In this document: one piece after another, positions 1-64,000 of the stretch
Position numbering within the stretch: the stretch's first letter is position 1
Layout: each line of letters starts with the position of its first letter
From: Candidatus Methanoperedens sp.
GTDB lineage: Archaea; Halobacteriota; Methanosarcinia; Methanosarcinales; Methanoperedenaceae
NCBI GenBank assembly: GCA_012026795.1
Contig: VEPM01000001.1
Span: 62,001-126,000 of the forward strand
Reading direction: 5' to 3'
DNA length: 64,000 nt
Translations under genes and position numbers: made by a program
The notes under the pieces: model-generated
Database searches by the model: none
What the model was told of the DNA's origin: nothing
The model's input: only the letters and a program-made list of their open reading frames with translations

Positions 1-1242
1 TGCTCCTGCAAACATAATAGCATTAAGATTCAAATAAAGGGCAAGTATAAAGCAGCATAATAATCCGAGTACCGGCGGGACAGGGTATAGTGGTATCTTG
101 AATGTACGGTCTGCATGAGGCATTTTTCGCCTTAACCGCACCGCGCTTAGATTAATAAAAAAGAAAGTCAGCAATGTTCCGAAGTTAAAGACCGAAGCAA
201 GCCATTCCAGATCGCCCCGGGTAATAATAACAATTAATGCAATTATAACCCCAGTTATCAGTATTGTGAGGAAAGGAACACCATTTTTTGATACTCTTGC
301 AAGTGAACGCGGGATCACATGCTGTCTTGCCATTGCGAACAGAGCCCTTGAACCGCCAAATATGGAAGCCATAACAACGGATGCTGTTGCAAACAGCGCA
401 GAAATAGAGATGAATTTAAGCAGGAAAAAATTATTTGTCGCGACCCTCATTGATTCCTCCAGCGGTGCGCTCGAAGCGCCCAGGGTCTTCCAGTTCAACA
501 ATCCTACCTCAACCGCCGAAACACCGATATACAGCAACGTACTTATTCCAAATGCAAGCATTATTGCCCTTGGCACTGTCTTCTCAGGGTTCCTTATTTC
601 TTCAGAAAGCACTGTAACCGTATTGAAGCCTATGAACGCAAAGAAAATTATTGCAGCGCCTGAAAGCATCCCGGCAAAACCTCCGGGGAAAAATGGATGA
701 TAATTGGAAAAATCCCCGCGTGAAAATATGAAAGATCCTCCTACAATTATGAAAAGCACAAGTGCCGTAACCTTCAGTATCACCAGTAAATTGTTTGTGC
801 TTGAAGCTTCTTTTGTTCCTTTGAGGTTTAGCAGCATGAACAGCAAAGGCAACGCTGCCCCGATGATTATTATTACATTTTGCATGGCCGGGATTCCCAC
901 AAAATATGTAAAGTATGTTGCGAATCCTATGCTAACTGCGCTTGCTCCGACTATATAGTCAAATGATTTGGTCCAGCCGACCAGGAATCCCCAGAATTTC
1001 CCGAACGCCTTATCTGCATAAATGTAGGAGCCTCCGGCTTCGGTAATAAATGAAGATAGTTCGGCAGAACTCAATGCTGTAAGAAACGCAGTAGCCCCTG
1101 CAATCATAAATGAAATTATGACAGCAGGCCCGGCTATCCCTGAGGCAACACCGCTCAGGACAAAGATTCCCGCGCCGATTATTGCGCCGATACTTACGTT
1201 CGTGGCCCCCAGCAACCCCAGACTCTTTTTCAATTCAGGCAT
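1..1242 (-). CDS. APC-family amino acid permease (3' end cut by window edge)
   Basis: The minus strand is open without a stop from an ATG at 1242 to base 1 (414 codons). The protein begins MPELKKSLGLLGATNVSIG and continues into the glycine-rich first helix typical of the APC superfamily (GAIIGAGIFVLSG), followed by many hydrophobic helices and an FIGFNTVTVLSEE segment that matches the family's TM6 region. Such proteins are 450-500 residues, so only the last few dozen residues are missing. It should import amino acids or related amines by proton symport or exchange at the cytoplasmic membrane; the substrate cannot be read from sequence. A GGGGG ribosome-binding stretch lies 5 bases before the ATG. 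It is transcribed away from hdrCBA. Confidence 0.85.
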   Translation of the reverse strand, partial: MPELKKSLGLLGATNVSIGAIIGAGIFVLSGVASGIAGPAVIISFMIAGATAFLTALSSAELSSFITEAGGSYIYADKAFGKFWGFLVGWTKSFDYIVGASAVSIGFATYFTYFVGIPAMQNVIIIIGAALPLLFMLLNLKGTKEASSTNNLLVILKVTALVLFIIVGGSFIFSRGDFSNYHPFFPGGFAGMLSGAAIIFFAFIGFNTVTVLSEEIRNPEKTVPRAIMLAFGISTLLYIGVSAVEVGLLNWKTLGASSAPLEESMRVATNNFFLLKFISISALFATASVVMASIFGGSRALFAMARQHVIPRSLARVSKNGVPFLTILITGVIIALIVIITRGDLEWLASVFNFGTLLTFFFINLSAVRLRRKMPHADRTFKIPLYPVPPVLGLLCCFILALYLNLNAIMFAGA

Positions 1243-1307
1243 CTATACCCCCGATTTTTATTAGCCATTTATATTCCCCCTATTAATTCCTGGCTTGTTC
1301 ACCAGAT

Positions 1308-1340
1308 GTTTACCGTATAAAATTTTATATTATAGTAAAC
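1308..1340. promoter_or_regulatory. palindromic AT-rich promoter/operator candidate upstream of permease
   Basis: A perfect 14-bp palindrome TATAAAATTTTATA (1316-1329) sits inside an outer inverted repeat GTTTAC (1308-1313) / GTAAAC (1335-1340). It lies 66-98 bases upstream of the permease start and could provide a TATA element plus a dimer-binding operator. This is pattern evidence only. Confidence 0.35.
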
Positions 1341-1381
1341 GCCCATTAAAGTAATTATTTATTATACTATTTAAATATTGT

Positions 1382-1553
1382 ATCATGCGGGAGCCCATCC
1401 AATAAATCCAACTTTACGAATTGTGCATTGTTTTTTGAAGGCTAAGATTCCATCAATTGACAGGATTAACAAGATTAACAGGATAGATTTCTTGCATTTC
1501 ATCCTGTCAATCCTGTTATCCCGTCTAATTATTGGATGGGCTCATCATGCGGG
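1382..1553. mobile_element. MITE-like inverted-repeat element without coding capacity
   Basis: Perfect 15-bp terminal inverted repeats, GAGCCCATCCAATAA at 1391-1405 and its reverse complement at 1529-1543, enclose about 120 bp. Both ends are flanked by the direct repeat ATCATGCGGG (1382-1391 and 1544-1553), which looks like a 9-10 bp target duplication. The interior carries imperfect, mutually complementary copies of a 'gacaggattaac' motif (about 1458-1485 versus 1500-1520), so the transcript could fold into a long hairpin. No transposase is present. A related string, GGGCT followed by ATCATGCGGG, recurs at about 19305-19319, so the outer direct repeat may belong to the element instead of being a target duplication. 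Confidence 0.55.
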
Positions 1554-1621
1554 TTCTGTCAAGTTTGATAATATTTATATATCATCAACTCTTCATCTAA
1601 CTTCCTCTAAGGGAGCAACAT

Positions 1622-2275
1622 ATGAAAAAGGAATCAATACTTCCGGAATCAAGAGACACTGCTTTCAGGGATCAGGTCTTAAAAACCCATGTCGGAGAGA
1701 AAATCCTGACCTGCATGCAATGTGGAACATGCGCGGGTTCCTGTCCTGTCAGTCACGAAATGGACTATACACCGCGCCAGCTTGTGCGCATGGTGCAGCT
1801 TGGCCTTAAAAAAGAAGTGCTTTCAAGCAACACGATATGGATATGCACGACATGCTTCTCATGCTCTGTCAGGTGTCCGAGGGGAATTCATCCGACAGAA
1901 CTTATGGAAGCGTTAAAACCAATAGCTGTAGCTGAAGGAATAACAAATAAAAATGCAAAGTTCGATAACATTTTTTCAAATATAATTAAGAATAGCGGCA
2001 GGGCTTCTGAATTCCTTCTTATTTCCAGATACAGCCTGGCTGAGCCTGGAATGATAAAACAGCTCCCGTTTGGACTGTCAATGATGACAAAAGGAAAATT
2101 GCCGTTATCTATCGACAGGATGGAAAATACCGGGGAACTGGAGGCTATTTTTAAACTTGGGGAACCGAAGAAAGAAATCAATGGGATCAAAGAAAAAGAG
2201 ACTGGAAAAGAAAAAGAGCCAGAACCAGCTAAAACCGAAGAAAATAAAACTGCAGAAGCGGAGACCAAAAAATGA
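1622..2275 (+). CDS. hdrC: CoB-CoM heterodisulfide reductase subunit C
   Basis: HdrC is the small iron-sulfur subunit that passes electrons between HdrA and the catalytic HdrB in the soluble heterodisulfide reductase, which reduces or, in reverse methanogenesis, regenerates CoM-S-S-CoB. Two [4Fe-4S] motifs are visible: CMQCGTCAGSCP near residue 35 and CTTCFSCSVRCP near residue 78. The Lys/Glu-rich tail after residue 185 makes it slightly longer (217 aa) than the usual 185-190. Start ATG 1622 follows a GGGAG site. An AT-rich TATA-like stretch (ATATTTATATATC, about 1570-1582) precedes it. The stop overlaps the hdrB start by 4 bases, so hdrCBA is one operon. Confidence 0.95.
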   Translation: MKKESILPESRDTAFRDQVLKTHVGEKILTCMQCGTCAGSCPVSHEMDYTPRQLVRMVQLGLKKEVLSSNTIWICTTCFSCSVRCPRGIHPTELMEALKPIAVAEGITNKNAKFDNIFSNIIKNSGRASEFLLISRYSLAEPGMIKQLPFGLSMMTKGKLPLSIDRMENTGELEAIFKLGEPKKEINGIKEKETGKEKEPEPAKTEENKTAEAETKK

Positions 2276-3117
2276 AATATTCCTATTATCCCGGCTGCGC
2301 TTCGCATGGAACCGCGGTTGACTACCGCAGTTCTGTGGAAGCTGTATTCAGCCGCCTTGGCATCGGACTTGAAGAAGTAAAGAACTGGAACTGCTGCGGC
2401 GCTTTGCATGTTCCGGATAGAACTGTAAAGACGGCTCTTTCTGCAAGGACACTTGCATCAGCAAAAGGGCTTGATATGGCAACACCATGCAACCTGTGCT
2501 ATTCAAATCTGATGCGTGCCCGGACTGAACTCCAGGACAGCACCCTTAGAACCAGGGTCAATGAAGCTCTCACCGAAAAATATGATGGTAACACAAAACC
2601 AAAACATCTTCTTGAAGTGATCGTTAAAGATCTTGGATTGCCTAAACTTCAGGAACAGGTTAAAAAACCCCTTAAGATCAGGGCTGTTCCTTATTATGGC
2701 TGTCTCCTGACACGACCGGAAAATAATTTTGACAGCACTGAGAACCCAAGATCACTCGATGATCTTATTTTAAGCCTTGGAGCAGTGCCTGTAAAATATT
2801 ATTATAAAACCAAATGCTGTGGAGGCCCGATCCTGATAACGAATGAAGACCTTGCCCTCAATCTTGCAAAGGAGCTACTTGTAATGGCAAAAGAATCTGG
2901 CGCTGATTGTATAGTTGTCACATGCCCTATGTGCCATCTTCAGCTTGATGCAAAACAAAAAGAAGTGGAATCTAAATACGATATTAAAATCGACCTGCCA
3001 GTTATTTATTTCACGCAGCTTATCGGGCTTGCCATGGGTCTTGACCCGAAGAATCTGGGGCTCTCCCAGCATCTTGTTCCAACCGATAAATTGATCACAA
3101 AAATCGGAGGGAAATAA
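2272..3117 (+). CDS. hdrB: CoB-CoM heterodisulfide reductase subunit B
   Basis: HdrB carries the two non-cubane [4Fe-4S] clusters where CoM-S-S-CoB is cleaved or formed. Both CCG-type cysteine sets are seen: N-terminal YYPGCASHG, NWNCCGALH and PCNLCYSNL; C-terminal YYGCLLTRP, KTKCCGGP and TCPMCHLQ. At 281 residues the length is normal. It overlaps hdrC by 4 bases and touches hdrA (ATG of hdrA overlaps its TAA-TGA end), consistent with translational coupling. No hydrogenase or formate dehydrogenase gene is adjacent, so the electron partner of this Hdr is encoded elsewhere. Confidence 0.95.
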   Translation: MKYSYYPGCASHGTAVDYRSSVEAVFSRLGIGLEEVKNWNCCGALHVPDRTVKTALSARTLASAKGLDMATPCNLCYSNLMRARTELQDSTLRTRVNEALTEKYDGNTKPKHLLEVIVKDLGLPKLQEQVKKPLKIRAVPYYGCLLTRPENNFDSTENPRSLDDLILSLGAVPVKYYYKTKCCGGPILITNEDLALNLAKELLVMAKESGADCIVVTCPMCHLQLDAKQKEVESKYDIKIDLPVIYFTQLIGLAMGLDPKNLGLSQHLVPTDKLITKIGGK

Positions 3118-5420
3118 TGACAGAAAATGAACATCCAAAGATCGGCGTGTACCTTTGCAGGTGCGGAGGCAATATCGGTGATGTGGTTGACCTCCAGGCA
3201 GTTGCGGATAAGCTCAAAGAAGATAAGAATGTTACTGTGAATATCCAGGATTACCTTTGCAGCAGCGTTGGGCAGGATAAGATAAAAAACGATATAGAGA
3301 AGGGAAAAATCGACCGTGTTGTAATAGGTTCATGTTCGCCAAAGCTGCACCTTGAAACGTTCAGGGGGATGGCGAAAAATGCGGGACTTAATCCCAATCT
3401 TCTTGAAATAACGAATATCCGGGAACAGGCAAGCTGGGTTCATGACAGGGACAGTAAGGAAAGCGTGAACTCAAAAGTAAAGGGCCTGATAAAAGGCGCT
3501 GCGGCCAGGATGGGTTCAATAGAGCCGCTGACACCTCTTACAAAGGATCTTGTGGACAGGACGCTTGTTGTGGGCGGAGGGATTGCCGGAATAACAACAG
3601 CACTTGAGCTTGCTGATTCGCATGAAGTGATATTGATAGAGAAACTGCCATATCTTGGCGGCCACATGATAGGCCTTTCAAAAACATTCCCTACGCTTGA
3701 TTGCTCGCAGTGCATCCTTACACCGAAGATGGTTGCGGTTCACAATAATCCCCGGATCACAATGTTCACACAGACTGAAGTTGCAGATGTCCAGGGAAGC
3801 CCGGGGGATTATTCCATTACCCTGAAACATAGCCCGCGCTATGTGGATATCAAGAAATGCATAAACTGCGGCGCATGTGCAAGGAAATGTCCGGCTGGCG
3901 CAATATTTCTTCCATTTGCCCAGGCTGTCCCGCAGGCGTACATGATCGATATGTCAAAATGCAAGAATTGCGGCGTATGCGTAAAAGTATGCCCGCGCGA
4001 TGCGATAAATCTTGAAGCAAAAGAAGAAACAAGTACGATTTCCGTGGGCGCAGTTACGATCGCGACCGGATTTGAACCTATTGACCCGTCGTTTATAGAA
4101 GAATATAATTATCCGTCTCCAAACATTCTCACTGCTATTGAATTTGAGGAAATGTTATCAGCAAAGAGCAGGACCGGGATGAGATTACAGAAAGCTGACG
4201 GGACATTCCCGAACAGGGTCGCTTTCGTACTGTGCGCAGGGAGCAGGGATTTCACAGGCAAAGGGAGAAAACATTGTTCCAGAGTCTGCTGCATCTACTC
4301 CCAGAAGCAGGCGCAGCTTGTGAAAAAAATGAAAGAGGACGCAGAGGCCTGGATTTTCTACATCGACATGCGTTCTGCCGGAAGGAGGTTTGAGGAATTC
4401 TATAACCACACTCAGGAAAAAGGTGTTAATTACGTACGTGGAAAGGTCGCGGAAATAATTCCCAAAACAGATGGCACTCTCATGGTACAGTACGAGGATA
4501 CCAATCTTGGCAGGAAAGGCCGCGAAATATTTGATATGGTCGTACTTTGTCCTGCTCTAATCCCCCCAACAGGCACAAAAGAAATCGCTGATAAGCTTGG
4601 AGTATCTCTTGGCGATGATGGTTTTATCGAGGAAAAGCATGTCAAGCTTGACCCTGTAAACACACTTAACCAGTCTGTATTTGCGGCAGGATGCGTGCTT
4701 GGCCCCAAGGATATCCATGATTCTGTTACTGAAGGAATAAGTGCAGCCCACAAGGTTTCTCAGTTCCTCGGTAAAGGCATGATACTTATCCCTCCTGAGA
4801 AACCGCAGATATTTGAGTGCAACGGGTGCGGTGATTGTGTGAAAGCCTGTCCGTATAATGCGCTTGCTCTTGTTGGTGGAAAAGCGACGTTGTCGCCTCT
4901 TGCCTGTACAGGCTGCGGAATATGCGTGCCCGCCTGCCCGATAAAAGGCATCGAGATAAGAAATTTCACACGCGGCCAGTTAAAGGCGCAGCTTCAGGGA
5001 ATACTGAGTGAAGCTTCCGGTGTTATCGTGTTCATCGACCCGTATGCTTATGCAGCGGCTGATATTGCAGGAGTTAACAGGAAACAATACTCCTCTCTTA
5101 TCAGGTTCATGAGCGTTCCTTCCATACATATCCTTGATTCCGATGTGGTCAATGCGGCTTTTGAATATGGCGCAACTGGTGTGATGCTCATCGAAGGGAC
5201 GACGGATGAGAAACTCACATCGCGCTCTGATGACCTGTACAAGAAGCTCAAGAAAGATACTCGAAAGTATAAAAAACCGTTCAGGTATTCACATATTGAG
5301 ACTGCGCAGTATGAAAAATTGACTGACCTTTTGAATGTGTTCGCTTCACAGGCGGGAGCGAAGGCTGAGAAGCGGGGGAGGAAGGAAAAAGGGGAAAGCT
5401 CTGAAGTGGGAGAGGAATGA
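3117..5420 (+). CDS. hdrA: heterodisulfide reductase subunit A with a cysteine-less MvhD-like C-terminal domain
   Basis: HdrA is the FAD protein that performs electron bifurcation or confurcation. Visible in order: the N-terminal LCRCGGNIGD region; the FAD-binding VVGGGIAGITTALELA (about residue 151); TFPTLDCSQC; a double ferredoxin insert (CINCGACARKCP, CKNCGVCVKVCP, about residues 247-300); the VLCAGSRD...HCSRVCC cluster site (about 373-390); and a C-terminal double ferredoxin (CNGCGDCVKACP, CTGCGICVPACP, about 565-615). The 767-residue length exceeds the roughly 650-670 of classical HdrA. Residues about 635-740 align by eye with MvhD (AAADIAGVNRKQY corresponds to the MvhD 'GADLAGVSRxQY' stretch) but all cluster-binding cysteines are replaced: VFIDPYAYA where MvhD has CNWCSYA, and MSVPS where it has a Cys. 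The last 20 residues are charged and low complexity. Confidence 0.93.
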   Translation: MTENEHPKIGVYLCRCGGNIGDVVDLQAVADKLKEDKNVTVNIQDYLCSSVGQDKIKNDIEKGKIDRVVIGSCSPKLHLETFRGMAKNAGLNPNLLEITNIREQASWVHDRDSKESVNSKVKGLIKGAAARMGSIEPLTPLTKDLVDRTLVVGGGIAGITTALELADSHEVILIEKLPYLGGHMIGLSKTFPTLDCSQCILTPKMVAVHNNPRITMFTQTEVADVQGSPGDYSITLKHSPRYVDIKKCINCGACARKCPAGAIFLPFAQAVPQAYMIDMSKCKNCGVCVKVCPRDAINLEAKEETSTISVGAVTIATGFEPIDPSFIEEYNYPSPNILTAIEFEEMLSAKSRTGMRLQKADGTFPNRVAFVLCAGSRDFTGKGRKHCSRVCCIYSQKQAQLVKKMKEDAEAWIFYIDMRSAGRRFEEFYNHTQEKGVNYVRGKVAEIIPKTDGTLMVQYEDTNLGRKGREIFDMVVLCPALIPPTGTKEIADKLGVSLGDDGFIEEKHVKLDPVNTLNQSVFAAGCVLGPKDIHDSVTEGISAAHKVSQFLGKGMILIPPEKPQIFECNGCGDCVKACPYNALALVGGKATLSPLACTGCGICVPACPIKGIEIRNFTRGQLKAQLQGILSEASGVIVFIDPYAYAAADIAGVNRKQYSSLIRFMSVPSIHILDSDVVNAAFEYGATGVMLIEGTTDEKLTSRSDDLYKKLKKDTRKYKKPFRYSHIETAQYEKLTDLLNVFASQAGAKAEKRGRKEKGESSEVGEE

Positions 5421-5436
5421 AATTATTTTTAATTAA

Positions 5437-5462
5437 TAACTGTGACACAACAGGCACAGTTA
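5437..5462 (+). terminator. hairpin just downstream of hdrA
   Basis: TAACTGTG (5437-5444) and CACAGTTA (5455-5462) form a perfect 8-bp stem with a 10-base loop, 17 bases after the hdrA stop. The run TTATTTTTAATT lies before it. It may end or stabilise the hdrCBA transcript, though the 3' side is not followed by a T run. Confidence 0.35.
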
Positions 5463-5629
5463 AATAATCCAGTTATGGTTAAAGTAATATCATCAGTATA
5501 ATGGAACCCTGGGAAAAGAAAAGAGCATTTTGCGGTATTTGCGACCTACTACGTATCCGAATTCTTTTAAATTCAATTAATGTCAAGCCAACAAGTCCTG
5601 CTGCCCGTCCGATATAGAAAACGTTACAT

Positions 5630-5652
5630 ATTCAGTTACTGAATAATTCAGT
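5630..5652. promoter_or_regulatory. operator-like repeat of ATTCAGT before the decayed ATPase gene
   Basis: ATTCAGTTACTGAAT (5630-5644) is a palindrome with 7-base arms, and a third half-site ATTCAGT follows at 5646-5652. It ends about 12 bases before the ATG at 5664, a position where a bound protein would block transcription or translation initiation. Confidence 0.35.
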
Positions 5653-5663
5653 AGGTGAATAGA

Positions 5664-6069
5664 ATGAAGTTTATCGACCGAAGAGAAGAAGTCGGATATC
5701 TGAAGGAAGCCGCCGAGTTGTCCCAGAGCAAGCTTTTTACTGTTTCCATTACTGGCCTTCGAAGAGTGGGAAAAACAAGGCTCATCCTGAAATTATTATC
5801 TAAGGATGACCTGTATTTTTTTGTAAACAAAGACAAGGAAAGCACAAGTAACAGAAGAAATATTATTTGCAGAGTGCAAATGGCAGGATAGGGTTGATGC
5901 GAAAAAGATTTTGGCACAGCTTAAGGGAAAAGTACAGTATGTAGAATGGCACAAAGACAAGAGAAAAGAGCGCTACGCTATTTTTGCGAAATCATTTAGA
6001 GAAAAAATAAAAGAGTCTGATCTAATGCTGTTTGATATAAAGGATATTGAAATAGCTATGAAATTATAA
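5664..6069 (+). pseudogene. archaeal ATPase (ATPase_2/DUF234 type) with large internal deletion
   Basis: The N-terminus MKFIDRREEVGYLKEAAEL with a P-loop GLRRVGKTRLI is typical of the archaeal ATPase family that is normally 350-460 residues. After about 55 codons the reading frame breaks. From 5852 another frame reads EILFAECKWQ...DRVDAKKIL and ends ...IKDIEIAMKL at 6069, which is the characteristic C-terminal DUF234 end of the same family. The middle of the gene, including Walker B and the winged helix, is gone. A GGTGA site precedes ATG 5664; a GTG at 5655 is also in frame. This is a relic, with the ends kept and the core deleted. Family assignment is from motif recognition. Confidence 0.75.
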
Positions 6070-6088
6070 AAATTTGGGAGTGTAATTT

Positions 6089-6165
6089 AAGTCGAACAAG
6101 AGAGAGCGGTTTCCCACTCTGTCTCTTCCAAGAACCGTAAGTGCGGCTTTCACCGCATAAGGCTC
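6089..6165 (-). ncRNA. group II intron 3' end remnant (domains V and VI)
   Basis: On the minus strand, 6165-6132 gives a 34-nt hairpin with the domain V layout of group II introns: 5' GAGCC, GAAA tetraloop, a two-base 3' bulge, and closing GGUUC. Compared with the common form it has one pairing defect (U opposite C, where a G-C pair is usual). It is followed by a second hairpin, 6128-6098, with arms AAGAGA and UCUCUU around a GAGUGG-GAAA-CCGCUC core, as expected for domain VI. Domains I-IV and any reverse transcriptase gene are missing, since the sequence above 6170 on this strand does not encode RT motifs. It is a dead 3' fragment that lies 20 bases from the decayed ATPase gene. Confidence 0.65.
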
Positions 6166-6202
6166 AAGTATTTGGTCACCCTTTAAACCGGGCAGCAGTT
6201 AT

Positions 6203-6463
6203 TTGTCATGGTCTCAATTCAGGCTGCTGAACACCTCTCACCACAACGGGCTGTTCTGCATACATTTCACAATAAGGGACATGCAAAGGAGCTATATCAA
6301 GAACCTTGCTCACTCGCCCGGATATGATATCGACCTCGATGTCATTATTAAAGACAATATCAGGATCAATGACAGAGTTGTTCCTGACCTGCTCAGGAAG
6401 CTTGAACTCAGGGTAATAGACATGCGGAAAGAAGAGGAAAAAGAAGCCAGAGAAGCAGCTTAA
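6203..6463 (+). pseudogene. unrecognised open frame next to primase fragment
   Basis: An 86-codon frame has no convincing ribosome-binding site. Its C-terminal half (from about residue 29, NLAHSPGYDIDLDV...) is well-formed and ends in a Lys/Glu-rich helix, while the N-terminal 28 residues look non-biological, so it may be the tail of a truncated gene. I do not recognise the family. It lies in the debris zone between the intron fragment and the CHC2 fragment and may come from the same lost plasmid or virus. Confidence 0.22.
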
Positions 6464-6523
6464 AGCAGCCTCGACAGCGGTAAGGGGAGGCAAGTTTGTA
6501 CCGAGGAAGAAATCCAGAAGGCT

Positions 6524-6718
6524 ATGTCCTATCCGATTGCCATCATCATCGGGAACAGAAGGATGAGGACCTGCCCGTTTCATGACGAACAGATACCAAG
6601 TTTATCAGTGAATCACAAGAAGAACATGTGGCGGTGTTTCGCATGCAGCCGCAGCGGAAATGTGATTCAGCTTGTAATGGATATGGAGGGCATCAGCTTC
6701 ACAACCGCGGTGAGATGA
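6524..6718 (+). pseudogene. CHC2-type primase zinc-finger fragment
   Basis: The 64-codon frame contains CPFHDEQIPSLSV, followed by WRCFACSRSGNVIQLVM and SFTTAVR, the C-x2-H ... C-x2-C zinc ribbon found at the N-terminus of DnaG-type and mobile-element primases. No TOPRIM or catalytic domain follows; a TGA ends it at 6718. Bacterial-type DnaG with this finger is normally about 600 residues, and element-borne versions several hundred, so this is most likely a leftover of an integrated plasmid or virus. A small stand-alone zinc-ribbon protein is a weaker alternative. Confidence 0.55.
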
Positions 6719-7115
6719 CTTTGTAACAAGTGAGAATTACTGCATTGATCTGAAAAGGCTAAGCATCTCATGGAGCGTCAGTTTGTTGGTGAAACCTTTA
6801 AAAAAGAACTGCTTTTCACTCTTGAACTCGAGCAGTATAATATGATAAATTAGACTTCGTTTATAGGCTGATTTGACCTTAATGTCTTGGAAAATGTGAA
6901 TGAAGGCAAGGATTACTTATGCTATATAAATTCAGTTTAATTCAAAATATAAACATGTAATCTGGTGTCGCTCTTTTTGAGCGATGATTCATCATACGAT
7001 CCCTCAATCTGAAAATTATCCAAAACAATTGTACGACGATACTGGGAATTTCAGGAAACTAAGCCATTATTATATTCCTCCATCCATTTCAAAAACTTTT
7101 TGTAAGTGTCTCAAT
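6719..7115. other. 397-bp intergenic stretch with one small hairpin
   Basis: No convincing reading frame in any of six frames. The only structure I see is TCGCTC-TTTTT-GAGCGA at 6968-6984, a 6-bp stem. The region is AT-rich and continues the debris zone to its left. Confidence 0.5.
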
Positions 7116-7628
7116 TTATTTTAACAAAACTATATTTCCCATTCCTCTTCTTCTCCTTTCTACCAAATTCTTGCTTTCCAATAAATCTAAAGCCCTGCTA
7201 ACGTTCGATTTTGAGAGTTCAGTCCTTTCTATCAATTCGCTTTGATTTATGATTCCCTCTGATTCTATTATCGCTTTGTATAATTTTTGTTCATCATCTT
7301 TCAATGTTTTTGCAGTCTCTTCCCATTCATTCTTTCTCTCTTCCAATACTATTTCACCGGCAGGTTTTTCAACCGAATTATTTCCAACTGAATCAAAAAA
7401 TAGTAAATACATTCCACTGATACAGAGAACAAAGGATGATACAATAAGAACAAACACATCTGTAAGTGTGAAAAATCCTTGAATCTGACTAACTGCCGCA
7501 TTACTACCTTGTATAAAGATTTGAATTGGTGTGGGGTTGAGAAGTTTTATTCCAAAAATGAATATTGATGAGACAAACAACACTGCCATAAATACAGTTC
7601 TTCCGTGTATTCTTTTGCTTTCCATCAT
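7116..7628 (-). CDS. membrane-anchored winged-helix transcription regulator
   Basis: The 170-residue protein has two predicted membrane helices (about residues 11-31 and 52-76), a charged linker, and a C-terminal winged-helix domain (about 107-170) with LYKAIIESEGIINQSELIERTELSKSNVSRALDLLESKNLVERRR visible as helix-turn-helix and wing; only short parts are quoted here as motif landmarks: SKSNVSRAL and RRRGMGNIVLL. The domain resembles MarR/DUF7343-type archaeal regulators. It probably senses something at the membrane and binds DNA on the inner side. It lies 31 bases downstream of the exported protein at 7660-8262 on the same strand, so the two are likely co-transcribed. Start ATG 7628 follows GGATG. 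Confidence 0.7.
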   Translation of the reverse strand: MMESKRIHGRTVFMAVLFVSSIFIFGIKLLNPTPIQIFIQGSNAAVSQIQGFFTLTDVFVLIVSSFVLCISGMYLLFFDSVGNNSVEKPAGEIVLEERKNEWEETAKTLKDDEQKLYKAIIESEGIINQSELIERTELSKSNVSRALDLLESKNLVERRRRGMGNIVLLK

Positions 7629-7659
7629 TTTACATCCTTAAATAAAAAGAAAGGGTGCC

Positions 7660-8262
7660 TTATTTTGCTGTATCCTGGTCTAACGATTCAATGCTCCGAT
7701 CCCAAACTCCTATATCAGATACTTTGGGTTCTGAACTTTGTTCAACTGATTTTACTGTTTCACTGTTCATGTCTATTGTAACTTTATAGTATTTACCTTC
7801 AATTTCAAAGGTAATAATTTTTGTATCAATTTTGTTCCCTGTTCCTGCCTGACCTATCCCTGACATCTTGTAATCCTTCCCCGCAATGAGTTCCTGAAAT
7901 CTACTATCTCTCTTGGCAATATCAAGCAATTTATTTCGCTCTAACTCATCCTTTGCTTGTACTTCCTCTATTTCTTCTTTTGTCAAGTTATGCACTCCGA
8001 TTATGTAGTTCGTTCTGCGGTCTGAAATACTCCATGTCCGTACCTCTCCTTCTGGTACTTCGGGCATAATGAAGGTCTGCACTACTTTACCATCTCTATC
8101 TATTACTACGCTGCCGTTCTGATCAACAACCGCTCTGAATACAACAGGCTTCTCCTGCAGCACTGTTCCTGCTCCTAAGGCACTTCCTATGCCTGCCAGT
8201 AATAATCCCATCACTGTCAGGCTGCCAATCAGTTTCAATCGGTCTTTAATTCTTTTCTCCAT
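7660..8262 (-). CDS. exported protein of unknown function
   Basis: 200 residues with an N-terminal signal or anchor segment (basic start, hydrophobic residues about 12-31, ending SALGAG). The mature part is hydrophilic and Lys/Glu-rich and has a central DELERNKLLDIAKRD helix and a C-terminal beta-rich section (KIITFEIEGKYYKVTID). I do not recognise a family; the last part resembles small beta folds that are common in exported archaeal proteins. Start ATG 8262 follows AGGTGAAAAGAAA. It precedes the membrane-bound wHTH gene by 31 bases and may be the ligand-binding or target partner of that regulator; this is inference from position. Confidence 0.6.
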   Translation of the reverse strand: MEKRIKDRLKLIGSLTVMGLLLAGIGSALGAGTVLQEKPVVFRAVVDQNGSVVIDRDGKVVQTFIMPEVPEGEVRTWSISDRRTNYIIGVHNLTKEEIEEVQAKDELERNKLLDIAKRDSRFQELIAGKDYKMSGIGQAGTGNKIDTKIITFEIEGKYYKVTIDMNSETVKSVEQSSEPKVSDIGVWDRSIESLDQDTAK

Positions 8263-8582
8263 TTTCTTTTCACCTCTATATATTTCGCAGCCACTTTTAG
8301 TGGCTCTGTTTTGTCTGTAGGTTGAAACACCATAAATATCATGTATATGAAACCAGTTTCCAACTGGTTGCCAATAATGTTTTGTAAAGAGTCATTCATA
8401 ATCGCATCGCATACTCTGCACTGTCAGCAACCCATAAAACCTAAGTATTACCTCAAATCTGGGTTTTTGTTAGTATCACAGAATCGGATAGTGGGACTGG
8501 ATCGCCTATCCAGCGTAAGAAATCTTCAATGTGTTCTTTTACCTCAATGATTTGGCACAGAAAATATAAGTTAAAGCCTATT
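8263..8582. other. intergenic stretch with a perfect hairpin
   Basis: No gene is supported. AACCAGTT (8351-8358) and AACTGGTT (8362-8369) form an 8-bp perfect stem with a 3-base loop, about 90-105 bases upstream of the minus-strand gene starting at 8262. It could be an operator for that gene or a transcript hairpin. Confidence 0.4.
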
Positions 8583-8614
8583 GCAAAAAATAAAATACGG
8601 GAGAGGTCTCCCGT
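8583..8614 (-). terminator. terminator of the exported protein gene 8628-9374
   Basis: Immediately past the stop codon on the minus strand, ACGGGAGA (8597-8604) and TCTCCCGT (8607-8614) form a perfect 8-bp stem with a 2-base loop. On the minus strand it is followed by ATTTTATTTTTT, giving a classical hairpin-plus-T-run terminator. Confidence 0.7.
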
Positions 8615-8627
8615 TTAATTTCCCTTT

Positions 8628-9374
8628 TCAATAAAACTGCCCTGAATGATAATCGATTCCGTTCTTATCAACTTGAACCTGTGACCATCCGTTAACGCTT
8701 GGATAGAATCTACTATCAAATCTGGCATTTGCATTGACAGTTCCAATTTGTGTATTCCACGATGCGCTGCTGCTGAATGCTCCTACACTCCAGCCTAGAG
8801 CTGTGTTAGAGTATGCACTTGAATCACTGGAGACATAGGTAACTTGCACACCAGGGTCGTAGTGGAAATAACCTGATGCCGTTAAGCTATACAGTACTAT
8901 TCCAAAGATATTTTTTGCTTCAATTGTAGTCCAGGTATGCTTGACAACGACCGATGTGATTTCTCCGCTGATTTTATAGAAGTCTTCATTAGTAATTCTG
9001 AGTGTCTGTGCCACCGCCTCTTCTGTATTATTTTGTACAGATTTAGTAGATAGTATCTCTTCCTTCTTTACAGAATTTAGAAGAGATGGGCTAAGCTCTT
9101 TTGTTTGTAAAGTGCTTCCATCGTTTATGATCTCCAGATATTTCACTACGTTTCCTTTTTTAAGGAAAAATATCTCATCGGTTATACCGTTAGAATTACC
9201 TGTAGCTAGTAATTTTATGGCATCCCAGGCAGTATTCTGGTAGTTATACGCTAACTCCGTTGAGTTTAGTGGGTTCGCCTGTGCGCTCGCTGCTGGCACA
9301 AACACCATGCTCAACAGCAACATTGCTGTGAAAAGTGTGCCCAGTGCCCTCCCTTTATGTTTCATTTTATTCAT
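8628..9374 (-). CDS. secreted protein of unknown function
   Basis: 248 residues from ATG 9374, chosen because GGAGG lies 6 bases upstream; the longer in-frame extension to 9416 has no such site and would put 14 residues before the signal peptide. The signal peptide (MNKMKHKGRALG, then hydrophobic to SAQA) has a clear cleavage site. The mature protein has an alpha-rich N-half and a C-terminal Ser/Tyr/Gly-rich beta domain (residues about 170-248) with repeated aromatic residues (WSVGAFSSSASW, YPSVNGWSQVQV), resembling the beta-sandwich ends of secreted Firmicute and archaeal hypothetical proteins. No enzyme motif is visible. It has its own terminator, so it is probably expressed alone. Confidence 0.65.
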   Translation of the reverse strand: MNKMKHKGRALGTLFTAMLLLSMVFVPAASAQANPLNSTELAYNYQNTAWDAIKLLATGNSNGITDEIFFLKKGNVVKYLEIINDGSTLQTKELSPSLLNSVKKEEILSTKSVQNNTEEAVAQTLRITNEDFYKISGEITSVVVKHTWTTIEAKNIFGIVLYSLTASGYFHYDPGVQVTYVSSDSSAYSNTALGWSVGAFSSSASWNTQIGTVNANARFDSRFYPSVNGWSQVQVDKNGIDYHSGQFY

Positions 9375-9472
9375 GTTTTTCCTCCTTATTTTTATTCCTC
9401 GCCTCATCAGGCACAACTGCGCAAGCTTTAAGTGACCCCAAAGCGTACCAAACCATGCCTTCGGGCAAGTCT

Positions 9473-9509
9473 TGGGGTTCAGTTGCTCTTGTGGAACTGC
9501 TGAACCCCA
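9473..9509. other. inverted repeat in the 282-bp gap before the PHA operon end
   Basis: TGGGGTTCAG (9473-9482) and CTGAACCCCA (9500-9509) form a 10-bp perfect stem, with CAGTT/AACTG extending pairing inside the loop. A further GACCCCAA (9434-9441) could pair alternatively with the left arm, so two folds are possible. It lies upstream of the secreted protein gene at 8628-9374 (minus strand), in a position where a leader structure or operator would be. Confidence 0.35.
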
Positions 9510-9656
9510 TACTCTGGGCTATGCTTTAGCGTATATTTAATCTTCGTAAACGGGCTAAATTATCCTTAACGGCTTGGAAAATTTCAGAGAAAGGGCAAAG
9601 CTTGTTGATATTATTCGGATTAAACTTTAAGGATAGGTAAGCTGTTTTTCAGATTT

Positions 9657-10514
9657 TCAGATATAAAGCCCTCCATTAATATCAATAACCTGCCCTGTTA
9701 TGTAATCTCCTTCATGCGATGCCAGGAATGCAACAGTTCCTGCGACTTCGGATGCTTTCCCGAGTCTTCCAAGCGGGATCCTGGCAACGACCTTTTCCAT
9801 TGCCTCGGCAGACATGCCTTTTACCATATCCGTTTCAATGAACCCTGGCGCTATTGCGTTCACAGTGACACCTTTTCCCGCGAATTCCCTGGCAAGCGCT
9901 TTTGTCAAACCTATCATCCCGGCTTTGGATGCAGCGTAATTTGTCTGCCCGAAGTTACCCATCCTGCCTATGACAGATGAAATATTCAATATCCTGCCAT
10001 ACTTCCTTTCAAGCATTCCGTCTATGAATGCCTTGGTGCAGTAAAAAGTACCATCGAGATTCACTGATAAGACATCACTCCACATATCAGGCGTCATTTT
10101 AACGAAGGATTTATCCCTCACGATCCCTGCATTATTGACAAGGATATCCACCTTCCCGAATTTCTCAATAACCTCTTCACGCATTTTGTTTACCTGCCCG
10201 GGATCGCTCACATTCGCCTGGCACATGCAGGAATGGCATCCTTTTGATTCTATCAGGTCAGATATCTCCTTTGCATGTTCCTTACAATCCATTTTCCCGA
10301 TCTTTTCAGTAATTTCTCCCAGGGAATCTGCCATTCCCATGCGGTCTATCAACTTTGAAACCATCTGGGCATGATCTTTTGTATTCTGGTAGTTAATAAC
10401 AACATCAGCCCCTTCCTCCGCGAGCTTTATTGCAATTGCACGACCGATCCCCCTTGAACTCCCTGTTACAAGAGCCACTTTATTTTCCAATTTTCCTTTT
10501 CTATTTCCCTTCAT
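9657..10514 (-). CDS. SDR-family 3-oxoacyl/acetoacetyl-CoA reductase with an inserted segment
   Basis: A short-chain dehydrogenase of the FabG/PhaB type: nucleotide-binding VTGSSRGIGRAIA, NNAG at the end of beta-4, catalytic Ser in NISSV, YAASKAG for Tyr and Lys, and the C-terminal TGQVIDINGG. It should reduce acetoacetyl-CoA to (R)-3-hydroxybutyryl-CoA for PHA synthesis. At 285 residues it is about 40 longer than usual. The extra part (about residues 46-90) appears to be an internal duplication of a helix: KDHAQMVSKLIDRMG is echoed by KEHAKEISDLIESKG, followed by a Cys-rich CHSCMC. Start ATG 10514 follows AGGTGA, which overlaps the phaA stop. It is the last gene of the PHA operon. Confidence 0.85.
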   Translation of the reverse strand: MKGNRKGKLENKVALVTGSSRGIGRAIAIKLAEEGADVVINYQNTKDHAQMVSKLIDRMGMADSLGEITEKIGKMDCKEHAKEISDLIESKGCHSCMCQANVSDPGQVNKMREEVIEKFGKVDILVNNAGIVRDKSFVKMTPDMWSDVLSVNLDGTFYCTKAFIDGMLERKYGRILNISSVIGRMGNFGQTNYAASKAGMIGLTKALAREFAGKGVTVNAIAPGFIETDMVKGMSAEAMEKVVARIPLGRLGKASEVAGTVAFLASHEGDYITGQVIDINGGLYI

Positions 10515-10518
10515 AAAT

Positions 10519-11697
10519 TCACCTTTTGACTACAATTGCAGCGCCCATCCCCCCACCGATACATAGCGTTGCAAGACCATTCGTACCATTTTTTCGTCTT
10601 AATTCATGCACAAGTGTGACAAGTATTCTTGTCCCGCTTGCACCTATTGGATGTCCGAGCGCAATAGCGCCGCCATTCACATTGACTTTATCAGTACTCC
10701 AGCCCATCTCCCTGTTCACTGCAATGCTTTGCGCTGCAAACGCTTCGTTTGCTTCTATGAGATCAAGCTGGCTGACAGAAATATCCGCCCGCTGCAAAGC
10801 TTTTTTGCTTGCACTGATCGGGCCTGTTCCCATAATATCCGGGGACACACCTGCGGTACCATAACCTTTGATAGTAGCCAGTATTTCCAGGCCTTTTTCC
10901 TTTGCTTTTTCTTCTGACATAAGAAGCACTGCCGCTGCCCCGTCATTGATGCCTGATGCATTTCCAGCTGTCACAGTCCCGTCCTTTTTAAAGGCGGGTT
11001 TGAGCTTTGCAAGAGCCTCTTTTGTTGTCCCGAACCTGGGGAATTCATCTGTATCAAATAGAACAGGCTCACCTTTTGGCTGCGGGGCAGGAACAGGAAC
11101 TATCTCATCCTTGAACTTCCCGCCTTTAATGGCAGCTTCAGCTCTCTTCTGGCTTTCTGCCGAGAGCTCATCCTGCTCAGCCCGGGAGATACTAAATTTT
11201 GTTGCTATGTTCTCGGCTGTGACACCCATGTGATAATTATTGAAAATATCCCAGAGACCATCGTGTATCATTAAGTCCACAAGCTCTTCATTTCCCATCT
11301 TGGCTCCCCAGCGCGTTTTCCTTGATGCATATGGGGTTGTGGACATTGATTCTGTCCCTCCTGCCAGGATAACATCGGCGTCACCGAGCATGATCGCCTG
11401 GGTTCCCAGGATAACCGATTTTAAACCTGAACCGCATACCTTATTTACGCTGAATGATGGAACCTCATCAGGGATGCCTGCTGTTATTGCTGCCTGCCTT
11501 GCCACATTTTGTCCATGGCCTGCAGAGAGCACATTTCCCATTATGACTTCATTCACTTCACTCCCTGATGTTTCCGATCTCTTCATAGCTTCCTTCAGTA
11601 CCACCGAACCAAGCTGCACCGGGCTTATCTCTTTCAGGCTTCCCCCGAACTTTCCTATCGCTGTACGTACAGCAGATACTATAACGACATTATTCAT
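10519..11697 (-). CDS. phaA: acetyl-CoA C-acetyltransferase (beta-ketothiolase)
   Basis: Condenses two acetyl-CoA to acetoacetyl-CoA, the first step of PHB formation. All thiolase landmarks are present in the 392-residue protein: nucleophilic Cys in [11 protein letters not shown] (about residue 88), [12 protein letters not shown], the His motif [16 protein letters not shown] (about 345), and the second Cys in CIGGGMGAA (about 378). The length is standard. Start ATG 11697 has GAGG upstream. It is 22 bases downstream of the preceding SDR gene and 4 bases upstream of the next, in one operon. Confidence 0.92.
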
Positions 11698-11719
11698 TAT
11701 TTTGCCTCTACTTATTGAA

Positions 11720-12460
11720 TTATAATAACAGTCCGCCGTCTACGCTTATCACAGCACCGTTAATGAAACTTGCTTCATCCGAAGCCAGGAATAACAGTGT
11801 GTTCGCAACGTCCGCTGGAGTGCCAAGCCTCTTAAGAGGCGTCTTTTCCCTCATCATTTCAAGTATTTTTTCAGGCACGGTTGCTGTCATCGGGGTATAT
11901 ATGAATCCCGGCGCAACCGCATTTACCCGTATGCCTTTTTTCCCCAGTTCCTTGGCAAGTGTCTTTGTCATACCCACTAAACCGGCTTTGGTTGCAGCAT
12001 AATTCGTCTGCCCTACATTACCATACAGGGCAACTATTGATGAAATATTTAAGATCACTCCGCTTCCCTGGGAAATCATTTGTCCGACAACTGCCTGGAT
12101 ACAATTAAAAGGTCCTTTCAGGTTGATATTTATAACTTTATCCCACTGTTCTTCTGTCATTTTCACTACAAGAGCATCCTGGATAATCCCGGCATTATTT
12201 ATTAATACATCTATTCTGCCATATTTTGCTACTGTTTCTATCACGACCTGCTTTGCTTGTTCCCTGTTGGAAACATCGAGTCTTGCAAAAAAAGCCTCCC
12301 CTCCTGCATTTTTTATTAATTCGACCGTTTCTGTCCCTCCGTTTTCATTTACATCTGCAATTACGACTTTAGCGCCTTCTTTTGCAAACAAAATCCCGGT
12401 CTCTTTACCGATTCCGCTTCCACCTCCGGTGATAATCACTACTTTATCTTTTACCCTCAT
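11720..12460 (-). CDS. phaB: acetoacetyl-CoA reductase (SDR family)
   Basis: A compact 246-residue SDR of the FabG/PhaB type: [16 protein letters not shown] for nucleotide binding, NNAG, NISSIV with the catalytic Ser, NYAATKAG with Tyr and Lys, and ISVDGGLLL at the end. It is the second ketoreductase of the operon and has the normal length, so it is the better candidate for the housekeeping PhaB. The start overlaps the end of phaC by 17 bases, which implies coupled translation. Which of the two reductases prefers NADH or NADPH cannot be read with confidence. Confidence 0.88.
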
Positions 12461-13607
12461 GTAATTCCTTCTTTGATTTTCTTTTAGATGTCTTATTTTT
12501 AATATTGGGTCCGGGAGTTATTTCTTCATCAAGACCTGACCTTGGGGTTAACCATTTTGAGATCCGGGGGCAGACTTCTTTCTGGGATTTTGATCCCACG
12601 AATATGCCTATATGACCTGTGGGAAAAACCACCATCTCTTTTTCTTTGCTTGATACAGCATCATTGAGCGGTATACTTGCTTCGTTTGGTACAAGATGGT
12701 CAGTTTCTGCCATTACATTGAGAAGAGGCATGGTTATGTTTTTCAGATTGATCTTTTTTCCATCGAGTTCAAACTTGTTCTGTATTAGCAGGTTTTTCTG
12801 GTAACCGTCTTTAAAGAACTGCCGGAATGCTTCGCCAGCCTGGTCAGGGCTGTCGAAGATCCATTTTTCCATTCTCAAAAAGTTCTTCACTGTTTCTTCG
12901 TTTCGGATAGTGCAAGCCTCATCGCCGGGTTTACATTCTATCCGGTCGAACATTCCCACATATTTGTCGATCATGAGCCTGAATGGGTCTGTCAATAAGA
13001 ATCCTGAATTCAGGAAATCTCCTGGTACTATCCCGTAGTAATCAACGATCTTATCAACGTCGAGATTTTTTGCCCAGATATGAAGAAGTCCTTTTTGTGT
13101 ATCAAAATTAACAGGCGCTACAAGTGTTATGAGATTCTTGACTTTTTCAGGATGTAACGCTGAATACATAACAGAAAAAGTCCCACCCTGGCAGATCCCC
13201 ATAAGTGTGATCTTATCCAATCCTGAACGCTTTCTTACTAAATCCACAGCATTATTTAAGTATCCGTTGACATAGTCATCTAATGTGAGATACCTATCCA
13301 TTCCGGAAGGGTATCCCCAATCAATGATATATACATCAAAACCATCATCTAATAGCTTCCTGACTACACTTTTATCCGGCTGAAGGTCAAGGATATAATA
13401 ACGGTTCACAAGAGCATATACCATCAATATCGGTACTGGATGGGTTTTCTCCACAGTTGGTAAAAAATGGAGAAGTTTCATTTTATCTTCAGTATAGATT
13501 ATTTCATGAGGTGTTGTGCCAACTGATATTTCTGGCAGTTTCAAAAGTATTTGAAATCCGCTCATTAATTTACTGTATTCCTTTTCTATTGAACTAAGTT
13601 CATACAT
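12444..13607 (-). CDS. phaC: class III poly(R)-hydroxyalkanoate synthase catalytic subunit
   Basis: PhaC polymerises (R)-3-hydroxyacyl-CoA to PHA at the granule surface. The alpha/beta-hydrolase fold carries the synthase lipase-like box GICQGG with nucleophilic Cys (about residue 139), Asp in ETDHLVPNE (about 300), and His in GHIGIFVG (about 336). The 387-residue length and the adjacent PhaE genes identify class III. The protein ends in a Lys-rich tail. It follows phaE by 27 bases in the transcript. PHA storage is well documented in Methanoperedens and uncommon in other methane archaea. Confidence 0.93.
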   Translation of the reverse strand: MYELSSIEKEYSKLMSGFQILLKLPEISVGTTPHEIIYTEDKMKLLHFLPTVEKTHPVPILMVYALVNRYYILDLQPDKSVVRKLLDDGFDVYIIDWGYPSGMDRYLTLDDYVNGYLNNAVDLVRKRSGLDKITLMGICQGGTFSVMYSALHPEKVKNLITLVAPVNFDTQKGLLHIWAKNLDVDKIVDYYGIVPGDFLNSGFLLTDPFRLMIDKYVGMFDRIECKPGDEACTIRNEETVKNFLRMEKWIFDSPDQAGEAFRQFFKDGYQKNLLIQNKFELDGKKINLKNITMPLLNVMAETDHLVPNEASIPLNDAVSSKEKEMVVFPTGHIGIFVGSKSQKEVCPRISKWLTPRSGLDEEITPGPNIKNKTSKRKSKKELHEGKR

Positions 13608-13634
13608 AATCTCGACCCCTTGGAAATTGAATGA

Positions 13635-14186
13635 TTATTTATTCCCGACTAATCCATCGATCCTGCCGGATAGTTCCTTTACCTGCTTTTTCAGGGAATA
13701 TAATTCCTTATTTAATTCATCTATATCGGATTTTGTCGGAAGGTTGGATGGTTTTAGATAATTTTCTTCAAGCATTTCCCGGTTATATTTTTGAACATCC
13801 AGGAAATTTGATGTGAATTTTCCCATATCCGAAGAGAAATGGCCTGATTTCATGAATTCTTTGAATGTTTCACTATATGATTCCATCCAGGAATTATAAA
13901 ATTCCTTATAACTTTCCGTACCTGTCTTGCCTTCTAAAGTTACCCTTTTTGCATTCATTCGCTTCATTGCTTCCATGGAAATATCCTGGAAATCGATGAC
14001 TGTATCCATCCATGATGAATATAGGCTAAAGAAAAGAGGAAAACCTTTATATATTTTTTCGGTTTTCTCCCGTAATGGCCCTACCGCTGGAACTTCGGAT
14101 ATCTTGCCTAAGGTTGCTTCATAAGTTTGTACCCACATGTCAAGAAATTCATGTGTGGATTCAAATTTTGTCTCTTCCATATTCAT
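13635..14186 (-). CDS. phaE: PHA synthase subunit PhaE
   Basis: PhaE is the non-catalytic partner needed for class III PhaC activity. The C-terminal half has the family layout: a KEFYNSWMESYSETFKEF helix, the YNREMLEENYLKPSNLP linker and a final coiled coil (TKSDIDELNKELYSLKKQ) that ends in SGRIDGL. I chose ATG 14186, which overlaps the stop of the upstream gene as ATGA; an in-frame upstream start at 14228 would create a 46-base overlap without benefit. From it the protein has 183 residues, short compared with bacterial PhaE (about 350), because the N-terminal repeat region is carried by the neighbouring gene. Confidence 0.82.
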   Translation of the reverse strand: MNMEETKFESTHEFLDMWVQTYEATLGKISEVPAVGPLREKTEKIYKGFPLFFSLYSSWMDTVIDFQDISMEAMKRMNAKRVTLEGKTGTESYKEFYNSWMESYSETFKEFMKSGHFSSDMGKFTSNFLDVQKYNREMLEENYLKPSNLPTKSDIDELNKELYSLKKQVKELSGRIDGLVGNK

Positions 14187-15277
14187 ACCTTTGTAGCGCT
14201 TGCCATACGGCTGAACGAATTCATCCACATTTTTGACATCTTGATCGATGTGTCCGAATAAGTCTGATATGCGCTTTTTACAGGTTCCATCATATCTTTT
14301 AATGGACCCACAAGAGGAACGCTTTCAAAGATATCTTTAGAAGTCTTTTCATACATATTTACCCAGAGATTATAGAACTCCTTAAAAGTTTCAGGATCAG
14401 TGGTCAGTTTCGACTGGTCTTTCATTTTTTCAGACATCTTTTCAAGTGCTTCCGTCCAGGATTTGAAGAGGTTTATACTGACATCAGTGCTCTCTTTAAG
14501 ATTATCCAGTATTTCTTTTGAAGGTGTCATTGTCTTGGGGTCAAACACCTTTGAAGAGGCTTCTTTGTAGGTATCAATCCACAAATCATAAAATTCTTTA
14601 TATGTTTCAGGATTCGCCTCACCTTTAGATAATTTTGCCATTTGATCTGAAAATTTTTTGATGGAATCATCTGATGGAGTATATAATTTAGAATACACTT
14701 CTTTGATTTGTTTTGCCATCTTCGCTATTGACTCCGAATAGAAGTCAGGTATCCCTGTATAACGTCCGAAAGCATTTCTCTGATATTTGATTGCAGGATG
14801 TTCATTGATATCATCGATAACTTTTTCATAAGTCTGCATCCAGCTATCATAAATCTCCTTGTATTGTGCAGGATCACTTCCGTTATTCAGGACATGCGTT
14901 GTCTTCTTTGAATTTTCCCCGAACTCCTGGATCCAGGACATATAAACTTTATTCGACTCATCTGCAATTTTAATAAAATCTTCGAGTGCTTCCCTTGGTG
15001 AGGAAATCTCGGCCTGAAAGATCTTACCATATGTATCATTATATGTTTTTATCCACTCTTCATAAAATTCTTTATATTTTATTGGTGAAGCGTTCATGGA
15101 CATATCTGCCATTTTCAAAGAATTATCTCCAACGAACTCTATAAACGGTTTATAAAGTTTAATGTTTGAGTCACTCCACAACTTTAAAAATTCGTTCGAA
15201 TTATCTACCCACAGGTTGATAGCATTCTTTACTTCACGCATTTCGTTTGCTAATTTCTCCTCACTTTCTTTAACCAT
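14183..15277 (-). CDS. PhaE-like/phasin-like protein built of four helical repeats
   Basis: The first gene of the PHA operon encodes a 364-residue helical protein with four copies of a motif of the form P-x-x-YKEFYxxWIxTYxxxxxKIF at about residues 66-86, 136-156, 219-239 and 297-317. The same motif occurs in PhaE next door, so this protein looks like a PhaE N-half expanded by tandem duplication. It probably coats granules or scaffolds PhaC/PhaE. No signal peptide or enzyme motif is present. Start ATG 15277 follows GGAGTGA. A PHA granule-associated role is inferred from repeat similarity and operon position. Confidence 0.75.
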   Translation of the reverse strand: MVKESEEKLANEMREVKNAINLWVDNSNEFLKLWSDSNIKLYKPFIEFVGDNSLKMADMSMNASPIKYKEFYEEWIKTYNDTYGKIFQAEISSPREALEDFIKIADESNKVYMSWIQEFGENSKKTTHVLNNGSDPAQYKEIYDSWMQTYEKVIDDINEHPAIKYQRNAFGRYTGIPDFYSESIAKMAKQIKEVYSKLYTPSDDSIKKFSDQMAKLSKGEANPETYKEFYDLWIDTYKEASSKVFDPKTMTPSKEILDNLKESTDVSINLFKSWTEALEKMSEKMKDQSKLTTDPETFKEFYNLWVNMYEKTSKDIFESVPLVGPLKDMMEPVKSAYQTYSDTSIKMSKMWMNSFSRMASATKV

Positions 15278-15618
15278 ATCTGTTTCACTCCATTTAATTT
15301 ATTTTATATCGATGGCAATAAAAATAGGCAATATACAATTAAATTATATAAGCCCCCATTTCGATGTTGTTTAATATTCATTATTATGATATATAAAGTT
15401 TTTTTCTTATATTAATAATGTAGAATTGCGGGTACAAAATCCATTGGTGTCAACGTAGTTAAAAAATATCATTAAATTTTATCTGTATCCCTTAAAAATT
15501 TTATAAAAAATTTAATTATTAATTTAACATTCGTCTTAAAATAATATTTACGTGATAAACTCTCTAAAGAGCGAAAACTATATGAATACCCGACAACAAT
15601 CATTTTTAGGTGAGTTAA
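15278..15618. promoter_or_regulatory. divergent promoter region between the PHA operon and a small gene
   Basis: A 341-bp AT-rich gap separates the minus-strand PHA operon from the plus-strand gene at 15619. TATA-like stretches occur on both strands: TTATATAATTT read on the minus strand (about 15350-15340) for the PHA operon and several TATA-like runs on the plus strand near 15390. I see no long inverted repeat that would mark an operator. Confidence 0.4.
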
Positions 15619-15951
15619 ATGGCAGTTAGTAAAAAAATCCCGGATGAAATATTTAATGAAAGGGCACAATATCTTGGTAATATAGATGAATTATTGTTTG
15701 AAATATATGATGAAGAAGTTCTTAGAAAAAATACCGGCACGCGGTCAGAATCTGCTCATATCTGGAAAATTGGCATTAATGACATTGCACAAAAGATCAG
15801 TGTTGCAGATCAGATTTTAGAAAACAAGGAATATCAGACATATATTGAATCGACACATCCGGAACAGATGTCAACAAGCAAAATCTCGGCTATTGAGAAA
15901 AAATCAATAGATGGGGAATTAAAGAAATTTAAACATATAAGTAACGTATAA
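15619..15951 (+). CDS. small protein of unknown function divergent from the PHA operon
   Basis: 110 residues, soluble and charged, with no Cys and no signal peptide; I do not recognise a family. A well-placed GGTGA before ATG 15619 and normal codon use support a real gene. Its divergent position upstream of the PHA operon, in the place where phasin regulators or phasins often lie in bacteria, makes a link to PHA metabolism possible but unproven. The stop codon falls inside a 16-bp tandem duplication. Confidence 0.6.
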   Translation: MAVSKKIPDEIFNERAQYLGNIDELLFEIYDEEVLRKNTGTRSESAHIWKIGINDIAQKISVADQILENKEYQTYIESTHPEQMSTSKISAIEKKSIDGELKKFKHISNV

Positions 15952-15974
15952 AATTATTAACGTATAAAATTATT
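15943..15974. repeat. 16-bp tandem duplication across a stop codon
   Basis: AACGTATAAAATTATT occurs twice head to tail (15943-15958 and 15959-15974). The first copy holds the stop codon of the upstream gene; it is a simple recent duplication between two convergent genes. Confidence 0.85.
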
Positions 15975-15977
15975 AAC

Positions 15978-16316
15978 CTATTCAACTTCTAAACAATAAA
16001 TCCATTCGGAAAGGGGTATACAATTTTCAGGAATACATTCCAGAGAGCAGCCAGTGCATGGTGAAAACAAGTCCTTGGTCATTAATAAATTGAAATTCTT
16101 TGCTTTTTTTTCCTTTTTTACGATGGCTTTGAGCAGGTAGGTCTTGTTCCCTTTTGAGGAATCCTGTTCTCTTGTGATCAATCCGTCTTTTTCGAGCTTT
16201 GTGACAATCCTCGAACATTTACTGCTATCTATTTTGGCGTTTTTCCATAGTTCGTTCTGGAAAATGCCGTTTTTCTTTGATTGTATCAGCTTCAGGATCT
16301 TTTCTTCAATCTCCAT
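15978..16316 (-). CDS. winged-helix regulator with a C-terminal four-cysteine cluster
   Basis: The 112-residue protein starts with a MarR-like winged helix (residues 1-68: NELWKNAKIDSSKCSRIVTKLEKDG as the helix-turn-helix, quoted parts WKNAKIDSSKC and RIVTKLEKDG; wing REQDSSKGNKTYLL). The C-terminal 30 residues carry CTGCSLECIPENC, a compact Cys set that could bind an Fe-S cluster or zinc. That layout suggests a redox- or metal-responsive transcription factor. It is the last gene of a minus-strand run with an Sm-like protein, a DmrX-like flavoprotein and purC. Confidence 0.75.
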   Translation of the reverse strand: MEIEEKILKLIQSKKNGIFQNELWKNAKIDSSKCSRIVTKLEKDGLITREQDSSKGNKTYLLKAIVKKEKKAKNFNLLMTKDLFSPCTGCSLECIPENCIPLSEWIYCLEVE

Positions 16317-16325
16317 TCTATTCCC

Positions 16326-16547
16326 CTACTCTACAGGACTTAACATGATAATATTATTTCCTCTCAGGATGACAGAACCAAGGGAGCGCGATTTTACGCC
16401 CTCTATGATTTCATATGTATCATTCAGGTGCAGATTTAAATATTCATCTGCACTTTCAAGCTTTCCCTCAAGGGTATGTTTGTCTCCTTTCATCTCAACC
16501 TGTATAATCGTACCAATCAATGTCTGGACTTTTTTAGTGGGGAACAA
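16326..16547 (-). CDS. Sm-like archaeal RNA-binding protein
   Basis: 73 residues with the Sm fold pattern: first motif LEGKLESADEYLNLHLND (about residues 26-43) and second motif SVILRGNNIIMLSP at the end, where RGNNI corresponds to the RNA-contacting RGxxI of Lsm proteins. Such proteins form hexa- or heptameric rings that bind U-rich RNA. The start is a TTG at 16547 with GAGG 8 bases upstream, since no ATG lies in frame nearby. It is 9 bases from the next gene of the run. Confidence 0.85.
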   Translation of the reverse strand: MFPTKKVQTLIGTIIQVEMKGDKHTLEGKLESADEYLNLHLNDTYEIIEGVKSRSLGSVILRGNNIIMLSPVE

Positions 16548-16578
16548 GATATTTGCCTCTATTTTCTTTTATAATCCT

Positions 16579-17304
16579 TCATTTATCGTTTAGTACTTCA
16601 ATTTTTGCATTGTCCATGAGACCATGGACTTTTCGGGGATGATCGAGTATTGTTATTCCTTCAAGTTCGCCTAGGATTTTCACGTTATTTGAATCAATAT
16701 CACGGACTTTAATTTTTGTTAATCCACCTATTATCGCACCATAACTACATAATTGTACGCAAAATCCGCATCCATTGCATTTTAATAGATCGATCTGATC
16801 GGTAATTGCCTTATTCGGGCATTCTTTCATCGGCAGGCAAATCTCACACTTCTTACAGATCTCCCTGTCTATGAAGAAGGGCATTTTTGATTCTATATGT
16901 CCTTCGATATCAACGGGAACAATATAAACCGGGACATTTCCTTTTACAGCCTGAGCAACAGCATTTGTAACGAGAGTATCTGCTATTCCATACGCAAGTT
17001 TGGCTATAGTGTTTGAAGTTGCAGGGGTTAAGATAAGAGCATCATACTTTTTCAATAGCAATCTTCCGGCTTTCGGAAAGCTTGCACCCTGCTCCTGCTC
17101 ATAAAAGCACTCTTCAAGATAGTTGCCGCCTGAAATATTAATTAGATCATTTCGCAATCCATACATTTTAATTACTTCTTCTGCGGCACGCGATACAAAC
17201 GATGTAACCTTAAGTTCCCTGTTCTTTTCTTTTAATTCTTTAAAAACATCAAAGCTGTCACGTAAAAAATGTCCTGCGCCAGTGATACACCATGCAAGTT
17301 TCAT
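16579..17304 (-). CDS. dmrX: dihydromethanopterin reductase (acceptor)-like flavoprotein with ferredoxin domain
   Basis: The N-terminal about 155 residues form a flavoprotein (HFCD/Lot6-like) fold: [19 protein letters not shown] and [24 protein letters not shown], where the PATSNT loop contacts FMN. A double [4Fe-4S] domain follows: [14 protein letters not shown] and [15 protein letters not shown] (about residues 152-195). This is the arrangement of methanosarcinal DmrX, which reduces dihydromethanopterin to tetrahydromethanopterin, the last step of C1-carrier synthesis. Related archaeoflavoproteins of unknown role share the fold, so the assignment is likely but not certain. It overlaps purC by 4 bases. 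Confidence 0.75.
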
Positions 17305-18026
17305 TTTACGTTCTTGAATATTTCAGGTACTATTCTTCTTGCCACTTCCCGATATGCAGCCACAAGGTCGCCTTTATCGAACCTGAACACATCCTTGTCA
17401 AGCGATTCTCCGGTTGTCTTGTCCCAGAACCTGCATGTATCGCAGGATATCTCATCCGCAAGTATGATTTTACCCTTATGTCTTCCGAATTCAAGCTTAA
17501 AATCCGGGAGCAGAAGGTTCCTCTTATCCAGGTAATCAACAAGGATAGAGTTGATCGAAATTGCAATTTTTCGAATTTCCGAAAGTTCCGACCCTGTTGC
17601 AAGCCCAAGAGCAAGTGCGATATCATCATTGATCATAGGATCGCCGTGTTCATCGCTCTTATAATCGAAAACCAAAATCGGAGGATTAAGTTTCTGGCCA
17701 GTCTCAAATGGGTATTTCCTGACAAGTGAGCCTGCCGCGATATTCCTTACAATGACTTCGATTTTTATAATGTCCACAGCATCCACGACCATTTCGGTAT
17801 CTGAAATCATGCTGTTAAAATGGGTTTTGATACCTCTGTCTTCAAGGAGCGTTAAGAGTTTCGCTGCGATCTGCGCATTGTAATATCCTTTCTTTGGCGC
17901 TTCGCTTTTCTTCTTACCATCAAACGCCGTAAGGCTGTTCCTGAATTCCATTATCAGCTTTTCAGGATCATCGGTTTTAAAAACGGTCTTTGCCTTGCCA
18001 GAATAAAGTTCCGAGAGCTTGATCAT
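17301..18026 (-). CDS. purC: phosphoribosylaminoimidazole-succinocarboxamide synthase
   Basis: PurC ligates aspartate to CAIR in de novo purine synthesis, using ATP. The 241-residue protein shows the family's N-terminal [18 protein letters not shown], the [21 protein letters not shown] strand (NIAAGS is the SAICAR synthetase signature) and [23 protein letters not shown], which includes the signature 2 region. Its length is normal. It is the first gene of the run purC-dmrX-lsm-wHTH; the 185-bp gap to the divergent albA carries the promoters of both. Confidence 0.95.
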
Positions 18027-18212
18027 TATTTCCCTACTGGTATCTTTTTGGATATAAAGCAGACGGTTAAATTAATACACAACGACCGGAAATTGAACCG
18101 CAGTATTGCGATAATTTAGCTTTTATGTATTATTTTGCTCATAAAAAAAATTTCGGTAAATATATGTAGGTGGATTGTATTTATGTCTTAAAAAAATCAG
18201 GGAGACAACACA

Positions 18213-18482
18213 ATGACAGAGGATAATGTAGTATTTATCGGGAACAAACCGGTGATGAATTATGTTCTTGCAATAGTTACACAGTTCAATAATGGAGCTG
18301 CGGAAATTTATGTAAAAGCAAGAGGAAAAGCAATATCAAGGGCAGTTGATGCTGTAGAAGTTTCAAGGAACAGGTTTTTGCCTGAAACAAGAGTAAAAGA
18401 GATAAAGATCGGGACAGAAAAAATTACAACCGACCGGGGAGATTCCAACGTTTCTACGATAGAGATTGTTCTGGCAAAATAG
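18213..18482 (+). CDS. albA: Alba chromatin protein
   Basis: Alba is a small abundant dimeric DNA/RNA-binding protein of archaeal chromatin. The 89-residue protein has the conserved [13 protein letters not shown] start, in which the Lys is the residue acetylated in Sulfolobus Alba, then [18 protein letters not shown] and the C-terminal STIEIVLAK. Strong signals precede it: a TATA-like AAATATATG (about 18159-18167) and GGGAG 9 bases before ATG 18213. Confidence 0.96.
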
Positions 18483-18551
18483 CTCCAACATTCTTGAAAT
18501 ATCACAATAATTATTTAACTTGAAAAATCATATGAATATTCAAGTGATCAA

Positions 18552-18873
18552 ATGCCAACTACGGTAGAAATAAAGGGCGAGTTCGAGATAAAAATAAAGC
18601 GGTTGATAGATGCAGGATTATATGGGAACATGGCCGAAGCTGTTCGTGATGCTCTGCGCCATATGCTCCGGGAGTACGATGAGAAAGAGATTGCAGTGGG
18701 ACTATACAGGCAGGGAAAAGTATCACTTGCCAAGGCAGCCGCAATTGCGGGGGTCTCAAATAACCAGAATGAAAAGCATCCTTGTTGAAAAAGAAATTAA
18801 TCCCAGACTCGGAGTTGAAGGTGTCAAAGAATTATGCGAGGACTATGAAACCCTGAAGGGGACATCAGATTGA
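18552..18873 (+). pseudogene. UPF0175-family antitoxin, frameshifted
   Basis: The N-terminal frame from ATG 18552 reads as a UPF0175 antitoxin: VEIKGEFEIKIKRLIDAG, then LRHMLREYDEKE, VGLYRQGKVSLAKAAAIAGVS. Near 18764 the frame is lost. The family's C-terminus continues in the next frame (RMKSILVEKEINPRLGVEGV...ELCEDYETL) and ends at 18873, with TGA overlapping the toxin start. A single indel explains the break. The gene is normally 80-105 residues; here the two frames add up to about that. It is broken unless programmed frameshifting occurs, for which I see no slippery site. Confidence 0.8.
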
Positions 18874-19300
18874 TAGTGCTGGATACAAGCGTCGTAAGTG
18901 CCTTTTCTGAAATCAGAAGGTTTCCTCTGTTAAAAGAGATTTTAGATCGGTTAGGGGTAAACTCCATAATTCCGCATACCGTAGAAAAGGAAATTATCTT
19001 TTTGAAAAATATCTTATCTCACTGCATGATGGTGAATCAGGTGTTATCACACTGGCAAAAAAACATGACTGGATCGCAGCGCTTGATGATCTTGATGCCA
19101 GGAAGGTCGCAAAAAAGGAACATGTGAAGGTCACAGGCACACTGGGATTGCTTAAAATCGGGTATGAACTTTGCCCGATAAAAGATAAACCGGAACTTAA
19201 GAAAATAATAAATGATCTGATAGCCACAGGATTTTTTTTAACACCTGATATCATAGAAGGTATTCTGGATACAGAAAAGAAACCGAAAAATAGGATTTGA
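18870..19300 (+). pseudogene. PIN-domain toxin (DUF3368 type), frameshifted
   Basis: A TTG at 18870 overlaps the antitoxin stop. The first 42 codons read LDTSVVSAFSEI...LLKEILDRLG, with the first catalytic Asp of the PIN fold in VLDTS. Near 19005 the frame shifts; the C-terminal half continues in another frame (SLHDGESGVITLAKKHD, then ALDDLDARKVAKK with the catalytic Asp pair, and GTLGLLKIGYELCPI) to TGA 19300. A stretch of some 20-30 residues around the second acidic residue seems to be missing as well. DUF3368 proteins normally pair with UPF0175, so the two broken genes are one dead module. Confidence 0.8.
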
Positions 19301-19318
19301 ATATGGGCTATCATGCGG

Positions 19319-19452
19319 GCGAAAAAAACTATTATTATCACGGCTGTAGCTCAAGATCATAAAACTGGGGAAGTTATCGTGGTAGCATTTATGGACAGGG
19401 AAGCTCTCCATAAGACTATCGTAGGAAATAAAACGGATGATATAAAAAGCGA
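19319..19452 (+). pseudogene. hisI fragment (phosphoribosyl-AMP cyclohydrolase)
   Basis: About 44 codons read ITAVAQDHKTGEVIVVAFM followed by DREALHKTI, which is the N-terminal strand-helix of HisI. Both the true N-terminus and everything after the HKTI helix are missing, including the zinc-binding Cys and His residues. The left border coincides with a copy of the ATCATGCGGG string found at the MITE-like element of 1382-1553; the right border runs into the GNAT gene of the opposite strand. It is a scrap left by rearrangement; a functional hisI must lie elsewhere. Confidence 0.65.
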
Positions 19453-19468
19453 TCAAGGATATCTCAAA

Positions 19469-20023
19469 TTAGTTTTCAAATTCTTCCAGAGATTCTTTAG
19501 GTTTTATACTTGCATATATTGGATACATATTCAGATACATTTTTGGAAACTCGCTACTACTATATCCTTCCACTTCTTTAAAATTATGTTTTTTATAAAA
19601 ATCTATGGAATTGACTTTAGAATCCACTGTTATATATCTGCAGCCAATTTCTTTAGAAATAGATATGGATTTTCCTATCGCGGCTAACAATAAGAATCTA
19701 CCGATACCTATTCTTTCAAAACTCCTACCCACAGCAACCCTTCCAATTTTAATGGCCGGATATTTTGTATATTGGTAGTCAACAACTCTTTCATCTTCGT
19801 CTATTGATTGAACTCCAATCGTGTCTGCAAGTAGCGTTATATATCCAACAAGAGTCTCTCTCCAAAAACACAAGTAGGTTCTGCTTATCATATTTTCTTG
19901 ATCTTCCAGGGCATCATTTGTCAAGAATTCGTTTAGTTCAGAACTTGTTGAATTAAAAGAAGATAGTCTATACCTCTGTGTCAATGGGAATATTTGTAGC
20001 TCATCATGAGGGATTTGAGCCAT
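19469..20023 (-). CDS. GNAT-family acetyltransferase, probable toxin
   Basis: 184 residues with a GNAT fold: a start resembling the toxin group (LTQRYRLSSFNSTSSELNEFL, of which SSFNSTSSELNEFL matches the 'F.cg...Ld.fL' entry seen in TacT-like toxins), the acetyl-CoA-binding loop R-x-x-G-x-G in SFERIGIGRFLL, and a terminal DFYKKHNFKE. Such proteins often acetylate aminoacyl-tRNA and occur with a small antitoxin. It lies 5 bases after a 48-codon gene on the same strand (20029-20175), a typical toxin-antitoxin layout. A housekeeping acetyltransferase is the alternative. Confidence 0.75.
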   Translation of the reverse strand: MAQIPHDELQIFPLTQRYRLSSFNSTSSELNEFLTNDALEDQENMISRTYLCFWRETLVGYITLLADTIGVQSIDEDERVVDYQYTKYPAIKIGRVAVGRSFERIGIGRFLLLAAIGKSISISKEIGCRYITVDSKVNSIDFYKKHNFKEVEGYSSSEFPKMYLNMYPIYASIKPKESLEEFEN

Positions 20024-20028
20024 TAACC

Positions 20029-20175
20029 TTAAAATTTATGAGTTTTGTAGATATACATAGCTTCTTTGAACATCTTTTTCTGTTCTTCTGTTACTTTTGG
20101 ATTATTCTCATTCTCCCAGAAGTCTTTTGCATCCTTCCCTGTGAGAATTAATCCTAACTCAATCGGCTTGGCCAT
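20029..20175 (-). CDS. 48-residue putative antitoxin of the GNAT gene
   Basis: A short frame, ATG 20175 to TAA 20029, reads MAKPIELGLILTGKDAKDFW, then an acidic turn and KVTEEQKKMFKEAMYIYKT. GAGG lies 5 bases upstream, and the GNAT gene begins 5 bases downstream, so it is a real gene with a coupled partner. The layout (short N-terminal strand, then one amphipathic helix) suits a small antitoxin that wraps around the toxin. It is not a ribbon-helix-helix DUF1778 protein, which is the usual partner of GNAT toxins. Confidence 0.65.
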   Translation of the reverse strand: MAKPIELGLILTGKDAKDFWENENNPKVTEEQKKMFKEAMYIYKTHKF

Positions 20176-20270
20176 TTTTCCTCATTTATTATTTTCATTT
20201 TATCTATGAAATATCACAATACTTCACTGGTTTACAATAATCTTACTATAGCTATTTCCCTATTTATATT

Positions 20271-20357
20271 ATTCCCGTTTTTTCCCGTTTTTTCCCGTTT
20301 TTTCCCGTTTTTTCCCGTTTTTTCCCGTTTTTTCCCATTTTTTCCCATTTTTTCCCA
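20271..20357. repeat. 10-bp tandem repeat TTTCCCGTTT
   Basis: Almost nine head-to-tail copies of a 10-base unit (core TTCCCGTTTT) run from about 20271 to 20357. The first units are identical; the last two have A instead of G in the fifth position (CCCATTTT). The array lies in the gap between the GNAT pair and the end of the split ccmF and encodes nothing. All C runs are on the same strand and recur once per helical turn. Confidence 0.95.
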
Positions 20358-20396
20358 CCAAAAATCTGAATATTAGTTTGTGGTATTTTATTATAA

Positions 20397-20996
20397 TCAA
20401 TTATTCAATAAAATCAAACCCATTTTCTCAGGATAAAATGAAAATAAATTCCCCACCGTAATCAATACAACCCCGATCCAGAATATCAACAAATGTAAAG
20501 GACTATCCCTAAAACTCACAAAATTCAATATAATAATAACAAACCCAAAATGCAGGAGCGATGACCCCATCCTTGCAATATATCCTTCCTTTTCGAACCT
20601 GATGGATTTGCTCTTACTGATCGTCATTATAAGAACAACAGCCTGAACCACAGTCATTACCGCAAGGATAAATCCCAATCCCTTCTCCAATCCCGAAAAA
20701 ACCGTAATGATCACTGTTATCCCCAGGATTGCAGCGCTGAATTTTACCAGGATATCCTGTTCAAAGAGCCTTTTAGGAATGCATAGCCCAAGTGAAATAA
20801 GAAGCAATATCAGGAACGGATAAAGGTATGAATTCATTTCATCAATATACTGGCTGTATTGTGCGGTCTGTGTCCACCGGGAATCGACAGCAAGGTAATT
20901 GTAATACGTAATCCCGTAAAGGCTTACTGCCCCTATTCCAAAAAGGATGAGCGTGGTCAGGATTATCAAATAAAAATCGTAATTTTTAAGCTTCAA
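20397..20996 (-). CDS. CcmF C-terminal part (split cytochrome c maturation protein)
   Basis: 199 residues, several membrane helices, start at TTG 20996 that overlaps the stop of the upstream gene by 4 bases (TTGA); the longer frame to 21098 runs antiparallel to no purpose through the coding sequence of its neighbour. The segment EGYIARMGSSLLHFGFVIII matches the late CcmF region in which an Arg-x-Gly ... His-x-Gly element lies at the start of a helix. Together with the gene before it, it reconstitutes a CcmF-like heme lyase component. In several archaea CcmF is likewise split. Confidence 0.65.
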   Translation of the reverse strand: MKLKNYDFYLIILTTLILFGIGAVSLYGITYYNYLAVDSRWTQTAQYSQYIDEMNSYLYPFLILLLISLGLCIPKRLFEQDILVKFSAAILGITVIITVFSGLEKGLGFILAVMTVVQAVVLIMTISKSKSIRFEKEGYIARMGSSLLHFGFVIIILNFVSFRDSPLHLLIFWIGVVLITVGNLFSFYPEKMGLILLNN

Positions 20997-21979
20997 GGCT
21001 GCACCACCGAATGTATTCCCGGGACAATATACGTAAGAAGATATGTAAATATCAAAGATGCAAAACAAATAATCCCAAGATATGCAGTAGTTTTCCACAT
21101 TTTGCCTTTGCTGACATAAATACGGGAGTGCAGGTATGCGCTATAAAGCACCCACATCATTATCGAACCGCTGATCTTTGGGTCCCACCACCATGCGCTG
21201 TCCTTCCATGCTTCAATAGCCCAGGGGTATCCGATAAGCATGCCTGTAGTCAGAAGAATGTAACCGATCTTTGCATAACGATAAGCAATTTCATCATAGA
21301 ACCTGTCTTTTCTAAAGAGCATGTAAACGCACGCTGCAAAAGTGATAATGAGGGATGCGTATGCAATAAACAGCATTGGCGGATGTGTCCACATATATGT
21401 TGAATTATAATAATAGTTTACGCGGCCATAGAGTGTTCCTGCTATCTCGAAAATCCTCATATCACTTGATAAGAGCAATGCATACCAGCGCGTTATTTCA
21501 CCATTCACTATCGGAAGAGGGTCTTTGAAAGGATTTGAGAAAAAATATACAACAACGGAAAAAATTGATAATATCACACCGAGGAAAGACATTATATCTT
21601 TCCTTTTCGTAACGGTCAGGGCAAATATTGATGCACACATTGCCCAGAAGTACAGTTTTTCCGATTCTATCCAGAGAGGGATAGCGAACCTGCTGCTTTC
21701 AACAGGGATCATCCGGCCCATTTCAGAGGGGTACTCGATCAAAACATTATTGTAAATCTGGGTGTGGAACCATGCAAGCATTAAGAATCCGGTTAAATAA
21801 AGCCCTGTTGAAATATACAGGCATTTCATAAGATAATCATAATATTTGCTATTTTTTTTAATTGAATAAAGAATTGAAAATATCCCCTGGAATAATGATA
21901 TTATAAGAATATATGTGATCACAGGCTGCCCGATCGTTCCCAGGAATTCCCTTGCTGCAATGTATTCCTCAAAACCCAT
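20993..21979 (-). CDS. CcmF/CcsA-type cytochrome c maturation protein (N-terminal part of split CcmF)
   Basis: 328 residues with about nine membrane helices. It has the CcmF signature HPPMLFIAYAS (about residue 206), a heme-handling WWD region WAIEAWKDSAWWWDPK (about 255-270), and ends with TYIVPGIHSVVQP, the His element that in CcmF follows the WWD domain. It therefore stops in the middle of a standard CcmF, and the rest is in the next gene. The WWD motif deviates: WDPKI in place of WDPKE. The protein presents heme to apocytochromes outside the membrane, as needed by a multiheme-cytochrome-rich archaeon. Confidence 0.8.
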   Translation of the reverse strand: MGFEEYIAAREFLGTIGQPVITYILIISLFQGIFSILYSIKKNSKYYDYLMKCLYISTGLYLTGFLMLAWFHTQIYNNVLIEYPSEMGRMIPVESSRFAIPLWIESEKLYFWAMCASIFALTVTKRKDIMSFLGVILSIFSVVVYFFSNPFKDPLPIVNGEITRWYALLLSSDMRIFEIAGTLYGRVNYYYNSTYMWTHPPMLFIAYASLIITFAACVYMLFRKDRFYDEIAYRYAKIGYILLTTGMLIGYPWAIEAWKDSAWWWDPKISGSIMMWVLYSAYLHSRIYVSKGKMWKTTAYLGIICFASLIFTYLLTYIVPGIHSVVQP

Positions 21980-22431
21980 TATAGATCGATCTCCATAACG
22001 GGTTTGCCACCAACTGTCTGGGGAGCAAGCCAGTCGATGACTGAAAAGAGCTCACTCAAATTCTGCGCCGATATTTCTACATTGATAGAACCCAGGCTTT
22101 CCTTTCCTGCGGGAAAATTCAATTTACCGATATAAGCAACCTGTTTATTCAAACGGAATTTTGTAGTATTACCTTCAATCCCGTTCAAAAAGATCTTGCG
22201 CGCCGTATCAAGGATCCGTTCTTCCCTTAAGCGCAAATGCAAAGTTCGTAAGCTTTCAAGACCGCCCTTGCCAGACAGTTCCGGGATTTCTGGTCCTTGA
22301 AGATTGAGTTCAACAGGGAAAAAGTTCGAAATGGCCTTTTCAACTTTCTCCTGCATTTCTGTGGGATTGACAGGAGCTGAAATTTTTACTGATACATTCA
22401 TTTCTGATGCGTTCGTTACCGGTACATTCAT
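21979..22431 (-). CDS. UPF0201 family protein
   Basis: 150 residues of the archaeal UPF0201 family: VSVKISAPVNPTE, then VEKAISNFFPVELNLQG, LRLREERILDTARKIFLNG, FRLNKQVAYIGKLNF and the terminal DWLAPQTVGGKPV. The family is found in almost all euryarchaea and is thought to be RNA-related, but its activity is unknown. It overlaps the UPF0200 kinase gene by 4 bases; this pair is a conserved archaeal neighbourhood. Confidence 0.85.
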   Translation of the reverse strand: MNVPVTNASEMNVSVKISAPVNPTEMQEKVEKAISNFFPVELNLQGPEIPELSGKGGLESLRTLHLRLREERILDTARKIFLNGIEGNTTKFRLNKQVAYIGKLNFPAGKESLGSINVEISAQNLSELFSVIDWLAPQTVGGKPVMEIDL

Positions 22432-22967
22432 ATTTTTCCCAGCAATAGTTCGATTTGTTTCCGGAATTTCTCAATAGTTTCAATGTTATCGATAGTTATA
22501 TCGGCTTTTTCTATGGCCTTATCCAGTCCCCATCCTTTTTCCCGTTCATCCCGTCTCTTTAGTTCTCCGGCACTATTCATGTCATCAGACCGGGCGCGCT
22601 TTCTTACCCTTTCAAACCGCATCTCAAAAGGCGTATGGATAGCTATGAGCATAAAATCATTACCGAATTCTTTTTTAAAATATTCTATTTCATTAATATT
22701 TCGTGTGCCATCAACTACGACAACAGGATTCTTGATCAGGCGTATTTTCGGGACACATCGCTTTGCGATTATATCCATTCCCTTTTCCCGCCGAAGTGAA
22801 GTTCCGGTGCCCCCGATATTTTCATCAGTTGGAGGCAGACCTCTTTGAGCAGTTTCTTCCCTTACAACATCCCCCATATTGACAACAGGAATTCCAAAAT
22901 TTTTTGCTATAGCCGCAGCTTCTGATTTTCCCGATGCGGGCATTCCGACAAATGCAATGAGCTTCAT
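22428..22967 (-). CDS. UPF0200 family nucleotide kinase-like protein
   Basis: 179 residues with a P-loop at the N-terminus (FVGMPASGKSEA), NMGDVVREE, a Walker-B-like VVVVDGTRN, and a lid helix with the Arg pair RKRARSDD. It belongs to the dephospho-CoA-kinase-like/adenylate-kinase-like NTPases of archaea. The substrate is unknown: archaeal dephospho-CoA kinase is a different, GTP-using protein, so the CoaE label should not be copied. It is the first gene of a pair with UPF0201. Confidence 0.85.
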   Translation of the reverse strand: MKLIAFVGMPASGKSEAAAIAKNFGIPVVNMGDVVREETAQRGLPPTDENIGGTGTSLRREKGMDIIAKRCVPKIRLIKNPVVVVDGTRNINEIEYFKKEFGNDFMLIAIHTPFEMRFERVRKRARSDDMNSAGELKRRDEREKGWGLDKAIEKADITIDNIETIEKFRKQIELLLGKI

Positions 22968-23044
22968 GGAACCGATTAATTTAGCTGGAAGTTAATAAAT
23001 CTATCCACCTAAAATTTATATGCTATTAGCCAAAAGTATAGGAC

Positions 23045-24256
23045 ATGAATGATGCAATTGCAAAGTCCCCGGTTGCAGGGGGGACAATTAATAAAGATCC
23101 TGAAGACGATATAGCTAAATTGCAAGAAACAGTTCAAATAATGAAGGACCAGATAAAAGACATGCATTCAAGGCTTCTTGAAGCAGCGGTCCTGAACAAT
23201 AAATACATCCAGACTATCCAGGAATATCAGACACAGATAGAACAATTGAAAAAGCCGCCTCTCTTTATTTGCAGCGTCGTTGAGATCCTTGGGGATATGG
23301 CGCTATTAAGACAGCACGGCAGCAACCAGGAAATTGTTACAAAAATCCCTGATGATATGATCTCTGATATTGAAGCTGGCGCCCGTGTTGCTGTCACCGG
23401 CAATCTTGCAATCGTCCAGGTATTATCAAAATCAGTAGATGTAAGAGCGCGGGTCATGGAACTGATTGAAAGCCCGAATATCGATTATGATATGATCGGT
23501 GGATTGAAAAGACAAATAAATGAAGTCATAGAAACTCTTGAGCTTCCTTTAACAAATCCTGAGCTATTTATTGACGTCGGGGTCGAACCTCCTCACGGAA
23601 TTATGCTTTACGGCCCGCCGGGGAATGGCAAGACACTTGTTGCAAAAGCCGTGGCTCACAGGGCAAAGGCGACTTTTATCAGGATGAGCGGAAGCGAGCT
23701 TGTCCAGAAATATATAGGTGAAGGTGCAAGGCTTGTAAGGGATGTTTTTGATATGGCCAGGGAAAAAGCGCCAAGTATTGTTTTTATCGATGAGATCGAC
23801 TCGGTGGGAAGCAGAAGGACATACGATGGCACTACGGGTTCATCGGAAGTGAACAGGACGATGGTGCAGTTACTTTCCGAGCTTGATGGATTTGATGCGC
23901 GCGGGGACGTTAAAATAGTAGCTGCTACGAACCGTATCGATCTTCTTGATCCCGCTCTTTTAAGACCTGGAAGGTTTGACAGGATTATCGAAATACCCTC
24001 GCCTGACGCAGAAGGAAGGGAAGAAATATTAAAGATCCACATCAGGAACATGAAACTTGAAAATGTGGATATTGATGAGCTTGTAGAAATGACGGACGGT
24101 TTGAGCGGCGCCGAATTAAAGGCTATCGTCACTGAAGCTGGAATGTTCGTAATAAGACGGAAAGGAAGAGCAGTCAACATGCAGGACTTCAAGGATGCCT
24201 ACAATAAGCTGATCATCAAGGAATCGAAAGAAGAAGTTGCGGGAATGTTCGTGTAA
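23045..24256 (+). CDS. pan: proteasome-activating nucleotidase
   Basis: PAN is the hexameric AAA+ unfoldase that feeds the archaeal 20S proteasome. The 403-residue protein has an N-terminal coiled coil (about residues 16-75), an OB domain, Walker A GPPGNGKT (Asn where Thr is usual), Walker B IVFIDEIDSVG, sensor AATNRIDLLD, the Arg-finger region RPGRFDR, and a C-terminal MFV that satisfies the hydrophobic-Tyr/Phe-X docking rule for the proteasome alpha ring. Length is standard. It is followed after 3 bases by an AIM24-family gene. Confidence 0.95.
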   Translation: MNDAIAKSPVAGGTINKDPEDDIAKLQETVQIMKDQIKDMHSRLLEAAVLNNKYIQTIQEYQTQIEQLKKPPLFICSVVEILGDMALLRQHGSNQEIVTKIPDDMISDIEAGARVAVTGNLAIVQVLSKSVDVRARVMELIESPNIDYDMIGGLKRQINEVIETLELPLTNPELFIDVGVEPPHGIMLYGPPGNGKTLVAKAVAHRAKATFIRMSGSELVQKYIGEGARLVRDVFDMAREKAPSIVFIDEIDSVGSRRTYDGTTGSSEVNRTMVQLLSELDGFDARGDVKIVAATNRIDLLDPALLRPGRFDRIIEIPSPDAEGREEILKIHIRNMKLENVDIDELVEMTDGLSGAELKAIVTEAGMFVIRRKGRAVNMQDFKDAYNKLIIKESKEEVAGMFV

Positions 24257-24259
24257 ATT

Positions 24260-24928
24260 ATGCAGCATGAAATAATGTATAAGCCGGCTTATACTTTGCT
24301 TGAGGTAAAGCTGGAAGCCGGGGAACGTATCGAAGCTGAATCCGGCGCTATGGTATATATGTCGCCGGGGATCGAGATCGCAACTAAAGCAAAAGGCGGC
24401 GTGTTTGGCGCGCTTACCAGGGGTTTACTTGGAGGTGAGTCTTTCTTTACAAACAGTTTCACTGCAAAGTCAAAAGGCATCGTGGGACTTGCGCCACCAT
24501 ACCAGGGCGACATCGCCCATCACAGGTTGAATGGCGAGACGCTTTTTGTCCAGAATGGCAGTTACATTGCCTCATCTCCTGAACTGAGCCTCGATACCAA
24601 ATGGGGTGGAGCAAAATCATTTTTCTCGCGTGAGGGTTTATTTCTCCTGAAGATGGCTGGAACTGGCGACGCCTTCATTTCCAGTTTCGGCGCAATACAC
24701 GAAGTCAAACTGACCGGGGAACCTTTCACTATAGATACCGGCCATATGGTAGCTTTCACTGAAGGGCTGGATTATACAGTAAAAAGAATTGGCGGTCTCA
24801 AATCAACAATATTCAGCGGCGAAGGGCTTGTGGCTGAGTTTCGGGGAACAGGAACTCTTTATCTGCAAACAAGGAGCATGAACTCATTTCTTGACTGGCT
24901 GATGCCGTTTTTGCCAAAGGGCGGGTAA
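24260..24928 (+). CDS. AIM24/TIGR00266 family protein
   Basis: 222 residues of the AIM24 (TIGR00266) family, a double-stranded beta-helix-like fold: YTLLEVKLEAGERIEAESGAM, VYMSPGIEI, RGLLGGESFFTNSF, GFGALHEVKL-like stretch (SSFGAIHEVKL), GEGLVAEFRGTGTLYLQTR at the end. Function is unknown in prokaryotes; the yeast member lies in mitochondrial inner membrane organisation. It starts 3 bases after pan and is presumably co-transcribed, which hints at protein quality control only through position. Confidence 0.88.
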   Translation: MQHEIMYKPAYTLLEVKLEAGERIEAESGAMVYMSPGIEIATKAKGGVFGALTRGLLGGESFFTNSFTAKSKGIVGLAPPYQGDIAHHRLNGETLFVQNGSYIASSPELSLDTKWGGAKSFFSREGLFLLKMAGTGDAFISSFGAIHEVKLTGEPFTIDTGHMVAFTEGLDYTVKRIGGLKSTIFSGEGLVAEFRGTGTLYLQTRSMNSFLDWLMPFLPKGG

Positions 24929-24983
24929 TAAAAAGGAGTACAAATCTTTTTATATAACAAAGCTTATAATTCAATTGATTAAT

Positions 24984-25178
24984 ATGGCTGAAGTTACCCT
25001 GAAAGAAATTCATAAAAATCTCATCTCAATCAAAAAAGATGTACATAAAATAAAGATATATTTTGAAGAAGACGATCTTGAACTTTCAGATGAAATTAAA
25101 AAACAAATAGAAATTTCACGAAAAACACCAATTTCTAAAATGATATCTCAAAATGAAGTTGAAATGGAATTTCTATGA
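24984..25178 (+). CDS. putative antitoxin of a RelE pair
   Basis: 64 residues from ATG 24984 (MAEVTLKEIHKNLISI...); an in-frame TTG three codons upstream is less likely. The N-terminal half is a coiled coil that recalls archaeal antitoxins with a 'leucine zipper' start, and the C-terminal tail is acidic. It overlaps the toxin start by 4 bases. A TATA-like TTTTTATATAA lies about 30 bases upstream, close enough for a leaderless transcript. Confidence 0.7.
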   Translation: MAEVTLKEIHKNLISIKKDVHKIKIYFEEDDLELSDEIKKQIEISRKTPISKMISQNEVEMEFL

Positions 25179-25429
25179 GTTTTGAGATCTTTTGGGATCC
25201 CAAAGCAGTTTCACAACTTCAAAAACTACCTAGACAGATTTCTTCCAGAATAGTGAAAAAGATAAAATTGGTGGGTGAAACGGGGGTTGGTTTGGAAATT
25301 TTGAAAGAACATGAATATGGTTTCAAAATACGTATTGGTGACTATCGTGCATTATGCGATATATACTATAACCCTGGTAAAGTCATTATTAGAGTTGTAG
25401 AGCACAGAAAAAATGTATACAAAAAGTAG
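25175..25429 (+). CDS. RelE/ParE-family toxin
   Basis: 84 residues with the RelE fold: FEIFWDPKAVSQLQKLP as strand and first helix, then the basic IKIRIGDYRALCDIYY core (Arg in RIGDYRAL is the conserved catalytic-site element) and the C-terminal VIIRVVEHRKNVYKK, where His-Arg-x-x-x-Tyr matches RelE toxins that cut mRNA at the ribosome. Together with the upstream gene it forms an apparently intact toxin-antitoxin module. Confidence 0.88.
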   Translation: MSFEIFWDPKAVSQLQKLPRQISSRIVKKIKLVGETGVGLEILKEHEYGFKIRIGDYRALCDIYYNPGKVIIRVVEHRKNVYKK

Positions 25430-25442
25430 CACAAGGCTTATT

Positions 25443-26840
25443 TCATATATCAGGAGTTATTTTTCCTTGATTGGCTGATGCCGTTTTTGTAAGAGTGTAG
25501 TTAGAATCCCATTGCTGCAGCGGCGGTCCACCGCAATTGTATGCAGTTGAATCAAGGACTGCCAGCCAGTCGAAATCAGTGAGGCTTTGAGGAGTTAGTG
25601 CAAAGTAGGTTGAGTTCTTCGTACTGCCAGAGCGCTTCGGAAGAGCTGCAATTTCCGGGGTCGGTAATCCGTGGCCTCTGTGAGTCGGAATGAACCGCAC
25701 CGGCCCTGGCGCAGCAGTCAGTCGCATCTCAAGAGTGCTTGCTTCGGGTCGGCCTATACCATTGGCATCAGAAACCCCTACCGCCGAACCGATGACAGCA
25801 TAGTGCGAGCCGAACACCTCGTTAAGGTGCGATCCGACCGGCCACCATGTCAGCAGGTTAGCGCCTAATTGCCATTGTGTCTTCCCACACTGTAGATGGC
25901 TGTTGTGGGCAAAGGCGAACACTTTTCCCCGGCCATTCTCACTGGACACGATGTACTCCATATTATCCGCCATCAACGCATCACGAATGCCAAGAAGTCT
26001 GATAACCCGTTTGTTGGACTTTCGTGCCAGCTCAGCATGATAATTTAATAACTGCCGTGCTTCCGAGGCAAACTGCAAGGCTTCCAAATAGCGGTCTTTG
26101 TCGCTCTTTGCCACCAATTCCGGGCCGCGTACGCGCAGTTCTGAAATAAGTTCCTCTGTCTCAATCCGCAGCGCAGTCGCCGCTGGTGACAGGCCTACCG
26201 ACTGTGTAGGGTCCATCATTGCAGCCGGGTTCTCCCAATCAGAATCCAGGCCAAGAAGCGGGTAGATACGTTCACGATACTCCTGGCCGCTGATACTATC
26301 AATTGAGGCGAGATAATCGAGAACAAAATGCAGGACCTGGTGTGGACTATCAGTACCAGTCATTTCGGTCGGACTGTCGAAGCCGTAGAACCGGAGTTTG
26401 ACAGGATGTGTTGGATCGGCATTGAACGCCCTCATCCACTCCACAAGTTCCCGGTTTGCGTCGAGCCTTCCGAAGCCGTGGCTAAATCCGGTTTCCTGCA
26501 CAGCCTCATACGATGCCGGGCCACGGCCGGACACGTACTCATTCACCAGGCGCGCCCGTGGGAAACTGCTCTCGATGGCGATGGCGGTGTAACCATGCGC
26601 CTCCACAAGGCGCTGGAAGAGCCGGTTGCGCAGTATTAGAATGTCCTTGCCGCCGTGGAGTGCCTCCCCAAAGCCAAGCAATTCCACCGAATCATCAAGC
26701 GAAGCAATAACCCTGTCAACGGAGGCGTTGAATGTTTCGGACGAATCGACGGAGAATGGAATCGATTCGCGTAGAATCCATTCATCGAGGGTGGTATACA
26801 CCGGTTCTGAACTCCTCTGAACAAATAAACTTTTTTTCAT
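25443..26840 (-). CDS. erythromycin esterase-family protein
   Basis: 465 residues of the erythromycin esterase (PF05139) family: LLGFGEALHGGKDI (the family's Gly-Glu-x-x-His-Gly catalytic element, about residue 56), IAIESSFPRARLV, YGFDSPTEM, KRVIRLLGIRDALMADN and VFAFAHNSHLQCG with further conserved His residues. These hydrolases open macrolide lactones or act on unknown esters. The gene is GC-richer than its neighbours and most relatives are bacterial, so horizontal transfer is likely. A role in resistance is not proven, as many members do not act on macrolides. It ends 13 bases from the toxin gene. Confidence 0.82.
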   Translation of the reverse strand: MKKSLFVQRSSEPVYTTLDEWILRESIPFSVDSSETFNASVDRVIASLDDSVELLGFGEALHGGKDILILRNRLFQRLVEAHGYTAIAIESSFPRARLVNEYVSGRGPASYEAVQETGFSHGFGRLDANRELVEWMRAFNADPTHPVKLRFYGFDSPTEMTGTDSPHQVLHFVLDYLASIDSISGQEYRERIYPLLGLDSDWENPAAMMDPTQSVGLSPAATALRIETEELISELRVRGPELVAKSDKDRYLEALQFASEARQLLNYHAELARKSNKRVIRLLGIRDALMADNMEYIVSSENGRGKVFAFAHNSHLQCGKTQWQLGANLLTWWPVGSHLNEVFGSHYAVIGSAVGVSDANGIGRPEASTLEMRLTAAPGPVRFIPTHRGHGLPTPEIAALPKRSGSTKNSTYFALTPQSLTDFDWLAVLDSTAYNCGGPPLQQWDSNYTLTKTASANQGKITPDI

Positions 26841-26845
26841 TTTTT

Positions 26846-27118
26846 TTACTTTCTCTTCCTTAATATCTCAATTTCCTCTTTTCCGGGTATCCTCAGCACA
26901 AAACACCCATGACAGGGTTTCACATAAGGCATGATAATATCCTCATTATCAACAGCGATCGGTATAGGTGGGACTCCTACAAGATAATTATCAAATATCT
27001 TATAGCCTGCATCTACATAATAAATCTCTTTGAAATTTTTCTTTATGTATCCAGCACATTCCTTGAAAGAGCTGTTTGGGAGCAATATCTCATAATTCAT
27101 CTCTTCAACGCAGCCCAT
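26846..27118 (-). CDS. DUF1894 protein (methanogen-specific)
   Basis: 90 residues of DUF1894, a family restricted to methanogens and methane-oxidising relatives: EEMNYEILLPNSSFKECAGYI, NFKEIYYVDAGYKIFDNYLVG, PPIPIAVDNEDIIMPYVKPCHG. Function unknown. It overlaps the DUF1890 gene by 22 bases; GGGGTGA precedes ATG 27118. DUF1894-DUF1890-marker 14 is a recurring trio, so they probably act together. Confidence 0.88.
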   Translation of the reverse strand: MGCVEEMNYEILLPNSSFKECAGYIKKNFKEIYYVDAGYKIFDNYLVGVPPIPIAVDNEDIIMPYVKPCHGCFVLRIPGKEEIEILRKRK

Positions 27119-27549
27119 GACTTCACCCCGTCTATCTGTGCCCGAAGCGGCGTAGGATTATGAACAGCCTTTGCAGCAATGATGATAGAATCCCCGCCTG
27201 CCTCAATGAGAGGTTCAATCTCTTTACCAAAAATCACGGCTATTGTCTTTGCTTTCGAAATTGATTTAATTGTCGCAAGATATGAAATCCCGCTGTCGCT
27301 GTGTATAAAAACAAAGCAAAGGTCAAAATCAAATGTCTTTTCAGCAAGAGCGCCGATGCACCTGTCAAGGTCCATTACTTTTTTAATATAATGTTTTTCA
27401 GGATCTGAATTAAGGAGTAGGCTTATAGCAGCTTTATTCCCGGCTGATGTGACTTCAAATCCTTCCTTATTCAATTTATTTGCTATATACAATGCCGCTG
27501 CTGTCTGAACCGGCAGTTCAGGGCATCCCATCATAAAAAGTGCTTTCAT
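27097..27549 (-). CDS. DUF1890 protein (methanogen-specific)
   Basis: 150 residues with a Rossmann-like start (MKALFMMGCPELPVQTAAALYIANKL) in the DUF1890 family, known from methanogens only. Cys9 in MMGCPELP is conserved. Function unknown. The start overlaps the stop of the marker-14 gene as ATGA, with AAGGAA before it. Confidence 0.88.
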   Translation of the reverse strand: MKALFMMGCPELPVQTAAALYIANKLNKEGFEVTSAGNKAAISLLLNSDPEKHYIKKVMDLDRCIGALAEKTFDFDLCFVFIHSDSGISYLATIKSISKAKTIAVIFGKEIEPLIEAGGDSIIIAAKAVHNPTPLRAQIDGVKSWAALKR

Positions 27550-29048
27550 ATGTTCCTTCCTTTTGATTTTTCATAATAGTCAATACGCTGTTTCAGGACA
27601 CATGCCCCGCCTCTTACACCCCCGATCGGGTTTTTCGGGACTCCCATGGAGTTCATGCAGCGTGCCATGACAGCAGCGCCGCGGGCAAGGCCATCATCCA
27701 CGAACACCACATGTTCCCCTGGTTCCTTATAAATACCGAGCTTTTCAATGCTTTTCAATATCAGGTAAGGTTTACATCCTGTTATAGAGGCCCTTCCTGT
27801 CAGGCCAATAGAGGTCTTCTCTGATATAAGCTGATGTTCGATTGCCAGTTTAACGATGCGCCCAACCATCTTTGCAGATACGAGATCAAGAGTTGCAAAC
27901 ATTGTTTTCAAACCGTGTTTTGTGTATAATTCAGAGCCAATACCTGTCAATTCAGGCAAAAGACTCCCATTTTCCCCGACATCGCACCCTATAAGGATCA
28001 CGCCGATTTCTTTTGCGGCTTTTGGGTCGACCGGGACACTACCGTATCTGTTCACATTTTCAGGTACGATCTCAATTTTGATCCTGGAATGTATCTCATC
28101 AGCATATTTCCTGATAACACTGCCTTTTGAAAGCCATATCATACGTTCTTTAGTATCTTTGAACAGATCAAGGGCAGCGCCGTATCTCTTATCCACAAGA
28201 CCTGTTCCCTTAATGACAGCATCGGGGATCGCACCTGCATAACCACAGAGGTTGGCAACAGTTCTCGCATAGGGGATCTCATCATTTGTAATCCGTCCTT
28301 TAAGGGTTGTCCCGAAGTCCATTGAAAAAACAGGGTTCCTGAAATCCACACCCGACCATTTGGCGCCTTCTTTGATACCCGCTGTTGCAAGTTCTCCTTC
28401 CATTTCATTTGCAACGATCTCAACCCCGGTTGATCCAACCGGAGGAAGAACACCTCCGACAGCTCCTGTAAATATGATCTTATCGATCAGCGTATTGTTT
28501 TTGAATTTTTGCGGGACATTATCAATAGACATGGCAGGCACCATTTTTTTTGGCGGTATTCCTGCAAGAAGACAACCGTCTGCAAGCGCTTTAATAAATT
28601 CCCCTACTTCATGGGGTGATGAAAAACCCGCGACAACACCTGTTGATCTCACAGCGAAATCAAGATCTGTCGTGATATCAAGATTCACAGCTTCATGAGC
28701 CTCAATAAGAGTATCCCTCACGAGTTCTGCAATTGATTCCCTGGTCAATGATACCCCGCTGAGGGTCGAGCCAAAAATCCTTTCGTTGGGTTTGGGTTTT
28801 CTCACGTCGCGGGTCATTTTAACGGTCTTGTTCAAAACCCGTGTACGCCCGTCTTTCATATTTGTAGCTGTCAGGATACATTTAGTTGTAGTATTCCCGA
28901 CTTCTATAGATGCAACTATGAAAAAGGGAATGAACTCGCCTAATTTTATGTCCCCTTTAAGTTCGGACGGTTTGATAATCTGGCTCTGGGCGATTCTTGG
29001 CTTTTTGCCAAAAAAGCAGCTAATTACAAATTTAACCGGATTTTCCAT
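27546..29048 (-). CDS. methanogenesis marker protein 14
   Basis: About 500 residues of the TIGR03285 marker family. It shows an ASKHA-like phosphate loop (ASIEVGNTTTKCILTAT, about residue 48), a second glycine-rich motif (FSMDFGTTLKGRI) and GCKPYLILKSIE near the end. It is present in nearly all methanogens and in ANME archaea but has no proven function; an ATP-dependent role in activating a redox enzyme is a common suggestion for ASKHA folds. Of three in-frame starts I chose ATG 29048, 8 bases after AGGTGA. It is co-directional with DUF1890 and overlaps the methyltransferase gene slightly. Confidence 0.88.
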   Translation of the reverse strand: MENPVKFVISCFFGKKPRIAQSQIIKPSELKGDIKLGEFIPFFIVASIEVGNTTTKCILTATNMKDGRTRVLNKTVKMTRDVRKPKPNERIFGSTLSGVSLTRESIAELVRDTLIEAHEAVNLDITTDLDFAVRSTGVVAGFSSPHEVGEFIKALADGCLLAGIPPKKMVPAMSIDNVPQKFKNNTLIDKIIFTGAVGGVLPPVGSTGVEIVANEMEGELATAGIKEGAKWSGVDFRNPVFSMDFGTTLKGRITNDEIPYARTVANLCGYAGAIPDAVIKGTGLVDKRYGAALDLFKDTKERMIWLSKGSVIRKYADEIHSRIKIEIVPENVNRYGSVPVDPKAAKEIGVILIGCDVGENGSLLPELTGIGSELYTKHGLKTMFATLDLVSAKMVGRIVKLAIEHQLISEKTSIGLTGRASITGCKPYLILKSIEKLGIYKEPGEHVVFVDDGLARGAAVMARCMNSMGVPKNPIGGVRGGACVLKQRIDYYEKSKGRNI

Positions 29049-29754
29049 TTCCATATTCACCTGTCTTTAATTTCCACTGGATGCGGCGCAGTATCCCGCG
29101 AAGGGTCTGCACCTCGCGTGCTGTTAATTGAGCCCGTCCTAATATCCTGCTTAGCATAAGCTTTGTCTTATCTTCTTTATATTCTTTATATTCTATATCA
29201 TCCAGGACTTCATCAATATGCTCGTACAGGAGTTCAATATCAAAATGATCAGCTAAAAATCTATCTCCCCCTTCTATATCGCTGAGTTCATAGAGAACTA
29301 CTGCAACGGCATGAGAAAGATTCATGCTTGGATAAGCGCGGCTTGTGGGAATACTGACTATGATATCACAAATTTCGAGTTCCTCATTTCGAAGCCCTGC
29401 ATCTTCCCTGCCAAAAACAAGCGATATTGTTCCGTTATTCCCGGAGAGTTTTTCCTTCAATTGCCTGGGACTATATGCAGGTATCCTGAAATGTTTATTA
29501 TCTGTTTTTCCTGGAAGTCCTGTCATTCCGATAATGGTATTTGAACCTTTCAGGGCATCTTCTATGGAAAATTCTATCCTGGCATTCTCGATAATATCAT
29601 AGGCATGAACCGACATAATGCGAGCTTGCATATCAAGGTCGCATGGATTGAGAAGTACGAGTTCACTAAATCCAAAATTTTTCATGACGCGCGCAACAGA
29701 GCCTACATTCCCACTGTAGATGGGTTCGACAAGTACTATCCGAAAGTTTAGCAT
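29032..29754 (-). CDS. trmJ: TrmJ-like SPOUT RNA 2'-O-methyltransferase
   Basis: 240 residues from ATG 29754 (MLNFRIVLVEPIYSGNVGS). The SpoU/TrmH knot motifs are clear: YSGNVGSVARVMKNFG, SLVFGREDAGLRNEEL and IPTSRAYPSMNLSHAVAVVLYEL, which bind S-adenosylmethionine. In archaea TrmJ methylates position 32 of tRNA. The start at 29781 would add nine hydrophobic residues without family support. There is no ribosome site before 29754, which fits a leaderless transcript from the TTATATAA element about 30 bases upstream on this strand. Confidence 0.88.
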   Translation of the reverse strand: MLNFRIVLVEPIYSGNVGSVARVMKNFGFSELVLLNPCDLDMQARIMSVHAYDIIENARIEFSIEDALKGSNTIIGMTGLPGKTDNKHFRIPAYSPRQLKEKLSGNNGTISLVFGREDAGLRNEELEICDIIVSIPTSRAYPSMNLSHAVAVVLYELSDIEGGDRFLADHFDIELLYEHIDEVLDDIEYKEYKEDKTKLMLSRILGRAQLTAREVQTLRGILRRIQWKLKTGEYGNGKSG

Positions 29755-29791
29755 AGAAAAAGTTATAATATAGATATTCATTTATATAAGC

Positions 29792-30157
29792 ATGGGTGAA
29801 AAGAAGCAGCTTAATGTGAGGATACCTTTAGAACTGCAAGAAAAAATAGAGGAAAGCGGCAGGCCTAAAGTGGATATTGTAATTGAGGCTCTTGAATTAT
29901 ATTTTGACAGCAAGAAACCGAAGGATGTAAGCGCAGAAGAGATCCCGGTTGAAAGCGCTGATAGTATCAACACATTGGAACCGGTTGAAAGCGATGAAAT
30001 GAATAGAATTAAAAAAGAGGTAGAATTCCTCAGGGCAAAGGTAGATGACCTTCTCAAGCTGCTACATCAGGAACAGGTCCTTCATATACAGACACAAAGA
30101 ATGCTTTCACCATCGCAAACTGAAAAGAAGAAGAAATGGTGGCAATTCTGGGGATAG
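29792..30157 (+). CDS. ribbon-helix-helix-like protein with aromatic C-terminal tail
   Basis: 121 residues. The first 45 (KQLNVRIPLELQEKIEES, then IVIEALELYFDSKK) look like a CopG/Arc ribbon-helix-helix DNA-binding domain. An acidic linker and a coiled coil (about residues 68-98) follow, and the end KKKKWWQFWG is a positively charged aromatic tail that could tether the protein to membrane or a partner. No toxin gene with it; the following AbrB/VapC pair starts 29 bases later in its own right. It is divergent from trmJ. Confidence 0.65.
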   Translation: MGEKKQLNVRIPLELQEKIEESGRPKVDIVIEALELYFDSKKPKDVSAEEIPVESADSINTLEPVESDEMNRIKKEVEFLRAKVDDLLKLLHQEQVLHIQTQRMLSPSQTEKKKKWWQFWG

Positions 30158-30185
30158 GCAAAACGGCTTTATATTAGAATATCAG

Positions 30186-30473
30186 ATGGAATACAAAAAA
30201 GAAGATGTGAACAAAATGGAAGAACTGATTGTCGATAATAAATACAAAATTCATTTTTCAAAAGAATTAATTAATCTATTCAAAATCAAGCCAAATGATC
30301 GTTTTCATATAAAGATAGAAAATAAGGACAAAATAGTCCTTGAAAAGGTTGAAAAAGTCAAAAAAGAGACAGATTCTTTGATCGAGATTCTGGATTCTCC
30401 CGCTCACATTAATATTAAAAAAATCAAACAAATCAATTTAAATGCTGTCGAGGAAGAGCTCTGGACAACATGA
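30186..30473 (+). CDS. AbrB-like antitoxin (VapB)
   Basis: Swapped-hairpin AbrB-type DNA-binding domain: ELIVDNKYKIHFSKELINLF, KPNDRFHIKIENKDKIVLEKV. Starts at ATG 30186 (95 aa) and ATG 30216 (85 aa) are both possible; the second lies at the usual domain start and has GATGTGA in front. The stop overlaps the toxin start by 4 bases. It should bind VapC through its C-terminal tail and repress its own promoter. Confidence 0.82.
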   Translation: MEYKKEDVNKMEELIVDNKYKIHFSKELINLFKIKPNDRFHIKIENKDKIVLEKVEKVKKETDSLIEILDSPAHINIKKIKQINLNAVEEELWTT

Positions 30474-30880
30474 AAAAAATATTAGTTGATTCTAATATTT
30501 TCATTTTTGCAAATATCAAAGAATATCCTGAACATCCCCTGGCCAAAGCAAAGCTGAAACAATTAATAGAGGATCACAAATTGATCGTCAATGCTATTGT
30601 TATTTCTGAAGTTCAGTATAAGCTCTTTCGTCTTCTGGATAAGGAAGAGTCTTATCATAGAACAAAAAAGATACTGACATCCAGTTATGTTGAATATGAA
30701 CCAATAGGTTATGACACTGTTTTGAATGCTTCTGAACTAAGTTACAAATCCAATGTCAAGATCAATGATGCAATAATCGCCCAACATGCAATGGATCTAA
30801 ATGTTGAAAGTATATTCACGGATAATGTGAAAGACTTCGCAAAAATACTGGATTTGAAAATTGTTCCTTTGAAGTCTTAA
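30470..30880 (+). CDS. PIN-domain toxin (VapC)
   Basis: 136 residues with all acidic PIN positions: LVDSNIFIFAN (first Asp), ISEVQYKLF (Glu), KINDAIIAQHA (Asp) and IFTDNVKDFAKIL (Asp-x-x-x-Asp), ending in LKIVPLKS. VapC toxins cleave tRNA or rRNA. With the upstream AbrB-like gene this is an intact VapBC pair, in contrast to the broken UPF0175/PIN pair at 18552-19300. Confidence 0.9.
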   Translation: MKKILVDSNIFIFANIKEYPEHPLAKAKLKQLIEDHKLIVNAIVISEVQYKLFRLLDKEESYHRTKKILTSSYVEYEPIGYDTVLNASELSYKSNVKINDAIIAQHAMDLNVESIFTDNVKDFAKILDLKIVPLKS

Positions 30881-30924
30881 ATCAGAATGTTCTTCCTCAC
30901 CCTTGATGAAGCTCTATGCCTTAT

Positions 30925-31281
30925 TCACATTTCCTCGATCTTCTTGATACTCATAAGCGGATAATCCTTTTCTTCATCATAACGCATTTCTGCATGGGCA
31001 ATTACATTTTTATAAAGCACCTGTAAACTTACATGCAGCATGCGTCCTTCCAGTTCACAATATCCGAATCCAGGATTTTGTTTTTTCTTGACCATTTCGC
31101 TATCTATAGTAACACTGATGCTTCTCACGAAAGGCTGGACTTCTATGCTTTCTTCGATTATCCTTGAAAGACCATCAAGCGTTTCCGTATTTATTGGCGT
31201 GCCGACGAACTGGTGATACAATGCACCAAGCTTTATCCCGGCTTCAAAAACAGCCCTGTCACGATTATTTATTTCTGTCAT
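30925..31281 (-). CDS. mptD: archaeal dihydroneopterin aldolase (DUF372)
   Basis: 118 residues of the archaeal MptD/DUF372 type: FEAGIKLGALYHQFVGTPI, then SIEVQPFVRSISVTID and GYCELEGRMLHVSLQVLYKN. MptD makes 6-hydroxymethyl-7,8-dihydropterin, an early step in tetrahydromethanopterin synthesis. It follows pssA on the minus strand with a 17-base overlap and is the last gene of the lipid block. Confidence 0.88.
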   Translation of the reverse strand: MTEINNRDRAVFEAGIKLGALYHQFVGTPINTETLDGLSRIIEESIEVQPFVRSISVTIDSEMVKKKQNPGFGYCELEGRMLHVSLQVLYKNVIAHAEMRYDEEKDYPLMSIKKIEEM

Positions 31282-31951
31282 ATAATTTCATACCTATTGG
31301 ACTTAAAACGTAAACCATAATAAGGATAAACAGGAGCAATGAACCTTTTTTTACCAGGTCTGTTAATCCGAGATAAAATGCGGCAATATTGAACACAAGG
31401 ACTATTACCAGGGGTGCAAGGGTAAGGGGATTTTTTATTTTGGGATAACTTACGGTGCTTACCATCAACAGTGATAAAATAACAAGAAGTGCCAAAAAAG
31501 CATATTCAAAATAAGGAACAATATCCTTTACCATGATAAATAATGCTACTATGAATCCACCTGCTGTTATGGGAATTCCTTCAAATCCATCCTTTTTACC
31601 TGAAACGTTGAACCTGGCAAGACGCAATGTGCCGCAAACCATGAAAAAAGCAGGAAAAACCAGCGCGAAATTTCCAAGATTTGAAAGAACAGTGTATGAA
31701 ACAACCGCTGGCGCAACCCCGAACGAGATAACATCGGATAATGAATCAAGATTCGCGCCAAGAACACCGGTCCCGAAATACCTTGCCACCGCACCATCAG
31801 CGCCATCTGCTATTACTGCAAGAAGTATCATTATGAGCGCGATTTCCATCTCTCCGCGCAGGGTCATTATTATTGAGAACAATCCCAGTAACGCATTTAC
31901 AAGAGTAATGATATCTGCCGGTTTAATGAGTTTCAGGATATTTTGTCCCAT
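31265..31951 (-). CDS. pssA: archaetidylserine synthase (CDP-alcohol phosphatidyltransferase)
   Basis: 228 residues with about 7-8 membrane helices. The CDP-alcohol phosphotransferase motif is complete: DGADGAVARYFG followed by GANLDSLSDVISFG (Asp-Gly-x2-Ala-Arg-x8-Gly-x3-Asp-x3-Asp, with one extra residue pair). It joins serine to CDP-archaeol. ATG 31951 is preceded by AAAGGAAACAGGC; a longer frame to 32032 overlaps asd and adds a polar segment unlike the family. Product substrate assignment follows from the neighbouring decarboxylase. Confidence 0.88.
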   Translation of the reverse strand: MGQNILKLIKPADIITLVNALLGLFSIIMTLRGEMEIALIMILLAVIADGADGAVARYFGTGVLGANLDSLSDVISFGVAPAVVSYTVLSNLGNFALVFPAFFMVCGTLRLARFNVSGKKDGFEGIPITAGGFIVALFIMVKDIVPYFEYAFLALLVILSLLMVSTVSYPKIKNPLTLAPLVIVLVFNIAAFYLGLTDLVKKGSLLLFILIMVYVLSPIGMKLYDRNK

Positions 31952-31997
31952 GCCTGTTTCCTTTTTAGAATATTTTGCCTTATATCTGTTTCCTTCT

Positions 31998-32645
31998 CTA
32001 TATCTTATGTTCTTTATCTTTTTTCCTAGCAATTATAGTCTCGGCAGCTTTTACCTTATCATTCAGCCCGACTGTAAAAACATACCCTTCCGGTATCGTG
32101 ACATCCACCCTGGAACCAAAACGTATCATTCCGATACGCTCCCCCCTCAACACATAAGTCCCTTCGCTTATGTATGAAACTATCCTCCGCGTCAGGACAC
32201 CTGCGATTTGTGTTAGTTCAAGAGTCCCTGCTGCCGTACTAAATACAACATGGTTCCTTTCATTTACATCGGAATCCTTGTTAAATGCCGGGATATAACC
32301 TCCGGGCTTATAATCGATATGGGTGACTGTACCGGAAAGCGGTGCACGGTTCACATGGACATTATGGATATTCATAAAAATACAGACGGTCCTGTTCTGG
32401 ATAGATATCACCTTTCCATCAGCAGGCGACACTATATCATCTTCATCTCCGGGCGGTGTTCTCTCCGGGTCGCGAAAGAATATAATGAAAAAAATTGAGA
32501 GGATAAACCCTATAACAAATAACAAAAATAAGATCGCTGATATCCCAAACGAGCCGGATATTTTAAATTTATTAAAAGCAACCAAGGACGCGATAGTAAA
32601 AAGAAAAATTCCCAGAATCCATGGGAACGAACCTTTAGCCATCAT
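31998..32645 (-). CDS. asd: archaetidylserine decarboxylase proenzyme
   Basis: About 215 residues. Two membrane helices at the N-terminus are followed by the decarboxylase domain: FRDPERTPP, SPADGKVISI, FMNIHNVHVNRAP and MIRFGSRVDV, in which the Gly-Ser pair is the self-cleavage site that yields the pyruvoyl group. It converts archaetidylserine to archaetidylethanolamine. I chose ATG 32645, with GGAGG 11 bases upstream. It overlaps artA by 11 bases and precedes pssA by 46. The trio artA-asd-pssA on one strand is a functional neighbourhood. Confidence 0.9.
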   Translation of the reverse strand: MMAKGSFPWILGIFLFTIASLVAFNKFKISGSFGISAILFLLFVIGFILSIFFIIFFRDPERTPPGDEDDIVSPADGKVISIQNRTVCIFMNIHNVHVNRAPLSGTVTHIDYKPGGYIPAFNKDSDVNERNHVVFSTAAGTLELTQIAGVLTRRIVSYISEGTYVLRGERIGMIRFGSRVDVTIPEGYVFTVGLNDKVKAAETIIARKKDKEHKI

Positions 32646-33450
32646 TCTTAAAAATTCCTCCCACAAGGTTCAGGACGCCATCGATCATATCGATTATCTC
32701 CGGAAGGATTTTAAGGACAGCATAAGCTACCAGGAATAATGCGATCAATGAACCTATTTTTGCTATTACGGTGTGTGCGATATAAAAACTCATTTCCGGA
32801 TCGCCAAACCACATCATCCCGTAAGCATCAACTACAAAAACGTTTCTTATAAGATTTAAACCATATATTACGGGAACTGAGATAATGAAAGCCGGAGCCA
32901 GCCTCTTTATCGGGGCGTTGGCACTTGCTATTATCCCGATAAATAATGCTATACTTTCAATAGCCGTACATGCAAGGATTATTTCCACTTTATAGCCATT
33001 CACTGCTATCAGGTTCCAGTCAAGCCTTGTTATCGTTATTCCAAGGATCGATCCGGTCCATACGGTCTGGTCAGTGACTGTCGAGATTATCCATGAATTC
33101 ATTGAAGGGATCCCGGAGAAGAGAAAATAAGAAATACCACTAATTGCGACAGCTGTGGTCATCATAGAAATAGAGGCCAGTGTGTCTATCCCATTTATTT
33201 TACCAAACAATCTCCTGTCCTTTTTTATCATAAGATAACCTATGAAAATGCTGAAAAACGCTGCAAAGATCGTCAGGGATACATTGACGTAATCTTCCAG
33301 TTCATAATAATGCTGCCACTGGAAAATCCAGTGTATTGAAAAAAACAGCCAGCTTACTCCTGCAAGAGGAAGTTTGATCTTATTATGAAGCGGTATAAGC
33401 GAAGCTATAATAAGCAATCCAAGCGCCAGCCAGATTATACTTTCTATCAT
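32635..33450 (-). CDS. artA: archaeosortase A
   Basis: 271 residues with about eight membrane helices. The three archaeosortase catalytic residues are visible in order: Cys in ILACTAIESIAL (about residue 160), Arg in GLNLIRNVFVV (about 203), and His in YIAHTVIAKIGS (about 225). ArtA cleaves PGF-CTERM signals of surface proteins and passes them to a lipid anchor. In Haloferax, ArtA processing depends on PssA and PssD, and here artA sits directly in front of asd and pssA. No PGF-CTERM substrate is present in the window. Confidence 0.9.
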   Translation of the reverse strand: MIESIIWLALGLLIIASLIPLHNKIKLPLAGVSWLFFSIHWIFQWQHYYELEDYVNVSLTIFAAFFSIFIGYLMIKKDRRLFGKINGIDTLASISMMTTAVAISGISYFLFSGIPSMNSWIISTVTDQTVWTGSILGITITRLDWNLIAVNGYKVEIILACTAIESIALFIGIIASANAPIKRLAPAFIISVPVIYGLNLIRNVFVVDAYGMMWFGDPEMSFYIAHTVIAKIGSLIALFLVAYAVLKILPEIIDMIDGVLNLVGGIFKNDG

Positions 33451-33496
33451 GTTCCCAACCTGTTCATACCGCCAGTTATTATATATTTCATTGTGA

Positions 33497-34507
33497 TCAT
33501 ATCAATTTCCGGATCAATGAAAATATATATCCGGTTTTATTTTTATCAGTTTCCTTTGTCAGAATATCCTCTACAACCTTATTAAATCTCTCATTATCCC
33601 TGATTTCCCTTACAAAAGCTTCCAGGATTATATTGTTGGACAATAATCTTGAAATTTTTACCATTGACAGGAAATCAAATTCTCTTTTCCAGACTTTTTC
33701 ATATTCTGATAATGGATTATTTCCAGAAATCACATCCGGCAAGACTTCTGCCGCTATTTCACCTGAGCGCCGTGCATAATATATTCCTTCCCCATCAAAA
33801 GATGATACGAAGCCGGCAGCATCACCCGCAAGAATTGTACGGTTGGAAAACGTCCTCTTAACAGGCCCGTTTATCGGAATAAGCCCTCTTTCTCCGGGAA
33901 TATCAGGATAGTCTTTATTGGAGGATGTTCCTGAAACGACATTTTTCTTTTTTGGTACGATCCATGAATATCCACCCGGAAAAAGATCCATTTCGAAAAA
34001 ATCACCTGGTTCCTGGTATTTTATCTGCTGTGTACAATATGCATATTGCTTTGTTCCCCCGTAAAGCTGGCTCAGCTCTGATACTCCTGCAGCAACGATA
34101 ACATAATCTGTAAGGACAATATCTTTTTCTGTATGTATTTTTGCACATGAGTCCTTTTCATTGATCGATAATACGAGATTTTTTTTCAATTCACTTCCAT
34201 TATTTACCGCACGGGCAAGATTGAATGCATCAAAAGAATCGCGATTTATGGAATATTCAACAGTGTTCCTGTAAGAGATTTCCCCCTTTATCCCTTTGAA
34301 AGATAACCTGACTCCCTTTATTTCCCGCTCAACATAATTCCCATTTACTTCATACTTTCTTGCATATTGGGCAGTTAGTACGCCGGCACATATCTTTTTC
34401 TTATTACATGGATCAATTATCAGTGTTTTATGGCCCGATGCGGATAGTTTTTCGGCTGCAATTGAGCCTGCCGGACCTGCGCCTATTATAACCACATCAT
34501 ATTTCAT
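33497..34507 (-). CDS. geranylgeranyl reductase family protein
   Basis: 336 residues from ATG 34507, which follows GAGGT by 7 bases; a longer frame to 34579 overlaps the neighbouring gene. FAD-binding VVIIGAGPAGSIAAEKLSASG opens the protein, then KKICAGVLTAQYA (the family's Cys-Gly-x-x motif), DYVIVAAG, a GYSWIVPKK element and the second FAD motif ILAGDAAGFVSSFDGEGIYYA. The family saturates geranylgeranyl chains of archaeal lipids or prenyl quinones. Position next to asd and pssA supports a lipid substrate. Several paralogues usually exist, so the exact substrate is open. Confidence 0.82.
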   Translation of the reverse strand: MKYDVVIIGAGPAGSIAAEKLSASGHKTLIIDPCNKKKICAGVLTAQYARKYEVNGNYVEREIKGVRLSFKGIKGEISYRNTVEYSINRDSFDAFNLARAVNNGSELKKNLVLSINEKDSCAKIHTEKDIVLTDYVIVAAGVSELSQLYGGTKQYAYCTQQIKYQEPGDFFEMDLFPGGYSWIVPKKKNVVSGTSSNKDYPDIPGERGLIPINGPVKRTFSNRTILAGDAAGFVSSFDGEGIYYARRSGEIAAEVLPDVISGNNPLSEYEKVWKREFDFLSMVKISRLLSNNIILEAFVREIRDNERFNKVVEDILTKETDKNKTGYIFSLIRKLI

Positions 34508-35018
34508 GAACAAACCTCGAATCAAGTCGTCCAGTAAAAATATATGCAAAGTCAAATGCAAAAAGAAGAAGTAATCCATTAAATCCGGTCAAATCCAAAA
34601 TGAAAAGCAGGAACACCCATATTTTCAGGAACAACCTGTATTTGAACAAAATGTCCAGGCCTGGAATATGAATTTTCTCACCCATTTCATCTAAAGATGC
34701 AAAAGTCGCGATCGTAAATACAAGCGGCGAGATTCTTACGCTGTTTAAAAAGACTATTGCAAGTATTGCAGCAAGACCGAAATAATGGCCTGTGCTGTTT
34801 ATTTTTCCTGATATAAGACATCCAAGGATTATGCCTCCAAAAATGAGGGATGCATCAATATCAGAGATCATCATATATCCCATCAAAGATCCATATATAA
34901 CTCCAAAAGGTATGGCAAAAAGTCGATTTATTCGCAGGTTCTTATCCGATATGTCGTCAGCAAGTTTTATCAAAGAACCGACCAGGCATCCAAGGATCAA
35001 AAGTGTTATTGATTGCAC
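34497..35018 (-). CDS. integral membrane protein of unknown function
   Basis: 173 residues with about five membrane helices and few charged residues. A conserved-looking LIKLADDISDKN after the first helix and FASLDEMGEKIHIPGLD between helices carry the only acidic clusters. I do not recognise the family. It starts at a GTG (35018) and overlaps the geranylgeranyl-reductase-family gene by 11 bases, so they form one transcript; a role in lipid synthesis or membrane assembly is inference from that. Confidence 0.55.
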   Translation of the reverse strand: MQSITLLILGCLVGSLIKLADDISDKNLRINRLFAIPFGVIYGSLMGYMMISDIDASLIFGGIILGCLISGKINSTGHYFGLAAILAIVFLNSVRISPLVFTIATFASLDEMGEKIHIPGLDILFKYRLFLKIWVFLLFILDLTGFNGLLLLFAFDFAYIFTGRLDSRFVHEI

Positions 35019-35130
35019 GCACCAGATGCTAATTTCATTAAGTAAATAGATTTCTATGAAAAGCTTAATTCATTATTAACTCATATACTCAGGTACTGAT
35101 CTGAAAGTTTATTAAGTCTTATTAAATGGG

Positions 35131-37182
35131 GTGATTTTTCTGCCGCAGGAAATACGGAAAAGAGATGGAAGAATAGTAGATTTTGACAGGGCAAAGATAG
35201 CTAAAGCCATTTTTAAGGCATTTATAGCAACAAAAAGCCACAACGGTGAAAGAACAGAAGACCTTGCAGGCCAGGTTGTGGAACTTCTTGATAAGAGAAT
35301 CACCGGAATACCCGGCGTAGAAGATGTGCAGGACGCTGTAGAGGAAGTTTTAATTAAAAACGGGTATACCGGCATCGCAAAAGCATACATATTATACAGG
35401 GAAAAGCGGGCCCAGATCAGGAAAGCCAAAGAATTCTTTGGTGTGCGGGATGAGCTGAAAATGAGTGTAAATGCTGTGCATGTCCTTGAGCGGCGCTACC
35501 TGTTAAAAGATGATAATGGGGAAGTTCTGGAGACCCCTTTGCAGCTCTTTGAAAGAATTGCAAAGGCTGTGGCTCTTGACCCTGAATCTGAGGAGGAATT
35601 CTTAAAAGTACTTGTGAACCTTGAATTTCTTCCGAACACACCCACTCTTATGAACGCAGGCACTGACATCGGACAGCTCTCTGCGTGTTTTGTGATCCCG
35701 GTAGATGACTCACTGATAAGCATTTTTGATGCCGTGAAAAGCATGGCGTTGATCCAGCAATCAGGCGGAGGGACAGGATTTTCCTTCTCACGCTTAAGGC
35801 CAAAAGGAGATATTGTAAAATCCACACAAGGGGTTGCTTCAGGTCCTGTTTCATTCATGAGGGTATTTGATACTACGACTGACATAATCAAACAGGGGGG
35901 GAAAAGACGCGGCGCAAATATGGGAATACTGAGGGCTGATCATCCGGATATTATTGAATTTATCACTGCAAAAACAAAGGAAGGATTCCTTACAAATTTC
36001 AATATATCAGTAGCTGTTGATGATAAGTTCATGAATGCGGTCAGGGAGGATAGCGATTATGAATTGATCAACCCCCGGAACCGGAACGTCGTGAAGAAAG
36101 TTAAAGCGCGTGATATCTGGAACCTTATAATAACGATGGCATGGAGAACAGGGGATCCTGGAATTATATTCATAGATGAGATCAACAGGCACAATCCCAC
36201 GCCCCGCATAGGGGAGATCGAAAGCACGAATCCATGCGGTGAACTTCCTTTATTGCCTTATGAATCCTGCAACCTGGGCTCGGTAAACCTTGCTAAAATT
36301 GTGAAAAATGGTTCTATTGATTGGGAAAAGCTGGAAAAAACCGTAAATATCGGGATCAGGTTCCTTGATAATATAATTGATATCAATAAATATCCCCTTC
36401 CCCGGATCGAGGAAATTACAAAGGCGAACAGGAAAATCGGCCTCGGAGTAATGGGTTTTGCCGATATGCTGGTTCAACTGGGAATTCCTTATGATTCCGA
36501 TGAAGCATTGGAAACTGCAGAAGAAGTGATGAGTTTCATCCAGGAAAAATCACATGCATCATCTGAAAAATTGGCGCAGGTCCGGGGCGCGTTTCCAAAT
36601 TTTCCTGGAAGTATATATGAAAAACCCATACGTAACGCTACGGTAACAACAGTCGCGCCCACAGGTACAATAAGTATTATAGGTGGATGTTCAAGCGGTA
36701 TCGAGCCTCTCTTTGCTGTTTCTTTTGTCAGGAACGTACTTGAGGGCACAAAACTCATTGAAGTAAATCCTTATTTTGAAGCCGTAGCGAAAGATAGGGG
36801 ATTTTATAGTGAAGAACTGATGATGAAAATCGCAAAGACTGGAACGCTTGCAGGAATAAAAGAGATACCTGATGAAGTTAAACGGGTTTTTGTGACCGCT
36901 TTCGATATAGCTCCCCGGTGGCATGTGAAAATGCAGGCTGCATTCCAGAAATATAGCGATAATGCGGTTTCAAAGACCATAAATTTCCCGAATGACGTGG
37001 ATATCAAGGAAGTCGAAAAAGCGTTCATGCTCGCTTATGAATTAAAATGCAAGGGGATCACAGTATACAGGTATGGAAGTAAATCCAGGCAGGTTTTGTA
37101 CCTGGGGGATTCAGTGGATAAATATGTGTCTGTGGACTCTGAATATTCAGGAGGTTGCGCAGCGCCTGTGTGTCCGGTGTGA
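35131..37182 (+). CDS. nrdJ: class II (adenosylcobalamin-dependent) ribonucleotide reductase
   Basis: 683 residues. An N-terminal ATP-cone (residues 1-95, KRDGRIVDFDRAKIAKAIFKA) is followed by the barrel: PTLMNAG, SACFVIPVDD (substrate Cys), QSGGGTGFSFSRLRPKGD, the thiyl-radical Cys in ESTNPCGELPLLPYESCNLGSVNL split over two loops, VAPTGTISIIGGCSSGIEP and a C-terminal CAAPVC redox pair. No radical-generating NrdB is needed. It makes deoxyribonucleotides. The start is uncertain: GTG 35131 lies within GGGGTGA, which could itself be the ribosome site for a CTG at 35140. Confidence 0.94.
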   Translation: MIFLPQEIRKRDGRIVDFDRAKIAKAIFKAFIATKSHNGERTEDLAGQVVELLDKRITGIPGVEDVQDAVEEVLIKNGYTGIAKAYILYREKRAQIRKAKEFFGVRDELKMSVNAVHVLERRYLLKDDNGEVLETPLQLFERIAKAVALDPESEEEFLKVLVNLEFLPNTPTLMNAGTDIGQLSACFVIPVDDSLISIFDAVKSMALIQQSGGGTGFSFSRLRPKGDIVKSTQGVASGPVSFMRVFDTTTDIIKQGGKRRGANMGILRADHPDIIEFITAKTKEGFLTNFNISVAVDDKFMNAVREDSDYELINPRNRNVVKKVKARDIWNLIITMAWRTGDPGIIFIDEINRHNPTPRIGEIESTNPCGELPLLPYESCNLGSVNLAKIVKNGSIDWEKLEKTVNIGIRFLDNIIDINKYPLPRIEEITKANRKIGLGVMGFADMLVQLGIPYDSDEALETAEEVMSFIQEKSHASSEKLAQVRGAFPNFPGSIYEKPIRNATVTTVAPTGTISIIGGCSSGIEPLFAVSFVRNVLEGTKLIEVNPYFEAVAKDRGFYSEELMMKIAKTGTLAGIKEIPDEVKRVFVTAFDIAPRWHVKMQAAFQKYSDNAVSKTINFPNDVDIKEVEKAFMLAYELKCKGITVYRYGSKSRQVLYLGDSVDKYVSVDSEYSGGCAAPVCPV

Positions 37183-37337
37183 TGTATTACCGTGATTTTT
37201 CAACAGGATAACAGGACATCTTATGTCAGTGCGCATAGATTTAAAGGGAAATATTGGGCTTATCCCATGATATATAAATACGTTTAAATAGTAAAACTTC
37301 AATTAGATTTAATAAAAGTATATGGAGGATTTTAATT

Positions 37338-37700
37338 ATGGCAGGAGATATTCCATCAATGTTTGCATTGTTTACGACAATGTTATTATTGTATTTAGGA
37401 TTGATAATTTTAATTGTTGCAGGTATATGGAAGGTGTTCGTTAAAGCTGGACAACCTGGGTGGGCAGCTATAATTCCCATATATAATATTTACATTCTTC
37501 TAAAAATTGCATGCAAGCCCGGATGGTGGTTAATTTTATATATAATTCCATTAGTGAATATTATTATTGCGATAATCGTTACAAGCAATATATCTAAGAA
37601 CTTTGGAAAAGGAACTGGTTTTACTATAGGTCTTATTTTACTTCCTTTCATTTTCTATCCAATACTCGGTTTCAGTGATGCGACATACAAAAAATGTTAA
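37338..37700 (+). CDS. DUF5684 family membrane protein
   Basis: 120 residues with about four membrane helices and the family pattern WKVFVKAGQPGWAAIIPIYN (quoted part AGQPGWAAIIPIYN) followed by IACKPGWWLILYIIPLVN and SKNFGKGTGFTIGL. These small proteins sometimes accompany signal peptidases; function unknown. A TATA-like GATATATAAATA (about 37267-37278) and GGAGG (about 37323) precede ATG 37338. Confidence 0.8.
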   Translation: MAGDIPSMFALFTTMLLLYLGLIILIVAGIWKVFVKAGQPGWAAIIPIYNIYILLKIACKPGWWLILYIIPLVNIIIAIIVTSNISKNFGKGTGFTIGLILLPFIFYPILGFSDATYKKC

Positions 37701-37711
37701 CACCATTTTTT

Positions 37712-38242
37712 TTAATAATACAGCCTCTTATTATCGATCTGTACCTTTGCCATTTCTACAGCATGTTTCGTATACTCTGTCCTGCTTATTTTCCCATGTG
37801 TGAGCCATCCGATAATACCTTCTTCGTAACCGATATCCGGTTTGTCCGTTAAAGGAATAAATGCCTCTGAGATGGTTATTCCTTCATCCACGACGCGCTT
37901 TGTGCATTCTGCAGGATATTCAAAAGAAGGCCCAAGACCAAGATATATCCGTGTGCCGTCAAAGATGGCACAGCAGCAGAAGTTCATATAACCGCTTATG
38001 GTTTCAGGCACGCGGGATATACCGTCCTCGATCCCTACCGAATATTCGCAATCCCTGAAAACAGATCTTGCCCTCGTAACTGCACCTTTGATAATTTCAT
38101 CAAGGCTTGTGGGCTGCTCGCTGACCCCGGAATTGCATGCTGCGCCAATTACCTGGTACGAATTGAAGACCTCACTGACTGCTTTTATTTTATTCTTGTT
38201 CAAAGAAGCGACAATAATTACTTTTGTTCCTTTTCCAGGCAT
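37712..38242 (-). CDS. inosine/xanthosine triphosphatase (YjjX/DUF84 family)
   Basis: 176 residues from ATG 38242, which has AAAGGAAA before it; ten extra codons to 38272 have no support. Family features: VIIVASLNKNKIKAVSEVF, NSGVSEQPTSLDEIIKGA, DCEYSVGIEDGIS, and TDKPDIGYEEGIIGWLTHGKISR near the end. It hydrolyses ITP/XTP to keep deaminated purines out of nucleic acids. It overlaps the stop of the upstream gene by 25 bases. Confidence 0.88.
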   Translation of the reverse strand: MPGKGTKVIIVASLNKNKIKAVSEVFNSYQVIGAACNSGVSEQPTSLDEIIKGAVTRARSVFRDCEYSVGIEDGISRVPETISGYMNFCCCAIFDGTRIYLGLGPSFEYPAECTKRVVDEGITISEAFIPLTDKPDIGYEEGIIGWLTHGKISRTEYTKHAVEMAKVQIDNKRLYY

Positions 38243-38748
38243 AACTTTCCTTTTTTCTTGAAATATGGCCATCCGGTCTTACAAAGATGAACTCTTCCGA
38301 TCGGGTCTTCTCTTACCCAGTCCATAAGATAGAAGAACTGCGCTTTATATTCATCCACTGTTTCCTCAACAATGGGGGGCGGATCAGGGACACCAAGTCT
38401 TCGAAGATATTCAATAAACATCTCTTCTCCTTTTTGCTGGGCAATACCATCGATTTTACAGACCTTGAATTTATAGCTCTCATTCTTTAGCCATTGTGCT
38501 GTCTTATCATGAATACAGCCTGAGCATATCTCGATATCTTCATCCTTGCTGACATTCAATTTTTTGATACCTTCTTCAACAATATTTTTTGCTTCTGTAA
38601 GATATGCTTTCTTCTTGAACATTTCAAGGTTGAAGCATTCTATCGGGATAATATCGTAATAGGTCTCAGATGTCTCTTTCCTGATAACGATGATACCCAC
38701 ACCTCCGATGGGTGTTCCCCATCCCTGGTCATCAATCTGGACCGTCAT
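38218..38748 (-). CDS. conserved-type hypothetical protein
   Basis: 176 residues, soluble. The start MTVQIDDQGWGTPIGGVGIIVIR has an RNase-H-like look (acidic residue on the first strand, glycine-rich hairpin) and is followed by YYDIIPIECF, IEICSGCIHDKTAQWL and a C-terminal part rich in Glu and aromatic residues (WVREDPIGRVHLCKTGWPYF). I recall similar proteins of unknown function in archaea and bacteria but can assign no activity. It is in one transcript with the ITPase gene. Confidence 0.65.
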   Translation of the reverse strand: MTVQIDDQGWGTPIGGVGIIVIRKETSETYYDIIPIECFNLEMFKKKAYLTEAKNIVEEGIKKLNVSKDEDIEICSGCIHDKTAQWLKNESYKFKVCKIDGIAQQKGEEMFIEYLRRLGVPDPPPIVEETVDEYKAQFFYLMDWVREDPIGRVHLCKTGWPYFKKKGKLCLEKEQK

Positions 38749-38881
38749 AAGCCATTGATAGATTTTTAAATATTTGATAGTATCTGTGATATAGAGTCCA
38801 TATCAGTATGGGTTTCGAAAAAATATGATAATGATCATCTTGATGAGTAAAGTTTAAATAACTTTGAGGTAATATTATCTT

Positions 38882-39070
38882 ATGGTGAGATTCATCTTGC
38901 AAAAGACGAAACATATACATCCAGATATCGACTGGAACGCACTTGATGAAAGCTGGGCCGACCAATATGAAGATGATTATGGTTGTCGTTTTTCAAACCT
39001 GCATTTTAATAGCATCAAAAGATATATTCACGCACCTCAACTTGAGGAAGGTGTGGCAGGTTCTGTTTAG
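38882..39070 (+). CDS. possible small protein, 62 residues
   Basis: A short frame with GAGGT 11 bases before the ATG. The product is polar, with WNALDESWADQYEDDYG in the middle; no family is recognised. It lies alone in the gap between two minus-strand genes. It could be a real small protein or a chance frame. Confidence 0.33.
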   Translation: MVRFILQKTKHIHPDIDWNALDESWADQYEDDYGCRFSNLHFNSIKRYIHAPQLEEGVAGSV

Positions 39071-39083
39071 AATAATATTCTTC

Positions 39084-40172
39084 TCAATAACTTAATATTT
39101 CTCGTAACGTTTCTGAAATCGCATCCATGTCAGCCCTGGTGACGGATGGATGAACAGGCAAAGAAATGACTTCTTCGGAAGCTTTTTCCGAGACAGGAAG
39201 AGAATCGCTGTATCCCAGGTCTTTATAAAGCGGTTGTTTATGAATGGGCAATGGGTAATATATTCCTGTTCCGATCCCTCTTTCATTCAACAACGATACG
39301 ATTTCATCCCTGTTAAAAGCATTATTTATTCTTACGGTAAACTGGTGGAATATATGTTTGCAGCGCCTATCAACACAGGGAAGGCTTATTCCTTTAGTAT
39401 TATCCAATGATTTTGATAAATATTGTGCGTTCCTTATCCTTGAATCATTGAACCCGTCAACTTTCTTTAACTGGACTAAACCAATAGCTGCTGCAATATC
39501 TGTCATGCGAAGATTATATCCTAACATTTCGTGGTAATATCGCTGTCTTGAACCGTGTGACCGTATCATTTTCGCTTTTTCTGCTATGGTTTTATCGTTC
39601 GTTGTAATTATCCCGCCTTCACCTGTGGTCATATTCTTTGTGGGGTAAAAGCTAAAAGTGCCTGTTCCGAATGAACCTGCTTTTTTCCCTTCAAAGGTTG
39701 CGCCATGTGCCTGGCAGGCATCCTCTATAATTACGAGATCATTATCCTGTGCAATTTCCATTATGCTTTTCATATCTGCTGACTGCCCATACAGATGAAC
39801 GGGAATAATGGCTTTTGTTCTGGGGGTTATTTTCTCTGTGATCCTCTCAGGGTCAATGTTAAAAGTGTCTTCTTTTATATCTGCAAAAACGGGTTTTGCG
39901 CCTGTAAATAAAACTGAATTTGATGTAGCTGCGAAGGTAAAAGGGGGAGTTATGACTTCGTCCCCATTCCCGATTCCATGAGCCAGCAGTGCAGTGTGCA
40001 GTGCAGCAGTCCCGGAATTCACTGCAACGGCATGGGAAGTTCCGACATAATCAGCAAAATTTGATTCAAAATCCTTAACTTTCTGGCCTTCTGCAATTAC
40101 ACCTGATCTCATTACCTCAACAACTGCGCTTATTTCTTCTTCACCGATTATGGGTTTTGCTATGGGGATCAT
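39084..40172 (-). CDS. DegT/DnrJ/EryC1 sugar aminotransferase
   Basis: 362 residues of the PLP-dependent sugar aminotransferase family: start IPIAKPIIGEEEISAVVEV, VNSGTAALHTALLAHGIG, IEDACQAHGA (Asp that binds the PLP nitrogen), SFYPTKNMTTGEGG with the Schiff-base Lys, and RMTDIAAAIGLVQL. It transfers an amino group to a keto-sugar nucleotide for surface glycan synthesis. Last gene of the run GPT-like transferase, acyltransferase, aminotransferase on the minus strand; 6 bases from the acyltransferase gene. Confidence 0.92.
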   Translation of the reverse strand: MIPIAKPIIGEEEISAVVEVMRSGVIAEGQKVKDFESNFADYVGTSHAVAVNSGTAALHTALLAHGIGNGDEVITPPFTFAATSNSVLFTGAKPVFADIKEDTFNIDPERITEKITPRTKAIIPVHLYGQSADMKSIMEIAQDNDLVIIEDACQAHGATFEGKKAGSFGTGTFSFYPTKNMTTGEGGIITTNDKTIAEKAKMIRSHGSRQRYYHEMLGYNLRMTDIAAAIGLVQLKKVDGFNDSRIRNAQYLSKSLDNTKGISLPCVDRRCKHIFHQFTVRINNAFNRDEIVSLLNERGIGTGIYYPLPIHKQPLYKDLGYSDSLPVSEKASEEVISLPVHPSVTRADMDAISETLREILSY

Positions 40173-40178
40173 AAATAT

Positions 40179-40844
40179 CTAAATATTATTTAAGATTTTT
40201 AATTCTTCTGGTAGTTCTTTAAACCTGGCTGGAAAACCTATCGCCAGTTTCCATGGAGGCACATCCTTTGTGACAAGTGCGCCTGCTGCGACCATTGCAC
40301 CTGTGCCTACTTCAATTCCCGGTAAAATGGTGGAATTTGCTCCAAGGGAAGCGCCTTCTCGAAGTATCGGCCCTTTCAGGCCGGATTCAGTCCTTATCGG
40401 GTATTTATCATTTGAAAGCACAGCGCAGGGTCCAATGAAAACATGGTCTTCAATAACAACATTCAGGGGGATGTACACATTTCCCTGGATACTGACATTA
40501 TTTCCAATAATAGTCCGCCCGTCAAGAATTGTATTTGTACCAATAAGCACATCGTTACCGATTCTCGTCTCTTCGCGTACCATGACATTGTGTCCTGTCC
40601 GGAAGTTATTCCCGATCTCAACATCAGAATATATAGTCGAATTTGACCTTATTACAGCATTATCCCCGATATGGGCGCCTTTGAAGGGCATGTTTTTAAT
40701 ATTGGTATCTAAATCAGGCCCTGAAGATGCGGCAATTTTCAGGAGATTGGCTGTGGGATGTCCAATAATGACCCCATCGCCAATTATCGCGTTCTTTCCG
40801 ATAGAGCTTTCCCCGTATATTTTAACACTTCCCGATCTTATCAT
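40179..40844 (-). CDS. left-handed beta-helix (hexapeptide) sugar acyltransferase
   Basis: 221 residues made of hexapeptide repeats of the I-G-x-x-x-x type from residue 10 to about 200 ([39 protein letters not shown] and so on), interrupted by a loop [17 protein letters not shown] that resembles the WbpD/WlbB N-acetyltransferases acting on UDP-2,3-diamino sugars. With the aminotransferase beside it this fits synthesis of an acetamido sugar: amino transfer followed by N-acetylation. Substrate is inferred from the pairing. Confidence 0.88.
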
Positions 40845-40850
40845 AGATTG

Positions 40851-41816
40851 TTATCCCGGGATTATAATCCCGATAATGCTAAAAACCGCAGTGACTGCAT
40901 ACATGGCGTAAGTAGCCTGCTTTTCGTTCACTCTTTTATAGTATGGTAGTACCCATTTTAATGTCAGGTTATTAGGTACTTCAAGTGTGCCATCCTCTCT
41001 GACTTTCCCGAACTTGACCTGCGGATACTTCCTGGCGCGCCAGTAAACATACATCAGGAAATTAATTGTATGGGGCAAGAGCATGATAAAACCGCTGACA
41101 ATAAAGCCCTGCATCACTATCAGAACGCCAATTGCAGACCCGACTGTAAGTGAGCCCACATTTCCCCAGAATATCCGTGATGGATACCGTTCAAACAGGA
41201 AGAACCCGAATGTTGCACCTGCTATGGCTATTATTGAAAAAATCGAAATGATATTATCAAATGACCCGTTTATGATGGATTTTGTTATCAGGGAAACAAG
41301 GATAATGACTGAAAGTCCTGAAGACATGCCATTAAATCCTGAATGCATATTCACAAGGTTTGCTGTCACAAGCACAAAAGTCGGGACAATCAACTGGCTA
41401 TAGAAGATCCCGAGCTCCACATTTCCAACAAACGGGACCGCGATCAGGGAACGGGTCGCATAATGCATCAAAGGATATGAACAATAATACATAAGAACAA
41501 GTTTGGCGGGTCTCCCAATATCTATCATATCATCAAGGATACCAAACAGGCCAAATAGAAGTATTACATTTAATAGTACATAATTTACAGCATCAAAATT
41601 ATAGAAAATTGAATTGATTGACATTGAGAAAAGGACAGCAAGCATAATTGCAATTCCGCCACCTGTCGGAACCATCTGGCTACCCTTCTTATAGTAGTCT
41701 TTTACGACCAGTCCCCTTTTAGTTAGTTTTCGTATGAGATAAGGTGTGGTAGCTAATATGATAAAGAAAGGAAACAGGAATACCAGACTTATTTCAAGAA
41801 TTTGATAGAAATTCAT
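40851..41816 (-). CDS. UDP-GlcNAc-1-phosphate transferase-like membrane glycosyltransferase (GPT/MraY family)
   Basis: About 321 residues from ATG 41816, with 9-10 membrane helices. Family landmarks: LTKRGLVVKDYYKKGSQMVPTGGG, the Asp pair in GILDDMIDIG, NLVNMHSGFNGMSSG and FWGNVGSLTVGSAIG (matching the FxGDxGS element with Asn for Asp). It loads the first sugar phosphate on dolichyl phosphate at the cytoplasmic membrane. The frame extends to 41885, but the extra 23 residues are polar and lie on top of the PEF-CTERM gene end. It opens the glycan run. Confidence 0.83.
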   Translation of the reverse strand: MNFYQILEISLVFLFPFFIILATTPYLIRKLTKRGLVVKDYYKKGSQMVPTGGGIAIMLAVLFSMSINSIFYNFDAVNYVLLNVILLFGLFGILDDMIDIGRPAKLVLMYYCSYPLMHYATRSLIAVPFVGNVELGIFYSQLIVPTFVLVTANLVNMHSGFNGMSSGLSVIILVSLITKSIINGSFDNIISIFSIIAIAGATFGFFLFERYPSRIFWGNVGSLTVGSAIGVLIVMQGFIVSGFIMLLPHTINFLMYVYWRARKYPQVKFGKVREDGTLEVPNNLTLKWVLPYYKRVNEKQATYAMYAVTAVFSIIGIIIPG

Positions 41817-41844
41817 ACATTGGCTTGTAAATGAGGGTAATAAA

Positions 41845-42363
41845 TTATTCTTCTTTGTCTTTCCTGTGCTGGAGTAAGAATACAAGGCCGATAATTGCTG
41901 CTACCGGCAGGGCTACAGTAGGAAATTCAGGGGTGGGTGTTATCTGGACTCTTATTACTGAATCCGCATCAAAAGGATCCGGATTACCAACCCAGAAAAC
42001 CTTATATTTCAATAGATAATTGTTATTTGATTCCAATTTATTATTATAAGTTACAATAAAAGTTGCCGGGCTTTTCCAGCCCAGCGGATTTGAATTTTCT
42101 ATCTCTGATCCGTTATGTGTAACCCCATCGGGATCCTTGATTGAGATTATAAATTTATCTGCAGGATTAAACCCGACCCCATCAATTATAAATTTGGAAA
42201 TAGCAGGCCCATCAGATGTTATATTTACGGTCTGGCTTTTACCTTCATTTACATTTAATGAAATCGGATTGGGATTTGCATCTATACCAGCAGCCAATGC
42301 AATCCCTGTCATCGTTATCATCGCCCCGATTAACGTCGTAATCGTTATAAATTTATTCATCAT
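41845..42363 (-). CDS. PEF-CTERM sorting-domain surface protein
   Basis: 172 residues with a signal peptide (about 1-24, cleavage near ALAA), an extracellular beta domain with Asn-x-Ser/Thr sequons (NITS), and a C-terminal tripartite sorting signal: TPTPEFPTVALP, a hydrophobic helix AAIIGLVFLL and the basic tail QHRKDKEE. The Pro-Glu-Phe motif defines PEF-CTERM, the substrate class of archaeosortase C, which is encoded 4 kb away (46058-46894). ATG 42363 and 42360 are both possible starts. Confidence 0.9.
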   Translation of the reverse strand: MMNKFITITTLIGAMITMTGIALAAGIDANPNPISLNVNEGKSQTVNITSDGPAISKFIIDGVGFNPADKFIISIKDPDGVTHNGSEIENSNPLGWKSPATFIVTYNNKLESNNNYLLKYKVFWVGNPDPFDADSVIRVQITPTPEFPTVALPVAAIIGLVFLLQHRKDKEE

Positions 42364-42607
42364 GTTATTTTAATCACTCTTATATACATATTTATGTACA
42401 TTCTAACTCATAAGCCACCATAGCCGTTGAGTAAATTAGTTAATTATACCATTCTAATCAATATATATGTATCTCTCTTAATAGATAAAAAATCATCGTT
42501 ATACTCATAATCATAATTTAATGTGGATATTTTACTTGTTCAATAGCATATCATGTTTTCTATCCAATACCAAGGTTAATTAATAATAAGCTAAATGGAA
42601 TTGTATA

Positions 42608-43129
42608 ATGAAAAAAAATTGTTATAAAAATACGAATATCGAATTTAAAGCTTTACTGATACTGTCTGTCCTGTATGCCATGTTAATTTTTTACCTTTCT
42701 TCCAGATCAAGTTTTGATAACATAGGATCTATTTCAGGTTTGTTAAATATTGAATTTATAAGAAACATATTTTATTATTTTTCAAACTCTGATTTAAACT
42801 TCTTTTTGTTCCCATTTTATATATTCTATAAGCAGCCGGATAAGCTGGCGCATTTAATTCTGTATGCGGGATTTGGAATTTTGTTATATAACACATTAAA
42901 GAACTCTCATGACCCAACATTACATAACCATGCCCTACTGTTTGCGATAATTATTGGAACAATATATGGTGCAAGTGACGAAATCCACCAATCATTTGTC
43001 CCTGGTAGAACAGCAAGTTTTTGGGATTTGGCTGCAGATATCACAGGAGTGATCATGGCGCAAACAGTAATCTTTATAAAAGATAAATTATGTATAAGAA
43101 ACAGGATTTTTTCTATATCAACTAAATAA
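42608..43129 (+). CDS. VanZ family membrane protein
   Basis: 173 residues with about four membrane helices and the VanZ motif set: YKQPDKLAHLILYAGFGILLY and GASDEIHQSFVPGRTASFWDLAADITGV (quoted parts DKLAHLILYAGFG and DEIHQSFVPGRTASFWD). VanZ proteins of bacteria confer teicoplanin resistance, and archaeal members are often found in exosortase/archaeosortase and polysaccharide loci. It is followed after 11 bases by the DUF1616 gene and is probably co-transcribed. Confidence 0.9.
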   Translation: MKKNCYKNTNIEFKALLILSVLYAMLIFYLSSRSSFDNIGSISGLLNIEFIRNIFYYFSNSDLNFFLFPFYIFYKQPDKLAHLILYAGFGILLYNTLKNSHDPTLHNHALLFAIIIGTIYGASDEIHQSFVPGRTASFWDLAADITGVIMAQTVIFIKDKLCIRNRIFSISTK

Positions 43130-43140
43130 GGCATAGCTAA

Positions 43141-46065
43141 ATGAAAGAAAACAGGACAATTGAAAACCTTAACAACCGATTAATTAATAATCTGGATTTA
43201 GTTTTTATCCCGATACTTGTCATTTTAGCTATAATCTTCGTCCTGATACCTTTTTTTAACCAGGGATTACTGAGAATTATCTTTGCGTTACCTTTGATAT
43301 TCTTCCTTCCCGGGTACCTGCTTATTGCAGCAATGTTCCCAAAGCGCGGGGAATTAAGTTCAATTGAAAGATTTACATTTAGCATCGTCTTTAGCATAAC
43401 AATAATTGTTTTTGACGGATTTGGCCTTAACTATACCCGGTGGGGTTTTAAGTCCGATTCGATAACATTAAGTTTATCTTTGATTATCGGGATTCTTTTC
43501 TTATTAACATTTATCCAGAGATGGAGATATGGAAAAGAAAGTTATAGTTTTACCATTTCGGATATAAGATCTTTTTATCATATCCTCAAAAATAAAGATC
43601 CCGAAACCGGGCCTGATCATACTCTTGAAAAGATGCTGATCAAAACAATGATAATATCCATACTTATTGTCAGTGCAATGATGATCTATGCAAAAGTGAC
43701 TACCGAACCTGAGAAATTTACATCTCTTTATATCCTTGGCTCAGATGGAAAAGCTGAGAACTATCTGACTGAAGTCAGCATTGGCGAACCTTATTCAATA
43801 TTGGTAGGAGTAGAAAATTATGAATATGCACCTGTAAATTTTACGCTCAGGGTGAGTTTCGGAGGAAAATATCTGAAAGAATATCCTGTTATTCTGGATC
43901 ACAATAGTAAATGGCTAAACAATGTCACATTTGTACCTGAACTGGTATCTTTTATAGCGCGTGGGGATAAAACAAAATTGGGGTTCGAACTATTTAGAGA
44001 CAATAAATCTTACAGGGAAGTCCATCTTATGGTTAACGTCAACCCGGATTCAGTCAAATTCTCAGAACTTCCCGACCTCATTAACGGCGATATGGAATCA
44101 GATAAGGGCTGGTTGTTTTCCGGAAGCAGTCCTGATATCAAAGGTAGCTATATAAATGAAACAATCTCCTCCAGAGTTTATGAAATAAGCTATAGCTCAA
44201 AAAATCCTGGTTCCTCTGGAATCATATATCAGGATCTAACGACCCGGGGGGATGTACTGGCAATGCTTTCATTTGATGTCATGGATTCGGAGTATTCAAA
44301 TACATCATCAATTGCATTCAAACAGGCATTACTTGACGGACAGGTCATATGGGAAACAAGGATCGGGGATAATAATAACACCTGGGCACATATTGAAGTG
44401 CCGGTACTGTTGTCGGGGAAGAATACTCTTGCATTTCGGGTTTACAGTAATTCAACCGATGATCTGGAAAGAACTGTCCTGTGGGATAATATAAAATTAA
44501 AACTTTTTAAAGGCGGATTGCCTCGATTAGGAGATACTCTGGAAAGGAAGGGTCTGGCAGTTAAGTTATATAATTTTTCGAACACTGAAAATTTCTCTTC
44601 ATTAAATTTTATAATTGAAAATACAGGAAAAATAGAGAAAAATGTGAGTTTAAAACCAGCTCCTGTCATAATCGATGATCTTGACAATCAATATGAGATG
44701 TTAGGAATCGGATTGAATGACCGGGTAAAAATATCGCCAGTTTATCCCGGAGTCTTAAAGAAAGGAACGATAAGTTTCAGGCCGGTAAATAATAGTGCAA
44801 AAGATCTCAGGATAATCCTATATCTGAATGGGGAGAAGTACGAATTCAACTATCATGTCGAACCGAAAATACTAGGCGAGGATGGGGATACATCTGATAA
44901 CATAAATGCAACTATGGGAGATATAATTACTAAAAATGGATTTGAGGTCATGTTAAATGGCTTTCAAAACGCACCTGGAGTGACTTCCCAGGTCAGTATT
45001 TCTGTCAAGAACATAGAAAGTGAAGAGAAACCATTTAAATTAAATCCATCTGCGATGCTGATCGATGATCTTGGCAACCAGTATGGGATGGTTATAATCC
45101 AGAGAAGCGGCCAGATAAAACAGACCACTGTTTATTCCGGGGCAATAAGAAGAGGTATTATATTTTTCAAGCCAATAAATCCTGATGCAAAAGATCTCAA
45201 GTTGATTCTATATTTAAATGAAAATAAATATGAATTCAATTTCAAAGCACAAGCAATAACATTGGAAGAAAAGGGTTTTTCCAATAATATTTCAAAAGAA
45301 ATAAATGCTGGTCCGGGAGATACGATCACTCAGGATGGATTTGCTTTGATGTTAAAAGGATTTCAAAACACTCCTGGTTGGTATTCCCAGGTTGATATTG
45401 CTGTCAAAAATATGGAAAATGAAAGAAAGCAATTTTACCTATCTCCGATAATTATTGATGATCTGGGCAACCAATACGAGGGCATTAATATCCAGAGAAG
45501 CACCCAGATAAAATTATCCCCCATATATCCCGGGGTTGTAAGGAGAGGTTCTATGTTTTTTGAAGAAATAGATCCTGATGCAAAAGACCTCAGGGTGATT
45601 ATGTATTTGAACGGGAAGATGTACAAATTTGGCTTAAAGGCCGAATCAAAAGTATTGGGCGATAGTGATCTTCAAGGCGATATATCGGCCTATTTTCCGA
45701 TTAATGCTACTATGGGAGAAGCACTCACCCGGGGTGGATTAGAAATAAAACTAAAAAGCTTTCAAAATACTCCTGGCTGGAATTCCCAGGTTTTTATTGA
45801 AGCCAGGAATATTGAAAATGAAGACAAACAATTCAAATATAATTTGTCTCCGGTACTCATCGATGATCTTGGCAATCAATATGAAATGGTTAATATCAAA
45901 AGGAACAATAAGATAGAACAAACTACTATAGCCCCACTTGCCCGGATAGAAGGTGCAATACTTTTTGAGCCGATAAAGGCAGAAGCAAAATATATTATAT
46001 TTGTTTTGCCCATTTCTTCAGATAAATATATATTTGGTTTTGAACAGAAGAATACTTTCATTTAA
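43141..46065 (+). CDS. DUF1616 membrane protein with four extracellular beta repeats
   Basis: 974 residues. The N-terminal about 200 residues are the DUF1616 domain: membrane helices around IIFALPLIFFLPGYLLIAAMFP (quoted part FFLPGYLLIAAMFP) and YTRWGFKSD. A jelly-roll-like domain follows (about 310-455). The last about 500 residues contain four copies of a DUF4352/TRF2-like beta domain of about 125 residues, each with IIDDLGNQYE or a variant (about residues 516, 641, 772 and 912), preceded by GFQNTPGWxSQV and followed by DAKDLRxILYLNGxKYEF. It is exposed to the outside. DUF1616 proteins often accompany archaeosortase genes, but their role is unknown. Confidence 0.85.
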   Translation: MKENRTIENLNNRLINNLDLVFIPILVILAIIFVLIPFFNQGLLRIIFALPLIFFLPGYLLIAAMFPKRGELSSIERFTFSIVFSITIIVFDGFGLNYTRWGFKSDSITLSLSLIIGILFLLTFIQRWRYGKESYSFTISDIRSFYHILKNKDPETGPDHTLEKMLIKTMIISILIVSAMMIYAKVTTEPEKFTSLYILGSDGKAENYLTEVSIGEPYSILVGVENYEYAPVNFTLRVSFGGKYLKEYPVILDHNSKWLNNVTFVPELVSFIARGDKTKLGFELFRDNKSYREVHLMVNVNPDSVKFSELPDLINGDMESDKGWLFSGSSPDIKGSYINETISSRVYEISYSSKNPGSSGIIYQDLTTRGDVLAMLSFDVMDSEYSNTSSIAFKQALLDGQVIWETRIGDNNNTWAHIEVPVLLSGKNTLAFRVYSNSTDDLERTVLWDNIKLKLFKGGLPRLGDTLERKGLAVKLYNFSNTENFSSLNFIIENTGKIEKNVSLKPAPVIIDDLDNQYEMLGIGLNDRVKISPVYPGVLKKGTISFRPVNNSAKDLRIILYLNGEKYEFNYHVEPKILGEDGDTSDNINATMGDIITKNGFEVMLNGFQNAPGVTSQVSISVKNIESEEKPFKLNPSAMLIDDLGNQYGMVIIQRSGQIKQTTVYSGAIRRGIIFFKPINPDAKDLKLILYLNENKYEFNFKAQAITLEEKGFSNNISKEINAGPGDTITQDGFALMLKGFQNTPGWYSQVDIAVKNMENERKQFYLSPIIIDDLGNQYEGINIQRSTQIKLSPIYPGVVRRGSMFFEEIDPDAKDLRVIMYLNGKMYKFGLKAESKVLGDSDLQGDISAYFPINATMGEALTRGGLEIKLKSFQNTPGWNSQVFIEARNIENEDKQFKYNLSPVLIDDLGNQYEMVNIKRNNKIEQTTIAPLARIEGAILFEPIKAEAKYIIFVLPISSDKYIFGFEQKNTFI

Positions 46066-46894
46066 TCCGGTTCAATGCCATCATTATTCCAAAACTGATT
46101 ATTATGAAAATAAACCATCCGATGTATACATGGACAAACATCATTTTTTCAATGCCATAATAATAACCAATAATATATAATATTGAAACCCTTATCAAAT
46201 TAGAAAAGTAAGAAATGATTACAGCTAAAAATATCAATAAATAGATCTTTTTATTTTCAGTGATATGTTCTATCTTAACATATCCCACAATAATGCCTAA
46301 AAGCAGCATCATTGAATAGAGGCCAGAGCAGGGTCCGCCTATTACAACGGTAGCATCTTCAAAACCATTGAAATGAACGGTCTCAATCCCGACAATATGC
46401 AGGTCAATATTCGTTAAAGAGGTTGCAATGAAAAGAGAGGGGAGCAGTACAAAATAATGGTCAAAATCATGAATGAAATCATTTTTTAGAGATGGTAATA
46501 TTACATAGAACAAAAGGAATAATAGAATAAATGTTCCGGACATGTATATTCCGAATTCGCCCGTCTGCCTGTACTTGCCTGCACCATAAACGATAAAAGA
46601 TATGCCCATAAAAAGAGCCATGGAATCAAGAGTACCGAGCTGATTCATGGCCTTTAGATTATATAAGATATCGGCAAATAATATAAATATTCCAAGCACA
46701 ATGCAAGATTTTGAGCTTTTTGTTATGTATGCGCCCTGAAGCTTAAACTGTGTTGTAAGTCCCAGACTAATGAGAAACATTAGGATTCCTATCGGGATGG
46801 AGCCTTCACTGAATTGAATTGTTGCGCCTGTGAAAAAAGCCAGTACAAGTAGAACTACCAGGACATTATGTTTTTGCGTATTAATAATCTTCAC
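46058..46894 (-). CDS. artC: archaeosortase C (PEF-CTERM type)
   Basis: 278 residues with about nine membrane helices. Catalytic Cys in VVIGGPCSGLYSMMLLLG (quoted GGPCSGLYSM, about residue 189), Arg in FSNLIRVSILYIIG (about 234) and His in FVHVYIGWFIFI (about 254) match the exosortase/archaeosortase mechanism. The PCSGLYSM context is that of the PEF-CTERM-specific archaeosortase C. It is convergent with the DUF1616 gene (8-base overlap) and shares the locus with a PEF-CTERM protein. Confidence 0.88.
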   Translation of the reverse strand: MKIINTQKHNVLVVLLVLAFFTGATIQFSEGSIPIGILMFLISLGLTTQFKLQGAYITKSSKSCIVLGIFILFADILYNLKAMNQLGTLDSMALFMGISFIVYGAGKYRQTGEFGIYMSGTFILLFLLFYVILPSLKNDFIHDFDHYFVLLPSLFIATSLTNIDLHIVGIETVHFNGFEDATVVIGGPCSGLYSMMLLLGIIVGYVKIEHITENKKIYLLIFLAVIISYFSNLIRVSILYIIGYYYGIEKMMFVHVYIGWFIFIIISFGIMMALNRIK

Positions 46895-47021
46895 CAGTGA
46901 TCATATTATATAAGGATAAGCTATATATAATCTCGGGATTAATTTAACTGTAAGAAAAATAAGTGTTGGAAGCATCAATCATGTTTTTGAAAAATCAGAA
47001 CAGGAAGCTATCGGAATTTTC

Positions 47022-47831
47022 ATGAGCACTTTGAAAAGAATTTCATTGTTTATATTTCTCATAATTTTTCCATTGATAGTGGGAATACTTATTGATAGGG
47101 CCAGGGTACTGATCGGGGTTTTTATTTTACTGGTTATTATTGTATGGTTTATAATAATCAATGCAAACAAATTCATATTGCTTCTTTATAAGGCACGACC
47201 AGCTCTTTTGGCAGACCTGCCCGGGATCCAGGAAAAGGTCCGGATACTTTCAGCAAAATATGGTGTGACTGCGCCGTCCATCTATATGACCGGGGCAGGA
47301 CTTCCGGGCAGTTTTATTATTGGCAATGATATGCACAGGACCATTATTGTTGTTCCAACAAGGTTATCGACCCTATTAAATAGTGATGAAATTGAAGCAG
47401 TGCTTGCACATAATATAGTGCAGATAGATAATAATATTCAAAAAAGGACCATTGTTGCCCTGATAACTGCAATCATGACCATGCCTTCCATGGCAATTCG
47501 CTGGGGGGCGGCATTTACAGGATTTGGTGATTATGATGACCCTGCGCCGAAGCTATTCGGATTATTTATAATGGGGCTAACTGCGCCTCCTGCCGCAGCC
47601 CTTATTCAATCATTATCAGAAGAAGATTATGACACAAAGGCCATAACCCTTTCAAAGAATTCTGAGGCATTTATTTGTGCGATCAAGCGTCTTGAGTCTG
47701 ATAATGTCACAGGTTATTCATCTCTGGGCTTCCTTTGTCTTGTTGATCCGCAAAAGGAAACATTTTTCGAATATCTATTCAATGTTCATTCTTCCCAGGA
47801 AATACGGGCACAGAAATTGAGGAGAAAATAA
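47022..47831 (+). CDS. M48-like peptidase homologue lacking the HExxH motif
   Basis: 269 residues, two N-terminal membrane helices and a domain of M48 (HtpX-like) order: PALLADLPGIQEKVRILSAKYGV, IYMTGAGLPGSFIIGN, then LNSDEIEAVLAHNIVQIDN, where M48 proteases have LSxxELxAVLAHExxHxxN. The zinc-binding and catalytic HExxH has become HNIVQ. The third ligand region reads SEEDYDTKAI in place of ExxAD. It should therefore not be a protease; a pseudoenzyme that binds sortase substrates or partners is one possibility. It starts 41 bases after a tiny ORF and is followed by a small membrane protein gene. Confidence 0.8.
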   Translation: MSTLKRISLFIFLIIFPLIVGILIDRARVLIGVFILLVIIVWFIIINANKFILLLYKARPALLADLPGIQEKVRILSAKYGVTAPSIYMTGAGLPGSFIIGNDMHRTIIVVPTRLSTLLNSDEIEAVLAHNIVQIDNNIQKRTIVALITAIMTMPSMAIRWGAAFTGFGDYDDPAPKLFGLFIMGLTAPPAAALIQSLSEEDYDTKAITLSKNSEAFICAIKRLESDNVTGYSSLGFLCLVDPQKETFFEYLFNVHSSQEIRAQKLRRK

Positions 47832-47832
47832 T

Positions 47833-48063
47833 ATGATCGAGCTACACTTTGATCTAAAATTTAGAATGAAGACCTGGAAGAAAGCACTGGCGTTCAGTTT
47901 TCTTTTTTATCTGATCATATTGTCCATATTTATTATCATATTAACTTTTACATTAAAAGATTTTAACTATAAAGTAATATTTATGTACTTTGCATCCGGC
48001 ATGACTTTGTTGATACTGGGCTTTCTTCAGATGTTCAGGATATTCAAAGCCAGATTCGTTTAA
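47833..48063 (+). CDS. small two-helix membrane protein
   Basis: 76 residues with two membrane helices (about 20-41 and 47-66). It begins one base after the stop of the M48-like gene, so the two are translated together. No family is recognised; a partner of the inactive M48-like protein is likely from position. Confidence 0.65.
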   Translation: MIELHFDLKFRMKTWKKALAFSFLFYLIILSIFIIILTFTLKDFNYKVIFMYFASGMTLLILGFLQMFRIFKARFV

Positions 48064-48236
48064 AAAGAACATCAAATCTATCTAAATCTAAATGATCATC
48101 ACAATACCACATCACAATGATGATTATAATACTCAATATTTTATTTTTTAACAGCGATATATTTATATCTTTTGAGGGGTTTGTATGGTTCGGTTGGTTT
48201 AGATAAGAACCATATTATAAAAAAACTGGTGAAGTT
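48064..48236 (+). promoter_or_regulatory. promoter region of the giant surface protein gene
   Basis: A TATA-like element ATATATTTATATC lies about 75 bases upstream of the start, followed by a leader with TTTTGAGGGG and GGTTCGGTTGGTT. GGTGA lies 6 bases before ATG 48237. Confidence 0.5.
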
Positions 48237-51200
48237 ATGTTCGAAAAAATAGGAAGGAAATCAATATTATTGTTAGGATTTTTAATTTTAGCTGCAGTTA
48301 TATTTATTTCTGTATCAGCAAGCGGAGATTCGGCCACAGTGACCGGAGTATCATCGACCACAGCCAACGGGACCTATACAACAGGCCAGACAATAGCGAT
48401 AACCGTAACCTTCAGTGAACCAGTAAACGTGACCGGTTATCCGGAAATCCAGCTTGAGACAGGCACAACCGATCAACAGGCCATATATTCCAGTGGCAAT
48501 GGCACTGATACACTTATCTTCAACTATACCGTCCAGGCAGGAGATGCCTCAAACGAACTTGATTATGTCGCAATAGGCTCACTCACAACAAATGGCGGAA
48601 CGATCCGGAATAGTTCGGGCATCGATGCGATTCTCATTTTGCCCGCCCCGGGTACACCAGGTTCGCTGGGTGCAAACACTGATTTTGTGATAGATGCGAT
48701 AGCACCCACAGTTGAACTTATATCAGGAACAACCAGCCCGACCAACAGCCTGATCCTGGTAACTGCAACCTTCAATGAACCAGTTACAGGCTTTGATCCG
48801 GCAGATATTTCAGTGACCAACGGTAGTGTAGAGAACTTTGGCGGGTCAGGAACAACCTATACCTTTGATGTAAATCCAACCGACGGTGCAGGCATCACGG
48901 TAACGATCGGTATTCCGGCCGGTGTTGCCCGGGACGCAGCAACCAACAACAATACGGCCTCAAATACTCTGTCATATACCTCAGATACAGTTTCCCCGGC
49001 AGTAATTCTTTCCTCCCCATCCCTGAATCCAACTAACGGCCTGATTTCAGTAACTGCAACGTTTAGCGAATCTGTCACGGGCTTTAATTCAACAGATCTT
49101 TTAGTGACCAACGGTACTGTAGGGAACTTTGGCGGATCAGGAACAACATATACCTTTGATGTAAATCCAACCGACGGTGCAGGTGTAATAGTAACTGTTA
49201 ACGTGCCAGCAGGATCAGCCGGGGATACAGCAGGCAACACCAATACAGCCTCAAATACGCTATCATATACCTCAGATACAGTATCTCCGACATTAGTTCT
49301 TTCTTCTTCAACCCCGAATCCAACCAACGGCCTTATCTCAGTAACCGCAACGTTCAGTGAATCAGTTACAGGATTCATATCAACAGACGTCACAGTATCA
49401 AACGGTACTGTAGGTGACTTTACAGGCTCAGGAGCAATTTACACTTTTAACGTGACTCCAACTGGCGGGGCAAACATTTCAGTAGCAATCAACGTTCCAG
49501 CCGGTGTGGCCCAGGATGCAGCAACCAACAGCAATACCGCATCCAATACACTGACATATACATCGAATACAGTTGCACCCTCAGTAACACTTACCTCCTC
49601 AACCCTTAATCCAACCAGCGGTTTGATCTCAGTAATTGCAACCTTCAGTGAATCAGTTACAGGATTCGCATCAGGAGATGTCACAGTTACAAATGGTACA
49701 GTAGAGAACTTTAGTGGATCAGGAACAACCTATACCTTTAACGCAAATCCAACCGACGGTGCAGATGTAATAGTAACGATCAAGGTTCCAACCGGCTCAG
49801 CCCAGGATACAGCAGGGAATGGCAATACCGCATCCAATACACTGACATTTACTTCAGATACTGTGGCACCTGCAGTAACAACAGTCTCCTCTACCGCAGC
49901 CAATGGAACATTCAGCATGGGCCAGGCTATCGCTGTCACAGTGAAATTCACTGAATCGGTAACAGTAACCGGTACACCACATATCCAGCTTGAAACAGGC
50001 ACAACAGACAGGCAGGCCATCTATTCCAGCGGTTCAGGAACCAATACTCTAACCTTCAATTATGATGTCCAGCCAGAAGATGTTTCAAGCGATCTGGATT
50101 ATGTTTCTACCGCCGCGCTCACCCTGAACGGAGGAACAATCAATGACAGTGCCAACAACACTGCCGTCCTGACTCTTGCCTCCCCCGGCACAGCAGGATC
50201 ACTGGGTGCGAATAAGGCAATCGTTATCTATACAACGTCTGTTATCTCGGATGATTTCAGTGCCGGGGAACTGGACACCGGGCTGTGGACCATTGTTGAT
50301 CCGCGAAATGATTCAACTATTTCGGTAACAGGGACAGGTACTAAGAATGCGTCATTATCCATTCTGGTTCCCGATACGTCACAGCATGAATTTAAGATCG
50401 GGAACTATGATGCCCCACGAGTTATGCAAAGAGCAAATAACAAGGATTTTGAGATCGAGGTCAAATTCCAGTCAGAAATGACATCAGTGAACCAGATGGA
50501 AGGGGTAATTGTCCAGCAGGACAATAATAAATCAATCAGGTTTAATTTTGAACGAGATTATTTCAATACAAATATAATGTCATTTACTTTTGATAACCAG
50601 TCATTTGAATTGAAGTCGACGACTTCGATCAGTGGCTCTCCTGTTCCTCTTTTCATGCGGATTAAAAGGACAGGCGACCAGTGGACAATGAACTATTCCA
50701 CAGATGGCATGAACTGGACTACAGGCGCTTCATTCTCGTATGTATTGAAAGTGGCATCTATTGGACCCTTTGTTGGGCAAAGCGGTTCAGGCTACTTCCC
50801 ACCTGCATATACAGGTAAAATCGATTATTTCTTCAATACGGAATCAATAATAGTTCCTGAAGATCCGACGAAATTCAACCTGACAGGCTATAAGATCAAC
50901 GCCAGCGATGGCAGCGGGTTACCTGGCTGGAACATTACATTGACCAATAGCTCGATCCAGACAAATAAGTTAACAGGACCGGATGGTTCCTATGAATTCA
51001 AGGATCTTGTTGAAGGTACATACACGGTATTTGAAGAACAGCGACCAGGATGGACGAATGTTTCACCCGTGTCCGTGGAGATCAAAGGTATAGACCGGGA
51101 CATACGTCAGAATTTCACAAACCTGCCAAGAGTTTATACCTACAAGCTCTCAGGTTACAAGATCAATGCCAGTGACAATACCGGACTCCAGGGCTGGAAC

Positions 51201-54200
51201 ATCACGATAACCAATGGCTCGGCAACAATAAAAACAGCAACTGATAATACAGGTTATTATGAATTCAAAGACCTTGTAAATGGTACATACAATGTAACCG
51301 AAGAAGAACTACCGGATTGGATAAATGTCACGTCCCTGACCCAGGAAGTCACTATCGATGGCAAGGATAACCTGAGTGTGAATTTCACGAACAGGCCAAG
51401 AGTTTATACCTACAGGCTCTCAGGTTACATCATCAGTGCCAATGACAACACCGGACTCCAGGGCTGGAACATCACAGTAACTAACGGTTCAGCAACAATA
51501 AAAACAACAACTAATAATACAGGTTATTATGAATTCACAGACCTTTTGAATGGTACTTACACCATATCCGAAGAACTCAAGCCGGAATGGTTAAATGTCA
51601 CTCCATTATCCCTGGATCGCACCATCCTGGGCAGCAATGTACAGAACGTTAACTTCATGAATAAACCCCTTGAAATTATCTCAGATGATTTCAGTGATGA
51701 AACGCTCAACACATCGCTCTGGACATTTATCAATCCAAGAAATGATGCAACCCTTACCATGGTGGGTTCAGGTACCAAAGATGCATTGTTAAACATCTCG
51801 ATCCCTTCGGGTTTAGATCATGATGTCTGGAATGGAAATAATGCTCCGAGAATCATGCAGGATGCTCCTGATAAGGATTTTGAGATCGAGATCAAGTTGC
51901 AGTCAATCTTGAACAGGAAATACCAGAGCGAGGGTATTATAGTAGAGCAGGACAGCCTTAATTATATCAGGTTTGATTTTGAAAGTGACGGGACTTATAC
52001 AAAAATATTCGCAGCCACTTTTGCTAATGGTGCAGGGACACCAAAGTCAATGATTATAATTAATAGCAGTTCATCAAGTCCGGTTAATCTGGCCATGCGT
52101 GTGAAAAGGGTGGGCAACCAGTGGTCAATGAACTATTCAAGAGATGGTATAAACTGGAACCCGGGTCTTAATTTTGTTCATGCACTGAAAGTGACATCAG
52201 TAGGGCTCTTTGTAGGCAATGCCGGATTCCCGGCGCCTGCACATACCGGTCTTATAGATTATTTCTTCAATACCAACTCTCCAATAGCACCTGAAGATCC
52301 ATCAAAATACAGCGTTTCAGGTTATATTATTAATGCAAGCGATGGCAGGGGAATCCCGGGATGGAATGTTACATTGAAGAGTGACGCGATACAAACAACG
52401 GTCTTGACTAATGATACAGGATTCTATAATTTCCCGTACCTTTTAAATGGTTCGTACACTATATCTGAAGAACTGCAACCGGAATGGGTCAATCTTACTC
52501 CATTATCCCGGGAAATCATAATTGACGGCCAGAGTGTAACAAACTTTAACTTTACAAATAAACCTCTTGTTATTATTTCGGATGATTTTAGCTCTCCATC
52601 ACTTAAATCTGCGCTATGGACAGTTATCAATCCGTTAGGTGATTCAACAATTTCCATAACAGGTACAGGCACTAAAAATGCATCATTATCCATTTCGGTT
52701 CCCGATACATCACAGCATGAGTTCAAGGATGGCAACCTCAATGCACCACGGGTCATGCAGAATGCAAGTAACAAGGATTTTGAGATAGAGGTCAAATTCC
52801 AGTCTCAGATGACAACAATGAATCAGATGGAAGGAGTAATTATCCAGCAGGATAATAATAAATCAATCAGGTTTAATTTTGAACAGGATTTATTGAATAC
52901 AAATGTAATAGCGCTCACCAATGACAACGAATCATTTGAAGTAAAATCGACGACTTCGATCAGTGGCTCTCCTGCTCCTCTTTACATGCGGATCAAAAGA
53001 ACAGGCGACCAGTGGACAATGAACTATTCTACGGATGGTATGAACTGGACTACAGGCGCTTCATTCTCGTATGTATTAAAAGTGACATCTGTTGGACCCT
53101 TTGTGGGACAATCAGGCTTACCATACTTCCCGCCTGCATATACAGGTAAAATCGATTATTTCTTCAATACGGAATCAATAATAGTTCCTGAAGATCCAAC
53201 GAAATTCAACTTGACAGGCTATAAGATCAATGCCAGCGATGGCAGCGGGATCCCTGGCTGGAACATCACAATAACTAATGGCTCAATCCAGGCAAATAAG
53301 TTCACGGGACCGGATGGTTCCTATGAATTCAAGGATCTTGTTGAAGGTACATACACAGTATTTGAAGAGCAGCGGTCAGGATGGACGAATGTTTCACCCA
53401 GGTCCTGGGAAATCAAAGGTATAGACCAGGACATATTTAAGAATTTCACGAACCGGCCAACCATTAATACTTACAAACTCTCAGGTTACAAGATCAATGC
53501 CAGTGACAATACCGGAATTAAAGGCTGGAACATCACACTAACTAATGGCTCAGCAACAATAAAAACATCAACTGACGTAATGGGTTACTACGAATTCACC
53601 GACCTTTTAAATGGTACATACAATGTTACTGAAGAAGAACTACCAGACTGGGTAAATGTCACCCCCCTGACCCAGAAAATCACTATCGATGGCAAGGATA
53701 ATCTGAGCGTGAACTTCAGGAACCAGCCAAGAGTTTATACCTACAAGCTCTCAGGTTACACGATCAATGCTATTGACAATACCGGACTCCAGGGCTGGAA
53801 CATCACGATAACCAATGGCTCGGCAACAATAAAAACAATAACCAATAATGCGGGTTATTATGAATTCACAGACCTTTTGAATGGTACTTACACCATATCC
53901 GAAGAACTCAAGCCGGAATGGTTGAATGTCACTTCGTTATCCCTGGGTCGCACGATACTGGGCAGCAATGTACAGAACGTTAACTTCATGAATAAACCTC
54001 TTGAAATTGTCTCTGATGATTTCAGTGATGGAACGTTTAACACATCGCTCTGGACATTTATCAATCCAAGAAATGACGCAACCCTTGCTATGACAGGTCC
54101 GGGTACCAAAGATGCATTGTTAAAGATCTCGTTCCCTTCGGGTTTAGATCATGATATCTGGTATGGAAATAATGCTCCGAGGATCATGCAGAACGCTCCT

Positions 54201-57200
54201 GATAAGGACTTTGAGATTGAGATCAAATTCCAGTCAGTCTTGAACAAGACGTACCAGAGTGAGGGCGTTATCATACAGCAGGACAGCAAAAATTTCATCA
54301 GGTTTGACTTTGAAAGTGATGTGACTAATTTAAAAATATTTGCAGCTACTTTTGCTAATGGTGCAGGAACACCCAAGACCATGTATATTATTAACAAGAG
54401 TTCTCCAAACCCGATTAATCTGACCATGCGTGTGAAAAGGGCAGGAAACCAGTGGATGATGAACTATTCAAAAGACGGATCCAACTGGACAGCGGGTTAC
54501 AATTTCGCATATATATTGAAGGTGACATCAGTAGGAGCCTTTATAGGCAATGCTGGAACCCCGGCACCTGCACATATCGGTTATATAGATTATTTCTTCA
54601 ATACGAAATCTCCGCTCATCCCTGAAGACCCCCCGTTGCCAGGTACAAAATTCAATATATCAGGTTTCAAGATCAATGCCAGCAATAACGCTGGCCTGTC
54701 TGGCTGGAATATCACTATATCGAATTCCACTATGCTGATTAGCACATTAACTGGTATTGACGGTTCCTACAAGTTTACGAACATCACAAAAGGCACATAT
54801 ACGGTTAGTGAAGAAATTAAACCCGAATGGGTAAATGTCACTCCGCTCTCACTGGAGATCATAGTTAATTATGATGACATTTACAATGTAAATTTCACTA
54901 ACAAACCAATAGTTCGTACCTACAACCTTTCAGGATACAAGATCAATGCCAGTGACAATACTGGTATTGCCGGCTGGAACATCACGATAACCAATGGCTC
55001 AACGCCAATAAGAACATCAACTAATAGTACAGGTTATTATGAATTCAAAGACCTTGTAAATGGTACATACAATGTAACCGAAGAAGTAAGACCCGGATGG
55101 AGGAATATCACTTCCCTGACCCAGGAGATCACTATCGATGGCAGGGATAATCTGAGCGTGAACTTCAGGAACCAGCCAATAATTTATACATATAATGTAT
55201 CGGGTTATAAGATCAATGGAGACGCTGGAACTGGAATTTCTGGCTGGAATATCTCAATATCCAATGGATCGATGACAATAAACACATCAACTGATAACGA
55301 GGGCTTCTACAAGTTTATAAATCTTATAAATGGCACCTACAATGTAACTGAAGAAAATCGTAAAGGCTGGAAGAATCTCACAGATTCAACCCGCAAGATA
55401 ACGATTTCAGGCGGAGATATCTTAAACCAGAACTTCGTAAATAAACCACTGGGTATCGTATCGGATGATTTCAGCAATCCAAACCAGGATCCTTCGCTAT
55501 GGACAAAGATCGATCCGCAAAATGATTCGTCATTCAGGATTGATGGCATCGGTACATCTGATGTATTATTTAACATTACCATACCTGCGGGTAAAGAGCA
55601 TAATCCCTGGACAACGAATAATGCTACAAGGATAATGCAGTATGTCAATATCAATGATTTTGAAGTCGAGGTTATGTTCAAATCCGTGATAAACAAGGCT
55701 TCCCAGACGCAGGGGATCATCGTCGAGCAGGATGAACGCAACTACATTCGATTTGATTTCTTCAACTCTGGTAATAATAATATAACTATATTTGCAGCTA
55801 ATTTCAATAATGGATCTGCATTTAATAGAGTGAGCAGGCCCATTGGTGCGGTTCAGAATGGCGCTCCTCTATACATGCGTGTAAAACGGGTAGGAGACAA
55901 CTGGACACAAAAATATTCCTTTGACGGCACAAACTGGAATAGTACGGTTCCAGCAAGTTTCAATGTTCCGTTAACTGTGACTGCCATAGGTCCGTTTATT
56001 GCGAATACGGGAACTAATCCGGCTTTCACCGGTCTTATTGATTATTTCTTCAATGTCGATTCGCCTGTTGTCCCTGAAGACGCATTAAGATCCAATGTAT
56101 CCGGATTCAATATCGAGGATAATAACGAAAATGGCATATGGGATGCAGGTGAAACAGGGATACCTGATTGGAATATATCCCTATTCAATAATAACACCGG
56201 TGTAGAGATCGCCAGTATAAAGACCGATCCTTCAGGTAAATATGCATTCCATAACCTCGTAAATGGAACATATAAAGTAAAGGAAGAAACAAAGGACGGG
56301 TACTTTGCAACGAACAGCACATCGGTTGTGTTCACCGTAGCAGGCAAAGATATAGATAATATCAACTTCACAAATTCCGCTGCGAAGCAATTGAATATTT
56401 CCGGGTTCGTAATAGAGGATAAGAACAACAATGGTATCTGGGATGTCGGTGAACCGGGTATATCAAACTGGAATATCTACCTTTTAAATAATACAACAGG
56501 GTCAATGATAAACAGCACCAAGACAGATTCTTCAGGTCGATATGTATTCCGTGATCTTTTAAGGGGCACATATACAGTAACAGAAGAAACAAAGCCTGGG
56601 TACATTGCCAGCAACAACACATCCGTTGTGATCTCTATTTCAAACAAAGACGTAAACAACCTGAACTTTACAAATTACCTGCCGCAAAATGCACCCGGCA
56701 TCACCACACAACCGGTCGATATGAGTGTAAAATTGAAGAAGACAGCAACCTTCAATGTAGTAGCTACAGGAACAAATCCCCTCTCATACCAGTGGAAGAA
56801 GAATGGTGTGAACATTGGTACGAACAGTCCGTCCTACACAACCCCGGCAACAACAATGGCAGATAACGGAGCTGTTTACAGCGTTACAGTAACAAATTCC
56901 CTGGGAACGGCTACCAGTAATTCATCAAAGCTTACAGTCAGGAACATCATTTCTGATGATTTCAATGTCTTCCCCCTGGATACCTCGAACTGGACGTCCA
57001 TCAATCCACTGGGTGATGCGACAATTACCATAACAGGCGCAGGTTCAGGAAATGCATCGTTGAGTATCAACGTACCTGGTGGTACTACACACGATGCATG
57101 GACAACGAACAATGCCCCGCGTGTAATGCAGACCGCAGACAACACGGATTTCCAGATCGAGGCGAAATTCGAGTCTGTAATGACGTCGGCGACACAGATA

Positions 57201-60200
57201 CAGGGAATAATAGTAGAACAGGATAGCAGCAACTATCTGAGATTTGATTTCATTAGATCTTCTGCAACTGCAACAAAAATCTATGCTGCAAGTTTTGCAT
57301 CGGGATCCGCTACCCAGAGAATCAACAGCCTGATAACTTCAAGCAATACCCTGTACCTCAGGATTAACAGGACAGGAGATCAGTGGAAACAGTATTACTC
57401 ATACGATGGGAACAACTGGACTCTTGCCGCGAATTTCGCTCAAGTATTAACGGTGAACACTGTAGGTCCATACGCAGGTAACGCGGGAAGCCCGGCACCT
57501 GCATTTAACGCTAAGATCGATTATTTCTTCAATTCATCATCCCCTGTGGTACCTGAAGACAATACTGATCATAATCCTCCCGGCATTTCCCTCTGGTATG
57601 GAAACCCGCAGAGCTTCGGACAAATTGGCGTCCCCCAGCAGTGGGTGAACATTCTTGGCAATGTCAATGATGAGTCCGGGGTTGTCTCAATGAATTATTC
57701 CCTGAACGGGGGAAGTGCCCGGCCTCTTACAGTAGGGCCTGATGGCATGCGTCTCCAGTCCAGAGGTGATTTCAATATTGAGATCAACTATATAGACCTC
57801 TTGTGTGGGAACAATCAGATAGAAATCAGGGCTGCTGATGGCGCAGGAAACGTGAAAAACGAATTGATGACAGTCCAGTATTCCTGTAACAACTCCTGGC
57901 CGAGAACTTACTCTATCAACTGGAGCGATGTTACCAATATCCAGGATGTAGCCCAGGTTGTTGATGGAAAATGGACTTTAGAAGCTAACAGTATCCGTTC
58001 CCCCATTGGCTATGACCGTTTGGTCGCTATTGGTAATATGACATGGGACGATTATGAGATCACAGCTCCGATGACTCTTAACTCTCCCTTGGCTACCAAC
58101 CCTATGGGAAATTTTATCGGTTTCACCGTTAGATGGAAGGGTCATTATGATTGGAATGGCAAGCAGCCCAGAAACGGCTGGTGGCCACTGGGAGCCTTAG
58201 CAGGCTATTCATATGTCGGATCAAATAATTACAGGCTGCAAATCCAGGGAAATGGTGGCAGTATAATTGCAGATGATACAAGTGGAAAGAAACTTACAGT
58301 TGGTATCCCCTATATCTTCAAGATGAGGGTGCAGACAGTTGGTTTAAATTCAATCTATTCCCTTAAGGTATGGGAACAGGGCACATTTGAGCCTTCTGAG
58401 TGGACTATCAGCGGTTCCGGAATTCCGGGTGAATTGAAAAATGGTTCTGTTGTGCTTATGGTTCATAATGCAGACGTAAGCATAGGAAATGTTAGTATCA
58501 AACCCGGGCCGTTTGATATTGATACCACACCACCGGCCATAAGTAATGTTGTATCTATGCCGGATGTGTCCTCGGCAATTATCAGGTGGAATACGGATGA
58601 ATCGGCAACAAGCAACGTTTCCTATGGACAAAGCGCAGCTTATGAGAATGGCAGTGTTGTTGACGGAACATTAACGACGTCTCATGCGATTACCCTGACA
58701 GGTCTGATAGCCGGGACGCAATACCACTATCGTATCAATTCCACAGATACAGCAGGTAATTCCGCCAGTACAGCAGACCTGAGCTTTACGACTCTGGTGA
58801 CTGCGCCTGGCATTAAATCGGATGATTTCAATGCTCCCTCCCTGAACACATCGCTGTGGACCAAAGTTAATCCACTGGGTGATGCGACATTTGCCATAAC
58901 AGGGAATGGGACTTCTGATTCATTATTATCTATTACCCTGCCGGCTGGCCTATCACATAGTGCATGGTTACAAAATACGGCACCGAGAATCATGCAGCCA
59001 GCCCCAAATAAGGATTTTGAGATAGAGGTGAAGTTCCAGACCCCGACATCAGATTTACAGACCCAGGGATTGATTGTACAGCAGGATAGCAACAACTACC
59101 TGCGGTTTGATTTTGTCAGGGAGGCAACAAGAACGAGACTATTCGCGGCAAGCATTATCAGCGGGTCTGCAAGTATAAAAACCGATATCCAGATAAATCC
59201 AAATAATCCAATATTCTTACGGGTAAAAAGGATAGGCAACCAGTGGCTGCAATCATATTCATATGATGGTGTGAACTGGATCTTTGCACCCAGCTTCAGC
59301 CAGGTATTGACTGTGACCTCAGTAGGACCTTATCTTGCGAATACGGGGAACGCAGTTACCGGTCTTATCGACTATTTCTTTGATACCTCTTCTCCTGTTG
59401 TTCCTGAAGATACACCGCTGCCAGCAATCATAACAATGCAGCCTGTAAATACAACTGTATTGAATGGATCAACAGCGATGTTCAGTGTTGCGGCAGGCGG
59501 AACCCCGCCGTTGAGTTACCAATGGAAGAAGAATGGCGTGAACATAGCGAATGCAACCGGTTCTTCGTACACAACTCCTACCGTTTACTTACCGGATAAC
59601 GGCACCAAGTTCAGTGTCGTGGTGTCAAACGGTTATGGAAGCGCAACAAGCGATGAGGCGATGCTGTCAGTAATTGAAGCTAATTCGCAGTGGTGGGATA
59701 CACAGCGCAATTTCCGCATACCTGTGATAGTTAATGCCACACAGTACGAACGATCTGAAAAACCCGTTGAAGCGCGCCTGGACTTTACCCACATGCTTAA
59801 CATACTGGGACAGACGGGCATCTTTGATGAGAATTCGTTAAGAGTTGTTGAGACAGATAGCCTGGGTATGGTGCTGAGCTCTACGGTCCCGTTCCAGTTC
59901 GATAAAGACCCTGACTTTGATTCAGCTACAAAAGCGACCGGGACTATCGTTTTCATCATGACCGGGAAGACACAGGCAAACGCTAACAGGTATTACCAGG
60001 TTTACTTTGGCCTGGCAGGCACACCTTATTCCCCTCTATCTGTGACTCCACAGGTTACACTTACCGATAATGTCTCTGATGAAGGGCAGTTAAGCTATCA
60101 GATAGGGGCAGCCGGAAGCACTTATTATTTCCAGAAACAGGCAGGCGGTTTGTCAAGTCTTGTGGATGCATCAAATAACGACTGGATCAATTTCCATCCG

Positions 60201-63200
60201 ACTCCCTGGACCAGTGCAGGAGGGGGATATCGCGGCATTCCCAATGTTTATGCTAACGGGATTTTCCACCCTGGCTGGACAACAGGTACAAGCAGTATAG
60301 TCTCACAGGGACCGCTAAAGATCAGAATAAGGTCAGTCACAAATAACGGACTATGGGAAAGTCTCTGGGACTTCTATCCCGGATATGCTACAAACACTAT
60401 AGTGAAAGCAGGTGGCACCTACTGGTGGCTCTACGAAGGTACTCCCGGTGGGTCCTTAGATCAAAATACGGATTTCATGGTCAGATCTGATAATAGGAAG
60501 ACCATGCTCTCTGTGAGAACAAATGATGATATTCCCACAAATGAATGGGTTTATTTCAGTGATCCGAATGTGAATCGTTCCCTGTTCGTCTCACACCATG
60601 AGGATGATACATTAATTGATGAATACCATCCGATGACGGATACCGGAGGCTCAATGGTAGTCTTTGGTTTTGGCAGGACTTACTCCCAGACTGCTACTAT
60701 TTCGCCACAATCCGGTCCGCAGCATTTCACAATGGGTCTTATGGACGGGACAGAGTTTACACCAGGCTCAAAGACCATTTACTCAGCATATAAGGATCTG
60801 AGTATTACGACAGGCATGGTAGAACAATTTGACAGTGTAAGCCCACCAATCATTGTAACACAGCCTGCAGATAGTTTGGTTACACTGGGAAAAACAGCAA
60901 CATTCAGTGTCGGTGCCATAGGTCAATTACCTCTATCTTACCAGTGGAAGAAGAATGGAGCAGACATCCCGGATGCGATAGGCGCATCATATACTACGCC
61001 TCCCACGGCCCAATCAGATAATGGGGCGCTATATTCGGTCATAGTGACAAACGATAAAGGAAGCGTTGCCAGCAACCAGGCAACCCTGAGGATCGGGGCA
61101 TCGTCCAATAACAACCAGTTGATCATAATGGATGTAAACTATACCCACAATAATTATACGATGGCGTTCTCATACTTTGGTAAACCTAATGTCCCGGATA
61201 ACCTGGTCTCGCCTATAAATTATGCAGGCGGAACAATCTACTCGAGGCTACAGGTAATCACAAAACCAAGCACGAAAGTTATAAATTATCAGATGTGTGT
61301 ATTCCAGGACCAGATTGTAGAATCAAAGCATGCCTGTACAAATTACCAGAAGTTCAACCGCACAGGTACCTATTATGCCAGTCAGTCAATGACATCATTG
61401 TATCAATATTATAATATCTCATGGGACAGGAAACTTCTTGACCAGATGCTTGTTGTTAAAGATTTAACTGGCTGGCCTGTTGATACCCGATACGGATTTG
61501 ACGGAAATTGGAGCGGCTGGCCTAACCTGTATCTCTATTATCCGATGCAGGTGAGATATACTGCCATAATAGTACCGCCGGGCGGCGGACAGCCTGTGTG
61601 GGATAATCCTCCGGTTATTACGACCCAGCCCGTGAATCAGACAGTTACTATAGGGTCGAATGCCACATTTAGTGTTGTGGCATCAGGACAGGCACCGTTA
61701 TACTACCAGTGGCAGAAGAACGGCGTGAATATCAATGGTGAGCACAACCAGACCTATACTACTCCATCGACGACACCGGCAGACAATGGTTCCAGATACC
61801 GTGTCATAGTGACCAATGAATTCGGCAGCGTTCCAAGCAATGAAGCGGTGCTTACAATCCCGGCGGATTTAATACCCCCGGCGGTTATCGGGAATTCGCC
61901 CTCAGGAACAGGTGTTCCTTATACAACGAAGATAGGTGTCACCTTCAGCGAAGCGATGAATAAATCGGCTGCTGAGTCAGCGTTCTCCGTGATTCCTGAT
62001 ATTTCAGGAGGGACTTTCAGCTGGATAGGGAACAATATGACCTATACTCCGGGTTCGAGCCTTGGGTTTAACACAACCTACAATATCACGATCGGAACCG
62101 GTGCAAAGGACCTGTATGGCAATAATATGTCATCCCAGTATAAATGGGCGTTTACTACAAAAGAACAGGATCTGACGCCGCCATCGGTCACCGGGAATTC
62201 GCCCATCGGAACGGGTGTTCCTGTGACCGCGCGGATAACAGTGAATTTCAGCGAAGAGATGAACCAGTCATCGGTAATATCATCCTTCTCAACGAATCCG
62301 GCTACAAATGGAAGTTTCAGCTGGATAGGAAATAATATGACCTATACCCCGGATTTGAATCTTTCATATAATACACCCTATTCTGTTGGAATTGGAACCG
62401 GCGCAAAGGACATGGCAAATAATATGCTGCCTGCATATTCATGGCAGTTCACAACGATTCCTGATACATTTGCGCCCTCGGTGATCAGTAAAACACCCGG
62501 TGGAACAAATGTTCCAGTCCTTTCCTCGATAGATGTGACCTTTAGCGAAGCGATGAATAAATCATCTGCTGAGTCAGCGTTCTCCGTGATTCCTGATATT
62601 TCAGGAGGGACTTTCAACTGGAGCGGCAACACCATGAAATATACGCCGCCCACGAACCTTTCCTACAATACTGTCTACAATGTAACAGTCGGGACAGGTG
62701 CGAAAGATATAGCTGGTAATAGTATGGCGGCATCGGTTACCTGGCAGTTCACAACCGTATCCATGCAGCCAAATCTGGTCAGCAATGGCGGGTTTGAATC
62801 GGGAACCACATCATGGAGTTTCTACACGAACGGAGCATGGACTTATAGTGCAGCACCTCCTGGTTATGACGGAACTGGCAACGCATTAAAAATTGCTTTC
62901 ACCACTGTTGGTACGAATATGCAGACATACCAGACAGGAAGGACTCTGGAACCGAATACTCGCTATCGGCTGAGTTTTGCAGGATATTCAACCGCGGGAC
63001 ATGATGTGACTGTGAATTTGCTTAAGGACGTTTCACCATACACCAACTATGGTTTATCCAAAACGTTTAATCTTAATAGCAGCTGGCAGTCCTTCATCAC
63101 TGAATTTAACACAAGCGGTTTCTCCGGGACAGTGAAAGATGGAAGAATACGGTTCTGGTTTGTCAGTTTTGCAGCAAAAGGAGAGACTTATTACTTCGAC

Positions 63201-63227
63201 GACATCAGGTTGGAAAAAGTAACCTGA
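48237..63227 (+). CDS. giant exported multidomain surface protein (4,996 residues)
   Basis: A single frame with a signal peptide (about 1-32). By eye the order is: six Ig-like repeats of about 97-125 residues (about 33-667; 'ATFSESVTGF' and 'NTASNTLSYTSDT' recur); seven jelly-roll modules of about 200 residues, each opening with SDDFS...LW and closing with IDYFFNT...PED; twelve SdrD-B/prealbumin-like modules (SGYKINASDNTG...GWNITITNGS); four Ig domains with YQWKKNG; a fibronectin type III domain; a DUF2341-like domain (about 3820-4200); three SbsA-like Ig domains (TFSEAMNKS); and a terminal carbohydrate-binding-like domain (about 4845-4996). Asn-x-Ser/Thr sequons are dense and Cys is almost absent. 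There is no sortase signal or C-terminal helix, so it is released or held non-covalently. GGTGA precedes ATG 48237. Confidence 0.88.
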   Translation: MFEKIGRKSILLLGFLILAAVIFISVSASGDSATVTGVSSTTANGTYTTGQTIAITVTFSEPVNVTGYPEIQLETGTTDQQAIYSSGNGTDTLIFNYTVQAGDASNELDYVAIGSLTTNGGTIRNSSGIDAILILPAPGTPGSLGANTDFVIDAIAPTVELISGTTSPTNSLILVTATFNEPVTGFDPADISVTNGSVENFGGSGTTYTFDVNPTDGAGITVTIGIPAGVARDAATNNNTASNTLSYTSDTVSPAVILSSPSLNPTNGLISVTATFSESVTGFNSTDLLVTNGTVGNFGGSGTTYTFDVNPTDGAGVIVTVNVPAGSAGDTAGNTNTASNTLSYTSDTVSPTLVLSSSTPNPTNGLISVTATFSESVTGFISTDVTVSNGTVGDFTGSGAIYTFNVTPTGGANISVAINVPAGVAQDAATNSNTASNTLTYTSNTVAPSVTLTSSTLNPTSGLISVIATFSESVTGFASGDVTVTNGTVENFSGSGTTYTFNANPTDGADVIVTIKVPTGSAQDTAGNGNTASNTLTFTSDTVAPAVTTVSSTAANGTFSMGQAIAVTVKFTESVTVTGTPHIQLETGTTDRQAIYSSGSGTNTLTFNYDVQPEDVSSDLDYVSTAALTLNGGTINDSANNTAVLTLASPGTAGSLGANKAIVIYTTSVISDDFSAGELDTGLWTIVDPRNDSTISVTGTGTKNASLSILVPDTSQHEFKIGNYDAPRVMQRANNKDFEIEVKFQSEMTSVNQMEGVIVQQDNNKSIRFNFERDYFNTNIMSFTFDNQSFELKSTTSISGSPVPLFMRIKRTGDQWTMNYSTDGMNWTTGASFSYVLKVASIGPFVGQSGSGYFPPAYTGKIDYFFNTESIIVPEDPTKFNLTGYKINASDGSGLPGWNITLTNSSIQTNKLTGPDGSYEFKDLVEGTYTVFEEQRPGWTNVSPVSVEIKGIDRDIRQNFTNLPRVYTYKLSGYKINASDNTGLQGWNITITNGSATIKTATDNTGYYEFKDLVNGTYNVTEEELPDWINVTSLTQEVTIDGKDNLSVNFTNRPRVYTYRLSGYIISANDNTGLQGWNITVTNGSATIKTTTNNTGYYEFTDLLNGTYTISEELKPEWLNVTPLSLDRTILGSNVQNVNFMNKPLEIISDDFSDETLNTSLWTFINPRNDATLTMVGSGTKDALLNISIPSGLDHDVWNGNNAPRIMQDAPDKDFEIEIKLQSILNRKYQSEGIIVEQDSLNYIRFDFESDGTYTKIFAATFANGAGTPKSMIIINSSSSSPVNLAMRVKRVGNQWSMNYSRDGINWNPGLNFVHALKVTSVGLFVGNAGFPAPAHTGLIDYFFNTNSPIAPEDPSKYSVSGYIINASDGRGIPGWNVTLKSDAIQTTVLTNDTGFYNFPYLLNGSYTISEELQPEWVNLTPLSREIIIDGQSVTNFNFTNKPLVIISDDFSSPSLKSALWTVINPLGDSTISITGTGTKNASLSISVPDTSQHEFKDGNLNAPRVMQNASNKDFEIEVKFQSQMTTMNQMEGVIIQQDNNKSIRFNFEQDLLNTNVIALTNDNESFEVKSTTSISGSPAPLYMRIKRTGDQWTMNYSTDGMNWTTGASFSYVLKVTSVGPFVGQSGLPYFPPAYTGKIDYFFNTESIIVPEDPTKFNLTGYKINASDGSGIPGWNITITNGSIQANKFTGPDGSYEFKDLVEGTYTVFEEQRSGWTNVSPRSWEIKGIDQDIFKNFTNRPTINTYKLSGYKINASDNTGIKGWNITLTNGSATIKTSTDVMGYYEFTDLLNGTYNVTEEELPDWVNVTPLTQKITIDGKDNLSVNFRNQPRVYTYKLSGYTINAIDNTGLQGWNITITNGSATIKTITNNAGYYEFTDLLNGTYTISEELKPEWLNVTSLSLGRTILGSNVQNVNFMNKPLEIVSDDFSDGTFNTSLWTFINPRNDATLAMTGPGTKDALLKISFPSGLDHDIWYGNNAPRIMQNAPDKDFEIEIKFQSVLNKTYQSEGVIIQQDSKNFIRFDFESDVTNLKIFAATFANGAGTPKTMYIINKSSPNPINLTMRVKRAGNQWMMNYSKDGSNWTAGYNFAYILKVTSVGAFIGNAGTPAPAHIGYIDYFFNTKSPLIPEDPPLPGTKFNISGFKINASNNAGLSGWNITISNSTMLISTLTGIDGSYKFTNITKGTYTVSEEIKPEWVNVTPLSLEIIVNYDDIYNVNFTNKPIVRTYNLSGYKINASDNTGIAGWNITITNGSTPIRTSTNSTGYYEFKDLVNGTYNVTEEVRPGWRNITSLTQEITIDGRDNLSVNFRNQPIIYTYNVSGYKINGDAGTGISGWNISISNGSMTINTSTDNEGFYKFINLINGTYNVTEENRKGWKNLTDSTRKITISGGDILNQNFVNKPLGIVSDDFSNPNQDPSLWTKIDPQNDSSFRIDGIGTSDVLFNITIPAGKEHNPWTTNNATRIMQYVNINDFEVEVMFKSVINKASQTQGIIVEQDERNYIRFDFFNSGNNNITIFAANFNNGSAFNRVSRPIGAVQNGAPLYMRVKRVGDNWTQKYSFDGTNWNSTVPASFNVPLTVTAIGPFIANTGTNPAFTGLIDYFFNVDSPVVPEDALRSNVSGFNIEDNNENGIWDAGETGIPDWNISLFNNNTGVEIASIKTDPSGKYAFHNLVNGTYKVKEETKDGYFATNSTSVVFTVAGKDIDNINFTNSAAKQLNISGFVIEDKNNNGIWDVGEPGISNWNIYLLNNTTGSMINSTKTDSSGRYVFRDLLRGTYTVTEETKPGYIASNNTSVVISISNKDVNNLNFTNYLPQNAPGITTQPVDMSVKLKKTATFNVVATGTNPLSYQWKKNGVNIGTNSPSYTTPATTMADNGAVYSVTVTNSLGTATSNSSKLTVRNIISDDFNVFPLDTSNWTSINPLGDATITITGAGSGNASLSINVPGGTTHDAWTTNNAPRVMQTADNTDFQIEAKFESVMTSATQIQGIIVEQDSSNYLRFDFIRSSATATKIYAASFASGSATQRINSLITSSNTLYLRINRTGDQWKQYYSYDGNNWTLAANFAQVLTVNTVGPYAGNAGSPAPAFNAKIDYFFNSSSPVVPEDNTDHNPPGISLWYGNPQSFGQIGVPQQWVNILGNVNDESGVVSMNYSLNGGSARPLTVGPDGMRLQSRGDFNIEINYIDLLCGNNQIEIRAADGAGNVKNELMTVQYSCNNSWPRTYSINWSDVTNIQDVAQVVDGKWTLEANSIRSPIGYDRLVAIGNMTWDDYEITAPMTLNSPLATNPMGNFIGFTVRWKGHYDWNGKQPRNGWWPLGALAGYSYVGSNNYRLQIQGNGGSIIADDTSGKKLTVGIPYIFKMRVQTVGLNSIYSLKVWEQGTFEPSEWTISGSGIPGELKNGSVVLMVHNADVSIGNVSIKPGPFDIDTTPPAISNVVSMPDVSSAIIRWNTDESATSNVSYGQSAAYENGSVVDGTLTTSHAITLTGLIAGTQYHYRINSTDTAGNSASTADLSFTTLVTAPGIKSDDFNAPSLNTSLWTKVNPLGDATFAITGNGTSDSLLSITLPAGLSHSAWLQNTAPRIMQPAPNKDFEIEVKFQTPTSDLQTQGLIVQQDSNNYLRFDFVREATRTRLFAASIISGSASIKTDIQINPNNPIFLRVKRIGNQWLQSYSYDGVNWIFAPSFSQVLTVTSVGPYLANTGNAVTGLIDYFFDTSSPVVPEDTPLPAIITMQPVNTTVLNGSTAMFSVAAGGTPPLSYQWKKNGVNIANATGSSYTTPTVYLPDNGTKFSVVVSNGYGSATSDEAMLSVIEANSQWWDTQRNFRIPVIVNATQYERSEKPVEARLDFTHMLNILGQTGIFDENSLRVVETDSLGMVLSSTVPFQFDKDPDFDSATKATGTIVFIMTGKTQANANRYYQVYFGLAGTPYSPLSVTPQVTLTDNVSDEGQLSYQIGAAGSTYYFQKQAGGLSSLVDASNNDWINFHPTPWTSAGGGYRGIPNVYANGIFHPGWTTGTSSIVSQGPLKIRIRSVTNNGLWESLWDFYPGYATNTIVKAGGTYWWLYEGTPGGSLDQNTDFMVRSDNRKTMLSVRTNDDIPTNEWVYFSDPNVNRSLFVSHHEDDTLIDEYHPMTDTGGSMVVFGFGRTYSQTATISPQSGPQHFTMGLMDGTEFTPGSKTIYSAYKDLSITTGMVEQFDSVSPPIIVTQPADSLVTLGKTATFSVGAIGQLPLSYQWKKNGADIPDAIGASYTTPPTAQSDNGALYSVIVTNDKGSVASNQATLRIGASSNNNQLIIMDVNYTHNNYTMAFSYFGKPNVPDNLVSPINYAGGTIYSRLQVITKPSTKVINYQMCVFQDQIVESKHACTNYQKFNRTGTYYASQSMTSLYQYYNISWDRKLLDQMLVVKDLTGWPVDTRYGFDGNWSGWPNLYLYYPMQVRYTAIIVPPGGGQPVWDNPPVITTQPVNQTVTIGSNATFSVVASGQAPLYYQWQKNGVNINGEHNQTYTTPSTTPADNGSRYRVIVTNEFGSVPSNEAVLTIPADLIPPAVIGNSPSGTGVPYTTKIGVTFSEAMNKSAAESAFSVIPDISGGTFSWIGNNMTYTPGSSLGFNTTYNITIGTGAKDLYGNNMSSQYKWAFTTKEQDLTPPSVTGNSPIGTGVPVTARITVNFSEEMNQSSVISSFSTNPATNGSFSWIGNNMTYTPDLNLSYNTPYSVGIGTGAKDMANNMLPAYSWQFTTIPDTFAPSVISKTPGGTNVPVLSSIDVTFSEAMNKSSAESAFSVIPDISGGTFNWSGNTMKYTPPTNLSYNTVYNVTVGTGAKDIAGNSMAASVTWQFTTVSMQPNLVSNGGFESGTTSWSFYTNGAWTYSAAPPGYDGTGNALKIAFTTVGTNMQTYQTGRTLEPNTRYRLSFAGYSTAGHDVTVNLLKDVSPYTNYGLSKTFNLNSSWQSFITEFNTSGFSGTVKDGRIRFWFVSFAAKGETYYFDDIRLEKVT
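50248..54640 (+). repeat. 2.3-kb tandem segmental duplication inside the giant gene
   Basis: The block 50248-52569 (jelly-roll, three SdrD-B modules, jelly-roll, SdrD-B module) recurs as 52570-about 54640 with the same domain order, offset about 2,325 bases. Long stretches are nearly identical at DNA level, for example the segments around 50850-50950 and 53180-53280. Protein divergence is low (SQHEFKIGNYDAPRVMQ versus SQHEFKDGNLNAPRVMQ). The second copy's last SdrD-B module is more diverged. Confidence 0.85.
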
Positions 63228-63265
63228 TGTGAACTGTAAATAGAAAAATAAATTGAGGAACAAAG

Positions 63266-64000
63266 ATGAGCTTAATGAAAAGATACACAGGATGCTTGTT
63301 AATCAGCGTCCTGTTCCTTGCAATCCAGGTAAGTCCATTATCAGCAGAGCCACTGAATGCAGTTTCTAATCCGGGATTTGAGTCGGGTACCTCTCCCTGG
63401 CTCTTCTATACCAATGGGGCAGCCAAATTTTTGAACGATGCGCAAGGTGCAGGAAGCCCGCATGCAGGTCATATTACAATTTCCCTGCAGGGAACCAATG
63501 TCCAGTTATATCAGGCAGGCCTTGTGCTTGATCCTAAAACTAAATACATCCTGAGCTTTAAGGCATATTCTAACACAGGCCACGATCTTTCTATTTCGCT
63601 TCGGAAGCAGGGCTCCCCCTATACCAATTATGGATTATCGAACTATGTGGTGAACCTTGGCACTTCATGGGCTGAATATTCAGTCCAGATAAATACAACT
63701 GGTTTTTCCACAGCAGTGAGCGATGGCCGCCTGATGTTCTGGCTGGCACCATACGATGCTGCTTCTGATCAGTATTACTTTGATGATGTTGTTCTCACCA
63801 AAGTTTCCCAGGACACGCAAGTACCGCCGACAATTATTACCCAGCCAGTTAGCCAGACAATTACAGCGGGACAGACCGCTGCATTCAGCGTTGCGGCCAC
63901 GGGCACAGCGCCGTTGACGTACCAGTGGCAGAAGAATGGGACAAACATCACCGGTGCCACAGGCGCATTGTATACAACGCTTCCCGCGACCATATCAGAT
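63266..64000 (+). CDS. exported surface protein with carbohydrate-binding-like and Ig domains (3' end cut by window edge)
   Basis: ATG 63266 follows GAGGA, and the frame stays open for 245 codons to the window end. The signal peptide (about 1-28, ending SPLSAEP) precedes a carbohydrate-binding-like domain (about 33-175: NPGFESGTSPWLFYTNGA to YYFDDVVLTKV), and then an Ig domain begins (TQPVSQTITAGQTAAFSV, YQWQKNGTNI). The first domain is a clear paralogue of the last domain of the giant protein 39 bases upstream. The two genes are likely co-transcribed and probably act at the cell surface. Confidence 0.85.
   Translation, partial: MSLMKRYTGCLLISVLFLAIQVSPLSAEPLNAVSNPGFESGTSPWLFYTNGAAKFLNDAQGAGSPHAGHITISLQGTNVQLYQAGLVLDPKTKYILSFKAYSNTGHDLSISLRKQGSPYTNYGLSNYVVNLGTSWAEYSVQINTTGFSTAVSDGRLMFWLAPYDAASDQYYFDDVVLTKVSQDTQVPPTIITQPVSQTITAGQTAAFSVAATGTAPLTYQWQKNGTNITGATGALYTTLPATISD

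Follow-up and report, generated by a model that had tools for sequence, protein, structure and literature searches.

An HdrA of Candidatus Methanoperedens carries a conserved MvhD-like domain without the [2Fe-2S] cluster ligands

Why would a heterodisulfide reductase subunit HdrA retain, within its own chain, an MvhD-like domain without any cysteine that could bind the [2Fe-2S] cluster? The question is raised by an operon in the window, i.e., the whole 64,000-nucleotide stretch of Candidatus Methanoperedens sp. DNA analysed here (contig VEPM01000001.1). The operon is composed of hdrC, hdrB, and hdrA alone, all on the + strand and overlapping at their ends. hdrC, the first gene (1622..2275, 217 aa), and hdrB (2272..3117, 281 aa, with both CCG motifs present) were identified from the ORF list and by Pfam/NCBIfam, and hdrA (3117..5420, 767 aa) additionally by its matches to HdrA structures in the PDB and by its cofactor residues. 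The HdrA protein comprises the N-terminal, thioredoxin-reductase, inserted ferredoxin, and C-terminal ferredoxin domains, followed by the MvhD-like tail, a type Ia-like arrangement, and its nearest named relative is the HdrA of Ca. Methanoperedens sp. BLZ2 (96% identity). Upstream, on the opposite strand, lie an amino-acid permease gene and uvrA, and downstream a region without clear genes followed by opposite-strand genes; no mvhD, frhB, fdh/FdhB, or hydrogenase gene is found beside the operon. The remaining part of the window contains genes for two SDR reductases, a thiolase, a PhaC-like synthase, and PhaE-like proteins (9657-15277, - strand), by appearance a polyhydroxyalkanoate synthesis cluster, a single ORF of 4,996 aa (48237-63227, + strand) with many repeats of adhesin-like and carboxypeptidase-regulatory-like modules, and genes for two archaeosortase/exosortase-like membrane proteins (31265-33450 and 46058-46894, both on the - strand), the former adjoining phosphatidylserine synthase- and decarboxylase-like genes.

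The tail occupies residues 637-743 of HdrA (5025..5345, + strand) and was delimited by PF02662, the predicted fold, and the cysteine columns. It matches PF02662 (FlpD) with 40.3 bits (E 3.8e-10) against a cut-off of 22.3, and with 41.1 bits at window 5025-5345 in a search of the whole genome, confirming the original prediction that the C-terminal part of HdrA is MvhD-like; both MvhD-type motifs quoted there are found in it. A profile-profile comparison with cysteine-bearing MvhDs gave 98% probability (E 2.9e-14). The tail structure modelled with AlphaFold2 from 30 orthologues (pLDDT 89.8, pTM 0.85) is likewise of the MvhD type, its only PDB matches at E<=1e-3 being the MvhD/ElpC chains 5odh_D, 5odc_D, 8rvu_F, and 7bkb_F of the Mvh-Hdr, Elp-Hdr, and Fdh-Hdr complexes (TM 0.66-0.76, identity 19-24%). 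The Pfam, profile-profile, and fold matches rule out a chance resemblance. The model of full-length HdrA is too poor (pLDDT 71.9) for placement of the tail.

Alignment to MvhD shows that all 51 orthologous tails lack every one of its five conserved ligand cysteines, and the tail of the window HdrA has no cysteine of any kind, so the predicted loss of the ligands holds and extends to all the orthologues surveyed. The first Cys pair of MvhD aligns around Asp641-Pro-Tyr; Asp641 (5037..5039, + strand) lies in the segment aligned to CCxxC, where the assignment to the individual Cys may be off by one residue. Ser669 (5121..5123, +) replaces the Cys of 'RVMC' and is Ser in 50 of the 51 orthologues, while Gly694 (5196..5198, +) stands at the Cys of 'GCxxGxC', the remaining loop being shortened. 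Thus, the cysteines are replaced, as had been proposed, but by residues somewhat different from the Ile/Asp/Ser/Glu originally listed. Residues 723-735, RYSHIETAQYEKL (5283..5321, +), aligned to 'RLEWISASEG' of MvhD, hardly vary within the clade of alkane oxidisers. Cysteines are present in three other PF02662 domains of this genome, those of two standalone MvhDs and of an HdrA2-MvhD fusion, so that within the genome the ligand loss is specific to the window HdrA.

The rest of the protein aligns over its full length with solved HdrA structures (5odc_A, E 5.5e-155; 8rvu_a, E 3.7e-158). No [4Fe-4S] cysteine is missing for any of the six clusters, Cys197 included, the bifurcation residues Glu356 and Lys409 (5ODC numbering) are present, and the C-terminal ferredoxin domain (residues 556-618; 4782..4970, + strand) has all its eight cysteines. 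The [2Fe-2S] cluster of MvhD is the sole predicted gap in the usual wiring of the window HdrA. In two other HdrA proteins with cluster-free tails (L187 and L191, of families f14 and f7) a cysteine of the C-terminal ferredoxin is also gone (position 620, 5ODC numbering), and in L193/L203 this domain is absent while the tail is present.

The tail is under strong constraint. Its median dN/dS between Methanoperedens species is 0.033, as against 0.034 for the bulk of the HdrA flavin domain and 0.059-0.082 for the other parts of the protein, and with a mean column identity of 83% over 24 sequences from several families it equals the most conserved HdrA domain. It is followed by a short, charged, fast-evolving extension outside the fold (residues 745-767; 5349..5417, + strand; dN/dS about 0.29). 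The tail is retained in every intact orthologue found and in the distant HdrA1 proteins. At one locus of the ANME-3 genome HMMV2 (L154:3999-4643), located after hdrC-hdrB, the first ~50 residues of HdrA are joined out of frame to the tail and about 560 residues are absent, owing to either a gene deletion or an assembly error.

Orthologues with 83-96% identity occur in 29 of the 31 Methanoperedens genomes, and the HdrA proteins of other ANME-2 and of GoM-Arc1-type (ethane-oxidising) archaea are 63-69% identical. In an order-level survey three sister families gave tail-profile scores of about 190-208 bits for most of their genomes; the scores were at most 37 bits in the Methanosarcinaceae genomes, none of which contained the subfamily. 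A scan of record names yielded 57 loci from Methanoperedens, ANME-2, Ethanoperedens, Argoarchaeum, archaeon GB37, ANME-3 HMMV2, and Methanosarcinales/Methanosarcinaceae MAGs. All those whose record names a known lineage belong to ANME or ethane-oxidising archaea; the titles of several Methanosarcinales/Methanosarcinaceae MAG records say nothing of lifestyle, and no named methanogen is among the 57. A loss restricted to Methanoperedens is ruled out by these two surveys and by that of HdrA1 described below. It is this HdrA subfamily, not the cysteine loss itself, that tracks alkane oxidation.

The gene order hdrC-hdrB-hdrA is conserved in Methanoperedens and in most ANME-2 loci, while the Argoarchaeum hdrA stands alone. 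Against 63-69% identity of HdrA between Methanoperedens and ANME-2, that of HdrB is only 31-33%, and the Methanoperedens HdrB shows 50% identity to the HdrB of the organism's own C7 cluster. Comparison of window 1622-3117 with loci L127-L154 likewise showed HdrB and HdrC to be strongly divergent between Methanoperedens and ANME-2. The similar HdrA and divergent HdrB point to HdrA having kept its identity while HdrBC was exchanged around it, which extends an earlier remark on ANME HdrA1, whose partner is mostly HdrB2C2 (PMC9012536). Among 35 flanking regions no conserved partner gene was found, only hdrC, hdrB, and hdrA being broadly recurrent; the other recurrent groups are antisense ORFs or genes of a few ANME loci.

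Cluster-free tails are also found beyond the subfamily. The HdrA1-type tails of Methanosarcinaceae match FlpD with 54-61 bits (34.6 in one case) and have no ligand cysteine; one of these proteins (L036) is probably HdrA1/MA3128 of M. acetivorans C2A. The fused tail of Methanocella-like HdrA is likewise cysteine-free, the two genomes concerned being presumably those of Methanocella arvoryzae and M. paludicola. Further cluster-free tails belong to families f7 and f20 and to second HdrA copies in genome G036 and in one Methanoperedens genome (L043). A second, HdrA1-like protein of this kind is present in some Methanoperedenaceae (L043 and L091), and the L043 gene has its own hdrC and hdrB. The original prediction had tied the cysteine loss to methanogenesis run in reverse; the same loss in the HdrA1 of methanogens and in Methanocella-like HdrA shows that it is not specific to that process, and a link with the direction of methanogenesis is ruled out.

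The trees of the HdrA core and of the tail, both with long branches, fit one origin of the cluster-free proteins. In the core tree, computed without the tail, a constraint uniting these proteins was not rejected (p-AU 0.62) and even exceeded the unconstrained search in likelihood; in the tail tree a single branch sets the cluster-free domains apart (SH-aLRT 99.6), and the same split has SH-aLRT 93.4 after removal of the ligand columns. Most likely, the ancestor was an HdrA-MvhD fusion in which the cluster was lost once, a scenario provisional in view of the long branches. The alkane-oxidiser subfamily, whose own branch is very long (0.85 changes per column), most likely diverged along it after the cluster loss. 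Position 356, Ala in HdrA1 and Glu in the alkane-oxidiser subfamily, marks the two as distinct.

With the ligands lost across the whole branch, the usual third electron entry is probably closed in all its members. We consider it about an even bet (probability roughly 0.5) that the window protein is the flavin-bifurcating HdrA of a soluble HdrABC, that its fused MvhD domain now serves permanently as a structural part without redox function, and that F420 reacts at the flavin. In the Elp-Hdr complex, a mobile arm is built from MvhD/ElpC together with the N- and C-terminal domains of HdrA, and the [2Fe-2S] cluster of MvhD/ElpC supplies the partner HdrA's flavin with electrons (PMC12350162). By analogy, the tail would stay in such an arm and pass no electrons, the route from hydrogenase, Fdh, or FdhB via [2Fe-2S] to FAD would be closed, and the third couple, most likely F420/F420H2, would exchange hydride directly at the HdrA flavin. 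In ANME, CoM-SH/CoB-SH (via HdrBC) and reduced ferredoxin would then confurcate to F420, a scheme already put forward for Methanoperedens (PMC4683180). Since F420H2 oxidation by the M. acetivorans HdrA2B2C2 proceeds without additional subunits (PMC5296606), exchange directly at the flavin would be the simplest entry left, though the HdrA2 in that measurement still has a cluster-bearing tail. Electrons might also still enter through the C-terminal ferredoxin clusters, which are intact, and the separate MvhD of the C7 cluster could bind the window HdrA too. A retained part deprived of its cofactor has a parallel in ElpA, which lacks molybdopterin yet is kept structurally (PMC12350162), and the Molybdop protein has been argued, by prediction, to be a scaffold (PMC12054007). 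The earlier view of the fused domain as a structural surface is thus in keeping with its MvhD type, the missing cluster, and the strong conservation, and is not supported in its link to reverse methanogenesis; a different electron partner for the window HdrA is conjectural, no partner gene being conserved beside hdrCBA.

Four other explanations of the tail may be considered. A possible, clearly less favoured one is that it gained a new binding role, the MvhD fold docking another soluble partner or ligand through a new conserved surface; ferredoxin, an F420 oxidoreductase, or a membrane complex would be similarly tentative candidates. The near invariance of RYSHxETAQ-EK and AYAAADxAG in Methanoperedens, ANME-2, and ethane oxidisers speaks for it, and so does the length of the subfamily branch, expected after a change of role. 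However, ordinary MvhD shows conservation of AYAAADxAG and of the last helix as well, so the conservation may reflect the fold and the contact with HdrA, and no partner gene accompanies the operon. Somewhat more doubtful is the proposal that the tail fills the MvhD site and bars MvhD/FrhB/Fdh modules encoded elsewhere, insulating two Hdr pools. A fused domain at the MvhD position would exclude free MvhD, and the genome does encode two cysteine-bearing MvhDs, in a separate hdrA/frhB-type cluster, as well as the HdrA2-MvhD fusion; yet the position of the tail is putative, and such blocking would add to the structural, non-redox reading instead of excluding it. It is very improbable that a cluster is still held by non-cysteine ligands or by cysteines of HdrB/C or of a second subunit: His726 is invariant and His671 almost so, but the tail is cysteine-free with a shortened ligand loop, and the distant cluster-free tails have no common alternative ligand set. 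Least credible of all is a functionless, decaying remnant, which would account for the loss of every ligand but is contradicted by the dN/dS and column identity given above and by the presence of the tail in every intact orthologue and in distant HdrA1.

A bolder reading, to which we give limited confidence, is that a whole HdrA lineage dropped the MvhD redox entry and turned the tail into a new partner- or F420-docking module; one subfamily, its bifurcation core intact and its RYSHxETAQ surface invariant, would form an HdrABC dedicated to CoM-SH/CoB-SH oxidation in the anaerobic alkane oxidation of ANME-2 and ethane oxidisers.

A 2025 survey recognises type Ia HdrA by an MvhD that bears a single [2Fe-2S] cluster and suggests that electron transfer gains from the fusion (PMC12054007), and in a review M. 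acetivorans HdrA1, unlike HdrA2, is said to have no MvhD extension (PMC6019823). BLZ2 was reported to have four hdrA genes, two of them fused with mvhD, with no mention of cysteine loss (PMC5690323); these two probably include the window-type HdrA. No report of the cysteine loss or of a cluster-free class was found in the literature searched, mostly the main texts of openly available papers. A large conserved HdrA group has the MvhD fold without the capacity for a cluster, and its tails separate the structural role of MvhD from the redox one. This changes the electron donors that can be assigned to these Hdr complexes, and a tractable methanogen offers a test.

Among the known systems, the canonical HdrA of the Mvh-Hdr complex (5ODC) has in common with the window HdrA all the [4Fe-4S] ligands, C197, E356, and K409, but it has no tail and receives electrons via a separate MvhD. 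MvhD/VhuD/ElpC (PF02662; 5odc_D, 7bkb_F, 8rvu_F) have the fold of the window tail, while being separate subunits with a [2Fe-2S] cluster, whereas the tail is fused and devoid of the ligands. HdrA2 (MA2868 type, type Ia fused to MvhD) resembles the window HdrA in domain order, the E356/K409 core, and the fused FlpD domain, and some of its members are paired with HdrBC similar to that of the window operon; nevertheless, HdrA2 tails keep all the MvhD cysteines (the copy in the same genome, on C37, and L093, L195-L199, L204, and L205) while the window tail has none, and the window HdrA scores 691.4 bits against the HdrA2 equivalog NF040770, below its cut-off of 1100. HdrA1 of Methanosarcinaceae (NF041778, MA3128 type) is like the window HdrA in its fused FlpD domain (34.6-60.8 bits) with the ligand cysteines absent, and the cores and tails of the two group together in trees, provisionally in view of the long branches, but their identity is about 35%, residue 356 is Ala in HdrA1 and Glu in the window HdrA, and the score of the latter against NF041778, 561.5 bits, lies below the 1400 cut-off.

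Follow-up and report, generated by a model that had tools for sequence, protein, structure and literature searches.

It is still largely an open question how proteins are attached to the cell surface by exosortases and archaeosortases, and which further components these enzymes require. A system that pairs PEF-CTERM proteins with archaeosortase C (ArtC) was reportedly described by Haft in 2012. The archaeosortase ArtA, which serves PGF-CTERM proteins, requires the head-group enzymes PssA and PssD, and the ArtA-pssA-pssD synteny was later confirmed by mutants (PMC7157517). Fusions of EpsH-like to CAAX protease-like domains are reported for four bacterial proteins (PMC1569441), and Myxosortase, a CPBP protease, cuts MYXO-CTERM tags (PMC11980579). 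VanZ belongs to the lipocone superfamily, for which activity on lipid head groups is predicted (PMC12419801). In the lipocone paper the terms sortase, exosortase, archaeosortase and PEP-CTERM are absent, and relative to it the link between VanZ and a sortase described here is new. The kind of system is known (ArtC/PEF-CTERM), and its accessory module is undescribed in the literature searched, no description appearing among the matches listed for archaeosortases, DUF1616, VanZ and HtpX; an earlier mention in Haft 2012 is possible.

The locus occupies positions 41845-48063 of the window, by which we mean the whole stretch of 64,000 nucleotides analysed, from a Candidatus Methanoperedens genome (G000, contig C1, positions 62001-126000) of 3.59 Mb that is 99.98% complete. 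Its six genes, checked by ORF listing, Pfam, NCBIfam and sequence, are given here with their surroundings.

31265-33450: ArtA-PssA-PssD cluster of the same window
39084-40172, minus strand: DegT aminotransferase, glycan-precursor run (Pfam/NCBIfam)
40179-40844, minus strand: hexapeptide transferase, glycan-precursor run (Pfam/NCBIfam)
40851-41885, minus strand: glycosyltransferase family 4 protein, glycan-precursor run, probable start further in (Pfam/NCBIfam)
41845..42363, minus strand: PEF-CTERM protein, 172 aa, putative ArtC substrate (TIGR03024, 29.3 bits, cut-off 23)
42608..43129, plus strand: VanZ family membrane protein, 173 aa (PF04892, 49.5 bits, cut-off 30.1)
43141..46065, plus strand: long DUF1616 protein (D1616L), 974 aa (PF07760, 191 bits over residues 25-299, cut-off 31.6)
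46058..46894, minus strand: archaeosortase C (ArtC), 278 aa (TIGR03762, 239.9 bits, cut-off 100)
47022..47831, plus strand: HtpX/Ste24-type protein (M48L), 269 aa (PF01435, 19.3 bits, just below the cut-off of 20.3)
47833..48063, plus strand: small protein with two predicted hydrophobic helices (sTM), 76 aa (ORF call)
48237-63227: giant protein, 4996 aa, downstream of the module

The sequence-only reading had located the sortase, a PEF-CTERM substrate, VanZ, DUF1616 and M48-like genes in this range, and all five lie where it put them; sTM, the sixth gene in the range, was absent from its title. As in the PEF-CTERM/ArtC system, ArtC and a PEF-CTERM protein, both above cut-off, share one locus, whereas no description of D1616L, M48L, sTM or VanZ as part of that system came up in the literature searched. 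The PEF-CTERM protein ends in a PEF motif, a hydrophobic stretch and a basic tail, its tag covering residues 145-168 of 172 (TIGR03024). ArtC, which is 90% identical to the ArtC of Candidatus Methanoperedens sp. BLZ2, carries Cys189, Arg235 and His255, invariant in 25 of 25 aligned sequences, which we take to be the catalytic residues. D1616L consists of N-terminal membrane helices with the DUF1616 domain, a jelly roll at residues 308-461 and Ig-like repeats, and Pfam finds DUF5643 repeats in three stretches. M48L scores at most 71 bits against HtpX models, under their cut-offs, and is without a zinc site, its HExxH reading HNIVQ and its third Glu missing (H-N-Q plus a gap); a search of sTM against Pfam and NCBIfam gave no match at E 0.001. 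VanZ stands 11 bp upstream of D1616L and M48L 1 bp from sTM, while D1616L and ArtC converge and overlap by 8 bp, and ArtC and M48L are divergent.

Set against the described systems, the locus resembles ArtA/PssA/PssD in that an archaeosortase and lipid-acting partners are found through synteny (PMC7157517), and differs in archaeosortase, tag and partners, those of ArtC being VanZ, D1616L, M48L and sTM. The window VanZ keeps KxxH and DxxxD, reported for VanZ-2, and ExxQ, reported for Skillet/VanZ-1 (PMC12419801). With bacterial EpsH/XrtA PEP-CTERM loci it shares a sortase-like enzyme set among glycan genes and paired with a CAAX-type protease fold (PMC1569441), but the window ArtC scores only 26.1 bits against TIGR03109 (cut-off 208), and the bacterial fusions carry PF02517 (type II CAAX) domains where M48L is predicted to have the type I (Ste24/HtpX) fold and is unfused to ArtC. 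Myxosortase is likewise a CAAX-type membrane protease that processes C-terminal tags (PMC11980579), but it does the sorting itself; the present system has an archaeosortase, and its protease relative is often dead and predicted to be of another fold. The likeness to bacterial exosortase/exopolysaccharide loci proposed from the letters of this one locus is borne out in Methanosarcinaceae, where glycosyltransferases and a FemAB protein flank ArtC, the best match of the latter being TIGR03019 at 44 bits, below the cut-off of 260; a further neighbour family there, of about 265 aa and divergent from ArtC, had no Pfam match even at E 1. The placement of the module between a glycan run and a giant surface protein is correct for the window, and the run (39084..41885, minus strand) adjoins the module and recurs next to ArtC in G044 and G064. 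The giant protein is no conserved neighbour, a protein of more than 2,000 aa occupying its position in 2 of 9 canonical-ArtC genomes of the genus (4996 aa in the window, 2724 aa in G044), and we rejected it as a module member.

Across 185 genomes of the order, a TIGR03762 search (E up to 1e-15) found an ArtC-like protein in 64; we call canonical those loci scoring above 200 bits (60 loci, 59 genomes, 14 genera) and divergent the 11 that score lower. Up to 20 kb was fetched around each ArtC and all ORFs were clustered blind to the hypothesis. After ArtC, the commonest clusters were the PEF-CTERM family (48 genomes, 10 genera), long DUF1616 (59 and 13) and M48L (54 and 13), with sTM, fused copies left out, in 34 genomes of 8 genera and VanZ in 15 of 5; these counts take in partner matches on other contigs (L079 and L105-L113), which the following adjacency counts exclude. 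Within 10 kb of canonical ArtC stand D1616L at 48/60 loci (11 genera; proteins under 400 aa ignored except at L089, where a contig end cuts D1616L), M48L, sTM and PEF-CTERM proteins each at 45/60 (10 genera each), and VanZ at 16/60 (5 genera). D1616L, M48L and sTM occur together in the fetched stretch at 46 of 60 canonical loci, and most of those short of the full trio are so because of contig ends: the trio is found at 34 of the 38 loci whose contig extends 5 kb or more in either direction and at 29 of 33 where it extends 10 kb. The four true misses in the 5-kb set are G041, which keeps D1616L-VanZ and lacks M48L and sTM, G113, which keeps D1616L and lacks the same two, the second ArtC copy of G063, and G106, where ArtC and the module lie on different contigs. 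The recurrence of these genes beside ArtC is far above chance, by values that ignore relatedness, and their most tightly linked unit is M48L with sTM. The divergent loci (n=11) contain D1616L once, M48L once, sTM never, VanZ three times and PEF-CTERM proteins twice; the one M48L among them, at L051, is HtpX-like and sits on a long branch, and the idea that M48L accompanies any ArtC-like protein was rejected, divergent ArtC relatives being without it.

Gene presence in whole genomes follows the same lines. D1616L is present in 59/59 canonical-ArtC genomes and in 8/126 others, G032 having been added from its own locus, and sTM in 56/59 and 6/126; as the genomes are related, these counts are not independent and are given without a p-value. 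The concern that the association might end with this one genome is thereby answered, and the D1616L/sTM-ArtC pattern of presence and absence repeats inside several genera. PEF-CTERM matches occur in 58/59 canonical-ArtC genomes. Another 34 genomes have such matches but lack canonical ArtC, and D1616L or sTM is present in just 7 of the 34; the module therefore follows the enzyme and not the tag. The persistence of tagged proteins without canonical ArtC also tells against a strict ArtC-PEF pairing. Conversely, parts of the module persist in G009, G055 and G099, genomes of 99-100% completeness that lack canonical ArtC; sTM is present without it in six genomes in all.

Glycan genes crowd the neighbourhood, and a glycan role is therefore conceivable, in which the module serves to make, export or anchor a surface glycan while ArtC and PEF-CTERM proteins share a cell-coat island with it, the partners standing outside PEF-CTERM processing. 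Glycosyltransferase, FemAB, DegT and hexapeptide genes flank ArtC, and bacterial VanZ families are tied to exopolysaccharide genes (PMC12419801). The predicted model of the window D1616L, which has a mean pLDDT of 54, is usable to about residue 455 and falls below 50 beyond about 556, places helices up to residue 187, then a beta domain and the jelly roll at 308-461; the rows listed by VIA-align fall on this last segment only, which resembles carbohydrate-binding modules and MAM domains at Z of about 12-15, although likeness of fold is by itself no proof of function. However, the glycan genes beside ArtC change from family to family while D1616L, M48L and sTM remain, and D1616L and sTM follow ArtC nearly one to one, so that we regard a purely glycan-directed module as rather unlikely. 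D1616L and VanZ could, moreover, have a glycan role and still be accessories in sorting.

VanZ is the looser partner. It lies on the ArtC contig at 36 of 60 canonical loci, 16 times within 10 kb, 18 times at 17-35 kb and twice far away (G090, G135), and VanZ as a strict ArtC neighbour was accordingly rejected. Eleven genomes have ArtC contigs longer than 2.5 Mb with one VanZ match each, and in nine of them, drawn from few genera and so not independent, VanZ is within 40 kb of ArtC. Thus the expected recurrence near ArtC proved strong for DUF1616 and M48L, and for VanZ held only in this looser form, through fusion to D1616L or with the sole VanZ match of a genome lying 17-35 kb away. Gene fusions chain the four accessory families together: M48L and sTM form a single frame at 18 loci, with sTM at the M48L C-terminus; VanZ is fused to D1616L at six (G041, G051, G065, G055, G263, G357); and one Hydrothermarchaeota locus encodes a 229-aa sTM-VanZ fusion (sTM at residues 6-66, VanZ at 100-214). 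None of the fusions found at these loci contains ArtC. Linkage would say little of function if the genes simply moved as a single island, and the patchy distribution of ArtC within genera is what horizontal transfer or loss would give. But gene order and strands beside ArtC vary between families, and the association has therefore outlived rearrangement; together with the three fusion combinations, this makes mere hitchhiking very improbable.

The zinc site of M48L has a less uniform history than the window protein would suggest. The description of M48L as inactive fits the window and fails for the family, in which 31 of 77 sequences keep HExxH and the third Glu, one of them the HtpX-like outlier L051, and 46 do not; that M48L is always inactive was therefore rejected. 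A tree built with the site columns excluded, by a quick method and with several long branches, requires a minimum of 8 changes of zinc-site state, 4 or more of which its well-supported branches make unavoidable, and on this evidence the site appears to have been lost in several lineages. The dN/dS of the window gene against G044, G064 and G052 is 0.33, 0.24 and 0.23, compared with 0.16, 0.18 and 0.14 for ArtC; M48L thus evolves under constraint despite the loss. The VanZ motif sites, by comparison, are nearly all kept (K 33/34, H 34/34, E 34/34, Q 34/34, D 34/34, D 33/34). M48L would thus seem dispensable as an enzyme, and VanZ and ArtC apparently not. For a fused relative, the M48L-sTM protein of G079, the predicted model (mean pLDDT 65.8, the sTM part too uncertain for an interface) has an HtpX domain as its best Foldseek match (E 5.7e-3), and VIA-align gives Ste24p at Z 14.1 (197 aligned, rmsd 5.7) and ZMPSTE24 at 13.9, values barely above the tool's warning level for helical proteins. 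This fold and these best matches, with the zinc site kept in 31/77, are what would be expected if M48L-sTM were a stand-alone HtpX-like membrane quality-control protease, induced with surface proteins by chance. Yet where the site is lost, in 46/77, the gene stays by ArtC under constraint, and an HtpX-like match occurs in 64/64 genomes, with at least two in most, so that another HtpX-like protein is usually present; we find this explanation improbable.

The recurrence beside ArtC in many genera, the joint presence and absence, the fusions and the constraint are established, and this recurrent company makes the uncharacterised partner genes of ArtC strong candidates for parts of a surface-anchoring machine. 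VanZ, DUF1616 and M48-like proteins had been put forward as accessory candidates from this locus, a proposal that our data support; that these three and sTM function in sorting we infer from genomics. We consider it probable, with some reserve, that ArtC, a substrate and an accessory module of two pairs (VanZ/D1616L and M48L/sTM) act together in sorting along the following lines. ArtC would cleave PEF-tagged proteins at the outer face of the membrane and pass them to a lipid or lipid-glycan acceptor, which VanZ, as a predicted lipid-head-group enzyme, may prepare or recycle, as PssA and PssD do for ArtA. D1616L could serve as an arm on the outer side, anchored in the membrane, that keeps substrate or glycan close to ArtC. 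After the cut a remnant helix would stay in the membrane, and M48L with sTM may grip this substrate tail: M48L proteins with an intact zinc site could degrade it, whereas those that have lost the site would do no more than bind or regulate it. The full assignment, with ArtC as the core of a multi-part machine, VanZ on the acceptor, D1616L on presentation and M48L-sTM, repeatedly reduced to a pseudoprotease, capturing or clearing the PEF tail, is possible and offered tentatively. If true, a sortase-like enzyme would have been paired with a CAAX-type membrane protease fold twice by convergence, once in the bacterial EpsH-CAAX fusions and once in ArtC with M48L. The ArtA-PssA/PssD precedent, those fusions and the lipid-head-group prediction for VanZ make accessories of sorting a likelier reading than a pure glycan role. 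Fusions without ArtC, module parts without canonical ArtC, ArtC without partners, and distant VanZ are points against a role in sorting.

Four gene families thus have a strong, fusion-backed link to one archaeosortase. The module is present in named strains of Methanolobus, Methanococcoides and Methanosarcina, and the question is therefore directly testable, while repeated loss of the protease site inside a kept gene set offers a natural experiment for telling a scaffold from a catalytic role.

Beyond the order, a phylum sample of 392 genomes has ArtC in 54, of which 27 lie outside it. At the 13 canonical loci among these (families f10, f20 and f37), M48L and sTM adjoin ArtC in 10 and D1616L does so in 6; M48L and sTM are missing at L121, L122 and L130, and the Methanophagales-like loci L121 and L122 have none of the partners nearby. 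Fourteen further loci carry a divergent or broken ArtC. Twelve of these (L134-L145) are without M48L or sTM, and 10 of the 12 have VanZ with pieces that match D1616L; one such locus run through Pfam proved to contain two small genes that match the N- and C-terminal parts of DUF1616. L153 has a broken ArtC with neither M48L nor sTM, and L152 a broken ArtC with both. The full gene set also occurs at a locus from a MAG named Hydrothermarchaeota.

Parts of the accessory module which accompanies archaeosortase C (ArtC) persist in genomes from which canonical ArtC (a TIGR03762 match above 200 bits) is absent. Three genomes that are 99-100% complete, G009 (locus L114), G055 (L118) and G099 (L119), retain both the M48/HtpX-like gene and the small two-helix membrane protein gene under these circumstances, and the first two also keep the long DUF1616 protein; at L118, the usual place of ArtC, between the M48-like and DUF1616 genes, is occupied by no ArtC. 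Several PEF-CTERM matches likewise occur in the absence of canonical ArtC in G120, G125, G127, G138 and others, amounting to 34 genomes, meaning that either the tagged proteins outlast ArtC, or another sortase acts on them. At loci L152 and L214 a frame-broken ArtC adjoins a 293-aa open reading frame, in which the two-helix protein carries an unrelated, soluble extension at its C-terminus. This reading frame may be a product of misassembly, or else a new fusion.

Some ANME-1 (Methanophagales) genomes carry ArtC (L169, L175, L176, L204 and others named Methanophagales), whereas passages of a 2017 review (PMC5244752) describe it as absent from the ANME-1 data examined there. In most Methanosarcinaceae, ArtC is adjoined divergently by a family of approximately 265 aa (e.g., L102 8512-9300); this member and its relatives matched nothing in Pfam, even at E 1, or in NCBIfam at E 0.001.

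More divergent sortases also have module genes as neighbors. A tandem pair of very divergent exosortase-family genes in G062 (L053 3243-11328; 68.6 and 34.5 bits against ArtC) is adjoined by VanZ, the long DUF1616 protein and a PEF-CTERM protein, with neither the M48-like gene nor the two-helix protein beside it. Where ArtC is divergent in family f9, outside the window's order (L134-L145), DUF1616 takes the form of two small separate genes with VanZ adjoining, and in L136 a PIG-L-type deacetylase gene immediately precedes the divergent ArtC. The window's own genome holds a further arrangement, with approximately 6.4 kb between its members, which is possibly a second DUF1616-sortase pairing:

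L215 (G000:C8), 7971 and 15231: stand-alone DUF1616 protein and another exosortase-family gene (TIGR04178, 42.5 bits)

Two features of the window itself also concern surface proteins and sorting:

48237-63227, + strand: surface protein of 4996 aa, in which SdrD_B, SpaA, DUF1349, Big and Ig domains recur
31265-33450, - strand: archaeosortase A cluster (TIGR04125, 244 bits; cut-off 75)

The C-terminus of the former lacks a PEF-type tail. In the latter, a phosphatidylserine decarboxylase gene and an archaetidylserine-synthase-like gene adjoin archaeosortase A; this is the already known ArtA-PssD-PssA cluster, and it lies on the same contig as ArtC, 13 kb apart.
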